A stretch of DNA of 64,000 nucleotides, taken from Siphonodentalium dalli. Taxonomy: Eukaryota; Mollusca; Scaphopoda; Gadilida; Siphonodentaliidae. Shown one piece after another: positions 1 through 64,000 of this stretch. The position numbers and the translations under genes were made by a program. The notes under the pieces are model-generated. The model was not told the DNA's origin, did no database searches, and saw nothing but the letters and a program-made list of their open reading frames with translations. The stretch lies in the NCBI GenBank assembly GCA_032622095.1, contig CP136064.1, positions 132,067,129 through 132,131,128 of the forward strand, given 5' to 3'. The number at the start of each line of letters is the position of its first letter. Positions within the stretch are counted from its first letter, which is position 1.

Positions 1-463
1 AATTAGACAAACATCCAATTTTGGAGGCACATTACTCGAAAAATACACAACGTATCTGGAATATGTTTTCTGTTCTGTAATAATGATTGCGTACTCAACA
101 AAATGGATATATAAATGGAAGGACATGTGAAATGATGTTTTTTTATAAACATACTTGAAAAGCTATAAATTGAGTCTTTTACCAAATTTTACCAAATTTA
201 TTTCACAAAATTTACCAATTTCGCCTTTCTTGATTCTTTTTGATTTTTAGTATGTTGTTTATAATTGGTTAATAGACATAATCCTGCTAAGAAACATTGT
301 GTTCCAATTAGTATGAGGTTTGGCACTTTTTTCTCATTAATGCACTGGACTAATAATATCCATTAGTAAAGTCGCGCGCTACGTTCACACTTGAAGAAAA
401 ATAAATATAATACATTGCAAACTGTTCTGAAACATGTTCCGAAACCATATATCTGAGACTCCA
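1..463. other. flank of tandem element array, no gene seen
   Basis: AT-rich sequence with only short open frames and no recognisable motif. It ends at the first GGGGTGCTATTCACC terminus, so it is probably the original flank of the tandem element array that follows. Confidence 0.4.
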
Positions 464-3058
464 GGGGTGCTATTCACCAAGCGAGACTATTTTATAAACC
501 AGGTAGTTTATATGGTAGCGGCTGAACGCAAAGGTATCTTTGCTTTAGCGCAAACGACACACGCTGTCGATGGTGTGATTGATCCAATCTATCAGATTTG
601 TCACCTGTCAATTGACGCCGTCTTACGACTAATTCACGAACACTCACCGGCCACAATCGGCATGTATAGCGGTATAATTTTTGGGTATAATTGTGTGGAG
701 ACTCATGCTTGCGTTTATATATCTGCAGAATGAGTTTCAATGATATTAATGAGGTTTTTTTAATTAGCACAGTGTGAAAATGAAGAGCCAAGAAGATAAC
801 GTCTCAGAAGAATTTTGTTTGTGTTTTGGTTCTGCAGTTTGGATATTTCCCTGCTATTTCCAAAGAAATTTCTTTCCATGCATCATTTTTCAGGCGCTGG
901 TGAATGGTGCAGGTTTCTTTGTTAGTTTAATATTTTGATTCTTCTCTCCACAATGGCCCAAAAAAGTGTTACGCTCATCGGCAGTGGTGGGGGGGGGGGG
1001 GGGGGGGTCTGGAAAACAATTGCACATATAGGGCTCAAAAAGGTTTTTTCCGACCCCGAGGAACCCACCACCCCATTTGTGCAAATTTGTTCCTCCAAAT
1101 GTTAGGGACCCACCCCCTTTCTCATGTTTTTATCAAAATTTCAGAGTTTTTTAGCCGTTCTTCAATAACTGTGTTAACTGCGAAAAATAAACTGTATTTC
1201 CAGGTGTTTCCTGGTGTTTCCAGTATCTAACAACAATAATAAAGCATTGTGTAGGTACACTGTGTGTCACAAATTGCCCTAGACCGCATTATAGCCTTAA
1301 TATATCGAGCGTGTTTAGTCTGACAGAGAACACTGGCCAGTGTAAATAGTAGTAAACAGGTCAGGGGTTCTACAATTATTTGTGCATGATCAAAGAACTC
1401 TTTAGTCTTATTTACCAGGGTGAGGAATTGTGTTGGTTAGGTATACACATAGATATATGGTTATTATACCCCCGATATTAGTCGGCGGGTATATAGTTGA
1501 CGTCTCGAGCCGTCCGTGTGTCCGTCCGTACAAACATTTTGCATCATAACTCAAGAGTCGGTTGTCATATTTTGATGCTCTATGACATGTGACGGACCAG
1601 AAATGGGGAACGAATATGCATAATATCACGGATTGTGAGTACCAATGCCTACCAGAGTTATCCATGGGCCCTGTTTATGAAATTAAATCCGTACAAAGTT
1701 TTTGCCATATAAGTTGAAGTGTCGGTTGTCGAATTTTGAAGTGGTTTGGTATGGTGATAGACCTGAATGATACGGGAATGATGTGTGCAGATATTACTGC
1801 ATATCACAGGTTTTGCCTGTCGATGCATACCAGAGCTACCAACTTGGTTCTATCCGTAAACACATTTTGCATTATTATAACTCAACCATTTGTATGTATA
1901 TTTGTGCAGTATAGTCTCAGTCAGATTTTATTCTTGATTTTAGTTTGAACTTTGAAGACATTGAAGAATGTCATTTCTCAAAGCATCTGAATGCATCACA
2001 TTATTTCAGTTCATATATTTGTAAGCGATAACAGTATACAATTAGTATTGTAGTTTAGTCTTGTTGAGCAGTATTTAAGCTTCAAGATGAAGTTCGTCAA
2101 TTCAAGGAGAATAGCGTCACCTTCAGTTGGGATTGTCTGAACAATAAACAGTAACGGCCATTCATTATAACCAATTCAGTTTTATTTGGATAAGTGCTGC
2201 AAATTAACATTACTTGCAATCATTAAAAAGATGAGAAATAACCAGAAGGAATGAAATTGATTGCATGCCAGAACAAGACAGTATTTCAGACATTAGAAAT
2301 TTATGAGACACCCTTTTCAATTTCATGTTATGCAACAATCGGGTCAATGATATCTAGTCATCATTGAGTATGCACCATGTAGTATTTGTGATACAGTTTT
2401 TTTTATTTTATTACTTTTATTCGGGTAATATATGGTATGCTTTAATGAACTCAATCGTGAGTCAACACGCATTAGAGTTGCCAAACATATTTACACTGGG
2501 TAATACATTAATTTTTTTTAATAAATTACGGTTTTCCACTGAGAAGTGGGACGGGATCCTGTGAAATCCAGAATGTTGCTAAATCTGAGGCTAAATAGTC
2601 ACTATAGATGTCCATATAGCCATATGCCAACAAACATGATACTAGCATGCTTACAAACAACATTACATGGTCAGTACTTGTAAATTGTTTGAAAAAAACC
2701 CATTTTGGAAAAAATTATTACAAGCACGATTGTTTCGGCCTCTGGACCACCCACCCACCCCGGCCCTATATACGGATTTGTTTTGTAGACCCCCTCATGT
2801 CGTCGGTGGTATATTTTGCCCCACGTCCTTTTCCTCGGTTGCTCATTGTTGAAATGTGTACAAACGTGTACTGCTACACGCAGCATGTTTATGTGACCGG
2901 TGGTCAATCTATGATTGACGCCAATCACCTTGATTGGATAATCCTATATGGCGCGGCGATGTCTTCCCATCGATATGTCCACCGATAGCTTCGCATTGAG
3001 CGTCGCCTCGTAAAACTACCTGGACTATATTATAAACCCAGCCGGTGAATAGCACCCC
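464..3058 (+). repeat. array unit A
   Basis: First copy of the inverted-repeat element. It has a G18 run at 990-1007 at the place where all units carry poly-G, and an intact TTAA at 2075-2078, the empty site of the insertion found in unit D. It shares the variants GTAGCGGCTGAACGC and GATGGTGTGATTG with unit D. Confidence 0.8.
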
Positions 3059-3059
3059 A

Positions 3060-5707
3060 GGGGTGCTATTCACAAAGCGAGACTATTTTATAAACCAGGT
3101 AGTTTATTCGGTAGTGGCTGAGCGCAAAGGTATCTTTGCTTTAGCGCCAACGACACACGCTGTCGATGATGTGATTGATCCAATCTATCAGATTTGTCAC
3201 CTGTCAATTGACGCCATCTCACGACTAATTCGTGAACACTCACCGTCCACAATCGGCATGTATAACGGTATCATTTTTTTGGGTATAATTGTGTGGAGAC
3301 TTATGCTTGCGTTTATATATCAACAGAATGAGTGTCAATGACATTAATGAGGTTTTTTAATAAGCACAGTGTGGAAATGAAGAGCCAAGAAGATAACGTC
3401 TCAGAAGAATTTTGTTTGTGTTTTGGTTCTGTTTGGATATTTCCCTGCCATTTCCAACGTCATTTCTTTCCATGCATCATTTTTCCGGCGCTGATGAATG
3501 GTGCCGGTTTCTTTGTTCTTTAATATTTTGATACTTGTCTCCACAAATCCCAAAAAAGTTTTACGCTCGTCGACAGTGGTGGGGTGGGGGGGGGGGGGGG
3601 TTTCTGGAAAAAAATGCACATATATGACCCAAAAGGTTTTTTCCGACCCCGAGGAACCCACCACCCCATTTGTGCAAATTTGTTCCTCCAAATGTTGGGG
3701 ACCCACCTCCTTTCTCATGTTTTTTATCAAAATTTCATAGTTTCTTAGCCGTTCTTCAATAACTGTGTTAACTGCCTTTCAATCCCATTCCACTATCCTT
3801 TTCTGGTGCAAACTGTGTAAAATTAAGACTCAAGCAATAACATGCTTAATCGGTAAAGCACAGGTCAGAAAAAAACGAAAAATAAACTGTATTTCCAAGT
3901 GTTTCCAGTATCTAACAACAATAATAAAACATTGTGTATGTACATTGTATGTCACAAATTGCCCTAGACTGCATTATAGCCTTAATATATCGAGCGTGTT
4001 TTGTCTGACAGAGAACACTGGCCAGTGTAAATAGTGGTAAACAGGTCAGGGGTTCTACAATTACTTGTGCATGACCAAAGAACTCTTTAGTCTTATCCAC
4101 CGGGGTGAGGTGAGGAGGGGAATTGTTTTGGTTAGGTTTCCACATAGATATATGGTTATTATACCCCCCCCCGATATTAGTCGGGGGGCATATAGTTGAC
4201 GTCTCGAGCCGTGCGTACGTCCGTACAAACATTTTGCATTATAACTCAAGAGTCGGTTGTCATATTTTGATGCTCTATGGCATGGTGACGGACCAGAAAT
4301 GGGGAACGAATATGCATAATTATTATAACGGGTTGTGAGCACCAATGCCTACCAGAGTTATCCATGGGCCCTGTTTATGAAATTCACTCCGTACAAAGTT
4401 TTTGCAATACATGTATAAGTTGTCGAATTTTGAAGTGGTTTGGTATGGTGACAGACCTGAATGATAGGGGAAGGATGTATGCAGATATTACTGCATATTA
4501 CAGGTTTCGCATGTCGATGCATACCAGAGCCACCACCTGATTCCATCCGTAAACACATTTTGCATTATTATAACTCAACCATGTGTATGTATATTTGTGC
4601 ACTATAGTCTGCAGTATAGTCTCAGTCAGATTTGATTCTTGATTTTAGTTTGAACTTTGAAGACATTGAAGAATGTCATTTCTCAAAGCATCTGAATGCA
4701 TCATATTATTTCAGTTCATCTATTTGTAAGCGATAACAGTATACAATTAGTATTTTAGTTTAGTTTTGTTGAACAGTATTTAAGCTTCAAGACAAAGTTC
4801 GGAAATTCAATGAGAATATAGCGTCACCTTCAGTTGGGATTGTCTGAACAGTAAACAGTAACGGTTATTCACCATAACCAATTCAGTTTTATTTGGATAA
4901 GTGTTGCAAATTAACATTACTTGCAATCATTCAAGATGAGAAATAACCAGAAGGAATGAATTTGATTGCACGCCAGAACAAGACAGTATTTCAGACATTA
5001 GAAATTTATGAGATACCATTTTCAATTTCATGTTATGCAACAATCAGGTTAATGATATCTAATCATCATTGAGTATTCACCATGTAGTATTTGTGATTCA
5101 TTTTTTTTTTTTTTATTACTTTTATTCGGGTAATACAACTGGGTAATATATTAATTTTGTTACTAAATATTTCTTCCGTTGATCAAATGTTCCTGAACGC
5201 TATTACGGTGGTCCACTGTGAAGTGGGACGGGATCCTGTGAAATAGTCACTCTTGCTGCCTATAACCATATACCGACAAACATGGTACTAACATGCTTAC
5301 ACACAACATTACATGACCAGTACTTGTAAATTGTTTGAAAAAAATACCTATTTTGGAAAAACAATTACAAACACGATTGTTTCGGCCTCTGGACCACCCA
5401 CCCACCCCGGCCCTATATACAGAATCTTTTTTGTAGACCCCCGCACTGTCGTAGGTGGTAGATTTTGCCCCACGTCCATTTCTTCGGTCGCTCATTGTTG
5501 AAATTAACAAAACGTGTACTGTTACACGCAGCATGCTGTTTATGTGACCTGTGGTCAATCTATGATTGACGCCAATCACCTTGATTGGATAATCCTATAC
5601 CGCGCGGCGATGTCTTCCCATCGATGTCCACCGATAGCTTCGCATTGAGCGTCGCCTCGTAAAACTACCTGGACTATATTATAAACCCAGCCGGTGAATA
5701 GCACCCC
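3060..5707 (+). repeat. array unit B
   Basis: Second copy, 2648 bp, almost identical to unit C over its whole length, which implies a recent tandem duplication. It carries the variants GTAGTGGCTGAGCGC and GATGATGTGATTG. The short open frames in it recur at a constant 2649-bp offset in C because the DNA is duplicated, not because they encode conserved proteins. Confidence 0.8.
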
Positions 5708-5708
5708 T

Positions 5709-8359
5709 GGGGTGCTATTCACCAAGCGAGACTATTTTATAAACCAGGTAGTTTATTCGGTAGTGGCTGAGCGCAAATGTATCTTTGCTTTAGCGCCAAC
5801 GACACACGCTGTCGATGATGTGATTGATCCAATCTATCAGATTTGTCACCTGTCAATTGACGCCATCTCACGACTAATTCGTGAACACTCACCGTCCACA
5901 ATCGGCATGTATAACGGTATCATTTTTTTGGGTATAATTGTGTGGAGACTTATGCTTGCGTTTATATATCAACAGAATGAGTGTCAATGACATTAATGAG
6001 GTTTTTTAATAAGCACAGTGTGGAAATGAAGAGCCAAGAAGATAACGTCTCAGAAGAATTTTGTTTGTGTTTTGGTTCTGTTTGGATATTTCCCTGCCAT
6101 TTCCAACGTCATTTCTTTCCATGCATCATTTTTCCGGCGCTGATGAATGGTGCCGGTTTCTTTGTTCTTTAATATTTTGATTCTTGTCTCCACAAATCCC
6201 AAAAAAGTTTTACGCTCGTCGACAGTGGTGGGGTGGGGGGGGGGGGGGTTTCTGGAAAAAAATGCACATATATGACCCAAAAGGTTTTTTCCGACCCCGA
6301 GGAACCCACCACCCCATTTGTGCAAATTTGTTCCTCCAAATGTTGGGGACCCACCTCCTTTCTCATGTTTTTTTATCAAAATTTCATAGTTTTTTAGCCG
6401 TTCTTCAATAACTGTGTTAACTGCCTTTCAATCCCATTCCACTATCCTTTTCTGGTGCAAACTGTGTAAAATTAAGACTCAAGCAATAACATGCTTAATC
6501 GGTAAAGCACAGGTCAGAAAAAAACGAAAAATAAACTGTATTTCCAAGTGTTTCCAGTATCTAACAACAATAATAAAACATTGTGTATGTACATTGTATG
6601 TCACAAATTGCCCTAGACTGCATTATAGCCTTAATATATCGAGCGTGTTTTGTCTGACAGAGAACACTGGCCAGTGTAAATAGTGGTAAACAGGTCAGGG
6701 GTTCTACAATTACTTGTGCATGACCAAAGAACTCTTTAGTCTTATCCACCGGGGTGAGGTGAGGAGGGGAATTGTTTTGGTTAGGTTTCCACATAGATAT
6801 ATGGTTATTATACCCCCCCCCCCGATATTAGTCGGGGGGCATATAGTTGACGTCTCGAGCCGTGCGTACGTCCGTACAAACATTTTGCATTATAACTCAA
6901 GAGTCGGTTGTCATATTTTGATGCTCTATGGCATGGTGACGGACCAGAAATGGGGAACGAATATGCATAATTATTATAACGGGTTGTGAGCACCAATGCC
7001 TACCAGAGTTATCCATGGGCCCTGTTTATGAAATTCACTCCGTACAAAGTTTTTGCAATACATGTATAAGTTGTCGAATTTTGAAGTGGTTTGGTATGGT
7101 GACAGACCTGAATGATAGGGGAAGGATGTATGCAGATATTACTGCATATTACAGGTTTCGCATGTCGATGCATACCAGAGCCACCACCTGATTCCATCCG
7201 TAAACACATTTTGCATTATTATAACTCAACCATGTGTATGTATATTTGTGCACTATAGTCTGCAGTATAGTCTCAGTCAGATTTGATTCTTGATTTTAGT
7301 TTGAACTTTGAAGACATTGAAGAATGTCATTTCTCAAAGCATCTGAATGCATCATATTATTTCAGTTCATCTATTTGTAAGCGATAACAGTATACAATTA
7401 GTATTTTAGTTTAGTTTTGTTGAACAGTATTTAAGCTTCAAGACAAAGTTCGGAAATTCAATGAGAATATAGCGTCACCTTCAGTTGGGATTGTCTGAAC
7501 AGTAAACAGTAACGGTTATTCACCATAACCAATTCAGTTTTATTTGGATAAGTGTTGCAAATTAACATTACTTGCAATCATTCAAGATGAGAAATAACCA
7601 GAAGGAATGAATTTGATTGCACGCCAGAACAAGACAGTATTTCAGACATTAGAAATTTATGAGATACCATTTTCAATTTCATGTTATGCAACAATCAGGT
7701 TAATGATATCTAATCATCATTGAGTATTCACCATGTAGTATTTGTGATTCATTTTTTTTTTTTTTTATTACTTTTATTCGGGTAATACAACTGGGTAATA
7801 TATTAATTTTGTTACTAAATATTTCTTCCGTTGATCAAATGTTCCTGAACGCTATTACGGTGGTCCACTGTGAAGTGGGACGGGATCCTGTGAAATAGTC
7901 ACTCTTGCTGCCTATAACCATATACCGACAAACATGGTACTAACATGCTTACACACAACATTACATGGCCAGTACTTGTAAATTGTTTGAAAAAAATACC
8001 TATTTTGGAAAAACAATTACAAACACGATTGTTTCGCCCTCTGGACCACCCACCCACCCCGGCCCTATATACAGAATCTTTTTTGTAGACCCCCGCACTG
8101 TCGTAGGTGGTAGATTTTGCCCCACGTCCATTTCTTCGGTCGCTCATTGTTGAAATTAACAAAACGTGTACTGTTACACGCAGCATGCTGTTTATGTGAC
8201 CTGTGGTCAATCTATGATTGACGCCAATCACCTTGATTGGATAATCCTATACCGCGCGGCGATGTCTTCCCATCGATGTCCACCGATAGCTTCGCATTGA
8301 GCGTCGCCTCGTAAAACTACCTGGACTATATTATAAACCCAGCCGGTGAATAGCACCCC
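5709..8359 (+). repeat. array unit C
   Basis: Third copy, 2651 bp, nearly identical to unit B. The junction with B is the near-perfect palindrome GGTGAATAGCACCCC-T-GGGGTGCTATTCACC, that is the right end of one element against the left end of the next. Confidence 0.8.
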
Positions 8360-8399
8360 AGGGGTGCTATTCACCAAGCGAGACTATTTTATAAACCTG

Positions 8400-10327
8400 G
8401 GGCCTGTTTCATGAAGCAATGTCATAAGATTATCTTAAGATGGACTTAATCTAAGATCTAAGGTGGATCTTATGATGTAACTTTTCCGTTTCAAGAACGC
8501 GTTTCACAAAACAAGATTAAGTCCTACTTAAGTAGTAATTTAAGTTCGCGCGCTTTTAGACTGGCTCTCGACAATTTATTACAGCTATGCACAGAAAATG
8601 TTGGTTCTGTGTGTGTTATATGCCTAGGTACAGTGTCTGGTGACATATACTAGGGCGTGTCTAATAATAATTATGATATTTTAATGCGAGGGCGATAATC
8701 AGTATAATGACTGGTGCATACTTAACTGCACGAGCGCGCTTTTTAACTGTGTTTTCGCGTCAGACCCCATCCACACATAGCTGCATGCTTCCAATGCCTA
8801 TTTTATACAAACGTATCGAGCTCAAATATATTATTTCAGTTATTAAAGGGACTTATAAATCCTAACTCAGAATGTGAACCTTCACACATATAACATGCCA
8901 TTAAGGCGACGCGAGACATATGTTCGCTCCTTTCAATGCGGATATTAGGTTCTAATACATTATACGTCTTTGAAGCATCTATAATACCAGGAAACCGAAT
9001 ATGTCGCCACGACGGCATACACATACAATACACCACAATGGAAGCACTGAGCTAAACGCTCTTTATTGATGGTCAACATTCATGGAATACTAACACAAAA
9101 CGCTCTTTATTGATATTGCTATAATGTGAATAGGACTTCATATCGTGCTCCAAATAGACTTATTTCCAATCTGAGACATACTTGTAGAAGCCATATATAA
9201 ATGATGTTAGTGCCATTTGCTCTGGTTCTGTTGACAAATGTGCTAAACGCCTGTTATAATTCACAAACTGCGTATGAACTTCGAAAGTACGTTACGTTGA
9301 ACGACATTCTGCATATATGTTTTAATAAAAACCAAATCAACGACTTCTAATAAAGAGCGTTTATAATTAACAACACGTGAACAGACGGCCGGTTCACAGG
9401 CCCCTGGGGAAAATTACTAAATACCAATATAGACTATACCACTGGTACAGTCTATATTGGTATTTTAGTAATTCCCCCAGGGGTCTGTGGGCCAGTTCAC
9501 AGTGATATTATATGTTCTTTCGCGGATCCCGGTGTGCCCGCGCGGTCCGTATACTATATACATGCTATATATCTTTTTATTTCATAGTTAATAGATTATG
9601 ATAATATACATAATAATAATAAAATGACACATATTATGTATTATTATCTTGTTGATATATATACGGGGTACATATACAATACATTTTTACAATCAAATTA
9701 TAACATAATAATATAGAAAGGCAAGTAAATAATAATAATAATAGCTGACATATGCATTTATAAAAAAAACTGAGTATAGATCATTCACTATTATCCTCGA
9801 TGTGAAAATGTTCGGACTAATTGTCTCAACATGATTATTGTCTACAGTGCGATTGGGTTATTTGAATCGCAAATGATGTTCAACTCTATGTAAATATATT
9901 ATTTTTGTTACAGCAATTAGAAATGTATATATAGTCCGGTCTTGGTGGTTTACAGTTAGTAGCGGACACCCCGCCAATCTTGCAACCACTGGCCACGTCA
10001 CTGCTATAGCTTACCAGTTGGTTATTAATTACTACCATTTCTGAAACACCCCTCCGTGCTAGCAAGGTGTTATTCAGTTAAATGTGTTTATAATAATATA
10101 TACATGAACTAGATCCCATCCACATTTCGGACCAACTGCGGATCACAACGTAGGTCTTAACTTTAAGATTATCTTATGACACATCACACCAGTCTTAAAG
10201 TTAAGACCAAAGTTAAGACCATCTTAGGTTAAGACTTTGTTCGTGAAACGCACTTATGACTGAAGTTTGAACTTATGACCATCTTAAGTCCCAACTATGT
10301 CATAAGTTGCCTTCATGAAACAGGGCC
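8400..10327. mobile_element. non-autonomous Harbinger-like foldback element
   Basis: The ends are GGGCCTGTTTCATGAA and its inverse TTCATGAAACAGGGCC, followed inward by AAGATTATCTTA/TAAGAC-rich subterminal repeats. Comparison with units A-C shows the uninterrupted sequence AAACCAGGTAG, so the insertion sits in CCAGG. The left flank reads CTG and the right CAG, which would fit the CWG target duplication of PIF/Harbinger if one base has mutated. A strong internal hairpin lies at 9403-9480. No coding sequence is seen. Family assignment rests on target site and end sequence only. Confidence 0.65.
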
Positions 10328-12027
10328 CAGGTAGTTTATATGGTAGCGGCTGAACGCAAAGGTATCTTTGCTTTAGCGCAAACGACACACGCTGTCGATG
10401 GTGTGATTGATCCAATCTATCAGATTTGTCACCTATCAATTGACGCCGTCTTACGACTAATTCATGAACACTCACCGGCCACAATCGGCATGTATAGCGG
10501 TATAATTTTTGGGTATAATTGTGTGGAGACTCATGCTTGCGTTTATATATCTGCAGAATGAGTTTCAATGATATTAGTGAGTATTTTTTAATTATCACAG
10601 TGTGAAAATGAAGAGCCAAGAAGATAACGTCTCAGAAGAATTTTGTTTGTGTTTTGGTTCTGTTTGGATATTTCCCTGCTATTTCCAAAGAAATTTCTTT
10701 CCATGCATCATTTTTCCGGCGCTGGTGAATGGTGCCGGTTTCTTTGTTCTTTAATATTTTGATTCTTTTCTCCACAATGCCCAAAAAACTGTTACGCTCG
10801 TCGGCAGTGGGGGGGGGGGGGGGGGGGGGGGGTCTGAAAACAATTACACATATAGGGCCCAAAAAGTTTTTTTCCGACCCCGAGGGACCCACCACCCCAT
10901 TTGTGCAAATTTATTCCTCCAAATGTTAGGGACCCACCCCCTTTATCATGTTTTTATCAAAATTTCAGAGTTTTTTAGCCGTTCTTCAATAACTGTGTTA
11001 ACTGCCTTTCAATCCCATTACACTATCCTCTTTTGGTGCAAAGTGTGTAAAATTAAGACTCAAGCAATAACATCCTTAATCGGTAAAGCAAAGGTCAGAA
11101 AAACGAAAAATAAACTGTATTTCCAGGTGTTTCCCCGTGTTTCCAGTATCTAACAACAATAATAAAGCATTGTGTAGGTACACTGTATGTCACAAATTGT
11201 CCTGGACCGCATTATAGCCTTAATATATATCGAGCGTGTTTAGTCTGACAGAGAACACTGGCCAGTGTAAATAGTGGTAAACAGGTCAGGGGTTCTACAA
11301 TTATTTGTGCATGATCAAAGAACTCTTTAGTCTTATTCACCGGGGTGGGTGAGGAGAGGAATTGTTTTGGTTAGGTATAATACACATAGATATATGGTTA
11401 TTATACCCCCGATATTAGTCGGCGGGTATATAGTTGACGTCTCGAGCCGTCCGTGCGTCCGTCCGTACAAACATTTTGCGTCATAACTCAAGAGTCGGTT
11501 GTCATATTTTGATGCTCTATGACATGTGACGGACCAGAAATGGAGAACGAATATGCATAATATCACGGATTGTGAGTACCAATGCCTACCAGATTTATCC
11601 ATGGGCCCTGTTTATGAAATTCAATCCATACACAGTTTTTGCCATATAAGTTGAAGTGTCGGTTGTCGAATTTTGAAGTGGTTTGGTATGGTGATAGACC
11701 TGAATGATACGGGAAGGATGTGTGCAGATATTACTGCATATCACAGGTTTTGCCTGTCGATGCATACCAGAGCTACCAACTTGGTTCCATCCGTAAACAC
11801 ATTTTGCATTATTATAACTCAACCATTTGTATGTATATTTGTGCACTAGAGTCTGCAGTATAGTCTCAGTCAGATTTTATTCTTAATTTTAGTTTGAACT
11901 TTGAAAACATTGAAGAATGTCATTTCTCAAAGCATCTGAATGCATCACATTATTTCAGTTCATCTATTTGTAAGCGATAACAGTATACAATTAGTATTGT
12001 AGTTTAGTCTTGTTGAGCAGTATTTAA

Positions 12028-12998
12028 GGACTTTGCTAACCCAATTTTCCCCAAATTTAATGGAGTCCAAAACAAAGGTTTATGTTCACTTTTATTAGTA
12101 ACTGCAGTAACCAAACCCATGAATGCAACATTTTAAGAGTATAATTCATGGTAGATTATGTTAGAAATTCAAAATGTGGAATTTATAGAAGTTTTTAAAA
12201 TAAATTTGTTCGAACCCAAAATCAACAAGCACAAAGTCAATATCAAAGAAAAAATATGGCAATATGTACTGAACACTGTGAAGAATGATGAACAATAAAG
12301 ATATACTCACATTTCTTTAGTTTCATTAAGATTTTTGGCTTGGAAGCAGTTGTTTACAGATGGTAGCTTTCATTGCTCAGAAAAGCTATTTGGGAACTGA
12401 ATTTGATGGGTTAAGTTAATGTTCACTCAAGCCAGCTAAGATTATGACCAGCAGGACAGTCCAGGTGCTTGAGCCATGACAAGATTACATCCTGATTCAG
12501 GATGATTGGCGACCTAGTTTCTGGGTTATGGGGTACCCAGAGATTAGGGATTAATCATTACACAGTTCTTTTGTCAAGAGATTCACAACACACCACTGTC
12601 CACACAGTTATTAACACTTAACTGTCACCTCACTTCAAGGGATGTCAGGCAAGTTACTCAAATATTTGTAAACAATTGGTTCTTAGTAATTTTATCAAAG
12701 AATGCTTGATAAATATGAATATTATTTTATTGTTCATCATTCTTCAGAGTGTTCAGTACACATTGCCAAATTTTTTTCTTTGATATGGACTTTGTGTTTG
12801 TTGATTTTGGGTTCGAAAAAATTGATTTTAAAAACCTCTATAAATTTCACATTTAGTATTTCTAACAATATTCCACCATGAATTATACTCTTAAGATGTT
12901 GCATTCATGGGTTTGGTTACTGTGGTTACTAATAAAAGTGAACATAAACCTTTATTTTGACTCCATCAAATTTGGGGAAAATTGGGTTAGCAAAGTCC
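12028..12998. mobile_element. 971-bp foldback element with TTAA target duplication
   Basis: TTAA flanks both sides (12024-12027 and 12999-13002). The empty site GTATTTAAGCTTCAAG is preserved in units A (2075-2078), B and C. The arms are long inverted repeats of about 280 bp starting GGACTTTGCTAACCCAATTT; the middle is single-copy. TTAA duplication is typical of piggyBac and Kolobok, and there is no transposase here, so this is a non-autonomous member of one of those superfamilies. Confidence 0.85.
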
Positions 12999-13899
12999 TT
13001 AAGCTTCAAGATGAAGTTCGTAAATTCAAGGAGAATAGCGTCACCTTCAGTTGGGATTGTCTGAACAATAAACAGTAACGGCCATTCATCATAACCAATT
13101 CAGTTTTATTTGGATAAGTGCTGCAAATTAACATTACTTGCAATCATTAAAAAGATGAGAAATAACCAGAAGGAATGAATTTGATTGCATGCCAGAACAA
13201 GACAGTATTTCAGACATTAGACATTTATGAGATACCCTTTTAAATTTCATGGTATGCAACAATCGGGTCAATGATATCTAGTCATCATTGAGTATTCACC
13301 AATTTTTATTACTTTTATTCGGGTAATACAACTGGATAATACATTAAGTTTTTTTTTTACTAAATTACGGTTTTCCACTGAGAAGTGGGACGGGATCCTG
13401 TGAAATCCAGAATGTTGCTAAATTTGAGGCTAAATAGTCACTATAGCTGTCTATATAGCCATATGCCAACAAACATGATACTAACATGCTTACAAACAAC
13501 ATTACATGGTCAGTACTTGTAAATTGTTTGAAAAAAAACCCATTTTGGAAAAAAAATTACAAGCACGATTGTTTCGGTCTCTGGACCACCCACCCACCCC
13601 GACCCTATATACGGATTTTATTTGTAGACCCCCCCCCCCATGTCGTCGGTGGTATATTTTGCCCCACGTCCTTTTCCTCGGTTGCTCATTATTGAAATGT
13701 GTACAAACGTGTACTGTTACACGCAGCATGTTTATGTGACCGGTATTCAATCTATGATTGACGCCAATCACCTTGATTGGATAATCCTATATGGCGCGGC
13801 GATGTCTTCCCATCGATGTCCAACGATAGCTTCGCATTGAGCGTCGCCTCGTAAAACTACCTGGACTATATTATAAACCCAGCCGGTGAATAGCACCCC

Positions 13900-14104
13900 A
13901 GTTGTTTAAGAAAACAACCATTATTTCAATATATGCGCATTATATTATGACGAGAGGATTGATCTTTGTCGAAATTATGCATACACGACTTTCATCCAAT
14001 CAAACGAAACATTTCCTTTAAGAAGCAGAGCGACCAAAATTCCACTATTTATAGCCTAAATAAATAACGTACATAGCTAAAACAAAGCGTTTCGAGCAAC
14101 CTTA
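13900..14104. other. short spacer, nothing recognised
   Basis: Sequence between the right end of the tandem array and the next foldback element. No motif or open frame stands out. Confidence 0.3.
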
Positions 14105-14973
14105 GGGTACGTTCATACACTGGCAAGTTTGCACGGTATGGTTTGCAGGCATTTTGTCATAGAAAACGATATGGTGCCATAATATGAACGGAAACAAGCA
14201 TATAAAGTGCGTCTATACCACAGTTAACTACATGCTTAAGGAATGCTTTATTTACTCAATCATGAATTAACATGAAATTAGAGATGAATGTGAACATATA
14301 TACACTATTTACAACATAGTCATGCAGTCATCATCATCGTCGCATCATCATCATCATCACCATCATCACCACCAATATCATGCAATTATCATAATCGTCA
14401 ACTACTCGTCATTTCATCATCGTCATTCATCACCATCGTCCTCATCGTCACCATCATCAATCATCGTCGTCATTATCAGCATCACCTTTGCTATCATCAT
14501 CATCGTCATCATCAACAACATCATCTTCGTCATCGTCATTATTATCGTAATCGTCCTCATAATCCTCAATATCATCACCGCGGTCGTTATTTGTCGATCC
14601 TTTTCAGTCCTATTTTAATTAAAATACCTAGACATTTCTGAAGTTCGGGGTTGCTGGTAGCTAATAGTTTATAGAATTTCCATCTAGATGCGAGGTAAAA
14701 TATAGTAGTTCCACTAGTAACGATGATACCGGAATTAGCCTGTAAATATCATGCAATTATCTCGCAAGAATAAATCATACAGGTATTTGAAGGCAAATTC
14801 CAATAGCACTGTTACAAGTGGAATTAGATAAATGTTCCTCCTCATGTCTTTCGCTTTGGTAAAGATGCATGTTATGTACACGGTTCCGTTCATATTCTGG
14901 CACCATGTGGTTTTCTATGACGAATTCACTGCAAAAACATACCGTGCAAACTTGCCAGCGTATGAACGTAGCC
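14105..14973. mobile_element. 869-bp foldback element, TTA target duplication
   Basis: Inverted ends of about 100 bp start GGGTACGTTCATACACTGG on the left and GGCTACGTTCATACGCTGG read inward from the right. Flanking TTA at 14102-14104 and 14974-14976 fits the TWA target duplication of PIF/Harbinger. The interior holds a long imperfect CAT/ATC trinucleotide tract. No transposase is encoded. Confidence 0.7.
14325..14585 (+). repeat. imperfect CAT/ATC trinucleotide tract
   Basis: About 260 bp of interrupted CATCATCGT-type triplets. The open frame across it reads Ser/His then Ile/Val runs purely because of the repeat and is not a gene. Confidence 0.9.
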
Positions 14974-14976
14974 TTA

Positions 14977-16926
14977 TCTATTCAAGAAGAAGACAAATAA
15001 CAAATATGTCGCTGTACAACGTCATATTGCTCGGCAACTTCTAGAATATCTAGTTCGGAATACAGACGAAACACACCAGCCCCAGAAACTCATTCCCGGT
15101 ATTCGAATAATTTCTGCTATCTTGTAATTTTAATGTATTTTTTCAATTCAGACACGAGGATCCGTGCAATTGCTTCAATTCCATTTGTATTTGTAACTAT
15201 TTTTCAGATACATTAAAATATTCTTAAATTAAAGTAAAAGTCGGAAATACACATGGTACTGATAGTTTGTACTTTTCGGTATATTATGGTGATAATTTTC
15301 GCTACAAACCTTCAGCGGGACATGGCTAACGACATGGATGTTGATTCATTACTTGACACTATCTCAATAGACTTCTCCGGTGCTCGACAACTCAGCGCAC
15401 TTCTGGTAAGGATTAGATTACCATTAACTATGTCTGTGTGACGATCGGATCGTGCCACGGAAATCGATATGATATTCCACCTGGGGTTGGCTAAAACATC
15501 GTGTCAACGGCAATACATCTTACAAAGCTCATGAAACCCGAAGATTCTCTGATCGGCGCCGGGAATTCCCATGAATATGAGCGCGACAGTCGGAGACAGA
15601 TCGATATATTCCACAGTTGGCGAATGATATTTAAAATGCAGCATCATGCCAACAAGAACCCAGGACAACACGAGAACGCCATAAATAATGTCGACAAGAA
15701 ACCTTATTTACGTTAATATTTGACCGTGGTTCTTGTAGACATGGCCAGGATTTCTTTGTGTATCGTCCGCCCAGTGTCTACTCTTTCATATCGAAATGAA
15801 ATCAATAATGAATCGATTTCAATAACGTTAAGTAAGGTTAAATGGTTTGGGTTTTATGTCGCTTTTGAACATTTATATACATAACTGTCTACAATGTCCC
15901 GTTGGTGTCCATAATGCAGGCCACATATTTTAACAACCGTTCACAATAGGTAATTTATAAAACTTGCCAAGAAAAAAAATAAACTTTTCCTGCAGAGAAA
16001 TGTGATATGATCCAAATGTATAATATCATCAACCAGAAGGACATGGTCGTTCCCCCATCGTTGAAGAAATCACTCTAAAACAAATTAGAGGTCACACAGA
16101 AAAACAAAAATAATTCATAAAAACAATGTCACTGTAAATGACTTCATACCACGCAGCACGAACAACTGGAATAACCTGACAGCCATATGCATCACAGTAG
16201 CAGATGGGAACAATTTTAAATCCATACTGAACGACAAATGCAGAGGAAGAGCAAACAAATTTTAATAATGAAAAACCAAAAATTATTTTGTTTTAATATG
16301 TATACATATAATCAAGTCGCCAGATACCACAGATAGTAAACATTGTGCTAAGAACTACAGCAAAGGTCAAGATCACAGATAAATCACAGGTAAAATAGAA
16401 ACTACTCGTGAAACCCCTCAATGAAGATGGCTCGCAATTCTTCAGCTGGGTGACAAATTTGTAAAGCCATAACACCAAATTCAGTTCTTCGGGAGGAATA
16501 TTTCAATTTCACTATATTCACCTTGAGATCACAGATAAGCTCTCAAGAGTTTTAAATCATAATTAGTTTTGTACAAAGTGTTATTATTACTTTGTTTTAA
16601 TAATAACTTGTCTATGTCCGCATCGTACTCAGATTCATGATTTTCCACAGTCGTATGCTGGCTCATAACTATAACCACCACCCCCACAAAGCTGCAATAC
16701 TAACGTGAACAGCAGGATGATTTTGAATCAATGTTAATCTTTCAAACGGAACATTTGTGCGCAAATCAATTCATGAATGTTGACGATAGTTTTCGTTTTA
16801 TAGTTGAACCCATCAATTTTCACGCAATTCATATGATAATCAGTGTTACTCCTCATCTCAACCCTATCAGCAACAAAATGAGAGCGTCATGAGAATGTAA
16901 AGGCATGCCATTAATGCAGCATAATC
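14977..16926. other. low-repeat region with one candidate exon
   Basis: No mobile element ends are obvious here. Apart from the candidate first exon at 15322-15405 there is no coding signal I can support. The open frame at 15501-15716 has no recognisable motif. Confidence 0.3.
15322..15405 (+). CDS. candidate first coding exon (28 codons) of an unknown gene
   Basis: An ATG opens a 28-codon frame (MANDMDVDSLLDT at its start) that ends in phase 0 at CTG|GTAAGG, a good 5' splice site. The acidic, hydrophobic-patterned peptide reads like the N-terminus of a regulatory protein, but I recognise no family. No matching downstream exon was found by eye. It may be a true host exon or chance; an RNA-seq junction at 15405 would decide. 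Confidence 0.25.
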
Positions 16927-17460
16927 CCTGTCGGTTTAGGTTTGTACTTTTTAAGATGGCGGCGCCCAGTGGTGAGGATATATATTGGTGTATATTGTTT
17001 TCAAGCGTCAATCAACGACATCTTTCTGAGACCCAGCTTTGCACAGTTTTGTGGGAATTGGCAGCCAACCATCAAATAAGATACGTTTCGCATGACAATC
17101 AATTGAAATGTGGCATTTGGAGTAAAATTGTCATAATATTTTGAAATTGCCTCGAGGCGACGAAAGACAGCTTTTTCGTAATTTTTTGGGCCTGTCTTCA
17201 TGGATCCGAAAATCTATGTATTGGCATGTGTAGATTATGTTACCAGAAATCTTCGGAATACAAAACCGGCGATATTTGTATTGTCTACTTTGATAAACGA
17301 CCTTTGAATATTTCAAAAGGTTCAGGTTCAGATTCACAATATTTCCGATGATTTTGTTCAGGTTCAGACAATTTTTGTTCAGGTTCGGACAATTTTCGTT
17401 CAGGTTCGGACACATCAAAACGTCACCGAGAAGTGAAATGGCGAGATGCAGTCGCGTTGT
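16927..17460 (+). repeat. terminal-arm-like repeat with TTCAGGTTCGGACAATTTTC units (copy 1)
   Basis: This block matches 48604-49190 in the same direction and 63549-64000 in reverse, including GGTTTAGGTTTG, ATGGCGGCGCCCAGT and a run of 21-bp units based on TTCAGGTTCGGACAATTTTC near 17355-17415. The three copies look like arms of one element family. Frames such as FRSGSDNF in it come from the 21-bp repeat and are not genes. Confidence 0.7.
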
Positions 17461-17585
17461 GTTTGTGCGTATTGTTTATCTTCTATTCTTTAAAAAAAAA
17501 ACTGGCATTGCATGGTCATTGAGATTATACTGGTATTCACTGGTAATGATGTAACATTTATTTCGGAACTGAGTTAAAGCATTCA

Positions 17586-17895
17586 ATGATTTTTGCTCTG
17601 GATACTTCATTTCATAAGGATAGAGACAACATATGTGATCGGTGCGGAATGTCATTTCTCACGAGCAGTGGGGTGCGGAAGCATTTGCTCCATAAACATG
17701 GAGGCGACATTAACATGTGAGGATTGTGCATGGGACTGAGTTCATCGACAAGGCTTCGTTAACAGTCCACTAATCGACCAAGCAAAATAAGGAAGCGCCT
17801 TTCGCCTGTGACAAATGCAATCATGCATTTGTACGAATGACAACTTTGAGACGACATTTTAAGCGTCAGCATGAGGCGGAAATACAGAACTGAAA
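17586..17895 (+). pseudogene. broken C2H2 zinc-finger gene next to the arm repeat
   Basis: An ATG at 17586 opens 44 codons with one finger (CDRCGMSFLTSSGVRKHLLHKH), ending at TGA 17718-17720. A second finger (CDKCNHAFVRMTTLRRHFKR and QH) follows in another frame at about 17798-17895, ending in TGA. Between them are a frame change and an in-frame stop, so either it is a decayed gene or an unseen intron lies there. It sits about 130 bp after the arm repeat, as the N-terminal finger of the packaging-ATPase gene at 59075-60775 sits inside its own element. A relationship between the two is inference. Confidence 0.6.
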
Positions 17896-19918
17896 TGCAA
17901 ACAGTATTACAGTTGAGTTTTTTTTAGATATCTTGATTTTTCGGAATTGTTCAAATTCTGACGCATTTCCATTAGGCCATATGCGAATGCAGTCATGTGT
18001 AGATCAAGTAATGCCAAATTCATAATTCATTGATATATATACAAATAAGTAAAATGTATATCCCAAAATGGCCGCCAAAATGGCCAAAATAGAGTTAAAA
18101 TAAAAAAACATTGCAAAATCGAATAGATACTCGCATAAAAGTGACAAAAAGTTCGAATTATGTGAGGAAGAATGATTGCAGAGTATAAGACAAACATGTT
18201 ATCAGAGATGTACGAATTCTATCTAATATATCTCGCGAGAGATATAGCGAAAAGCAATGTCTCGTACAATGGTTAAATCTGGACGTTTTGGGCGCAAAGA
18301 AACGGAAGAATAAGGCAATTTTTTCTGCACTATTGATCTTGAACCGTGTGATATATGTACACCAAACTGTAAAATGAAATATAATAGCGATGAACTGATT
18401 CTGTTACCTTAATTTAAGAGAAGCCGAAATATATGTGCTCATAGCAGTCTCACGAATGTGACCAGTCATCGTTTCTTTTGATATATACACCATCAAACCT
18501 TGCAAAATACACTGCTATATATAGAGCAGTACGAGAGATATTCATAGAGTAATGGGTGAAATGTGTAGATTATATTGTCCGCGTCTTAAAATATTAGTCA
18601 TTGTTGCCTGCGATCAAGTAATAAAACGCGAATATTTCGCTTTAATCAGACGAATGCGTGGTGGTATACTATGAACTCAATTTATCAAAACACAAAGTAG
18701 TACCATATACTATATTCACAAAAATCTAAAGTTTACCAAAATTGCCTACATACTCAGAGATTGTCTTTATACCTGGAAATAATACTTGGTTATATCCACC
18801 AATGTGACATATATACGCGAAGGTACTCTATTGTCTGCAACCGCATTAACGTGTGTATGCCTTCTCCCTAATGTTACACATATCTGCTGGACTCACAACC
18901 ATAAATAGCAACATTGAGTCAATGGTCAACGCTGAAATAACAGCTTTAAGCACTGATCACCTGATATTTTGTACAAGCTCATGGGTGGTTTTGGTAAGAT
19001 ATTTTAAAATGACAAGATACTGAAATCTAGTATTGCATGTACATTGCGTAATAGCATATTCCAATTGCAAGTTGCCAATGAAGTAATTTGAACAAAAGTG
19101 TCTACTAACACAACGGTTTTGGAAACAGCAAGAAAATTAGTCTTATATAAAATGTGCGATGTACTGTATATTTGATCTGGTGAGACAGAGTGCTGATTTT
19201 TTAAAGAGATGGCGGATTCTTTGCAATATAATAAGCATTGCAACATATGTGAATGGTATATTATCACGGACAGTGCTGAAAATTCCGGAAATGTAGCTAT
19301 TATTTATACCGCAAGGATTTGCATTTAAGTTTCTGCGTTATACATTCAACAATTAATCATCACACCGAAAGCAACTACCATACACTGTGGGGCGAAGCAT
19401 TACTTCGTGTGTTGCATGCCCGAAATTATTATTTTTGGGCCCGACTGTAATAAGAAAACCCGGAACTTTTAAAGACGTAAACAATTAGGTTAGACTAGCA
19501 TTGCAATGACGATTAATCTTCCAGATGGATCCGTTTTAATGATTTGTGTACCTTTAAAGATATTTAACAACAGACTTGTATATTACCAATACGTATTTTA
19601 CCTACTAGGTGATTATACAATATGTTGCTTTCGTCGTGGCATGGCGGTTGCGGCTATTTTGACAGTCATTTCATTAGCACGATTGTATTATTCTGACCAT
19701 GTCACTATATTCGCTCTCGTACTCATATTTAACATAAACTGGTATAACTGCGTAATTCATATGACTAGGTTAGACAAAATAGAATAGCAAAATATGATCA
19801 GGTCGTAGACAACAAAGTTTTGGGGTAGGGTTATGTTTTTATACGTTTTGACCACTTATGATATGCGTACTCGTTAATTCTGCCTATTATAGCGAAGGAG
19901 TGGTGTCTGTTCATTTTT
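17896..19918. other. no gene recognised
   Basis: AT-rich sequence with short frames only. The 93-codon frame at 19506-19787 is hydrophobic but has no family signature, splice support or conserved copy. No element ends seen. Confidence 0.3.
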
Positions 19919-20866
19919 TTTCAAATTCAAATTCAAATTCAAATATTTATTCTCAAACCAAATATATATGGTAATAGAGACACAATATATCAACATGCCC
20001 CCCCCCCCATAATTTTATTTTCATATAAAATATTCATGTATAATTATGCATTTTCATTAAACCGAAGTAACTATGTTCACATGGGGTGAGCGATGCCGAT
20101 AGCTATTAGTTCGCATGCGCCGGCAAACATATAATACGTCTATTTTATATAAACGTGAGTGTTATTTCCATTAACAGTTAAATTTTTTATCAATGTGGCT
20201 AGATAGAGTCGTTCTAGTGTGACCAAAATGTATGAATATACATCCACACACATTTGATTGTATAATAATTGCGTTAGTTCTTAAAAAAAACCTCACTTAT
20301 ACATGTATCTACCTTTTACATAGTGACGACCCCCTCCCCCAGACACCATCCCACCAATAATCCAATAAATTCATTTGACACCGTTCGCAGCCGGTGGGAG
20401 AGATGTTCTCAGTGCACGTGCTAAGCGTTCAAAAACAAACTCAGGCGACACCGATGGACGCATCTCGATATAAACATTTCAGATCTCTTTAGGTCAGTGT
20501 CGCGAAGTTCGACTTGGGTTCGGATTGTGTTTTCGTGATCTACGTGAATTTCTGCATTTCATCGTTTACCTCCTTATTGCATGGATATATTAGCACCCTG
20601 GCACTTGGCTACTGAGAACAACCTCCCAGCGTAACGGTACATATGATAATAAGAGATGGGTGAGTATGACTTGTTACTGTATAGTCGGCAACTATGACGT
20701 CCACTTTGAAACATATATGAATACAGTCACGAACAAAACATGTATAACAAAATAAAATATGAATAGATCGGGCGACCCCAATATTGCCACAGACTATTGT
20801 TCCATCAGTATATGGTTGTATAAACGACTTGTTTATTTCATGTTTAAAGTTATATATAACGGTTTT

Positions 20867-23800
20867 CTAGGAATCTTGCATTAGGGCACTGAAAATACAG
20901 GAAATAACTTTGCACAAGTTTCGTAAAACCTTTGGCTTATTGTTATTCATCAATTGATTCATTTTCACCATTGTCGGTCTAGTATAGTAATATGGTGCGA
21001 TAAATTTGCGTCTCTGATACTCGAATTTATCGCAAATAAGTAACACATGTAGTTCATCGCCGATTTCGCCGGAGTAACAAAAGCGACACGAAGAAGGGTT
21101 TTCATCAGCCCAATCTCCCGTTTCAATCGGTAATCTGTGGTTTCTCGTTCTGAATTTGAGAAGTGTATGTGCTTCTTTTCTGCTTAGACTGTTAAAATAG
21201 CTTTCATACCCAAAAGCGGGCTTAATGTTTTTATACAATTTACATTTACTTGATGTGTTTAATATGGTCCACCATTCTTGAGTGTATTTGTCTTGAACCG
21301 CAGTCTGCATAACCGTATTGAAGGCCTTAATTGAACTTACATCATGTGTTTCCCACATATGGCTATGTCCGAGTGAATTCAGCAGGTTATTAACGTAGTT
21401 TATCCATATCGATTTGCTGCGGAGCTGTCTGTTCTGACTGAATCGCGTACACAATGACCAATAGAGTAGATAACTTATTTTCTGGCGTTTGCCACTGATG
21501 AGTTTCGCCCAAAATTTCAAGATTCGTAGTTCGATTTTGGTTTTTATCGGATATAGTCCTAGCTCTCCATACACGAATGCCGTTGGTGTACTAGTTTTCA
21601 TCTTCATGACATATTTCAAAAACCACAGCTCTGTTCTCTGGATAATATCATTGTTGTAAATACCCCAGATTTCTGACCCATATAATATAATTGGGACGAC
21701 AGTTTTTTCATAGATATCAATTATGCATTCAACGGATAAGTCAAATTGTCTGATCTTGCAAATTAACGCAAACATTGCTCTCTTTGCTTGTTCACATCGA
21801 GACTTTTTCTCATTTAAAAAGGAGCCGTTTTTATGGAAAGTTACTCCAAGATATTTGTATCCATCAGTTACTTCGATATGTTGATTATTGAACGCGAAGG
21901 ACTGTGGAAGTTTATCTTTTTTTCTGTGACGACCGAATATGACAACATTACTTTTAGAATTATTGATTTTTAATTTCCAGAGTTCACAATATTCTGCATA
22001 ATCATTTAGCATATGTTGTAGCCCCTGGGGTGTGAATGAGAATAGCACTGTGTCGTCGGCATAAAGAAGACAAAATAATTTCAGATAATTTTCATTCAAG
22101 TTTTGAAAATCGGTTATATGTATGCCATTTTCAGAATTAGCGCCAAGTTTCATCTCCAAATCATTTGTATACAGGGAGAATAACACGGGTGACAGATTTT
22201 CACCTTGTCTAACACCAACTTCACAATCAAATAGATCGGAATATTCATTATCTGAGATGACACACGATTTTATACTTTCGTACATATTTCTGATAACTAC
22301 AAGAATTCTACCTGATATTCCTACCTCTATCAGTTTTCGCCAGAGTGCAGCCCGCCAGACGTTGTCGAAGGCCTTAGATAGGTCTATAAATGCGCAATAT
22401 AACTTTTTCTTTCTAGCTTTCGCTAAGTCTATCACAGCGTTTAGAGTAAAGATGTGATCGACAGTGGAGTAGTCCTTTCTAAAGCCTGCCTGGTTTTCAA
22501 AGAGTATTGCATTTTGGTCCAGAAAAAGCTGGATCCGTTCGCTAATTATCGATGTGAATAACTTCGCAATACAACTTACAAGCGTAATTGGTCGATAATT
22601 TTCTGGGAGTTGCGAATCTTTACCCTTGTATAATGGTTGTATAACGCCAATGCCCCATTCGGTGGGAATGATGCCTGTTTTTAAAATTAGGTTGAAATAT
22701 AATTGTAGAAATGGCTTCAAAGGGGTTGCCATTTTGATATATTCATTCTTGATACCATCAATACCTGGGGCGCGCCCAAATTTAAGTTTTCGGAGTGCTT
22801 CGTCGATTTCATCAAGTTTAATATCGTAGTCTAGCGCAGACGTTTGAATATCTGCCACGTTACTCGTTGTGTGATCGGTGATATCTACATCTGAATCTGA
22901 ATGGTTAAGTGCAGCAAAATAGTCATGAAAATCCTTCAAATCGGGTACTCGACTGGGCCGGGTTTGTCTTTTGCCGCGTCCAATGTATCTCCAATATCCG
23001 CGGGGGTTTCGGGATCTCAATTCGGATATTTTCTTACCGGTGTCTACTTTGTATTTTAGTCTACTCCGCCTTATTGTCGATTTGTATTCACCTCGGGATT
23101 TCTCAAGGCATTGTTTATTTGTGTTATTTTGATTCAATCGGAAACGTTTATATGCTTTGCGATACTGACGTCTTGAGTTGGCACAGTCTCTAGAGAACCA
23201 CGGATTTTTTACTCGCATGTTTGTGGCTGCATGTTTTCGCTTTTTGCTCGTCCCCATACTCGCGGCCGCGCTACGTAAGAAAATAGTTTTCAGCTTATCA
23301 TTTACATCATCTATATCAATGCGGGACACGTCACTTCTCATATGTAATGAGAAAATGTCTTCATTCAAATCAGTCACTAATTTTGGATCAATGTTTTCTA
23401 TATACTCACGTTCGTATTCATTGTTCCACGGTTTGATAGTTTCATGGTTTGAGTTTTCCGACACTAATGATATTGGCTTACCAGTACTCGGTGCTACAGT
23501 TGGACTACTCACAGACACTTCAAATGAGATCTTACAGTAAATATGGCTATGTACATCACTAAGGAGGTTGTTAAAATCGCCCACACAGAACTCGCTAATC
23601 AATGGCATGAACAGATATGCCGCGACTGCGTAGTCCACTACACTTACATTTCGACAAGTTACTTTACCAATTCCATCGTCACTACCAACTCTACCATTTA
23701 CTATGAGGGATTCCACAGTCTTGCACATGTCGACCAATTTATACCCATAATTATTCGTTTTTGTGTCTTGTGATGACCGTTTGGAACATTCAAACTGTTC

Positions 23801-24310
23801 ACCGGGGAAAGGTTTATCAGGGGTAACAAAATCAACTAGGCGAGCTGTCCTAGCATTGAAGTCGCCCATCAATATAATATGTTCACTAATCATTCTAACT
23901 TCAACAATGGAGGCATGGATTTCATTGAAGCATGTGTTAGAACTGAACTTTGTACCTTCCGGTGGTATATAAACATTTCCAAAAATCAAAGATAAATTCG
24001 GTTCTGCTTTGAATCTAAACCAAGCAACAAATTCATTTTTAATATCAAGTGGCTCGGTAAAATCTACCAAATTATTTTTAACTAGAACACATAAACCTCC
24101 CGATCTGTATCTAGAAATTGTTTCTCTATTTTGTTGTATTAGTGTTTTGAAACCAGGTACCTCTATAACATCCGCTTCGTCGGTTTTGGTTTCTTGTATA
24201 CATAGCACATCAAATTGTTCAATGAAACTTATGAATTCTGGCTCGTTTTGCTTACTCATTATTCCTGCTACATTTAGAGAATATATTTTCAGTTCCATCT
24301 CATGCTTCAT
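20867..24310 (-). CDS. LINE ORF2: endonuclease and reverse transcriptase
   Basis: 1147 residues, intact. The N-terminal ~260 residues are an APE-like endonuclease: LNVAG with Asn13, CIQETK with Glu40, MGDFNA at 148-153, VVDYA with Asp226, and SDVHSH at 251-256. The reverse transcriptase follows, with APGIDGI, YRPITLV, NQAGFRKDYSTVDHI, AFIDLSKAFDNVW, GVRQGENLSPVLFS, the catalytic YADD near residue 750, and YKYLGVTF. A zinc-knuckle-like CRFCYSGEIGDELHVLLIC lies near residue 1075. The protein nicks target DNA and reverse-transcribes the element RNA at that site. Its ATG overlaps the ORF1 stop as ATGA, which suggests translation by reinitiation or coupling after ORF1. Catalytic motifs are complete, so it may still be active. 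Confidence 0.95.
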   Translation of the reverse strand: MKHEMELKIYSLNVAGIMSKQNEPEFISFIEQFDVLCIQETKTDEADVIEVPGFKTLIQQNRETISRYRSGGLCVLVKNNLVDFTEPLDIKNEFVAWFRFKAEPNLSLIFGNVYIPPEGTKFSSNTCFNEIHASIVEVRMISEHIILMGDFNARTARLVDFVTPDKPFPGEQFECSKRSSQDTKTNNYGYKLVDMCKTVESLIVNGRVGSDDGIGKVTCRNVSVVDYAVAAYLFMPLISEFCVGDFNNLLSDVHSHIYCKISFEVSVSSPTVAPSTGKPISLVSENSNHETIKPWNNEYEREYIENIDPKLVTDLNEDIFSLHMRSDVSRIDIDDVNDKLKTIFLRSAAASMGTSKKRKHAATNMRVKNPWFSRDCANSRRQYRKAYKRFRLNQNNTNKQCLEKSRGEYKSTIRRSRLKYKVDTGKKISELRSRNPRGYWRYIGRGKRQTRPSRVPDLKDFHDYFAALNHSDSDVDITDHTTSNVADIQTSALDYDIKLDEIDEALRKLKFGRAPGIDGIKNEYIKMATPLKPFLQLYFNLILKTGIIPTEWGIGVIQPLYKGKDSQLPENYRPITLVSCIAKLFTSIISERIQLFLDQNAILFENQAGFRKDYSTVDHIFTLNAVIDLAKARKKKLYCAFIDLSKAFDNVWRAALWRKLIEVGISGRILVVIRNMYESIKSCVISDNEYSDLFDCEVGVRQGENLSPVLFSLYTNDLEMKLGANSENGIHITDFQNLNENYLKLFCLLYADDTVLFSFTPQGLQHMLNDYAEYCELWKLKINNSKSNVVIFGRHRKKDKLPQSFAFNNQHIEVTDGYKYLGVTFHKNGSFLNEKKSRCEQAKRAMFALICKIRQFDLSVECIIDIYEKTVVPIILYGSEIWGIYNNDIIQRTELWFLKYVMKMKTSTPTAFVYGELGLYPIKTKIELRILKFWAKLISGKRQKISYLLYWSLCTRFSQNRQLRSKSIWINYVNNLLNSLGHSHMWETHDVSSIKAFNTVMQTAVQDKYTQEWWTILNTSSKCKLYKNIKPAFGYESYFNSLSRKEAHTLLKFRTRNHRLPIETGDWADENPSSCRFCYSGEIGDELHVLLICDKFEYQRRKFIAPYYYTRPTMVKMNQLMNNNKPKVLRNLCKVISCIFSALMQDS

Positions 24311-25923
24311 GTCCCCTTGTCCCGTCCCTGTGCCAGAGGGACCACAGGGGTGGGACCGGGGGTTATATCCACGGCTTCATCTGCTGTAACACCCAATGCA
24401 TCCTGTCCGGATGTTGCCACTAAGCCCGGTTGTGGTACACCAACCACCGGAGGTCTGGCTGAGCTTTCACCTCCTCTGATTGGTGCACGTCCCTGGGGTG
24501 GCCTAAAATGGTCACTCACCGAGTTCATTGGCTTACCTGGGTACCGAAATTCATCCTGAGTATCAGGTTGCATTTCAATATCCGGTGTTTTCACTACAGG
24601 GCAGGATGCAGGGGCAGGCATTCTTGGGCGGACAGAAATTATGGGCGGTACTTGTTGTCGAAAACTGTTGTTTCCTGCAGTGTTCGCATAATTTGATTGT
24701 ACTCTAGGTTGGGAAAAATTCCCTGCTGCTGGGTCAATCGGGGACTCAATCAGCCTATAGTTCATATTACGAAAGTTGGTTTGTTGTATCATCGGCACAA
24801 GGGGGTAAGACCGATCGGGATTCCATCTGTACATCGGTGGGTCATCAGGGCACACTTGATAGTTATTCACAAACAGTCTGTCACCTGCAACGACGGCTTT
24901 TTTGCCACTGCTTCTGGCACTCTTTGCTACCGGGAATAGAATAGCTTTCCTATAATCGTCAATCTCTTTCGGATATTGTTCGGTGATATAGAATTGTTGG
25001 TCTCCCTTATCGCGGACTGCCCTTTTAACATCTTCACGCTGACGGAATTGTACGAATCGTGCGATGACGCGCCTTGGTTTGTTGGGAAAGGTACCTCTCA
25101 GGCGGTGAACATTCCCGAATTCCATTCTTTCATGAATATCGAGCTCGTCGCGTATGAAATCGCGCAGTATGTCCTCGGTGGTAGCATCCTGGGATTCCGT
25201 TTCAGTTATTCCGGAAAATATAAGGTTACATTTCATACCACGTGATTCAAGATCAATGACCCGTTCGTTTGTTTTTGTCTGCTGACCGGATAGTGATTGC
25301 AGCTCATGATTTATTCGATTGAAGTGGTGCACAAGCTGATCAATAGATTGGCCCATTTCGAATTGTTTTTGTGTTATGTTTCCCATATTACACGCACTTT
25401 GAGCCGCGATTGACTTCGTGTGTTGTATTTCTCTACCCATGTTTGTGACTATATTCTCCACACTTTCCAGCCTCTGGCCAAATTGACTAACATCTGTATG
25501 CACTTGGTCCAGTTTGTCTAATCTAGTGTTCATTTGTTGCAAAATTGAGAATATTTTATGCACGTCTGATTTGTCATCACTTGATTTGTTGTTGGGCCCT
25601 GCATTGACAGGGGTTTTGGGATTAGTTTGGTCATCGAAAATGATCCTGGAACGGATGGGTGCGCACAGTTCACTCGATCTGTCCTGATTTTTGACAACTT
25701 TGTCTATACTTCTGGGTTGAAACGTGATTGGCGTATTTTCGGGATCTAGAATATTATATGATTGGGTATAAACAGAAGCGATCTCACCCATGCTGCTGAA
25801 GTCTGGTGTTGACGCCATGTTTGGTTCCTTTGCTGGAGGAGGTGTGAGTTCTTGGCTTGCCTTCCTCTTTGTAATGTCTGTTACACCTTCCATTTTGGCG
25901 AAATTATCGAAAAACACACACAC
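24307..25923 (-). CDS. LINE ORF1: RNA-binding coat protein
   Basis: 538 codons from the first ATG; the start MEGVTDITKRKASQE, ten codons further in at 25893, is more likely because the preceding residues resemble untranslated leader. Residues about 120-230 have the heptad spacing of a coiled coil. Residues about 231-310 (NLIFSGI ... VHRLRG ... RVIARF) resemble the RRM of L1-type ORF1 proteins, and 311-360 its C-terminal domain. The last ~150 residues are rich in Pro, Gln and Asn. Such proteins trimerise, bind element RNA and act as nucleic-acid chaperones. The family link is by pattern, not by search. Confidence 0.85.
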   Translation of the reverse strand: MCVFFDNFAKMEGVTDITKRKASQELTPPPAKEPNMASTPDFSSMGEIASVYTQSYNILDPENTPITFQPRSIDKVVKNQDRSSELCAPIRSRIIFDDQTNPKTPVNAGPNNKSSDDKSDVHKIFSILQQMNTRLDKLDQVHTDVSQFGQRLESVENIVTNMGREIQHTKSIAAQSACNMGNITQKQFEMGQSIDQLVHHFNRINHELQSLSGQQTKTNERVIDLESRGMKCNLIFSGITETESQDATTEDILRDFIRDELDIHERMEFGNVHRLRGTFPNKPRRVIARFVQFRQREDVKRAVRDKGDQQFYITEQYPKEIDDYRKAILFPVAKSARSSGKKAVVAGDRLFVNNYQVCPDDPPMYRWNPDRSYPLVPMIQQTNFRNMNYRLIESPIDPAAGNFSQPRVQSNYANTAGNNSFRQQVPPIISVRPRMPAPASCPVVKTPDIEMQPDTQDEFRYPGKPMNSVSDHFRPPQGRAPIRGGESSARPPVVGVPQPGLVATSGQDALGVTADEAVDITPGPTPVVPLAQGRDKGT

Positions 25924-26000
25924 AAATGTTCCTTTTATTATATATTTGAAGTTACGTCCTGGAATTTAACGATAAATAAAAGGATTTAGGCGGATTCTAT

Positions 26001-26718
26001 AATAGATAGAAAATTTTCACGGAGCGTCGAGATTTTTCGACCAGCTCTACCGGCGCATGCGCAAAAATTGGTAGGTTGTCAATGTTATTAGAAGCCCGAG
26101 CAATCCGACATCGAATACAACAATTTGCCTTAAAAATCGTCATTATTTTGGCTCAGTGTTTTATTTCATATCCATATCTGCGAAATGCACCCTTTGAATG
26201 GGTGTTTTTGGTTCGAGAATTGTGTATCGAACAATATTGAGTGCCTTTTGTATATGTTTCGGCTGAAAAATTGTTACAGCATCCAGTTATTTCCAAGATT
26301 GTGAAAAAAAAAAAAAAAATTAATTATATGGAAAAAATGGTGTAACTCAGAAAGCTCAACCCGGATTTTAGGGGACTTTTCGTGACGCGTCCGCGATGTT
26401 ATGGCCTAAATAATATTAAAAAATCGGCTTTTCCCGATTTATTTCCTTACTTTTCCAATTTCATGTCTAATGTGCCTGGACTTGAGCCTGCCACTCCTAG
26501 CTGAATCCATCAGACAAAAACATAAGGATTGAATGGCATTTTTGAGATTATTTTCGCTAGGGAATTGCAACAAGATATGGGTAATGTATATCTTTATTAT
26601 GTGTCCACGTGGAGCAACAGCTGGAGACAATAAAATTTTGTATGGGAAATATCTATGGAAAGGCTTTTCTCGATTTGGCAAAATTGAGTGACTGCCGTTA
26701 GCCCCACCCTTGTCAATT
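26001..26718. other. LINE leader region and spacer, no gene
   Basis: Probably includes part of the LINE 5' UTR or its flank. A17 lies near 26306-26322. No coding or element-end signal beyond that. Confidence 0.3.
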
Positions 26719-27060
26719 GGTCCTACTAATGTTTTATGATGCGGTTGGGTCCTGTTGAATTGATATGGTGCTGATAGGGCAAACTGCTGCTGTTAACAAA
26801 AAGTACCGTTATAGTTTTTTAATTTGTTCTTTTCGCGGTGTTCCGATAATCTGAAAATATCCAGGTAAAACCATTATGCGTATCAAACATTCAAAAACAC
26901 ATGCATGGTTTGTTCTCAAATCGCTCGGATTATAGCTAAACACCGCGAAAATAACAACTTAAAAAAAATAACGGTACTTTTTCGTAACGGCATAAGTTTG
27001 CCATAACAGCATCATAGCAATTTAGCAGGACCACACGCATCATAGCATATTAGCAGGACC
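26719..27060. mobile_element. 342-bp foldback MITE
   Basis: Left GGTCCTACTAATGTTTTATGATG and right CATCATAGCATATTAGCAGGACC are inverted matches, and the pairing continues inward (GGGCAAAC, AAAGTACCGTTAT, TTTTCGCGGTG) to a central loop. The right arm repeats the CATCATAGCA..TTTAGCAGGACC unit twice. No target duplication was settled and no coding sequence is present. Confidence 0.65.
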
Positions 27061-27634
27061 TCTTGACCAGTGGTGAACCCGTTCATGTCGTGGGCTATTG
27101 AGCTCCGAATACCGTTTTTTTATTTTGAAGTCTCCACTTACGTACACCTATCATTCCCGATGTCAGTTAGGGACATGGCATAATTCATGCATAGGGAGTT
27201 AAAGTGAAAATGCAAAACATATTTATTTGTGATAAAACCTCTCTTTCAAGTTTATTTATCGCCCCCCCCCCCCCCTGATAATTTCGGAGAACTATTGTAA
27301 TCAGCGGCGTCTGTTCATTCGCGCGTCCGTTCGTGTGTCCGTCCGATTTCTTGCCAGGCTGTTAACTCCAGTTCAAATTATCCGCTCGAAACGACACTTC
27401 GTATGAGGAATGACAATTACATTATTGAGGTAATTTTCAGTTATGGTTCTAGTCCGATGGTCTTTTTCTCTGATTTATGACTCTTTTTTTAACTTAGAAA
27501 TTGCTATTTTCATGCTGTCCGGATAATAATATCCGATCGGAACGATACTTGGTATATATGTGTAATAAACATTACACTAATGAGGTCGATTTTCAATATC
27601 GTTCCGATCACATGATTTTTATTAGAATAGACTA
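27061..27634. other. no gene seen
   Basis: Contains a poly-C run near 27263 and fragments resembling GTCCGTTCGTGTGTCCGTCC repeats found elsewhere in the window. Nothing further can be supported. Confidence 0.3.
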
Positions 27635-29245
27635 GAATTGTTTATTCTCAAATCGCCGGACGTGTCCGGTATAACAGAGATTAGTTATGAACACACTTCA
27701 ATATGTACATATAGATAATATTGCAAATGAAAACAATATATAGGTCAATAATCGTGTATATACGCGCGGAGAGGGTGGGGAGGGGTTTTGGGTGAGGTGT
27801 GTGTATAGGGGACTAACATCGGGTCTGGCATAAATCACTGGGGTAAGGTGACATTCGTGTTGATCATATTTGTTTGCCTCCCGTATAATTTCGCTGTATG
27901 TGAACGTACGTGAGATGATTTAGGTGGGGGTGCTTCAAGGTTCGCGTTGTTATGCCACAGGGGGCTCCATTAGGCGAAGGGCGTCTCGGATGAACATGCT
28001 AAGATTGGTGAGGATTCTTTTATTTGTGCACGTGAAATGGGCACTGAGTTTGTGGGCATTGGGACGCGTGTAATAGTATGATTTAAGATATTTTCGTCTC
28101 AAATCGCGTAGTTTTTCACATTTGAGTATGATATGGTATTTATCACCAAGTTCAACGTCGCATAGCGTGCACTTTCGATCGGAGTAGTCTTTTTTTGCCC
28201 ACGATCCTGATTCGATCGGTAAGTTATGATTTCTTGTACGAAATTTAATCAGACGCGTTACTACTGTTTGATTTTCTAAAGAGAGATATATTTCCTTTGA
28301 AAAGTCAATCTTGATGATTCTGTAGAAGGCACATTTATTGGATTTTATACTATATCACCATGCCATGATTATACAAATGCGTCTTGTATTCGACCTATGA
28401 TGAGTCTGTTGAAAGATGGTGGGTTGATAGTTGCTTGGTCTATCCAAATATTGGATAGGCCGAGATTATTTAGGTTATTTTGTATAAAGTCAGTCCAACC
28501 ATTTCTCCAGTTGTTTGTGCAGTGATAGCTATACAGTACATAATAGAGTATAAGTGGGAGTCTATTGCACTGCATGTTCATAAGTTTATTCCAATATGTT
28601 AGACATCGAAATTGTATCTTTTGCGCAATTGGGCATATACCCGTCTCCCCATAAACAAAACATGTATTTGTGGTTTTGCGCAGGTTAAGTACAAATTTAA
28701 GGAACACAATTTCTAACTTTTCTAGGCAGGTGGTGTTTTCAAAACCCCATACTTCGGCTCCATATGTCATTATGGGGTTATTGCTTTTTCATAAATTTCA
28801 AGAACGCTGTCATAAGAGAGGTTATTTTGTCTGGTTTTACTTATGAGTGCGTACATAGCTTTCTTTGCATCTTTGCATCTTATGTTTCGTTCCCTGCTAA
28901 ATGTTCCATTTTTACTAAACCACGTGCCCAGGTATTTGAAGCTATCCACAATCTCAATTTCGTTACCGTTTATTTTGAATGACATTGATTTTCTACCAAG
29001 AACCATGATTTTAGTTTTGGAGGCATTTATGCTTATCTTCCATGTGTCACAGTACGATGCGAAGTGATTTAAGGCATTTTGTAATCCGGAATGGGAGTCT
29101 GAAATTAGAGCTGTATCATCTGCGTATATTAATAGGAATAACTTCATATATACCCCTGGTTCATGGCCAACAATTTTGTAGGTATTCCTCGACATCGTTG
29201 ATGTACATGGCGAAAAGTAGCTCGATGAGAGACAATCACCTTATT
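27635..29245 (-). pseudogene. second LINE: 3' half of a broken reverse-transcriptase ORF and 3' UTR
   Basis: On the minus strand the frame runs from MYINDVEEYL and LLIYADDTALIS (YADD near 29120) through FKYLGTWFSKNGTFSRE, MTYGAEVWGFE and GETGICPIAQK to the C-terminal YYYTRPNAHKL block, with a stop at 27950-27952. Several frameshifts break it. The 3' UTR ends in TTTATTCTCAAATCGCC, like the full-length LINE. The gene is interrupted at 29245 by the 12.3 kb DNA transposon; its upstream part lies at 41529-41764. Confidence 0.9.
29239..29245. repeat. target-site duplication CCTTATT, left
   Basis: Matches 41529-41535. On the LINE sense strand it reads AATAAGG, within the Lys-Gln-Gly codons of the reverse transcriptase, with CAA changed to TAA. 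Confidence 0.85.
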
Positions 29246-31051
29246 AGAGTGGCTAAAATGCAAGCTTGGCGCCAAGCTTGGCAGTTTTTAAGGCAGGTGA
29301 CTAAAAGACAAGCTTGGCGTTTTCAAATTTTTTAAAAGCCTTTTAAACGCAGTTTTCGGGTGAATTATGCGGGAATAGCACCAGTTAATTACTTATATGG
29401 CCCATTTTCGTAAATTAATCGACAATAGTGGCAGTAATGTCCCCGATTGGTTGGTTAATAGGGGGCGTGGTCACAAAATCAAAACATCGTCTTTTTACGC
29501 AGATTTCTTGTCGGTTTTTGGTCGATTTCTCTTTTTAAACATCAGTTGGACTCAGTTTTTTATTCAAAACATGTTGAATGGTTATCATTTATCACTCTCA
29601 TAGTCGAGCTTGGCGGTTTTGAACATTATATGCGAAGAATTTTTGACTTTTAGATGACCGACCACCGAACCGCCAAGCACGAATAAAAAATCTAAATATT
29701 AAGCTGAATTTTTGCCGATTTCTCGTTTCTAAAACACGTTGCATCTAGTTTTTATGTAAAAACGTGTAAAATGATTATCATTCTTCACATATATAATCGG
29801 GCTTGGCGGTTTTGAACATTATATACAAAGAATTTTTTACTTTTAGATGACCGACCACCGAACCGCCAAGCTCGAATAAAAAATCTAAATATTAAGCTGA
29901 ATTTTCGCCGATTTCTCGTTTCTAAAACACGTTTCAGCTAGTTTTTATGTAAAAACGTGTAAAATGATTATCATTCTTCACAAATATAATCGGGCTTGGC
30001 GGTTTTGAACATTATATACAAAGAATTTTTGACTTTTAGATGACCGACCACCGAACCGCCAAGCTCGAATAAAAAATCAAAATATTAAGCTGAATTTTCG
30101 CCGATTTATCGTTTCTAAAACACGTTCCATCTAGTTTTTATGTAAAAACGTGTAAAATGATTATCATTCTTCACAAATATAATCGGGCTTGGCGGTTTTT
30201 AACATTATATACAAAGAATTTTTGACTTTTAGATGACCGACCACCGAACCGCCTAGCTCGAATAAAAAATCAAAATATTAAGCTGAATTTTCGCCGATTT
30301 CTCGTTTCTAAAACACGTTTCAGCTAGTTCTTATGTAAAAACGTGTAAAATGATTATCATTCTTCACAAATATACTCGAGCTTGGCGGTTTTGAACATTA
30401 TATACGAAGAATTTTTGACTTTTAGATGACCGACCACCGAACCGCCAAGCTCGAATAAAAAATCTAAATATTAAGCTGAATTTTCGCCGATTTCTCGTTT
30501 CTAAAACATGTCCCAGCTATTTTTCATGTAAAAACATGTAAAATGATTATCGTTCTTCACATATATACTCGAGCTTGGCGGTTTTTAACATTGAGTACTT
30601 AGAATTTTCGACTTTTATATGACCGCCCACCGAACCGCCAAGCCAAGGCAAAATGATACCCAGACCAAACCGAGGCAAAATGATACCCACCAAATATTGT
30701 CAACGTGTACCCATTAATGATCGTCCATGCAACTAATCAAACTTGTTCAATTATGTTATGTTCTTGTTTCGATGTAGCATTGTGATTTAAATGGCACGTG
30801 TCTGGAACGGTCACAATGATAATATACATGAATTCCAGAGGGCAAACTGTAATATAATTTAATTCTCCATCCACATTAAATTATTATTATTATTATTTGT
30901 TTTTTTGGGGGGGGGGGGGGGGATTTGACCCAGGAGGATTTGAAAGGACCTGAGACGTCATTCTTTCTTTCTTTTTAGTGTAAACATATTTTTATTTCCA
31001 ACATAACATAATATACAGATGATACAAAATTAATATGCAAAATAGAAGAGA
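29246..31051 (+). repeat. left terminal inverted repeat with 193-bp units
   Basis: 1806 bp that match 40310-41528 in reverse. From the end inward: an outer palindrome of AAGCTTGG/CCAAGCTT blocks near 29268-29290, about 300 bp of single sequence, an array of six 193-bp units, then the ATGATACCC repeats and a G16 run, ending at GCAAAATAGAAGAGA. The 68-codon frame at 29397-29603 is also in the right arm and is not a gene. Confidence 0.85.
29608..30650 (+). repeat. six 193-bp tandem repeats
   Basis: Units start (GCTTGGCGGTT) at 29608, 29801, 29994, 30187, 30380 and 30573, exactly 193 bp apart. Each contains an internal inverted pair, GCTTGGCGGTT and AACCGCCAAGC, about 70 bp apart. Regular subterminal units like this are plausible transposase-binding sites. 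Confidence 0.9.
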
Positions 31052-31130
31052 ATCAGAATCAGAATTCAATTAATCTCAAATCGTCGTACATGTTGACATA
31101 ACAGAGACAAATATATGTCACTCACATCAG
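31052..31130 (-). repeat. LINE 3'-UTR fragment
   Basis: TTAATCTCAAATCGTCGTACATGT...AACAGAGACAA resembles the 3' UTR of the LINE at 27640-27700, preceded by an AATCAG repeat that could be the tail. It lies just inside the left arm of the 12.3 kb transposon, downstream of the Tpt1/KptA stop codon. Confidence 0.45.
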
Positions 31131-31218
31131 TGCTATAATAAATAATATTTAGTAAAATGTCCGAAATATGATCTCGTAAAGTATAGCAAAATAAACCGAC
31201 TTGACACATATTTTTGGT

Positions 31219-33344
31219 TTATATTTTCTCCACACTTCCAATCTGCTCGGGGAGAATGTGGGTAGGGCAGAGGACGGTGTGCCTTTGACCGTTTCTGTAA
31301 AGTTGTATACTCTTAAACATCTTCGTCTTTAAGAAAATAGCAGCGGTGTACTTCTTCTTCACATTTAATCCTGGAAAAAATATATTTACATGTAAATGGT
31401 TACTATATATGACACACTGAATTTGCATATTATACAAAAGTGATTGGGGCAGTCGCATTGAGATATATAACATGATTTGAGTTAGGGTGGAACAAAAAGG
31501 AAGCAGATAGTGTTGCACTGTGTTCGGGACAGCAAAATGCATAGAAAGAAGAAACTGAAGAAGGAGAAAGGAAGTAGAAGAGATATGCACGAGACGATGA
31601 CAATGGTGGGGAATTTTCATTATGTGTTCACAATAAGATTTGGTTGTTGCGTGAGTAAAACTGATGCTCGTATGCGGTTATCGACATGCGTCGGACGCCA
31701 TGTGTGTGGGGGGGGGGGGGGTGTCACTCATACTGTAAACAGTTTGCATCCATATAAAATAAGTAAATAAACATTCAGTTACTGTGGCGATACATACTGT
31801 TTGCACCACGATACGATTATCGCCATGTCTCTATACGACAATGAACTATACAAATTCACATTAAGCACATGGACATGCTTTCATTTCTTTATTAAATAAC
31901 TATTGATAGTTTGGATTACCTCTTATTACACGGTCAAGTGCCGATCGTTCACACGTGATTAAGTGCACATACGTTCTACCCATCTTCTTCACGCCAACAT
32001 CGAGAATGGACAGAACATTCTCCCATTTTGTCATATGGACTAGCTGGTCCGTTCTTTTTGGTTCAAAGATGGTGTATTCCATCTCTACTGGGTTTACCTG
32101 AAACGAGAGAATAACAGTTTTAGAAGTAAGACATGGCAAGTACATTGAAGTTCAAAGTGATATATTCACAAAATAATGCACGACTGTACATGATATCGCT
32201 CTCGTTTACTAATATAATTCAATTTCATTCGAATATTCTGATACAGCCCGACTGTAAGCGGCACATTATTAACTTTAGATCTGTACATGCCCGAATATTT
32301 GATATAGCCAGGTAAGTTGTTCCAACATCTATGTTTGTCTGATAACAATGAATACTGGTAACTATCGTGTGTGGTCTGAAATATTAATGGTCTATTGGAT
32401 TGAATGCATGCATTATGCAATGTATACCTTAACGGTGTGTCCCTGTTCTGCTCTGAACCATATCTGTCCGTGTTCTCTCATAATTGTCACTCTTTCACCA
32501 AGATATCCTTGATAAACTACGTCGACGAGGTTCTGACAGACAATTAGTTTCCTGCAATTTCTGGATATAACTGATGCAAGGTGGTTACCTTCCAGGCGCC
32601 CATCAGCTAAAAAAAATGGAAGATGTTGTTAGTCGTTTTCCTGGTTATTTCGATGCCAGTTTATTTCTTCGTAGTATGCCAAATCCAACACAATAGAGTG
32701 TCGGGCAATGATTGAATCAATAAAGGTTTATTCCCCATTCATTTTCGTGTAGTTATACACGAGAAATGTGGATACAACTTTCGCATTTGCAACATCAAAT
32801 AAACAATGTATCATCGTCTTTCTCTCGGATATTTTAGTTGGTCGCAGATAAAAACTGAGAGTCTGCCAAAGTCGCGCCATGCACGATGAGTGATTACAAT
32901 ACATCAAAGTTTAAAGCATTGAAACATATTAAGAATGTCAGATTGAACTGTATGACCGTATACTAAGCGAATAGCCGTGTTTTGTTAGCAATCGCTGTAA
33001 CAATTTTGTTTACTTAACGGTTTTAACACAAGATATTATTTTATTGGAAACATATCAACAACGAATCTACTTCTCCGTGTTCTTCGAAATGGTGCTATCT
33101 TACATACTTCTGTATATTTGCACATTCAATTAATACTTCTCGTAATACAAGCTTGACGTGGTGTTGAAAAGTATATGTATTTATATGGCGGGTCGGCTTG
33201 GAATTTGTTTCCATTACAATGTTTTTTTTTATTTATTTACAGAGAAAATAACTTACTTGGTATCAAGTCTTTGTTGTGTCGTAAATTCCACAGCAATTGG
33301 TCGGACATAATTTGATAGAAGCGTTCGCCATATAATCTATCCAT
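31219..33344 (-). CDS. TRPT1-like: Tpt1/KptA-family RNA 2'-phosphotransferase, four exons
   Basis: Exons on the minus strand are 33344-33257, 32606-32428, 32097-31920 and 31370-31219. All junctions are GT-AG and the phases (1, 0, 1) match, giving 198 residues, a usual length for the family. Signature residues are present: LRH (Arg22, His23), RAEQGH (Arg81), HMT at 110 in place of the usual HGT, and GRTYVHL (Arg130, His134), with the C-terminal strand-rich part in exon 4. Family members move an internal RNA 2'-phosphate to NAD+ after tRNA splicing; some ADP-ribosylate 5'-phosphate ends of RNA or DNA. The gene lies inside a DNA transposon, divergent from the SGNH gene 459 bp away. The splice model is by eye. 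It could be a captured host gene or a long-term element gene. Confidence 0.82.
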
Positions 33345-33802
33345 AGTGACGGTGATTATGTTTTGAAACGTTATTAGGCACTTGGGAAATGACCCGGAAT
33401 GATTTTAGTGTGATGCGATATGGTCTATATAGTAAGTACCTTGGCGTCCGTTTGGCTTCCCATTACGTGATTGACGTCTTTCCTGAATACCGAATTGTTC
33501 TTCTCGCAAAGCAACACCGACAATGAAAACAATTAAAACAAGCGATGTGAGAATAGATCTCACTGGGCTTCATATCATGTTTGCATAGAAGAATCGCGGT
33601 ATGCCATGAAAGGTCACGGTAACCAAACTGATATCAACTTGAATTACCGACAAACGGAGGCGTCATGTTTATTTTAGGGTATCCAATCAGAGCCTGTTGA
33701 TCATACATGGGTTTCCGACAGGAGACGACTTTAAATGAAGGCTCGTATTGCACGAAGCAGATCATTCTGTTCACTTAAACTATTGTTTAACTAAGTTTCA
33801 CC
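33345..33802. promoter_or_regulatory. divergent intergenic region between Tpt1/KptA and SGNH genes
   Basis: 458 bp between the two outward-facing start codons, so promoters for both genes should lie here. I do not see a clear TATA box or a known site; the assignment rests on gene layout alone. Confidence 0.4.
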
Positions 33803-34375
33803 ATGGATAATTCATTCAAGTATGCTTTGCTTGGTAGCAGCTATATAAAACGCCTAGCAATGTATAACGACCACGACATGAATGTGATAGGTGCTCGTGG
33901 AATGATTTTCTTCAAAGGCGGTATGCGGATTGACACTCCAAGAGAAATAAAACATTATCGACACTACCTAGATTTGCTGAAGGTATGGGGGCCCAAGGTT
34001 GTGTTCCTGCAGCTAGGAGGAAACGACATTTCTCCAGATATGCCTGGCGACGAAATAGCCAAAGTTCTTCAAAGCATCGTCAACGAGATTAGAGAAACTG
34101 GGGCAATTGTTTATGTCGGAGAGATCCTGTGGCGCGGAAACACCGATAAGGTTCCGGGCCTGACACCCGAAATGTTCCAGAAAAAAAGAAAACGGATAAA
34201 CGCCCTGATGAACAAATACATGGGACGCGATTTCATTCTTTTCAAAAAGATCAAGCCTGCGGATTACAGCGACGATATGATCCATCTGAAAGAACCAGCT
34301 GACGACTCCAACGTTGGGATCAGAAAATATTTCTTCGCTGTGCAAAGATTGTTTTTCCGACACAACACACGCTGA
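33803..34375 (+). CDS. SGNH/GDSL hydrolase-like protein
   Basis: 190 residues, single exon, ATG in the context TTCACCATGG. Block I is YALLGSSYIKRL with Ser13 as candidate nucleophile (GSS instead of GDS); Gly30 or Gly33 may be block II; block III is LGGNDIS with Asn74; block V is DDMIHL with Asp158 and His161. These are the four SGNH positions. There is no signal peptide, so it is probably intracellular. SGNH proteins hydrolyse esters or sugar acetyl groups; the substrate here is unknown. SGNH-like domains are known in ORF1 of some CR1 retrotransposons, so such a domain in a mobile element has precedent. It lies within the 12.3 kb transposon, convergent with the transposase gene. Confidence 0.75.
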   Translation: MDNSFKYALLGSSYIKRLAMYNDHDMNVIGARGMIFFKGGMRIDTPREIKHYRHYLDLLKVWGPKVVFLQLGGNDISPDMPGDEIAKVLQSIVNEIRETGAIVYVGEILWRGNTDKVPGLTPEMFQKKRKRINALMNKYMGRDFILFKKIKPADYSDDMIHLKEPADDSNVGIRKYFFAVQRLFFRHNTR

Positions 34376-34448
34376 CCTTCGATGACCTATATATATATAC
34401 ATACACATTTTTTGTCTTTATTACATTGTTCATGTTTTTACCGGTATA

Positions 34449-34874
34449 AGGCGCTCATAAATTACTATTTCTTTGGCTTCGGGGGTAAAACAAAATATTT
34501 GACTCGAGTCGAGGAACATACCCGTCAAAGCTCAGAGTGATCAGATATTGATGATTGAGGTTAGTTCAATTGTTTCTAGCCCAGAAACTCGAGTTCAAAC
34601 GGACGTTTTTGTAGAAATATATATATATATATTCGGCATCGTTTCTGTAAAGATCGATAGCACTAAAATTAAGTGGTTATCATTAGCACTCGATTTTAGT
34701 TATCCACATTTAGCTGCAAGAACGTCCGTTTGGACTCGAGTCTCTGGGCTCGTAACAATTGAAATCCCAAAAATCGATATCTGATCACTCTTGAGCTTTG
34801 ACGGGTAGGTTCCTCGACTCGAATCAAATATTTTTTACCCTCGAAGCCAAAGAAATAGTAATTTAGGAGCGCCT
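34449..34874. mobile_element. 426-bp foldback MITE
   Basis: Arms of about 170 bp begin AGGCGCTCATAAATTACTATTT and end with the inverse. They share GACTCGAGTCGAGGAAC, GTCAAAGCTC and AACGGACG/CGTCCGTT blocks around a TA-rich centre. No target duplication was settled. It lies 73 bp downstream of the SGNH stop codon. Confidence 0.75.
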
Positions 34875-34901
34875 GATCGGATTGAGTACCTTTAATAAAA
34901 G

Positions 34902-35205
34902 TTATGCATATTATGGAGTTCCTTTTCGAAACAATAAAAGAAAAGATTCCCAACCTTTGTAAGTCGTCAATTCCGATCACGCTAGAAAGTGCCATCACAA
35001 ATGCGGTCAAGACGCATATGCCAAATTTAACAATTCTATTTTGTTGGAATCACATCAAGAGGGATTTCAGATTTAATATCAAACAACATTTAGGGGCTCA
35101 ACCGAAAGAGATCACCGTGTATTTGAATGACCTTGCAGTCATACTTAAATGTAACAATGTTTATTTACCATTCAACGTTATTAGCATCTGCAGAGAGATA
35201 TACTC
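34902..35205 (+). pseudogene. fragment of a second MULE-type transposase
   Basis: The plus-strand frame includes EKIPNL, PITLESAITNAV and ILFCWNHIKRDF, collinear with EKIPNL, PIVFDREDAFSNAV and FFCWNHLKRDL of the main transposase. It is diverged, truncated on both sides, and the second catalytic Asp region reads LES. It is opposite in orientation to the main gene, so it comes from a different copy. The downstream break is at a Helitron fragment near 35206. Confidence 0.8.
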
Positions 35206-35441
35206 GGAAACGGGTGGAGCTATCGACTTGAAATTTGCTATGTGAATGTATCTTGCCCCGGATACGAATTTTATCGGGTCGCCGAGCCCGTGCGACGCAA
35301 GCTTCGCGCATGCGCAGACCAGATCTCGGAAACGGGTGGAGCTATCGACTTGAAATTTGGTTACCAGATCTCGGAAACGGGTGGAGCTATCGACTTGAAA
35401 TTTGGTTTTTGAATAGCCCGGACAACGGGCTCATCTGCTAG
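35206..35441 (+). mobile_element. Helitron 3' end fragment
   Basis: Ends AGCCCGGACAACGGGCTCATCTG-CTAG, a hairpin followed by CTAG, the standard Helitron 3' terminus. The body is made of the same 122-bp unit (GAGATCTGGTCTGCGCATGC in reverse) as the Helitron at 52999-53639. The 5' part is missing. Confidence 0.8.
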
Positions 35442-36262
35442 TCTATTATATATATTTGGAAGATCTGTGTGTGTCTGTCTGTGTGATCGCGATGAACTCG
35501 AAAACGACCGAGCCGATTTCGATGAAACTTGGTATGTGGGGGTATTTTTGGCCGGGGACTGGCATAGGCATATTAATTTGTCCGTGCGACGTGACCTTGG
35601 CCTTGACATCGGGTCATTTCAAGGTCAAACGTCCGAATATCACGGGATTTCGATGAAACTTGGTATGTGCGGGTACTTTCGTCCGGGGAGTGGCATATGC
35701 CTATTAATTTGCCCGCGCGACGTGACCTTGACCTTGAAATAGGGTCATTTCAAGGTCAAACGCCCGAATATCACGGGATTTCGATGAAACTTGGTATGTG
35801 GGGGTACTTTCGGCCGGGGAGTGGCATAGTCCTATTAATTTGCCCGTGCGACATGACATTGACCTTGAAATCGGGTCATTTCAAGGTCAAACGCCCGAAT
35901 ATCACGGGATTTCGATGAAAATTAGTGTCTATGGATACTTTCGTATGGGGAGTCTCATAAGCCCGTGTGACGTGACCTTGAAATCTGGTCAATTGAAGGT
36001 CAAATCGCGAATTTTGATGGGATTTCGACAAAATTTGATACGTGGGTTACTTTTGTCCACTGAGTGTTTTGGACGGGTCAAAGCGTGACCCCGACCTGAC
36101 ATTGACCTTAAAAATGATCAATTCGAGGTCAAATCCCACCAAATATCCCGGGATTTCGATGAAAATTGGTGTCTAGGGATACTTTCGTATGGGGAGTATC
36201 ATAAGCCTATTCATTTGCCCGTGCGACGTGACCTTGACATCGGGTCAATTCAAGGTCATTCC
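35442..36262 (+). mobile_element. Helitron 5' part with 131-bp repeats
   Basis: Starts TCTATTATATATATTTGGAAG directly after the CTAG of the previous Helitron, so the two are joined head to tail. The body is about six units of a ~131-bp repeat with GGGATTTCGATGAAACTTGG and the pair TGACCTTGA / TCAAGGTCA. No 3' terminus is seen; the element stops near 36262, where it cuts into the transposase gene. Confidence 0.75.
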
Positions 36263-37349
36263 TAATGACATGTCTACGTTAGGCGCAAAAAGTGTGTCCT
36301 GAAATCCAAGAAACCATGGAAACTGGTCGGCGAGAATAGTCTGAGAGTCCCTAATTATACTGTCACAGAGCCACTGACCCGTGCTGATAGTCATTACTTT
36401 ACTGGGTGTCAATTTATGAACAGTATGTTGCGTCCTTACCGGAGATGATTGTTGTGATGACATTTTCGGCGGCGGCGACGCCGGCGAAAACAGCCTTCTA
36501 CGCTTTGCGGTGGATATAGTGGGCAGAATAATCGGTTGATCCGGTGATAAGACTGGAGAAACTGTGGGTGAAGGTGAAAGTTGGATATCGGTGAATACTG
36601 CCGGATTTGTTTTTGGTGATTCAGAACGCTCTGGTGTAAAAGACACGTTTGTCGGAGAACTAGAGAGTATCTGTGTGAAATCAGGCAATTGTGATGTATT
36701 TCCCTGAGATGCAGGGAGCGGAGGAGTTGTAGTCAATGGTGTAGACATTTTTGAATTGGCGGCACGAATTGTGGTTATAGGATGAGTTCGGGTAACGTTG
36801 AAAGTTATCTTCTGGTTGCCATGTCTTGTCTTTTTTAGACAAGATTTTGGGGGAGTTGGTGTGGTTATCGCGACAACTTCCGGTGATGTTCTGACAGGTG
36901 AGCTCACATTTGATGCGGTCACAGAAATTGGTCGAGGTGACTGAGACTGCTCTGGTGTAGTCGGAGATGAGCTTACAATTGATGAGGCCAAAGAATCTGA
37001 TGCGGGTGTACTCACAGATCAAAGAATCTGGTGCGGGTGTGGACAGACGATCATAATCGTTTTTTCTTGGCTTCTTGTTGCCAGATTTTTTATCCTCACG
37101 CGAGCGACCGCGTTTCCGGAGAACCGTCAGGTTAACAGGCCTGGTTTCTGGGTTATCAACTCCCATGCCGACGAGTAATCTGGCGGCTAAAATGTGGTAA
37201 CATGTGGCATTTGATGCACAACCACATGTCTCTTTGGGGAAGAGTTTTATGCAGTAGTTGTCGCCTCTGCTGCCAACTACACAAAATAGATGCTGTTCGG
37301 GGACAAACGATATTCTGTTTGACCTAATAACTTCATTAGCGAGAGCAAT
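36245..37349 (-). pseudogene. C-terminal part of the MULE transposase: SWIM finger, Ser/Pro-rich tail, start of ULP1-like domain
   Basis: From 37349 downward the minus strand encodes IALANEVIRSN, then CGCASNATCYH (37194-37227), a CxCxnCxH SWIM finger usual in MULE transposases. A basic segment and a Ser/Pro/Thr-rich tail follow, with a frame change near 37015 beside a ~30-bp duplication. The end, GQWLCDSIIRDSQTILADQF to GFQDTLFAPN, resembles the start of ULP1-like cysteine peptidase domains, which occur in some MULEs; this part is inference. The catalytic region is missing because a Helitron fragment begins at about 36262. The link to the main frame crosses a TA repeat at about 37351-37363. 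Confidence 0.7.
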
Positions 37350-39568
37350 CTATATATATATATTTGCTCGTCGTCACCATCAGAATCATCCATATTGAGA
37401 CGACCATTCCTTGTTTCCTCGACAATGTCACGCCAATGTGTTACTCCTGGAGGCATTATACACTCTCCATCTTGGAGTCTGGCTGACTCGTAAACCTCTC
37501 TTAGTACAAAGTTGCCTACTCCAAGTCGTCCTCTTTTGTATTCGTAAAAATAAAATTTACAAAGAAAATACAAAGAAAGTACAATTGCGTCAATCGGAGC
37601 CTCTTTCCAACCTTGCAACTGTTTCAAGACAACATTGAATGACTCAGACTGATTGTTTGTGATGCCAGAGAGAGAGTCGTACACTTTATGTGGACGGAGC
37701 AACCAGGCACCAGCGCCTCGTTTGATGTCGCTTTTCATATTTCTATCAAAATAAGATTTAACTGACTGTGTCCAATTAGAAGTGAGGTCTTCGTACCTCT
37801 TCTCAAAATCATCCTCAGAATTTGCCTTCAACAAAGATATCAAGTCCTGCTTATAAATGGCAATTTCGTCTACATTAGCCTTGAGTTCAGTTTGTAAATA
37901 TCGATGGAGATCCCTTTTGAGATGGTTCCAGCAGAAAAAAATGGGCATACTTGGAAAGATTGTGCTCACAGCATTCGAGAAGGCGTCCTCTCGATCAAAA
38001 ACTATGGGGATTCGACTTTGAAACTTTGCAAGGTTTGGGATCTTTTCCCTCACCGCCTCGAAAAGACGAGTATGTGGCTTTTGATATTTCCGCTCGTGGA
38101 TGAGAAACGCCAGTGGAAAAACAGGAGAACCTTCAAACAAAATATTTCGAATGACAAGAGATGAAACGTAGAAGTCACCAACGTTGAATGTTGTGTCATA
38201 ACCGAGAACGAATCGACGAGAATCCTGGTCAATTTCGAGAAGATCATTTACCTCATTGGACCATTCTGGGTAATGAAGAATGACATACAGATCGTTGTCA
38301 AGGTAGCAAACTTCAGGTAAATGCTTCAACTGATGTGCCATTTGCAAAAGGTCCCTAATGGGATCTTTAGACCTTGTGCCCGCAACTACATGCGCCTTTG
38401 AATTCCGTACCTGTTTCGTATTTCTTGGATTGAGGACACCGTTATGATCTGGCTGAATATTATGATCTGACACGAGGCGTTGGTATATGGTATGGGGGTT
38501 GGATTCAGAAGATGTCACAGCTTCTCTGATAGAATGCAATGCAGAAGGTGCAGTTCGGTTGAATTTGGAACGACTATTTTTGGAATTGCCATGAGGGAAG
38601 CCAGAAGATAATGATTCGCTGCCCATATAATGGATCAGCACTTGATTTGAATTTTCATATAGGGTATACGCAGTGCGCACAAACGAGCCTGATCCTGTTC
38701 GATCACCAGCTCCCTGTTTTATATAGAACCGAGTTCTTGTGATAAGAGGGTCCTTCTTTGGAAAGTTGTTAGGCCCTTTGTTAACCCAACGATGCTGATC
38801 AGCTTTCCAATCGTCACGCTTAACTGGGTCATCATTTTTGTAGATATATAACGTGCCACCGATTGGCTTAACGGGTGGGGTGTTACCAACCTTGACCAGT
38901 CGATTTTGGTTTGATGAAAGTATGTCTATCGCATCGTCATTTGAAAGGGGACCGTCCCAGCTATCAAGTTCAGAATTTGGACTGGCTGCAGTTTCAGCAT
39001 CAGGATTTGTGTCTATCCCCGAATCCTGTAAAAGACAAAAGGTCAACGTTAAATACACGTTATTGCAATCATATTAGTTAAAAGATAAAATATACGATTT
39101 GATACTAGATCGTACGAATTTCAACGAAGTCTTAACGTTCGAATTGTGTTAGCCTATATTTATAAATTATAATGACCGTCTCATATAAAGAGCGTTCACT
39201 TTACCGTGACTTCATGTATTTTCTCGTTTTTTTTTTTGTAAAGTAAACTGAACAATCATTTGATATCGAATAGGACACCGCACATGAAACTACTAAATCG
39301 TAGTGCGATACAACAATTCAATTAGTGACAAATAGAATACATTCAAAGGTTATGATTTTATTTGTTGTCGTGGAATGATGTCGACATTAACTATAGTGTT
39401 TATATTAGGCTTTTCTAATATCACAATTATTTGCATCATCTAAATGTTTTTTCTTCACAATATACTGTAGAAAAAATATATTATTTGACTTCCCATGAAA
39501 AAACGGACCAATAACCGGAGTACAGTTGAATGCTATATACATATGCAATATTATATATTACTCACCAT
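37277..39568 (-). CDS. MULE-type DDE transposase with one intron
   Basis: Exon 1 supplies only the start codon (39568-39566), followed by GTGAGT; the intron runs 39565-39026 and ends TTTTACAG; exon 2 starts GATTCGGGG, so the protein begins MDSGIDTNPDAE. About 580 residues follow to the stop at 37277. An N-terminal domain (WKADQHRWVN) is followed by the DDE core: GYDTTF (Asp ~278), PIVFDRED (Asp ~345), FCWNHLKRD (Cys/His ~366/369) and NNQSESFN (Glu ~462), all standard for Mutator-like transposases. The stop comes after a TA repeat that shifts the frame away from the SWIM finger, so this copy is probably no longer full-length, unless a very short intron is removed there. It should bind the terminal repeats and cut the element out. 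Confidence 0.85.
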
Positions 39569-40309
39569 TGCCACTGTCTTTCTGGAACTGATGTTGTTCG
39601 CTCACCAGCGGGAATTTATAGCAAGAAGGCGTGTCTAAATCAACTCAAACGAAACCCATACCGTCGCACGTGCGTGTCACCGTTAACACTTCGCATGATC
39701 GGCGGCATGTACACAAAAGTGACGAGTGTTCTGTGGGGAAGCAAAAAAACAACCCTATCAAAACAGCGGCACATAGACGTGTCACTGAATAAACAGTTCC
39801 ACCACTTCACTTACCAATGCACTGTATGGTGTGTTTATGAGCGATAACAGTTTGTCCGATTTAGTAAGCGTCATGAATTGTTTTTAAAGCAATTGCTAGT
39901 CAATTGAGCTGTGTCAAAAAAAACTAAAACAAATCATGAGTTGGGGTTCAGATTCCCACGTTGAACCAACGCGTTTAGTTTGATAATTCTGACAGAGGGT
40001 ATGGATCTATTCTGTAACGGAGTTTTCGTGTCGATTATAATTCACTTCATCCTGGTGAGTAAACTACTCGAATTGCAACTAACCGGTTCTTGGCTAGTCA
40101 GTGATATATATAAAATAAATGAAACCTAAATTAATGGGGACGGATGAAAGAAAACTCAAGAAAGCTAAGAAAAAGAAACATTATCTCAAGCCTTTCCCAT
40201 CTGATCGATACCCCTCCCTCACTTATCGGGGAAGTGGCATGTCGCCAAAGAGGAAAAGACTTCATATAAGCCATCGGGCTTGTTGTCTGGTCCTCATTTC
40301 CATACATTA
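39569..40309. other. transposase upstream region and inner flank of right arm
   Basis: Should hold the transposase promoter. A basic 70-codon frame (40119-40331, Lys-rich start) overlaps the arm boundary; it has no recognised domain and I do not call it a gene. Confidence 0.3.
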
Positions 40310-41528
40310 TCTCTTCTATTTTGCATATTAATTTTGTATCACCTGTACACGTGCATATTATGTTATGTTGGAAATAAAAATATGTTTACACTAAAAAGAA
40401 AGAAAGAATGACGTCTCAGGTCCTTTCAAATCCTCCTGGGTCAAATCCCCCCCCCCCCAAAAACAAATAATAATAATAATAATTTAATGTGGATGGAGAA
40501 TTAAATTATATTACAGTTTTCCCTCTGGAATTCATGTATATTATCATTGTGACCGTTCCAGACACGTGCCATTTAAATCACAATGCTACATCGAAACAAG
40601 AACATAACATAATTGAACAAGTTTGATTAGTTGCATGGACGATCATTAATGGGTACACGTTGACAATATTTGGTGGGTATCATTTTGCCTCGGTTTGGTC
40701 TGGGTATCATTTTGCCTTGGCTTGGCGGTTCGGTGGGCGGTCATATAAAAGTCGAAAATTCTAAGTACTCAATGTTAAAAACCGCCAAGCTCGAGTATAT
40801 ATGTGAAGAACGATAATCATTTTACATGTTTTTACATGAAAAATAGCTGGGACATGTTTTAGAAACGAGAAATCGGCGAAAATTCAGCTTAATATTTAGA
40901 TTTTTTATTCGTGCTTGGCGGTTCGGTGGTCGGTCATCTAAAAGTCAAAAATTCTTCGTATATAATGTTCAAAAACGCCAAGCTCGAGTATATTTGTGAA
41001 GAATGATAATCATTTTACATAAAAACTAGATGCAACGTGTTTTAGAAACGAGAAATCGGCGAAAATTCAGCTTAATATTTAGATTTTTTATTCGTGCTTG
41101 GCGGTTCGGTGGTCGGTCATCTAAAAGTCAAAAATTCTTCGCATATAATGTTCAAAACCGCCAAGCTCGACTACGAGAGTGATAAATGATAACCATTCAA
41201 CATGTTTTGAATAAAAAACTGAGTCCAACTGATGTTTAAAAAGAGAAATCGACCAAAAACCGACAAGAAATCTGCGTAAAAAGACGATGTTTTGATTTTG
41301 TGACCACGCCCCCTATTAACCAACCAATCGGGGACATTACTGCCACTATTGTCGATTAATTTACGAAAATGTGCCATATAAGTAATTAACTGGTGCTATT
41401 CCCGCATAATTCACCCGAAAACTGCGTTTAAAAGGCTTTTAAAAAATTTGAAAACGCCAAGCTTGTCTTTTAGTCACCTGCCTTAAAAACTGCCAAGCTT
41501 GGCGCCAAGCTTGCATTTTAGCCACTCT
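40310..41528 (-). repeat. right terminal inverted repeat with three 193-bp units
   Basis: 1219 bp, reverse of the left arm. It has three units instead of six, at about 40706-41170, one of them shortened by about 11 bp. The missing three units explain the 587-bp length difference between the arms. Confidence 0.85.
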
Positions 41529-41535
41529 CCTTATT
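41529..41535. repeat. target-site duplication CCTTATT, right
   Basis: Right copy of the 7-bp duplication, the first bases of the upstream LINE fragment. Confidence 0.85.
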
Positions 41536-41764
41536 TTAGGCCAATTAGACTTGAGAAAAACCCAGATGACTCATCGGTCATCGCGCACATCTTTAAATTA
41601 TGGTACATACTCTTGATAGTATTCAGGATTTTTCCATTTACGCCAAAATGTAAAAGTTTTCTCCAAAGGCCTTCTCGCCAAACACTATCAAATGCTTGTG
41701 AAAAATCGATGAATGCGCAATATAGGTTTTTCTTAGAGCTATAGTCCTTTTCATACCGTTGTAT
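41529..41764 (-). pseudogene. second LINE: upstream reverse-transcriptase fragment
   Basis: On the minus strand it reads LYCAFIDFSQAFDSVWREGL and on to GFFSSLIGLK, where CAA has become TAA just before the insertion. It continues in register at 29245 with GDCLSS...MYINDVEEYL. The fragment is 5'-truncated near 41764. Confidence 0.9.
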
Positions 41765-44260
41765 ACGTGTTGTCCGGATAATTCAAGTTAATATCAACTG
41801 ATCCCAACTACTAACTTGACATCATGAATATCCATCACATTGTTCAAGTCAGCTTTGAATGTGGTTCAGATCTTCTGATTTTTTAAGGAGCTATCTCCCT
41901 TTTTCGACTACAAAAATAAAACTGATTCCTCATGTGCAAAATTCCACTCACATTGTGTTTTTTCTGAGCTTGTATCTCAAATGGTTGTATTAGCACACTT
42001 GGCGACATGCTTCCACGACGTCTTGATGTATGTATCTTCAGGTAAAACTTATTAGTTTTAAATCTGCATATATCTCACATGTTGTTTCGTTGTCCACCTG
42101 GACAGACTCTACAACGGGTGCAATCTGAAATGATGACAATTTAGTCAAAATGAATACTTCGTTCGCAATTTGTGCCATTCAAACATGCACACAGTACATG
42201 TGAAAGGCGCAATGAACGGACATCATTATGTGGACATGCATGGTGTAATCCTATTACTGACATGAATTGCAAATAGAACGGCCATGATAACCCCAGTGCA
42301 TGACTGATGTGGTAATGCCATTGCTGGTGAAATTATTGGCAGCTACGTTTGTCACACCCGCAGCATGCAGTTTCGGCGATTATTTATAAAACAAAATTGA
42401 TGACACCCACCCTCCCAACACCAAAGCGCTCCACATAGAGAGCATTTTGGACTATTCTATTAACGTTTATGGTCGCTGCCATCTATTTTATGTCACATGT
42501 CCTTACAGGATAACCCCGTGTAAATTCAAGAACCAACCCATTAATCTATAAATCTACATGTATATGTCCAATTTAAACAACTGACATTTGTTCAGGATGC
42601 AGTGATTGCAAAGTAGTCCCATTGCTGAACACCCCCTTAAATCAACCAAGGGGATCCATAATCCCATATCTGCAGGAATGATAAGAACAATTTATGGAAT
42701 AAAATATTTATATAGATAAATATTTATGTATAGATGAATAACTTTCATGCTCACAAGTTTATGATCACAACCAAATTTATTGGAAAAGGAAAACACAATA
42801 TTCCACGGCGTACCCACATTGAGTTCCCATATTTAGTTGTGCTTCTGTTTACATACCACAGCGCAATTATATTGGTTAATCACAAACAAATGGTATAAAC
42901 GCTCTTTGTTATTTCCATATCAGGAAAACAGTAACAAATAACGCTCTTTATTTGTATCATATCCGGATCTAAACAAAAGCCAGGTAACGTAACGTTTTTT
43001 GCCTTTGTTTACATAACAAAGGAAAAACATTTGATAATAACATACTGTTTGTGCCATATTTATGATTGGTATAAGAACAAGGTATGTCTATATTTTACTA
43101 TTCTTTCTGTTTATGGCGGTTTGTGACGGAGCTGACTATTTTAACAGCATACCCACCACCAACGCCGCCCGTATTTTAAACCTATAGTTTCTCGAACTCG
43201 GCCACTTACCATTCGCGCTTTCTTGATTTCTACAATCTTTCTACTTCTCTGAGGAGATAGCTCAACAAAAGCAGATATATGCTTGCTGCTATAGATCCTC
43301 TTCCACTTTTCTATTCTACTCATGTTTCCATCATCAAAATGTTGTTCATCATAAATGTAATATTAATTGAGCATCAATATTGTTTAAATCAAAATATGAA
43401 CAAAGCTATTGCATTGATGCATATATTCGTTGACCAGCATCTACAATATGAAGGCAAAACGTATACTTACATTGAAATGTTAATTGAGAGGAGCCAAATA
43501 TGTAAACCGTGCTGTAGTTCCGTGGAGCTGGAGCATCAAGGAAGGGCTTCATAAGTTGCAAAACATTTTGCCCTAACCCCTTTTGTATATTATAGATGTC
43601 AAATAAATTTCAAGTCAAGGTGGATCAATTGATCTTCTTAAAAACCTGGTCTGACTTCGTTTCAGCACATTTCGTTCTAGCGAATAACAACCAGGGGATC
43701 GGATTACGAGTTAATTCATCTTAAATGTAGTCAGTCGATCGTATTTATCTCGTTTGTTGACCTTTATCCAAAAAAAACACAAAATGTGTCGATTTCTGGG
43801 CTACGATGTTGTTTCTTTGTGGAAGGCGACTGCGCCAATTCGCACGACAGTAAATATATTGTGGTTTTAACATCTAACGTTTAAGTATGATTGTGTGCCA
43901 TACAAATTACCACCCCTTTCTTCGTGGTACAATCTCTTCAGGAACACATTGATGACTCAAAACAATTGAAGAGGGTGTATTAAATGAGAGGCGTTTTAGC
44001 TCTATTGATATTTTCCCGTGCAGGAACGCGCTGTCATTGAACAGTACTCCGAGTGCATTGAAGCGTTCAACTCTTCGTCGATAATCCACCAAGGCCATTG
44101 TATAGCGAACGTATTCAGCGAGAGACTTTGTCAAAATGATTACGCATTATTAATGAAATTGATAAAATTAAGTCCGGGAGCAATAGGGGTGAAGTAAAAA
44201 TTCTCTGCTAAAGTTTTTCTCTCTATGGATTGTGATTGTGGGTAGTGTGTACATCAATTT
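41765..44260. other. region without recognised elements; candidate exons only
   Basis: Holds three candidate exons on the minus strand described separately, a 75-codon minus-strand frame at 43907-44134 without recognised motif, and two copies of the ACGCTCTTT motif at about 42900 and 42941. Confidence 0.3.
42038..43552 (-). CDS. candidate spliced gene of unknown function
   Basis: Three pieces look like exons. 43552-43471 starts with ATG (MKPFLDAPAPRNYS) and ends at CAAT|GTAAGTAT. 43323-43210 reads from an ATG (MSRIEKWKRIYSS ... KKARM) to ATG|GTAAGT. 42124-42038 follows TCATTTCAG and reads IAPVVESVQVDNE to a stop. The second and third join in phase 0; the first does not join the second in a compatible phase at any acceptor I could find. 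I recognise no family. Splice sites are good but short exons like these arise by chance, so this stays tentative. Confidence 0.25.
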
Positions 44261-47200
44261 CACCGGAAATAATGTAGTAATTTTGCCAATTTTGTCTAAT
44301 CCAGAAGCAAAGGGCCAATTTTAGGGGTAAGTAAAGCTTTTTTCTCAGCGGATTGTGATTCTGGATGGCATGTGGTTCATTTTCTTGGTGGGTGTGTATT
44401 TCTCACCCTTGAGCATTTCCTATAATCCAAGATGGCGTCCAACATGGCCGCCGTAGTATATAATATGAACTAAATCAGTTTAATCTGTTGTTTTTGGAAA
44501 ATATATTTCACCGACCGTAATCAAATTTATATATTAGTTGGTTGCTATTACATTATACTTACTGATTGCAGAAAAACTGGCACTCTATTAGAAAGATGGC
44601 TGTCAAAATGACGACCGGATTGTAAAAAATATGACTTTTTCACTCATATCTCCTATATCCATTACTATTGTTTTGAACTGGTTACAATATATGCCTTGTT
44701 TTCTTATTATTCATATTGAATGCTTATTTGCTCGGTACTATGTGTTGTTCCTGCGGTCTCAGCCACTTCTAATCCCTAACCAAATTGATCTTACAGAACA
44801 TGGTATGAAAATTTCCCGAAAAATCAATATTCGGTTCCTGGCCATACTTTAATATGAACAGAACAGATTTGAAGGAATTAAGCGAGTGTGAGTATTACAT
44901 ATAAAATGTAATCTCATTAGGGACTGAAACGGTTACTATGGTTTATGATGGTAATCAAAATGGCAGAAAATTTATAGAAAAATATATATTTCGTCCTTGT
45001 ATGAGCTTGTATGTCTTGTCTGATAGATGCATGGAGTTGGATAATCTGCATTAGATAACTTATAAAAAAAACACTAAAAATTGGATAAAACAGAAGAGAA
45101 TAAATAAACAAGGGATATTACATTCACATGTGGTAATAGATATATATTGTAGAAGACCACAGACTCCTGCGCTATATTTTATTTATTCAAGATACAACCT
45201 TGTATGACCTCAACTATGTGGAGAATGAACACTCAGTGTAGGACGATAATATGACTGGTGCATACTGACGTGGTTAAGCTTGATCCTATGTACACGGCAA
45301 TTGTGTCATAATGTTATTGCGGGCAATGATATGAGTAAGTCTCAGACTAATTGAAATAAATATTTCAACATAAAATGTTGTCATGTCCTATTAAATCAAG
45401 GATATAATTTGATCACAGCATTATCAAAAGATGATACATTGGGCTGCCGGTACAATGTAACGGGGCTATCATGACATTCCATTATCACTCACACAATTCA
45501 GATGAGAGCTTCGAACCTTGTGGGAGTTTAGATTCCAGCGTGTATCGGGTGTCGTTGACCTTTTGGACCCCGAACTAACATTTATTCAACAGCCTCTTCA
45601 TGCACGAAGAACAATATAATTTATGTGTGCAATACGATTAGAGGGGATGCCATGATTCCTATTTTCACATGTACCAATCTATATACCTTGTGAAATCACG
45701 TAGGACAAGAACCTGAATACAATTGAATTTCAGCGACAGTTGGGAGACGTTGATTTCCCAATGAATGATATAACATACATAATGACCCGGATCCCAAAGT
45801 GAGTATGGTAAATATATTATAAACTGGTTGAAGCGTATAGCACACAATTGGTTGAATATATGCTACCTCTAGTCACGAAAGTGTGCAAATTTGGACTATT
45901 CATTGAAATAAAAATCAAACTGGCGACTACTGCCGGTTGCTATCTGTTGATAACTTTCAAAGTATGCCCAAGATAATTGTTGCTTGTAAGCAATATTTGC
46001 GGAGAAATTCGGGTCATGTGGAATAAACTTGAAGATAACCAGTAATATGCTAGGATATCAGTTTCTCTGAAGCAGTTGTTCGCCCATGGCACATCCCAAA
46101 TTCGGGTGAGTTTAATCAATTGTGGTCACAACACAGGGCATAATAATTATGACATTGGCACCAAAACGACTAGCTCCAGGCTCTGTTAGTATATTGCAAT
46201 ACTCAACGATTAGAGGTGATGGAAAACAATACCGGAATGAGAATTTGGGATTAGGAGCAAATGCACTTCTGTCTTAATTTTATATTCTAAGTGCAAATGT
46301 CTAAAACAACTTTTGTTTTCATACTCTGGACCTCTGTCCGTGATCTTTGTGAAATATACATGTTCTTGACGAAATGATGGTATTTAATTGTATTGCACGT
46401 CCGGTTATCAAAGATCGCGGTAGAGATTAAAAGACAAATTTACCAGGCGAAAGCTGGCAACTTTGAAGAATCAATATGAATGTACATGTACAGTGTTTCG
46501 AGAGCCATTGTAGACAATTATATATATCACCTCACCCAAAAATGGCGCCTTCTGATTGGTCGAGAGCTGTGTTCTAAATTGTGCTAAATTTAGCACACTA
46601 CTACACGAAACTAGCACAACAAACGCCATGGACAGCGGTTACAATCTCCAAAACAGGTATGCATGCCCACCAATTTGAATTTGAATTGTTCGGTGAAATA
46701 TAACAGAGTATTTCTTGTCGATTACTACGTGGATATAGTGTCCAATGGGGTGGGTGTAGTTTCGCATAGTCAACCCCAAGCCTTGCTCTATTTATTAAAT
46801 ATGACCTGTCCAAACAATCATCACCACAGTCTCCACTATATAGATAACATGGTTATGCTAAATTATATTTTCCGACCGACACACCACACTTGGTGTAGAC
46901 ACATTCGTACTGCATAGATATGCAACTAACTCTCTCCAGAACTCAACAAATTTATGCATTTTGGTTGGAAGTTTCAGACCCGAGAAGACCAGAGCGCAGA
47001 TTCAAAACAAAAACTCAAATTGTATGTCCTTCAAGTGAAGCATGCTTTCGAACAGTTCTACGTCAAGGGGTGGTGATAGTTACGTATGCCGTGGTGATCA
47101 TGATGGGTGCTACGTCAGTGTTCTGAAAACACAATGTGAGCAATAATCAGCCACCTTATAGCATTATTCAGTAGTTAGTGCGGCTTTCTATGAAATATTT

Positions 47201-48554
47201 ATCATTAACAATGTTACCAGAAAAAAAGTTAATTGATTGTTGATTATTTGTTTTGTCGTTTCAGTCGATAGACCAGACCACGACTAATACTACACCATTC
47301 CCACAACCAGGTTATGTTGAACTTTGACCATAATAGTTTTTTTTTGTATTTCCGTAATATATGAGCCATTTGATGATTTACTTCCTTAGCAGAAGACCGA
47401 ACTGTATAGCTTCTACAAAGAAGTGTCAATATTTGTCTCACTACTTATAAACATAAACGATGTCACAGTCCAGTCGTATAAGGCTAACTACGTATCTTAG
47501 CTGCCATTTTGATTGTTCAGGTATGTGTCACCAATCTAACACATCCGATACATTTGCCGCCATTTTGATTGATTGTATCGACCATCTCAAATTTTCAATA
47601 TTTTCAAGCACCAATGAGATTGAATTGTACAGGTACTACTAGTTTGTGTGTGACTCAGTTCATGTTCGTTTCACGTTACAATATGGCTAGAAACACGAAG
47701 TTACACCAATACAAATTTGTTTGGGATTGAAATGCACTGAGACCAAAGAAATAACAATTGTAATGTCTCCAATGCAGATTAGCCAACTTCGTGCATCAAC
47801 CACAACATCTAAATGAATAAGGACAAAATATTGAATTTTCCATAAATTTGGCTCCATTTTGACTCCATCATAAACCATATTAACAATTTCAGGCCCTAAT
47901 GCGATTGCATTTTGTCGGCAATACTTCCACTGGCTTAACTCCTTCAGGTTTGTTACTTTCACATTAAAATATGATTAGAAACCGAAAGTGAGTTTTCGAT
48001 GAAATATCATACTACATTCTTTAAAATAACTTTTTTTTAGGAATTGGAAGTAGCTAAAAACAAATGAACATCAAAATTCACTGCCCAAGTAATCATAGGA
48101 CATGAATAATAGGAAAACAAACAACAATTTATCGCCAGTTCCAAACAGCAGAAACGGATATAGAAGATATGATTGAAAATGTGTCTATTTTCCAATTCAT
48201 GTCACCATTTTGGCAGCCATCTTGCTATTGGAGTACCATTTTTTCCTGTAAAATGTAATACAATGTAATGGTATCCCAGTAATATACACATTTGCATACA
48301 TTATAAAAGATATTGTCTCAAACAAAATAGATTAAACTGACTTAGTGCATATTTTGTAACACTTCGGCCATGTTGGACGCCATCTTGGATTCTAGGAAAT
48401 GCTAAAGGATGTGAACTCCACACCCACCAAGAAATTGAACCACATGCCATCCAGAATCACAATCCGCTGAGAAAAAAGTTTTACTTACCCCTAAAATTGG
48501 CCCTTTGCTTCTGGATTAGACAAAATTGGCAAAATTCCTACATTATTTCCGGTG
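44261..48554. mobile_element. 4.3 kb foldback element
   Basis: Inverted arms of about 570 bp: 44261-44830 starting CACCGGAAATAATGTAG and 47990-48554 ending CTACATTATTTCCGGTG. The arms share CAAAGGGCCAATTTTAGGGG, CAAGATGGCGTCCAACATGG and AAGATGGCTG blocks and are only moderately alike, so the element is old. The ~3.1 kb interior (44831-47989) has short frames only and no transposase I can recognise. No target duplication found. Confidence 0.65.
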
Positions 48555-48603
48555 TCGGATATACACAGTGAATATCAAACACATTCATCAAATATCTCCA
48601 CTG

Positions 48604-49190
48604 TCGGATACCCGTTTAGGTTTGGACGTTTCAATATGGCGGCGCCCAGTTGACAGGATAAACGGTAAGTTAATATATTGTCTTCAAGCATCAATTAACG
48701 ACATCTTTCGGTGATATACCTTTAAACAGTTATGTAGGAATTTGTATGGCCAACACCCATGTAACATGCCTTTCGCGTGACAGGCATGCAAAATGTTGTA
48801 TTTGGCGTGTCAATTCGTCATAAATTTTCGAAATTTTATCGAGGCGGCGAAATGTTCGCTTTTTCGTAATGTTTTGGCCATGGGCTCATGGATCCGCAAA
48901 TTTATGTATTGTCCTGGGCAGATTAGGCTACCACACATCTTCGGAATGCAAAACCGGCGATATTTTGTATTGTCTAACTCCGAAAAACGACCTTTGAAAA
49001 TTTCAAAATGTTCAGGTTCAGGTTCGTAATATTTCCGATGATTTTGTTCAGGTTCAGAAACAATTTTCGTTCAGGTTCGGACAATTTTCGTTCAGGTTCG
49101 GACAATTTTTGTTCAGGTTCGGACGCGTCAAAACCTCACCAAGAAGCGAAATGCCTAGCTGCAGTCGCGCTGTTATTGTGCGTGTTGTTT
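48604..49190 (+). repeat. arm repeat with TTCAGGTTCGGACAATTTTC units (copy 2)
   Basis: Matches 16927-17460 directly and 63549-64000 in reverse. It contains ATGGCGGCGCCCAGT near 48637, the GATCCGCAAATTTATGTATT block, and three or four 21-bp units at 49044-49122. With the inverted copy at the window end it could form the arms of a composite of at least 15.4 kb. Confidence 0.7.
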
Positions 49191-49368
49191 ACGAACACGC
49201 ATTGTTATATCTAAAGATGTCAGCTGAAATTTCCAAATATAGGAGGTAATTTCTCCGAATGAGTGGGACAAAAGCCACAGTTAAATATTGTTGCCAATAA
49301 TCTCGACCAATGTCGGTTATACACCAGCTAAAGGGGAATGAAATTACATTGCCATATTACATACATGA

Positions 49369-49431
49369 AAACCAATGTCAGAAATGGTAAAGATCATATA
49401 TTATATACCCATGATTGTAATTATAGAATAC
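49369..49431 (+). repeat. left flank of Helitron insertion, part of a 300-bp direct repeat
   Basis: AATGTCAGAAATGGTAA to AATTATAGAATA matches 63236-63304. The repeat resumes at 56341-56581 and matches 63305-63548. Confidence 0.85.
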
Positions 49432-49951
49432 TATCAGATTAGCGCGGGATTGGTCCCATGGCTTTGGTTGATCCATTAATTTTTGTTTTTCAAGGTAACC
49501 CCGTACAGACACGCCGACAAAAATATTCCCCGTCCCGAGTTGACCATACATAACAAATTTCACGTCGATGTCACCGCTGACGACCGAGATATCGCCCAAG
49601 GTCATTTGTGGGTACCCATTTCAAGGTCAAGGTCACCTCAGGCGGACAAACTGACCCGACGAAAATCTCCCCCGTCCCTCAGAAGCCCTAAGTAGGAAAT
49701 TTCTTCTCGATATCCCCTGTTTCCGAGACGGTCGATTGAGCCGTATTTATACTTGTGTATATAAACGCTCTTTAACAACGACACCGCAGATACGAACGCT
49801 CTTTAACCATTAACTCATTAACCCATCAATTGCAACGACGGTGGCAGGGCGAAGGGTGAAGGAGTGCTCGGACGTTCTCAGAAGGCTTTTTACCCTTAGA
49901 TAGCAAGTTTGGGCTCGACAAATATACGGAAGTCTCAAAATATATAGTAGA
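49432..49951 (-). mobile_element. Helitron unit F (terminal 3' unit)
   Basis: Carries the 3' end of the whole insertion. The terminus reads ATAG instead of CTAG, and the hairpin has lost part of one arm. The internal TTCAAGGTCAAGGTCACC block and two AACGCTCTTTA motifs are present. Confidence 0.8.
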
Positions 49952-50614
49952 CTAGCAGATTAGCCCGCCACTGGCGGGATTGGTCCCATGGCTTTGGTCG
50001 ATCCATTAAGTTTTGTTTTTCAAGGTAACCCCGTACATCGCTGCCACCGCTGATGCCCGAAATACCGCCCAAGGTCATTTGCGGGTACCCGTGTCATGTT
50101 GGGTGGACAAAATAACCGGACACAAATATTTCCCGTCCCGAGTTGACCATACATAACAAATTTCACATCGATGTCACCGCTGACTACCGAGATATCGCCC
50201 AAGGTCGTTTGTGGGAACCCGTTTCAAGGCCAAGGTCACATCGGGCGGACAAACTGACCCGACGAAAATCTCCCCCGTCCCGTGGAACCCCTAAGTACGA
50301 AACTTCGTCTCGATATCCCCAGTTTCCGAGACGGTCAAATGCCGTATATATATTCACTAAAGTATATAAACGCTCTCTATTAGCGGCGCCTCATAGACAA
50401 ACACTCATTAATTATCACGCAATTGACCCATCAATCCCCATTACGATGGCAGTTGAAGGGCGGAGGAGTGCTCGGACGTTCTCAGAAGCGGTGCGATGAC
50501 ACTTCCCGTTGTTGTTTTTTTACCTTAGATAGCAAGTTTGGGCTCAATCAGTCGATCCGTTTTCGAGTCTATAAAGGATATATATATTCCGTATGTCTCA
50601 AAATATATAGTAGA
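49952..50614 (-). mobile_element. Helitron unit E
   Basis: 663 bp with a perfect CCCGCCAGTGGCGGG hairpin and CTAG 3' end at 49952-49955, and a TCTACTATATATTTTGAGAC 5' end. Confidence 0.85.
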
Positions 50615-51414
50615 CAAGCAGGTTAGCCCGCCACTGAGTTAATTGTGGATTTTTATAATTTATTTTTTGTTTTTCAATGAGTTAATTGTGCCTTTTTAAT
50701 TTACTGGATTTTACCCGATTTCACCTTGAATTGATCATTTTCAAGGTCAAGGTCAGGTCGGGGTCACAATTTAACCCGCCCATGACACTTCCCGTAGGTA
50801 GCAAGTTTGAGCTCAATCGGTTCGAGTCTATAAAGGACACACACATATATATCATTTGTGGGTACCCGTGTCAAGGTGAAGATCACATAGGGCGGAAAAA
50901 CTGACCCTATCCCCGTTCCTAGGAAGTGGTAAGTACGTAAGAATCACACAACACGCTCATGTCTGGTAACCGACGCTGACGCCCGTGTACAGACGTAAGA
51001 ATCACATTACGCACATACGCTCTTTATCAACTACACTGCGGATAGGAACGCTCTTTAACTATCAACGCGATTAACTCCGAAGTGCCGTTTTTTTGTGACT
51101 GGGAGTGAAGAACGGGTGGTCGGAGCTTCTCCATAACTCCGCGACGACCATTCCCGTGGGTTTCTACCCTTAGATGGGAAGTTTGAATTTTTTGTTTTTT
51201 ACCCGATTTGACCTTGAATTGATCATTTTCAAGGTCAAGGTCAGGTCGGGGTCACAATTTAACCCGACCACGACACTAGCAAGTTTGAGCTCAATCAGTT
51301 CGAGACTATAAAGGACACACCCATGTATATCATTTGTATCGATCTGACCAGCCGTTTTCGATTCTATAAAGTACACACATATATATATACGGAAGTCTCA
51401 AAATATATAGTAGA
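50615..51414 (-). mobile_element. Helitron unit D
   Basis: 800 bp. The 3' terminus is CTTG rather than CTAG and the hairpin is damaged (CCGCCACTGAGTT on the plus strand), so this 3' end is decayed. Confidence 0.75.
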
Positions 51415-52180
51415 CTAGCAGGTTAGCCCGCCACTGGCGTGGTTGGTCAGAAACATGACATTTTAAAAATTATTTTGTTTTTATTAAATTTTGTTTTTAT
51501 TTTTTAACATTTAATTTTGTTTTTATTTTTTTATATATATATATATTTTTTTAATTTAATTGAATTGAATTTTTTGTTAAATTTTATTCGGCCTTTTTTC
51601 GGGCGGAAAAACTGACCTGATGAAATCCCCCTTCCCTTCCTAGGAACGACAGCATCACACAACACGCATTTTTTTGTTTTTCATGAGTTAATTCATGGTA
51701 CCGTCCCTAAAAGACTGACCCGATGAAAAATTTCCCTGTTCCTAGGACATACAGACATAAGAAAGACACAACAACTCATTGTACGATATAAAAAATGTAG
51801 AGTTACGCCTCTTATATCAATTCTGCCTTTTTAATCGAGATAATTGCATTTCGCGTTTCTCATCCGTATTTCGTATGCATGGGGTAGTCGTTTAGCAATG
51901 TCGATTGCGATAAAGAGCGTTCGTCGTTAACAACTCCGAATATGGTAAATATAAAGATCGTTGATGCCTTAACCCCCAAAGTGGCGTTTGCGGTGATTTT
52001 GATGATTGGGAGTGAAGAATCAGTGCCCAGAGCTTGTCCAAAATGCGACGTCGACGATCCCCGTGGGTTTATACACTTATATACGAATTTGAGTTCAATC
52101 TGTCCACGCGTTTTCGATTCTATGAAGTACCCACATATATATACACACATATATACGGAAGTCTCAAATTATATAGTAGA
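51415..52180 (-). mobile_element. Helitron unit C
   Basis: 766 bp, CTAG at 51415-51418, hairpin present with one mismatch, 5' end TCTACTATATAATTTGAG. Contains one ATAAAGAGCGTTCG motif near 51912. Confidence 0.85.
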
Positions 52181-52904
52181 CTAGCAGGTTAGCCCGCCAC
52201 TGGCGGCATTCGTCCCATGGCTTTGTTCGAAAAAGCAATTGCAACAGGTTCCGAGACACTTGTGCTGCATTTGCAGCAAATTTCGGCAATAGTCAGAAAC
52301 ATGACAATTTTAATTTAATTTTTGGTTTTTCAATGAGTTAATTATTTTGTTTTTCAATGAGTTAATTGTGCCTTTTTAATTTTTTAATTTAATTTTTTGT
52401 TTTTAAATTTTACCCGATTTTTTTTGGTTTTTCAAGGAGTTAATTGTGCCTTTTTAATTTTGTTTTTCAATTTTACCCGATTTTTTTTTGTTTTTCAATG
52501 AACCCGTCCATGACACTTCCCGTATTTAGCAAGTTTGAGCTCAATCGGTTCGAGTCTATAAAGGACACACACATATATATGACACTTCCCGTAGGTAGCA
52601 AGTTTGAGCTCAATCGGCATTCCCTGGAATTTCCCAGTCAATATTTAGCAAGTTTGAGCTCAATCGGTTCGAGTCTATAAAGGACACACTCATATATATG
52701 ACACTTCCCGTAGGTAGCAAGTTTGAGATCAATCGGCATTCCCTGGAATTTCCCAGTCACCAACGCGGCGTAATTTTGGTACATATATAGAGACCAATTG
52801 TCCATCGGCTGTCATGTGTAGTAAAGATGTCTTATAAGCCGACATTGCCGTGAGGATGCCCGTTTCTACACGCGTTTTCGATTCTATGAAGTACCCACAT
52901 ATAT

Positions 52905-52979
<75 letters not shown>

Positions 52980-52998
52980 TCTCAAATTATATAGTAGA
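52181..52998 (-). mobile_element. Helitron unit B
   Basis: 818 bp, CTAG at 52181-52184. Includes several copies of GGTAGCAAGTTTGAGCTCAA and the long TA tract near its 5' end. Confidence 0.85.
52917..52976. repeat. TA dinucleotide microsatellite
   Basis: About 29 TA repeats within Helitron unit B. Confidence 0.95.
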
Positions 52999-53639
52999 CT
53001 AGCCGATGAGCCCGACGTTGTCCGGGCTATTCATCCGGGCTGTTCAAAAACCAAATTTCAAGTCGATAGCTCTACCCGTTTCCGAGATCTGATCTGCGCA
53101 TGCGCGAAGCTGGCGTCGCACGGGCTCGGCTACCCGATAAAATTCGTATCCGGGGCAAGATACATTCGCATACCAAATTTCAAGTCGATAGCTACACCCG
53201 TTTCCGAGATCTGGTCTGCGCATGCGCGAAGCTGGCGTCGCACGGGCTCGCCGACCCGATAAAATTCGTATCCGGGGCAAGATACATTCACATAGCAAAT
53301 TTCAAGTCGATAGATCCACCCGTTTCCGAGATCTCGTCTGCGCATGCGCGAAGCGGGCGCCGCACGGGCTCGGCGACCCGATAAAATTCGCATCCGGGGC
53401 AAGATACATTCACATAGCAAATTTCCAGTCGATAGCTCTATCCGTTTCCGAGATCTCGTCTGCGCATGCGCGAAGCGGGCGCCGCACGGGCTCGCCAATA
53501 CGACAACGACGACCGCCTGGTCAAACTACACTCACGTACCAAGTTTCGTCCCGATCGGTCGTGAATCGTAGATTTGTATTAATGACAGACATACAGACAG
53601 ACAGACAAACAAACAGAGGTCTTCAAAATATATATGAGA
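52999..53639 (-). mobile_element. Helitron unit A with 122-bp repeats
   Basis: 641 bp of a different subfamily: 5' end TCTCATATATATTTTGAAGACC, 3' end with an AGCCCGGACAACGTCGGGCT hairpin and CTAG at 52999-53002. The body has about four 122-bp units (GAGATCTGGTCTGCGCATGC). The base before its 5' TC is A and the base after its CTAG is T, so it could be a later insertion into the array. The overlapping frames across the repeats are not genes. Confidence 0.85.
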
Positions 53640-54263
53640 TTGGCAGATTCCAGTAGCTTTATAACGGTATATCTGGGGAGAAATCTGATGCTATATTCGT
53701 GATTATCTGGGATGATTTCGGTATATACCCAAGGTATATACTGTAAAAACAAAGCGCGCCATCCGTGCTCGCAGGGAATAAATTTCGAGCGATAACGTTT
53801 GCGTAAATACGAAATTGTGAGTGTTGGTTTGTAACCGGGATTTCTGAAAAGCATTATGCCTATAACTACCCCCCCCCCCCTAAGCCCTGACCTAAGTGTC
53901 ATACATTCTATAACAATGATGTTGTAAGAGCTCCAATAAATCTCCCCGCATAGGCAAGCACTCAATGTTCCCGTATATGACTCTGCATATGCTAATAACG
54001 TTGAATGGTAAACAGAATCTCTTTATAGAGATTTGTCAAAAACAAACGCTCATTAAATAATCACTTGATTAACCCACACCGTGCATTTGCGGTGATTTTG
54101 AGAGTGGAGAACGCGTGCTATGAGCTTCTCCAAAACGCCGCGACGACGATTCCCGTGGGTTTTTACATTTAGATGGGAAGTTTGAACTCAATCGAGCGAA
54201 CCGTTTTCGATTCTATGAAGTACATATATATATACGAAGTCTCAAAATATATAGTATAGAAGA
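53640..54263 (-). mobile_element. Helitron unit G, 5' part only
   Basis: Has the 5' end (TCTTCTATACTATATATTTTG at 54263 downward) but no 3' terminus; unit A lies where it should end. About 250 bp next to unit A (53640-53900) has no match to the other units. Confidence 0.7.
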
Positions 54264-55090
54264 CTAGCAGGTTAGCCCGCCACTGGCGGCGTTCGTCAGA
54301 AACATGACAATTTTTATTTTTAATTTAAATTTTTTTTTCAATGAGTTAATATTATTTTTTTGTTTATAACATGAGTTAGTTGTGCATTTTTAATTTACTG
54401 GATTTTTAAATTATTTATTTCGTACGCAATATTTTACCCGATTAGACCTTATTTTACCCGATTAAGGCGTAGAAGACATAAGACTCAGACAACACGCAGT
54501 TCCCGTCCCTAAAAGAGGTATGATTTAAGGTACATCGGGCAGAAAAACTGACCCGATGAAAAATTCCCCCGTTCCAAGGAACGGCAGACATAAGAATCAC
54601 ACAACGCGCATTTTTTGTTTTCACACAACACGCAGTACCCGTCCCTAAAAGAGGTATGATTGAAAAAAAAACCCGTTCCTAGGAACGACAGACATAAGAA
54701 TCACACAACACGTTAATTCTGCCTTTTTAATCAAGATAAATTTCGCGTTTTGCGTCCGTAGTTTCGTACGCATGGTTAACCGTTTAGCAATGTCGATGGC
54801 AATAAAGAGCGTTAGTCGGTTAACAACTCCAAATATGGTCAATATAAAGATTGTTGATGCCTTAACCCCCGAAGTGCCGTTTGTGGTGATTTTGATGATT
54901 GGGAGTGGAGAATGAGTGCTCAGAGCTTGTCCAAGATGCGACGTTGACGATCCCCGTGGGTTTTTACCCTTATATACGAAATTTGAGCTCGATCAACCCA
55001 GCCGTTTTCGATTCTATGAAGTTCCCACATACACACACACACACACATATATATATATACATATACGGAGTTCTCAAAATATATAGTAGA
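54264..55090 (-). mobile_element. Helitron unit H
   Basis: 827 bp with CTAG at 54264-54267, a GCCGCCAGTGGCGGGC hairpin and a TCTACTATATATTTTGAG 5' end. Confidence 0.8.
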
Positions 55091-55239
55091 TAGCAGGTTA
55101 GCCCGCCACTGGCGTGGTTGGTCAGAAACATGACATTTTTTTAATTATTTTGTTTGTAAACAAAATTAAATACAAACAAAATAATTTAAAAAATGTCATG
55201 TTTCTGACCAACCACGCCAGTGGCGGGCTAACCTGCTAG
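55091..55239. repeat. palindrome made of two Helitron 3' ends, tail to tail
   Basis: TAGCAGGTTAGCCCGCCACT on the left is mirrored by AGTGGCGGGCTAACCTGCTA on the right, with about 75 bp paired on each side, including GTCAGAAACATGACATTT. The right copy ends in CTAG followed by T. An inverted 3' terminus was thus added to the unit. Confidence 0.85.
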
Positions 55240-56340
55240 TTGAATTGAATTTTTTTTTTTAATTTAATTGTTTTTTTTAAATTTTATTCGGCCTTTATTC
55301 GGCCTTTTTCGGGCGGAAAACTGACCCGATGAAACCCCCCCCCCCCCCTTCCCTTCCTATGAAGGACAGCCTAACACCCATTTTTTGTTTTTCATGAATT
55401 AATTCATGGTACCCGTCCCTCAAAGACTGACCCGATGAAAAATTCCCCTGTTCCTAGGACATATATGACACAGCAACCCATTCTGCCTTTTTAATCGAGT
55501 TGGTCAGAAAAATGACATTTTTTTTTATTATTTTGTTTTTATTTATATATTTTTTGAATTTTGAATTTTTATTTTTTTATTTTTAATATAATGTTTTTTA
55601 AATTTAATTTATGTTTTTTTGAATTTTTTAATATTTATTTAATTTTTATTCTAATTAACCTATTTATTTTATTTTTATTCTAATTGACCCGATGAAATCC
55701 CCCCTTCCTAGGAACGACAGACAACGCATTCTTTGTTTTTCAATGAGTTAATACATGGTACCCGTTCTAAACTTCCCTGTTATTTAACCTGCCCGTGGCC
55801 ATTGAGCAGCCCCTGACAGAGGTTGTCCACCCTTACAAGATGGTAAATAGTCCCCGAAAAGATCGGACAGTCAATTAATCCCGTCGTGACATCTCTCTGC
55901 GTAATATTTCGAGCGATAACGTTGCGTTGGATTGTAAACAAACGCTTCTTAGATCAATTCTGCCTTTTTAATCGAGATAATTGCATTTTGCGTTTCTCAT
56001 CCGTATTTCGCACGCATGGGGTAGTCGTTTAGCTATGTCGATTGCAATAAAGAGCGTTCGTCGTTAACATTTCCGAATATGGTCAATATAAAGATCGTTG
56101 ATGCCTTAACCCCCGAAGTGGCGTTTGCGGTGATTTTGATGATTGGGAAGGGAGAAGCGGTGCTCTGAGCTTGTCCACAACGCGACGACGCCGACGATTC
56201 CCGTGGGTTTTTACACTTATATACGAAATTTGAGCTAAATCCGTCCACGCGTTTTCGATTCTATGAAGTACCCACATATATATATATATACACATATATA
56301 TACATATATATATACGGAAGTCTCAAAATATATATATAGA
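55091..56340 (-). mobile_element. Helitron unit I (5'-most unit)
   Basis: 1250 bp; its 5' end TCTATATATATATTTTGAG borders the flank at 56341. The 3' end has lost the final G of CTAG. A second 3' terminus in opposite orientation lies inside it at 55236-55239. The middle is T-rich and low in complexity. Confidence 0.75.
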
Positions 56341-56581
56341 TAAAATATATTGGTTTCACGAATGACCAACTCATAATTCGTTAAAACAACTAATCCTTCA
56401 AATTATTACAACTGTTTCTCTGAAGGTTTCTCATTCATCTCACCAGAATTCCCAACTACATCTTTTACCGGACTCAGCCTCCGGGTTGCAGTTCTACTTT
56501 TAATCCGTCCCAAAAAATTCCATTTCTATATAAAACGCACATGCATGACCCATGCATACCAAGAATCAGCGAAACATTATA
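56341..56581 (+). repeat. right flank of Helitron insertion, direct repeat of 63305-63548
   Basis: Begins TAAAATATATTGGTTTCACG and runs to GCGAAACATTATA. It is collinear with the uninterrupted copy near the window end. Confidence 0.85.
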
Positions 56582-56954
56582 TTCGCACTATTAACAATGG
56601 AACTATATATACGCGATATTCCGCGGAAGACAGGGGGGTGGGAAAAAATTTGCAGGCACGTATGCTGATTTTTGACTTTCGACCCTTGTTGGGACCCACC
56701 CACCCCTGCGTCGAAATTTTTTTCCGTTTTTGGCAGTTTTTTCCGACCATTTTTGGACACCCACCCGCTTTTAACACTAAAACAGAGATTTGCGTGTGGA
56801 AATTCACAGTAAAAGTAGTACAGGAGGCTCGTTGACTCCACATCTAAAAATAGATTTTGTGGCGTGTAAAATTGTTTGTACTAAAATATTAAAAAAACAA
56901 AATTCAAAACCTAATTTTCTTTTCTCCAAAATTTTCAAAAACAAAAGTTTAAAA
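56582..56954. other. spacer, nothing recognised
   Basis: Contains a GGGACCCACCCACCCC block like those in the 2.65 kb units. Overlapping frames here come from low-complexity sequence. Confidence 0.3.
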
Positions 56955-57936
56955 AAATCTCAAAAATTTATAACGAGTTTTCGGTCTCTTACCCAAATAT
57001 CGGCCGACTATTAAATGTAGAATGTTTTTTAATTATTTGCGTTGCGTGTAATATCTTTTTAATATCTTTTGTTATTGGCCAACTATTTTTGTTCAAACAA
57101 ATTTTAAATATTTTTCATGAAACTCTGTTAATTTTATTAATCGATGTTTAGAAATAGCTTTATACCAATTATATGTGTATGGACTGGTCCGAGTCGCTGT
57201 AATCTTGGCCATTGACACTATAGGTATGAATGCATACATTCCAGTGTTTATCATCAGACACAGTCTCGTCTATTACATCATATAATTGTCTCCACAATAC
57301 CTGAAATAATTTGACGCCATTACACTTACATAAATAATAAAGAGCGTTTATTCTTTACTTCTCTATCACGATGAAGTTATTGAGTATATGACACGTGTGC
57401 ATTATCGCGAATTATTGGAAGAATTATTGAGAGATTGTACTATTTTGAAAGCAGTCACGATCGGACGAAGAGCGTGATGCGAAATTACAACCCGAATGAA
57501 CTGACATATTCTATGGAACAAATTTTCAATTATGTACACACACATATTCACACGCGTCAATGGGGTAACACTGTATAGGTCGAAAAGAGTGACACCTTGG
57601 ATAAATTTACCAAATGACTGGTATTATATCTGTTGACAGCTATGTGTGGTCCGACTCGTTCAATTAAGTTATCGATAGCTTGTCTGAACATCATTACCCG
57701 TTTAACGGGATATGATCACGTAAGGTTGATAAGCTGTGTCATTGTTAACATTAACGCGATAATTAGTTATCAAAAATATGCATACATAATACGTACATGT
57801 GATAAGACACTCAATAATAGAAGTTACTTCGGTGTTATTGTTATAACAACATTACGTAATAACCACTTATCGACCTATTCATACTTACGCTCATATATAA
57901 TCTTATATAATGTTGCCTCATCGGTGCTAACTATGT
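56955..57936 (+). repeat. left 982-bp terminal inverted repeat
   Basis: Matches 61149-62130 in reverse, ending inward at GCACCGATGAGGC/GCCTCATCGGTGC and TAACTATGT. It holds an AATAAAGAGCGTTTATTC motif near 57347. The frame starting MTAMCGPTRSIK at 57633 also occurs in the right arm and is a by-product of the repeat. Confidence 0.9.
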
Positions 57937-59074
57937 TAGGGAGTTATGGTCTACAAATATCTATGACGAAGCTTCCTTTGACAGCTATGCATGTTCAGAC
58001 ACGCTTTCAATTAAGCTATCGATAGCGTGTCTGAACATCATTAGTTGTTTAACGGGATTTGGAAGAATTATTGGAAGAGCGTACGTTTATAGAGTTATTG
58101 TTCTTAGAACGTGATCAGTAAGTGTGCCAATCGGGTATCCACCGATGCCTGCAATGTTTTATTTGCAATAATTGGACATTATAATCTCACGTAAATAACA
58201 AGGAGCGTTTATTCATTACCTCTCTATCACGATGAAGTTATTAAGCATCGTGTAGCACTATTTCACCAAAGGTCACATGTTAGACGTACACACGTATACA
58301 TACGTAATATCAGACTAAACAAAGCTGTTGATATGTTTCTTTCATCTTTTATATGATAGCGCTATATGTTATATACTCGATAGACCTAGTTACAGTCACA
58401 ATCGCACATAAGCGAAACAAACGCTCTTTATTTAAATAACAGGGAGGCTACTCTAACACTCTTAGTTTTTCCAACAAAATAGTTATCAAATTCGATCACC
58501 AATAGAACTGTCTGTGAAACAACGATGACTTATAACAATCTTTAACTTATTTATCGATCTATGCTAGAACATGGCCGCAACAAAATCATGACCATAACAA
58601 AAAACATTACCTTACCATTACGCATGAATATAAATTTACCATGCGTAAATATTGTCAGATTATCGTCTGATGAGCAAATCCTATGTTTACATTATACTTA
58701 ATCTCAGGTATGACTAGAATTGTATCATGTGTACACATGGCATCATTAGAAGGGGCCATACACTCAAGGAGTTAAAGTCACACGAAACAAGGGACGTGAT
58801 GCAATATTGGTGTTTGAATATTAAAGGAACACAAGAAACTCTAAAGGGACACAAGACACTCATTATGAATGAATGTTAACAATACAAGCGCAGTGGTTGA
58901 AAGTTAAAATGACACAGAACAATATTTAAAGTTCAAATTTTCGGGCACTTAATGCACCTTTTATCATTACGTATTGTTTCTCACTCTACAATTCCCAATA
59001 ATCCACTCACTCTCTCCCCGCTTATAGATATATAACGAAAACGAGAATATCATGTTGATGAAGTTTATTGAAAT
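57937..59074. other. inner flank with partial duplications of the arm
   Basis: Holds second, diverged copies of arm segments: 57976-58050 resembles 57636-57710 (GACAGCTATG, CAATTAAGCTATCGATAGC, GTCTGAACATCATTA), and 58196-58245 resembles 57347-57400 (GAGCGTTTATTC, CTCTATCACGATGAAGTTATT). The rest is 3' flank of the ATPase gene. No other gene seen. Confidence 0.6.
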
Positions 59075-60775
59075 TTAATCGTCCGAATTGTCATCACTTT
59101 CGTCAGAAGTGTCATTTGTTTCGTCCATGAATTTTTCTAGCATCGGTTTGTACTTTAATATTGACATTTTCAATGCATCACATTCTCCATAACCATTATT
59201 CAAATATTTGTCGACTTTATCCATGACTCTGTTGTGCAGAGTCCCATTGCGCAGCTGCAGATACGTCAATATTGTCATAGCATAACCAGTCATAAATTGC
59301 TTCATATCTTTACTTTTAAGGTCCTTGTCAGCTTGTACTCTTGCTTCTGTTTCTTTCGAGCCATTTTCCTTATACGTGCCCACTATATCACTCCATTCCT
59401 CACGTGTTTTATCTCTACTCTCATCACACAAACTTTTGAAGTATTCATCTTCATTCAATTTAATTTTCTTATTCTGACTATCATCCGTGTCCTCAGTTAA
59501 TTTTCGTTTTAACTTATTTTCTTGACACCAGTTTTTTACGTGTCTCTGAACATCATAATGATCTTCGAACAAAAGCCCGCAGTCATTACAAGGGTACGAC
59601 ATGTCTTCTCGAATGTCTATGTTTTGACGGTTCTTCTTATTAATTTCATCGAGCTCACCAGGTGGCCTTATGTCGTTAGTATAGTCATTATGTTGACCCT
59701 GGGGCACAATATAATTATATGCTATGCCCTTCTGTTGACCAGGGAGTTCTCTGTCATCGTATTTCATCGCATTCTGTTGACCCTGGGTCTCAGTGTCTTT
59801 TGTATGTTTTTTCATCCCATTCTGTTCATCTGTGTGTTCTCTGTCTTTTTGGAGATTATATTTCATGCCATTCCATTCACCCATATGTTGGTTCGTGTCC
59901 TCTTTTAGTACATTCTGTCGCAGACGTAATGTGTCCGGTGTTGCGGCTTTTAAATCCACCAGTAGGTAACCGTACGGTTCACTCGTCGCTTCCGAAAACT
60001 CTCGAACCATACGCTGAGGACATTCAGGATACATCTGTCTTGATAATGTTGAAATTAATCCCTTGTCGATTGGGTTATTGAACAATACCAAATATTGACA
60101 ATTTCGTCGTTGCGTTGGATCTTTGTTGTAGTAGAAATTCTGGTTCAAACTTATCAAAGATAAGTTCAAATGGTGACTTCCTTCGGAATGCAAATCATTA
60201 ACTCTCTGGTCTTTTGATGAAGTTTGCATCAAGTCATCGAGTATAACTAGATTTTTATACCGGGGGTTGATAAGAGAATCCAAGTTTGCTGGTATTCCTC
60301 GTATAAAGTTGACCTGAGGGGTGACGGTATACTTTATTTCGTTATATAGGGGCTGCCAATATTTATAAAACCATATTATTCTGTCAGGTGCGGGTGATAT
60401 TTTTGAGGCAGACTTTTGTAGCAAGGTTTTCACGAAGTATGTCTTACCACTAGATGTCGGTCCACTTACACATGCCGTGAATGGATGCTTGAAAATAAAA
60501 TCTTCTTGGACATTGGCCATTGGATCATCAAAGCAGGATGTTAAGTCGCTTTGTTGATGTTTCCCCTGCTGGTGTTGTAGTATCTGGTGTTGCTGTAATG
60601 GCTGTTGTTGTGGCTGATGATGCTGCTGCCTGTTGCTGCTACTGGTTGTTGCTGATGCTTGGTGCTGCTGCTGTGGGTGTCGGTTAACAAACTCAGTGTG
60701 CTTAGATTGTACATGTCTTATCAAATCATGGTTCCGCACATACTCACTAGAGCAAATTGAACACTGGTGCTTCAT
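59075..60775 (-). CDS. C2H2 finger plus A32/FtsK-HerA-like packaging ATPase
   Basis: 566 residues, single exon, intact. Residues 5-26 are a C2H2 finger (CSICSSEYVRNHDLIRHVQ then SKH). A Gln/His-rich linker covers 34-78. The ATPase has Walker A GPTSSGKT at 105-112, WFYKYWQPLY at 135-144, Walker B LVILDD at 176-181 and a SLNQN motif at 209-213, with PYGYLLVDLK at 267-276. Residues 295-375 are five degenerate Gln/Gly-rich units (GQQNAMKYD type), then a CNDC...H...C knuckle at 396-417 and an acidic/basic tail. The core resembles packaging ATPases of Polinton/adintovirus-type elements, which move DNA into capsids. Here no capsid gene is present. Identification is by motif only. Confidence 0.75.
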   Translation of the reverse strand: MKHQCSICSSEYVRNHDLIRHVQSKHTEFVNRHPQQQHQASATTSSSNRQQHHQPQQQPLQQHQILQHQQGKHQQSDLTSCFDDPMANVQEDFIFKHPFTACVSGPTSSGKTYFVKTLLQKSASKISPAPDRIIWFYKYWQPLYNEIKYTVTPQVNFIRGIPANLDSLINPRYKNLVILDDLMQTSSKDQRVNDLHSEGSHHLNLSLISLNQNFYYNKDPTQRRNCQYLVLFNNPIDKGLISTLSRQMYPECPQRMVREFSEATSEPYGYLLVDLKAATPDTLRLRQNVLKEDTNQHMGEWNGMKYNLQKDREHTDEQNGMKKHTKDTETQGQQNAMKYDDRELPGQQKGIAYNYIVPQGQHNDYTNDIRPPGELDEINKKNRQNIDIREDMSYPCNDCGLLFEDHYDVQRHVKNWCQENKLKRKLTEDTDDSQNKKIKLNEDEYFKSLCDESRDKTREEWSDIVGTYKENGSKETEARVQADKDLKSKDMKQFMTGYAMTILTYLQLRNGTLHNRVMDKVDKYLNNGYGECDALKMSILKYKPMLEKFMDETNDTSDESDDNSDD

Positions 60776-61148
60776 TTATACTTGACTAAAATGTCTCGGT
60801 ATATTGATTTCCTTTATACAAATGTTCCTTATAACCTAAAATATGTCCTGTCCGTATGTTTGATAACTTTATGTAGATGAAATAGTCTGCGGAGAAGCAC
60901 TGTGTAGACGGGGAATCTACAGGTCTTACGGTAAGAGAGTCAGACGAGAAGTGAAGTCTCGGCTATTAAAACATAGTAATGCGATAACGAACATCAAACG
61001 AGTCTGGACACGCATATCTGTCAAAAGATACAATAGCCGTCATTGGTCAATCTATCCTCGGTATCACTTTTCGATTTACAAAATCAATTTCACCGAGAGG
61101 TTCCCTCGTCATTGGTAGTGACGTAATTGCGGCGTTTTGCGGTATTTT
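60776..61148. promoter_or_regulatory. ATPase gene upstream region
   Basis: Lies between the start codon and the right arm. 61005-61065 (CGCATATCTGTCAAAAGATA...GGTATCAC) is a diverged duplicate of arm sequence near 61440-61495. A promoter is expected here from position only. Confidence 0.35.
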
Positions 61149-62130
61149 ACATAGTTAGCACCGATGAGGCAACATTATTTAAGATTATATATGAGCGTAA
61201 GTATGAATAGGTCGATAAGTGGTTATTACGTAATGTTGTTATAACAATAACACCAAAGTAACTTCTATTATTGAGTGTCTTATCACATGTACGTATTATG
61301 TATGCATATTTTTGATAACTAATTATCGCGTTAATGTTAACAATGACACAGCTTATCAACCTTACGTGATCATATCCCGTTAAACAGGTAATGATGTTCA
61401 GACAAGCTATCGATAACTTAATTGAACGAGTCGGACCACACATAGCTGTCAACAGATATAATAGCAGTCATTTGGTAATTTTATCCAAGGTGTCACTCTT
61501 TTCTACCTATACAGTGTTACCCTATTGACGCGTGTGAATATGTGTGTGTACATAATTGAAAATTTGTTCCATAGAATATGTCAGTTCATTCGGGTTGTAA
61601 TTTCGCATCACGCTCTTCGTCCGATCGTGACTGCTTTCAAAATAGTACAACCTCTCAATAATTGTTCCAATAATTCGCGATAATGCACACGTGTCATATA
61701 CTCAATAACTTCATCGTGATAGAGAAGTAAAGAATAAACGCTCTTTATTATTTATGTAAGAGTAATGGCGTCAAATTATTTCAGGTATTGTGGAGACAAT
61801 TATATGATGTAATAGACGAGACTGCGTCTGATGATAAACACTGGAATGTATGCAGTCATACCTATAGTGTCAATGGCCAAGATTACAGCGACTCGGACCA
61901 GACCATACACATATAATTGGTATAAAGCTATTTCTAAATATCGATTAATAAAATTAACAGAGTTTCATGAAAAATATTTAAAATTTGTTTGAACAAAAAT
62001 AGTTGGCCAATAACAAAAGATATTAAAAAGATATTACACGCAACGCAAATAATTAAAAAACATTCGACATTTAATAGTCGGCCGATATTTGGGTAAGAGA
62101 CCGAAAACTCGTTATAAATTTTTGAGATTT
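61149..62130 (-). repeat. right 982-bp terminal inverted repeat
   Basis: Reverse copy of 56955-57936 with few differences, so the arms are young or kept alike by the replication mode. Confidence 0.9.
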
Positions 62131-63235
62131 AAAAAAAAACAAACAACTGTATATGAATTTCTGTGCATACTATTAGTCATGGATGTTAACATTGACATGT
62201 AAATAGGAACAAGTCATTTTGGGGTCATTCGGTCCAAAAAAACATGGCTGCCAGCCGCCATCTTTGATTTCAAAATTCAATCCATTAGCATGGGCTACAG
62301 GCTATACTGTTTGTCTTATCATCATGAAATTTGTCAGTTATGTTAATATTGACATATATATATATATGTGTTTTAAGCCAAACTCATTGCAAAAACAGTC
62401 AAAAAGACTTGCAGGAAAAATATGTTTGAGTTGCGGAAAAAAATGTTTGTTGGTCCTATCGACCACACACCCACCCCGGCATACGTGCCCGGAAAAATCT
62501 TTTTTCCACCCCCCTGCGGAAGACTGAAAATAGTTCATTACTGTGATAAGTTCTAAAGAAAACAAATGATCCTGTTTTATTACGTATTCAGCTGTTATTT
62601 GTCTTGATAATTGATTTTCTGGGTGTAATATTTAACCATTGGGTAGGAACTATTCTTTTAGGCGCAAGTAGGAAACTTTCCGCCCAAATTTAGTGATGCG
62701 TAATTTGCCAACGGAAACAGCTGATATTGATTGCATTAGTTTCGCTACTTCGGCGTCTAAATTCTTGTTTCGATAGACATATAATACTTGTAGTTTTGCA
62801 GAATTACTTACCATAATCATAACATAAAGAGAACATCTATGGTTTCTCGAGTAATATATTCCTGAAATATCACCGCTCGTGAAGATTCGCATATTGCAGG
62901 TAGTATTCGGGAAACCATATTCTCTATGTTCGCATAGCGTTCGCGCTCTGATTAACCCTGTTTTGCAGCTTGGAATGTTACATCATCACCAGTGAATACC
63001 AGTCTAATCCCAATGGCCATGCATACTTAACATGTAACAGGAAGATGTATTGACAGTTGTGGACAGTTATCTGATCATCTACCTGCGGCGACCTTATTGA
63101 CCTCGTATGCGGGCTGGGAGGGGAACCACGCAATATGAAAATCCGCCAAAATTATTCCGAGTGCATGCATGGCTAAAACCATGCCACGTATTCCCCGTTT
63201 ATCGTGTTTGTTTTTTACGAATAGAGACAATAAAA
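62131..63235. other. no gene recognised
   Basis: Short frames only. A block with ACCACACACCCACCCCGGC near 62462 resembles blocks in the 2.65 kb units. No element end identified. Confidence 0.3.
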
Positions 63236-63548
63236 ACAATGTCAGAAATGGTAACGCGCTCAAGATCATATATATTATATACCCATGATTGTAATTATAG
63301 AATATAAAATATATTGGTTTCACGAATGACCAACTCATAATTCCGTTAAGACAACCAATCCTTCAAATTATTACAACTATATATACAGCTTATCACTGAA
63401 GGTTTCTCATGCTTCTCACCAGAATTCCCAACTACACCTTTTACCGGACTCGGTCTCCGGGTCGCAGTTCGACTTTTAATCCGTCCCAAAAATTCCCATT
63501 TCTATAAATAAAACGCCCATGTATACCAAGAATCAGCGAAACATTATA
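63236..63548 (+). repeat. direct repeat with intact (empty) Helitron target site
   Basis: Collinear with 49369-49431 plus 56341-56581. The A|T at 63304/63305 is uninterrupted, so this copy shows the pre-insertion state of the Helitron block. Confidence 0.85.
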
Positions 63549-64000
63549 CATGCGGAGAAAGCAACACGCAAAATAACAGCGCGACTGCAGCTGGGGCATT
63601 TCGCTTCTCGGTGAGGTTTTGATGCGTCCGAATCTGAACGAAAATTGTCCGAACCTGAACGAAAATTGTCCGAACCTGAACGAAAATTGTTTCTGAACCT
63701 GAACGGAATCATCGGAATTATTGCGAATCTGAACCTGAACATTTTGAAATTTTCAAAGGTCGTTTTTCGGAGTTAGACAATAAAAATATCGCCAGTTTTG
63801 CATTCCGAAGATGTGTGGTATAGCATAATACATAAATTTGCGGATCCATGAGCCCATGGCCAAAAAATTACGAAAAAGCGAACATTTCGCCGCCTCGATA
63901 AAATTTCGAAAATTTATGACGACTTGACACGCCAAATACAACATTTCGCATGCCTGTCATGCGAAAGGCATGTTACATATGTGTTGGGCATACAAATTCC
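63549..64000 (-). repeat. arm repeat with TTCAGGTTCGGACAATTTTC units (copy 3, inverted, cut by window end)
   Basis: Reverse complement of 48735-49190, including three to four 21-bp units at about 63625-63705. About 130 bp more should lie beyond the window if it is a full arm. Confidence 0.75.

Follow-up and report, generated by a model that had tools for sequence, protein, structure and literature searches.

A Mutator-superfamily transposon family in the scaphopod Siphonodentalium dalli carrying genes for a divergent Tpt1/KptA enzyme and an SGNH hydrolase

The window analysed here is a stretch of 64,000 nucleotides of contig CP136064.1 of the scaphopod mollusc Siphonodentalium dalli (assembly GCA_032622095.1). 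It contains a transposon in which a Mutator-like (MULE) transposase, a Tpt1/KptA gene and an SGNH hydrolase gene lie between inverted repeats (Table 1). The element sits within a LINE, both sides of which, when read by eye, seem to continue in frame, one in-frame stop excepted. Its inverted repeats are 1.2-1.8 kb long and built on 193-bp tandem units; the arms pair at 29246-29761/41013-41528 (516 nt) and 30344-30916/40447-41019 (573 nt), both at 99% identity, with additional paired stretches inward up to about 31051/40310. Comparison of copies gives the family termini as GAGAGTGG...CCACTCTC, and on the left the family terminus falls one base beyond the end in the window (G AGAGTGG), a base that is lost or changed in this copy. 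The target duplication of 9 bp is exact in five of six simple copies and has one mismatch in the sixth (partly read by eye), while the left flank in the window is best read as CTTATTTTA minus 4 bp. The inverted repeats with a target duplication reported in a first-pass annotation of this DNA are thus real: the window has the long terminal inverted repeats of MULEs, and the family rule of 9 bp falls within their range of 8-11 bp, the window copy itself being eroded to 7 visible bp.

Table 1. Features of the element and its insertion site, in window coordinates
Feature	Position	Strand	Details
Interrupted LINE reverse transcriptase, one side	28770..29240	-	PF00078, 47.8 bits
Left target duplication, eroded	29239..29245	+	7 bp CCTTATT visible
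Left terminal inverted repeat	29246..31051	+	Inverted-repeat pairing, family comparison
Subterminal tandem repeat, left arm	29557..30643		193-bp unit, 5.6 copies
KptA/Tpt1 exon 4	31219..31370	-	Includes stop
KptA/Tpt1 exon 3	31920..32097	-	R130, RTYVH
KptA/Tpt1 exon 2	32428..32606	-	R81, RAEQGH
KptA/Tpt1 exon 1	33257..33344	-	Start codon; tetrad residues R22-H23
SGNH/GDSL hydrolase gene	33803..34375	+	190 aa, single exon
Nested small foldback element	34446..34877		Inverted-repeat pairs I15-I17, I23; also in L049, partly L031
Fragment of second MULE transposase	34886..35245	+	ORF list
131-bp minisatellite	35515..36262		Also inside L031/L032, L049, L050
Transposase linker	36245..37018	-
Transposase piece with presumed SWIM-like Cys/His motif	36684..37349	-	Other frame
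Transposase main piece	37280..39025	-	CG-1-like N-terminal part and MULE DDE domain
Right terminal inverted repeat	40310..41528	-	About three 193-bp units fewer than left
Subterminal tandem repeat, right arm	40720..41170		Period 183, 2.4 copies
Last base (C) of the element, followed by the right 9-bp target duplication CTTATTTTA	41529..41538	+	Rule from 6 other copies
Interrupted LINE reverse transcriptase, other side	41531..41782	-	Read by eye from ORFs

The transposase of the window combines a MULE DDE domain (PF10551, 30.8 bits against a cut-off of 27.6) with a CG-1 match (25.8 bits against 23.5). D277, D344 and E461, which we take to be its DDE residues, are invariant across L029 and 14 relatives (15 sequences), and together with the PF10551 match they confirm the earlier assignment to the MULE family. 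The Cys/His motif of the piece in the other frame is presumably SWIM-like, and no Pfam SWIM match was obtained for that piece. The window transposase is broken, because its frame is disrupted at a TA run near 37355, where it parts from the family sequence, and similarity to the family transposase ends near 36257; the Ulp1-like and PHD-like parts that follow the linker in other copies are absent from it. A PHD-like Cys/His pattern ends the L032 ORF (PF00628, only 17.7 bits against a cut-off of 24), and the domain scan of the window's transposon family gave no over-cut-off Pfam match for either the Ulp1-like or the PHD-like part. The relatives P0034 and P0040 have a PHD finger over the cut-off.

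The Tpt1/KptA gene is complete, as had been claimed from the first reading: it has four exons joined by GT-AG introns, a PF01885 (PTS_2-RNA) match of 47.6 bits (cut-off 26, E 2.6e-12) that aligns residues 16-177 to positions 9-170 of the 177 in the profile, and an intact Arg-His-Arg-Arg tetrad (R22, H23, R81, R130). Counted from where the match begins, R22-H23 occupy profile positions 15-16, and for R81 and R130 PDB matches have aligned arginines; one such match covers 60 residues of tRNA 2'-phosphotransferase 1 (7yw2, E 1.6e-4). A simple genome search with PF01885 does not list the locus, for which its short, weak exons are the probable reason. A large protein search, whose query had a slightly wrong exon junction (PSADG instead of PTDG), gave no KptA relative at E 0.001 among 63 candidates. 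The same genome also harbors a Ty3/gypsy-like retroelement family with an extra ORF in which KptA is fused to a TatD nuclease. The window gene is not of this TatD-fused kind, its exon 2 being only 15/67 identical and its layout different.

The SGNH-like gene, likewise noticed at first reading, is recognized by PF13472 (Lipase_GDSL_2) at 34.0 bits, barely above the cut-off of 32.9. It displays GSS (11-13), GGND (72-75) and DxxH (158-161), presumably the catalytic-block motifs of SGNH enzymes. A large protein search gave no relative of it at E 0.001 among 27 candidates. Of the 19 family transposases, 8 (window included) have an SGNH gene next to them in this same layout, and admitting one at 30 kb would make it 9; the expectation is 0.003, which rules out a chance association. 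The 19 transposases are genome matches of at least 92%, excluding for example C9:213.81 and C1:237.83, where 94% is reached in small pieces only; the corresponding list of 13 SGNH genes excludes C7:132.87 (89%) and C8:91.9 (75-81%). Furthermore, a sister transposase (52%) at C7:151.82 is adjoined by an SGNH relative (60%), again in the same layout.

Matches to the terminal inverted repeats number at least 41 (with 40 of the 812 candidates scored), are 99-100% identical and are spread over seven of the nine contigs, and the family appears to be young and many-copy. The copy at C7:31.34 has the same ends, an open transposase frame of 1165 aa, an SGNH gene identical to that of the window (573/573 bp) and all four KptA exons, with gene order and orientation as in the window; by extrapolation, the fuller element would be about 19.6 kb long. 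KptA exons are present in 4 of the 5 transposase-bearing copies read (the window and three of four others), which rules out a host gene caught in one copy, a reading raised in the first-pass annotation; over exon 2 the gene is, moreover, only 11/60 and 14/59 identical to two host-like TRPT1 exons. Host TRPT1 sequence lies around C6:143059560 and C9:175229727. In three copies (window, C7:31.34, C7:20.18) all four exons are open and the R-H-R-R residues retained, while the C4:266 copy keeps exons 2-4 and a still open transposase frame with exon 1 (R-H) lost. Between the KptA gene of the window and its other copies there are 1-2 codon differences, all of them nonsynonymous, too few to test for selection. 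As to the check put forward in the first-pass annotation, both cargo genes recur with the same ends in C7:31.34; against its reading stand C3:73.77, which bears a transposase and neither cargo gene, and four of the six simple copies, which at only 2.0-5.4 kb are, judged by length, too short for the gene set. Unlike the fuller copies, many copies probably lack both cargo genes, in the manner of DNA-transposon deletion forms; the loss in L031 has a microhomology junction and that in L029 a junction with a duplicated stretch. C5:34.88 could be taken for a long copy, but it is a nested chimera with no transposase or KptA ORF seen in the interior read, and is counted neither among the five copies nor among the six simple ones.

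The family has common ends, 9-bp duplications, recurrent cargo genes and intact DDE and R-H-R-R residues. We propose that the window copy probably arose by deletion within a young, many-copy family of the Mutator superfamily that moves by cut-and-paste and has transposase, SGNH and KptA genes. The 12.3-kb transposon originally described is a real element, though a shortened form of one of about 19.6 kb and one that also holds nested repeats. As some other copies carry both enzyme genes, the two cargo enzymes look like parts of the element and not chance captures. The full element would encode a transposase with CG-1-like, DDE, SWIM-like, Ulp1-like and PHD-like parts, an SGNH hydrolase and a very divergent Tpt1/KptA enzyme. 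Its transposase would bind the subterminal repeats, excise the element and join it to a staggered site, and the window copy would be mobile only with transposase supplied by another copy. The SGNH enzyme could be a long-standing accessory of the element.

The KptA enzyme could act on element nucleic acids by 5'-phosphate ADP-ribosylation or by removal of 2'-phosphates. According to excerpts of one study (PMC6582358), R-H-R-R is essential, and human TRPT1 ADP-ribosylates 5'-phosphorylated ssRNA and ssDNA, a mark that macrodomains reverse. We tentatively suggest that the transposon-borne enzyme might, with NAD+, attach ADP-ribose to the 5'-phosphate ends of nucleic acid that stems from the element, thereby protecting or hiding it; the likeliest substrate would be RNA arising from the long inverted repeats by processing. 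It is doubtful that KptA instead works as a classical 2'-phosphotransferase on element or host RNA, in repair or splicing-type ligation: this is the reaction for which the family is named and the PF01885 match is over the cut-off, but no feature of the element indicates a source of 2'-phosphate RNA, and, in the same excerpts, most organisms other than plants and fungi are without a known one (PMC6582358). The related transposase P0012 combines a Macro domain (118 bits) with a MULE match of 19.5 bits, below the cut-off; the fusion could be a gene-prediction artefact, against which its 13 member sequences speak. Given the KptA and SGNH genes of the MULE family, the KptA-TatD fusion of the retroelement and this Macro domain, it is conceivable, if on balance unlikely, that transposable elements of animals act on nucleic-acid ends by NAD/ADP-ribose chemistry, either as an accessory function or as a counter-defence.

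We consider it rather improbable that KptA is a passenger, namely a host TRPT1-like gene captured as DNA with its introns and amplified in a recent burst without serving the element, with SGNH as the only real partner of the transposase. An intron shared by site and phase with the two host-like exons (after QGH-x-V/F-K/E, phase 0, by eye) would fit such a capture, a second intron having the same phase and lying one codon away, and, according to parts of a survey (PMC6446971), fragments of host genes are often picked up by MULEs. Neither KptA nor SGNH was found on the downstream side, the one read, of the sister-family transposase L048, so that the KptA partnership is seen in one family only. 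However, exon 2 is very diverged from the host-like exons, yet the four exons are open and the tetrad is kept, which an old neutral passenger would hardly have managed. It is highly improbable that KptA and SGNH came from another mobile element that landed once inside the MULE: the interior does hold debris in the form of a foldback repeat, minisatellites and a second MULE fragment (about 41% to the family's transposase, as measured in L031 and L049), but C7:31.34 has identical gene order, orientation and ends, SGNH recurs in one layout within the family and beside the sister transposase, and an inverted-repeat scan of the window revealed no separate boundaries around KptA and SGNH.

The family resembles the Mutator superfamily in its over-cut-off PF10551 match, DDE-type residues, long terminal inverted repeats, 9-bp duplication and presumed SWIM-like motif. 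It differs in its extra KptA and SGNH genes and in its inverted repeats, which measure 1.2-1.8 kb and contain 193-bp units; excerpts of the MULE survey give 14-500 bp, and a table in it also lists one of 613 (PMC6446971). By its PHD-like transposase end the family may be Rehavkus-like, Rehavkus being, in those excerpts, a Repbase group and outgroup of MULEs (PMC6446971); the 9-bp duplication is also shared, and a minisatellite may be as well. In contrast, Table 1 of that survey, as excerpted, lists inverted repeats of 26-400 bp and one ORF for Rehavkus (PMC6446971). The minisatellite of Rehavkus lies near the 3' inverted repeat; the tandem units of the window lie inside both inverted repeats and in the interior. 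Transposases P0001 (Crassostrea gigas) and P0003 (Pinctada imbricata), compared as proteins, are 39-40% identical; P0001 has CG-1 plus MULE, and P0003 an Ulp1-type peptidase over the cut-off with MULE below it. Foldback-type transposons (Galileo, Drosophila Foldback) are alike by description in their long, internally repetitive inverted repeats (PMC3573991, in part), but the window family has cargo genes. The KptA gene resembles TRPT1/Tpt1/KptA enzymes in PF01885, R-H-R-R and the 7yw2 match, and differs in being transposon-borne and very diverged. Among viral contigs, 38 pattern-matching stretches included no relative. The MULE kind of transposon is known, and the KptA plus SGNH gene set on such an element is apparently new; partly aimed literature searches, which are not proof, found no described transposon with this set, in agreement with the first impression.

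As predicted from sequence, the cargo comprises one enzyme of an NAD-using type that modifies or repairs nucleic-acid ends and one that is esterase-like. In the excerpts available, the role of TRPT1 is called elusive in most species outside plants and fungi (PMC6582358), and TRPT1 is reported to ADP-ribosylate RNA in mammalian cells (PMC9458441). Transposons that keep KptA would offer a natural setting in which to ask which nucleic-acid ends KptA enzymes mark, and whether such marking aids the element's escape from silencing or its movement; SGNH genes beside diverged transposases make the same question testable for ester chemistry. In this genome KptA is kept by the MULE family and, as a fusion, by an unrelated retroelement.

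By the membership tests applied, the element belongs to the Mutator superfamily, and it shares Rehavkus-like features; it is likened to Rehavkus by features and not by sequence clade, and its terminal inverted repeats (TIRs) exceed the lengths given for that group in the available part of the source (PMC6446971). The same part describes additional ORFs in MULEs, namely mudrB, mutB and vanB/vanC; thus, a MULE with accessory genes is of a known kind. No described transposon combining a Tpt1/KptA-type RNA 2'-phosphotransferase gene (KptA) with an SGNH/GDSL hydrolase gene (SGNH) was found in the literature searched, and as far as this literature shows the pair is a new gene set for a MULE. In the window copy, KptA comprises four exons with GT-AG introns, matches PF01885 (47.6 bits) and keeps residues R22, H23, R81 and R130, and SGNH is a single exon of 190 aa scoring just above the Pfam cut-off.

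The inverted repeats that the first-pass annotation placed at 29246 and 41528 are borne out, with 99% identity across two long blocks. They carry subterminal tandem units, each about 193 bp long. One flank contains a LINE reverse transcriptase (PF00078 match), and the opposite flank reads by eye as its continuation. In the genome searched (2.2 Gb in nine contigs; window at C4:132067129-132131128), a 270-base TIR probe gave at least 41 matches, each 99-100% identical and together spread over seven of the nine contigs (40 of 812 candidates scored). Besides the window copy, there are seven intervals with opposed ends. Six are simple copies of 2.0 to 18.5 kb with the ends GAGAGTGG...CCACTCTC and a 9-bp target duplication, exact in five and with one mismatch in the sixth; the seventh, at C5:34.88, was set aside as a nested chimera. 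The window copy is consistent with this 9-bp duplication on the assumption that its left edge has lost 4 bp. Judged by length, four of the six simple copies (2.0-5.4 kb) are too short for the gene set because the TIRs exceed 1 kb each.

The relevant interior was read in five copies that bear a transposase (see table): KptA exons occur in four, the complete four-exon set in three, and SGNH in two. Recurrence of both cargo genes beside the transposase, the check proposed in the first-pass annotation, is seen in C7:31.34; C3:73.77 has neither gene. In C7:20.18 a foldback repeat is cut on the SGNH side, and this copy therefore probably once carried SGNH. Of 126 genome-wide SGNH matches (150 of 200 candidates scored), 13 at 98-100% were taken as family copies, three of them partial or split. 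Eight of 19 family transposases (nine counting one at 30 kb) have such a copy no more than 11 kb away and in the same layout; for four of the 13 SGNH copies, none of the listed transposases is closer than 35 kb.

Copies of the element read in the interior, and further features (bare coordinates are window positions)
Feature	Location	Content
Window copy	29246-41528	KptA and SGNH
Copy	C7:31.34	KptA and SGNH
Copy	C7:20.18	KptA; without SGNH, in whose place is a junction with 5-bp microhomology
Copy	C4:266	KptA exons 2-4, without exon 1; without SGNH; junction with duplicated stretch
Copy	C3:73.77	Without KptA and SGNH; TIR joined to interior
Abutting TIR ends	C1:166064809-166065341	Two family ends, outer end to outer end
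Overlapping ORFs	20867-25965, minus strand	Two long ORFs (552 and 1169 aa); LINE with open frames, by eye
Minisatellite arrays	52523-53494	Second array related to repeats within the transposon
566-aa ORF	59075-60775	Gln-rich stretch; P-loop-like motif GPTSSGKT

At C7:151.82, a sister transposase (52%) is accompanied by an SGNH relative (60%) about 10 kb off in the same layout, and another two transposases (46-47%), at C7:76.31 and C6:183.14, have same-strand SGNH relatives (41% and 39%) 4.2 and 3.5 kb upstream, respectively. Because SGNH relatives adjoin sister and further diverged transposases alike, SGNH looks like an old partner of the transposase. The KptA partnership is seen in one family only; the stretch read downstream of another sister transposase, at C5:134.74, yielded neither KptA nor SGNH.

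The transposase is an open frame of 1140 aa in C4:266 and a frame of 1165 aa in C7:31.34; in C7:20.18 small indels split it, and its end continues into a Ulp1-like region with a PHD-like pattern as well. The window copy, broken near 37355, is without these end parts. Their scores in the family are sub-threshold only (PF22179, 17-18 bits vs 27; PF00628, 17.7 vs 24), and the names are used because related proteins match above the Pfam cut-off: Peptidase_C48 in P0003, PHD in P0034 and P0040. No Pfam match was found for the SWIM-like motif. The two transposase relatives with a species name are both from oysters (Crassostrea gigas and Pinctada imbricata), which suggests that the host is probably a mollusc or close to the molluscs. 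A CG-1 domain match just above the cut-off lies at the transposase N-terminus (37280-39025) and likewise in P0001 and P0017, the latter with a sub-threshold WRKY match too, hinting at a link between CG-1 and transposons.

By eye, two host-like TRPT1 exons (C6:143059560 and C9:175229727), which we infer to belong to host genes, share the position and phase of their ends with element KptA exon 2 and start in the same phase one codon away; identity to that exon is low (11/60 and 14/59). These common exon boundaries point to an ancient, DNA-level capture of a eukaryotic gene as the source of KptA. The window KptA is absent from the 83 genome matches to PF01885 (150 of 154 candidates scored). According to the available part of one study, TRPT1/KptA activity requires R-H-R-R residues, and human TRPT1 places ADP-ribose onto 5'-phosphate ends of ssRNA and ssDNA, a type of modification reversed by macrodomains (PMC6582358). 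We propose that the putative substrate of the element KptA is most likely the 5'-phosphate ends of element-derived RNA, with DNA ends or 2'-phosphates as possible alternatives. The related MULE transposase P0012 (36% identity) ends in a Macro domain (118 bits) in the position that Ulp1/PHD parts occupy in others; this is in keeping with a theme but is no proof of one.

Stretches were also fetched around twenty places with genomic PF01885 matches. Domain scans of two ORFs, in L014 and L009, show that they fuse KptA with TatD (1371 and 1492 aa, respectively), and ORFs of 894-1492 aa in L010-L013, L015, L016, L027 and L028 have like or similar ends. Most fusion-type ORFs are preceded by a frame reading by eye as Ty3/gypsy-like pol. 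These ten stretches read as a Ty3/gypsy-like retroelement family, some copies being >99% alike, whose extra ORF joins PF01885 to a TatD DNase (domains scanned in L009 and L014) and follows a frame with a PHD-like pattern at its end. Elsewhere in the window, the 566-aa ORF may, by resemblance, belong to a viral-type element and encode a protein like a packaging ATPase.
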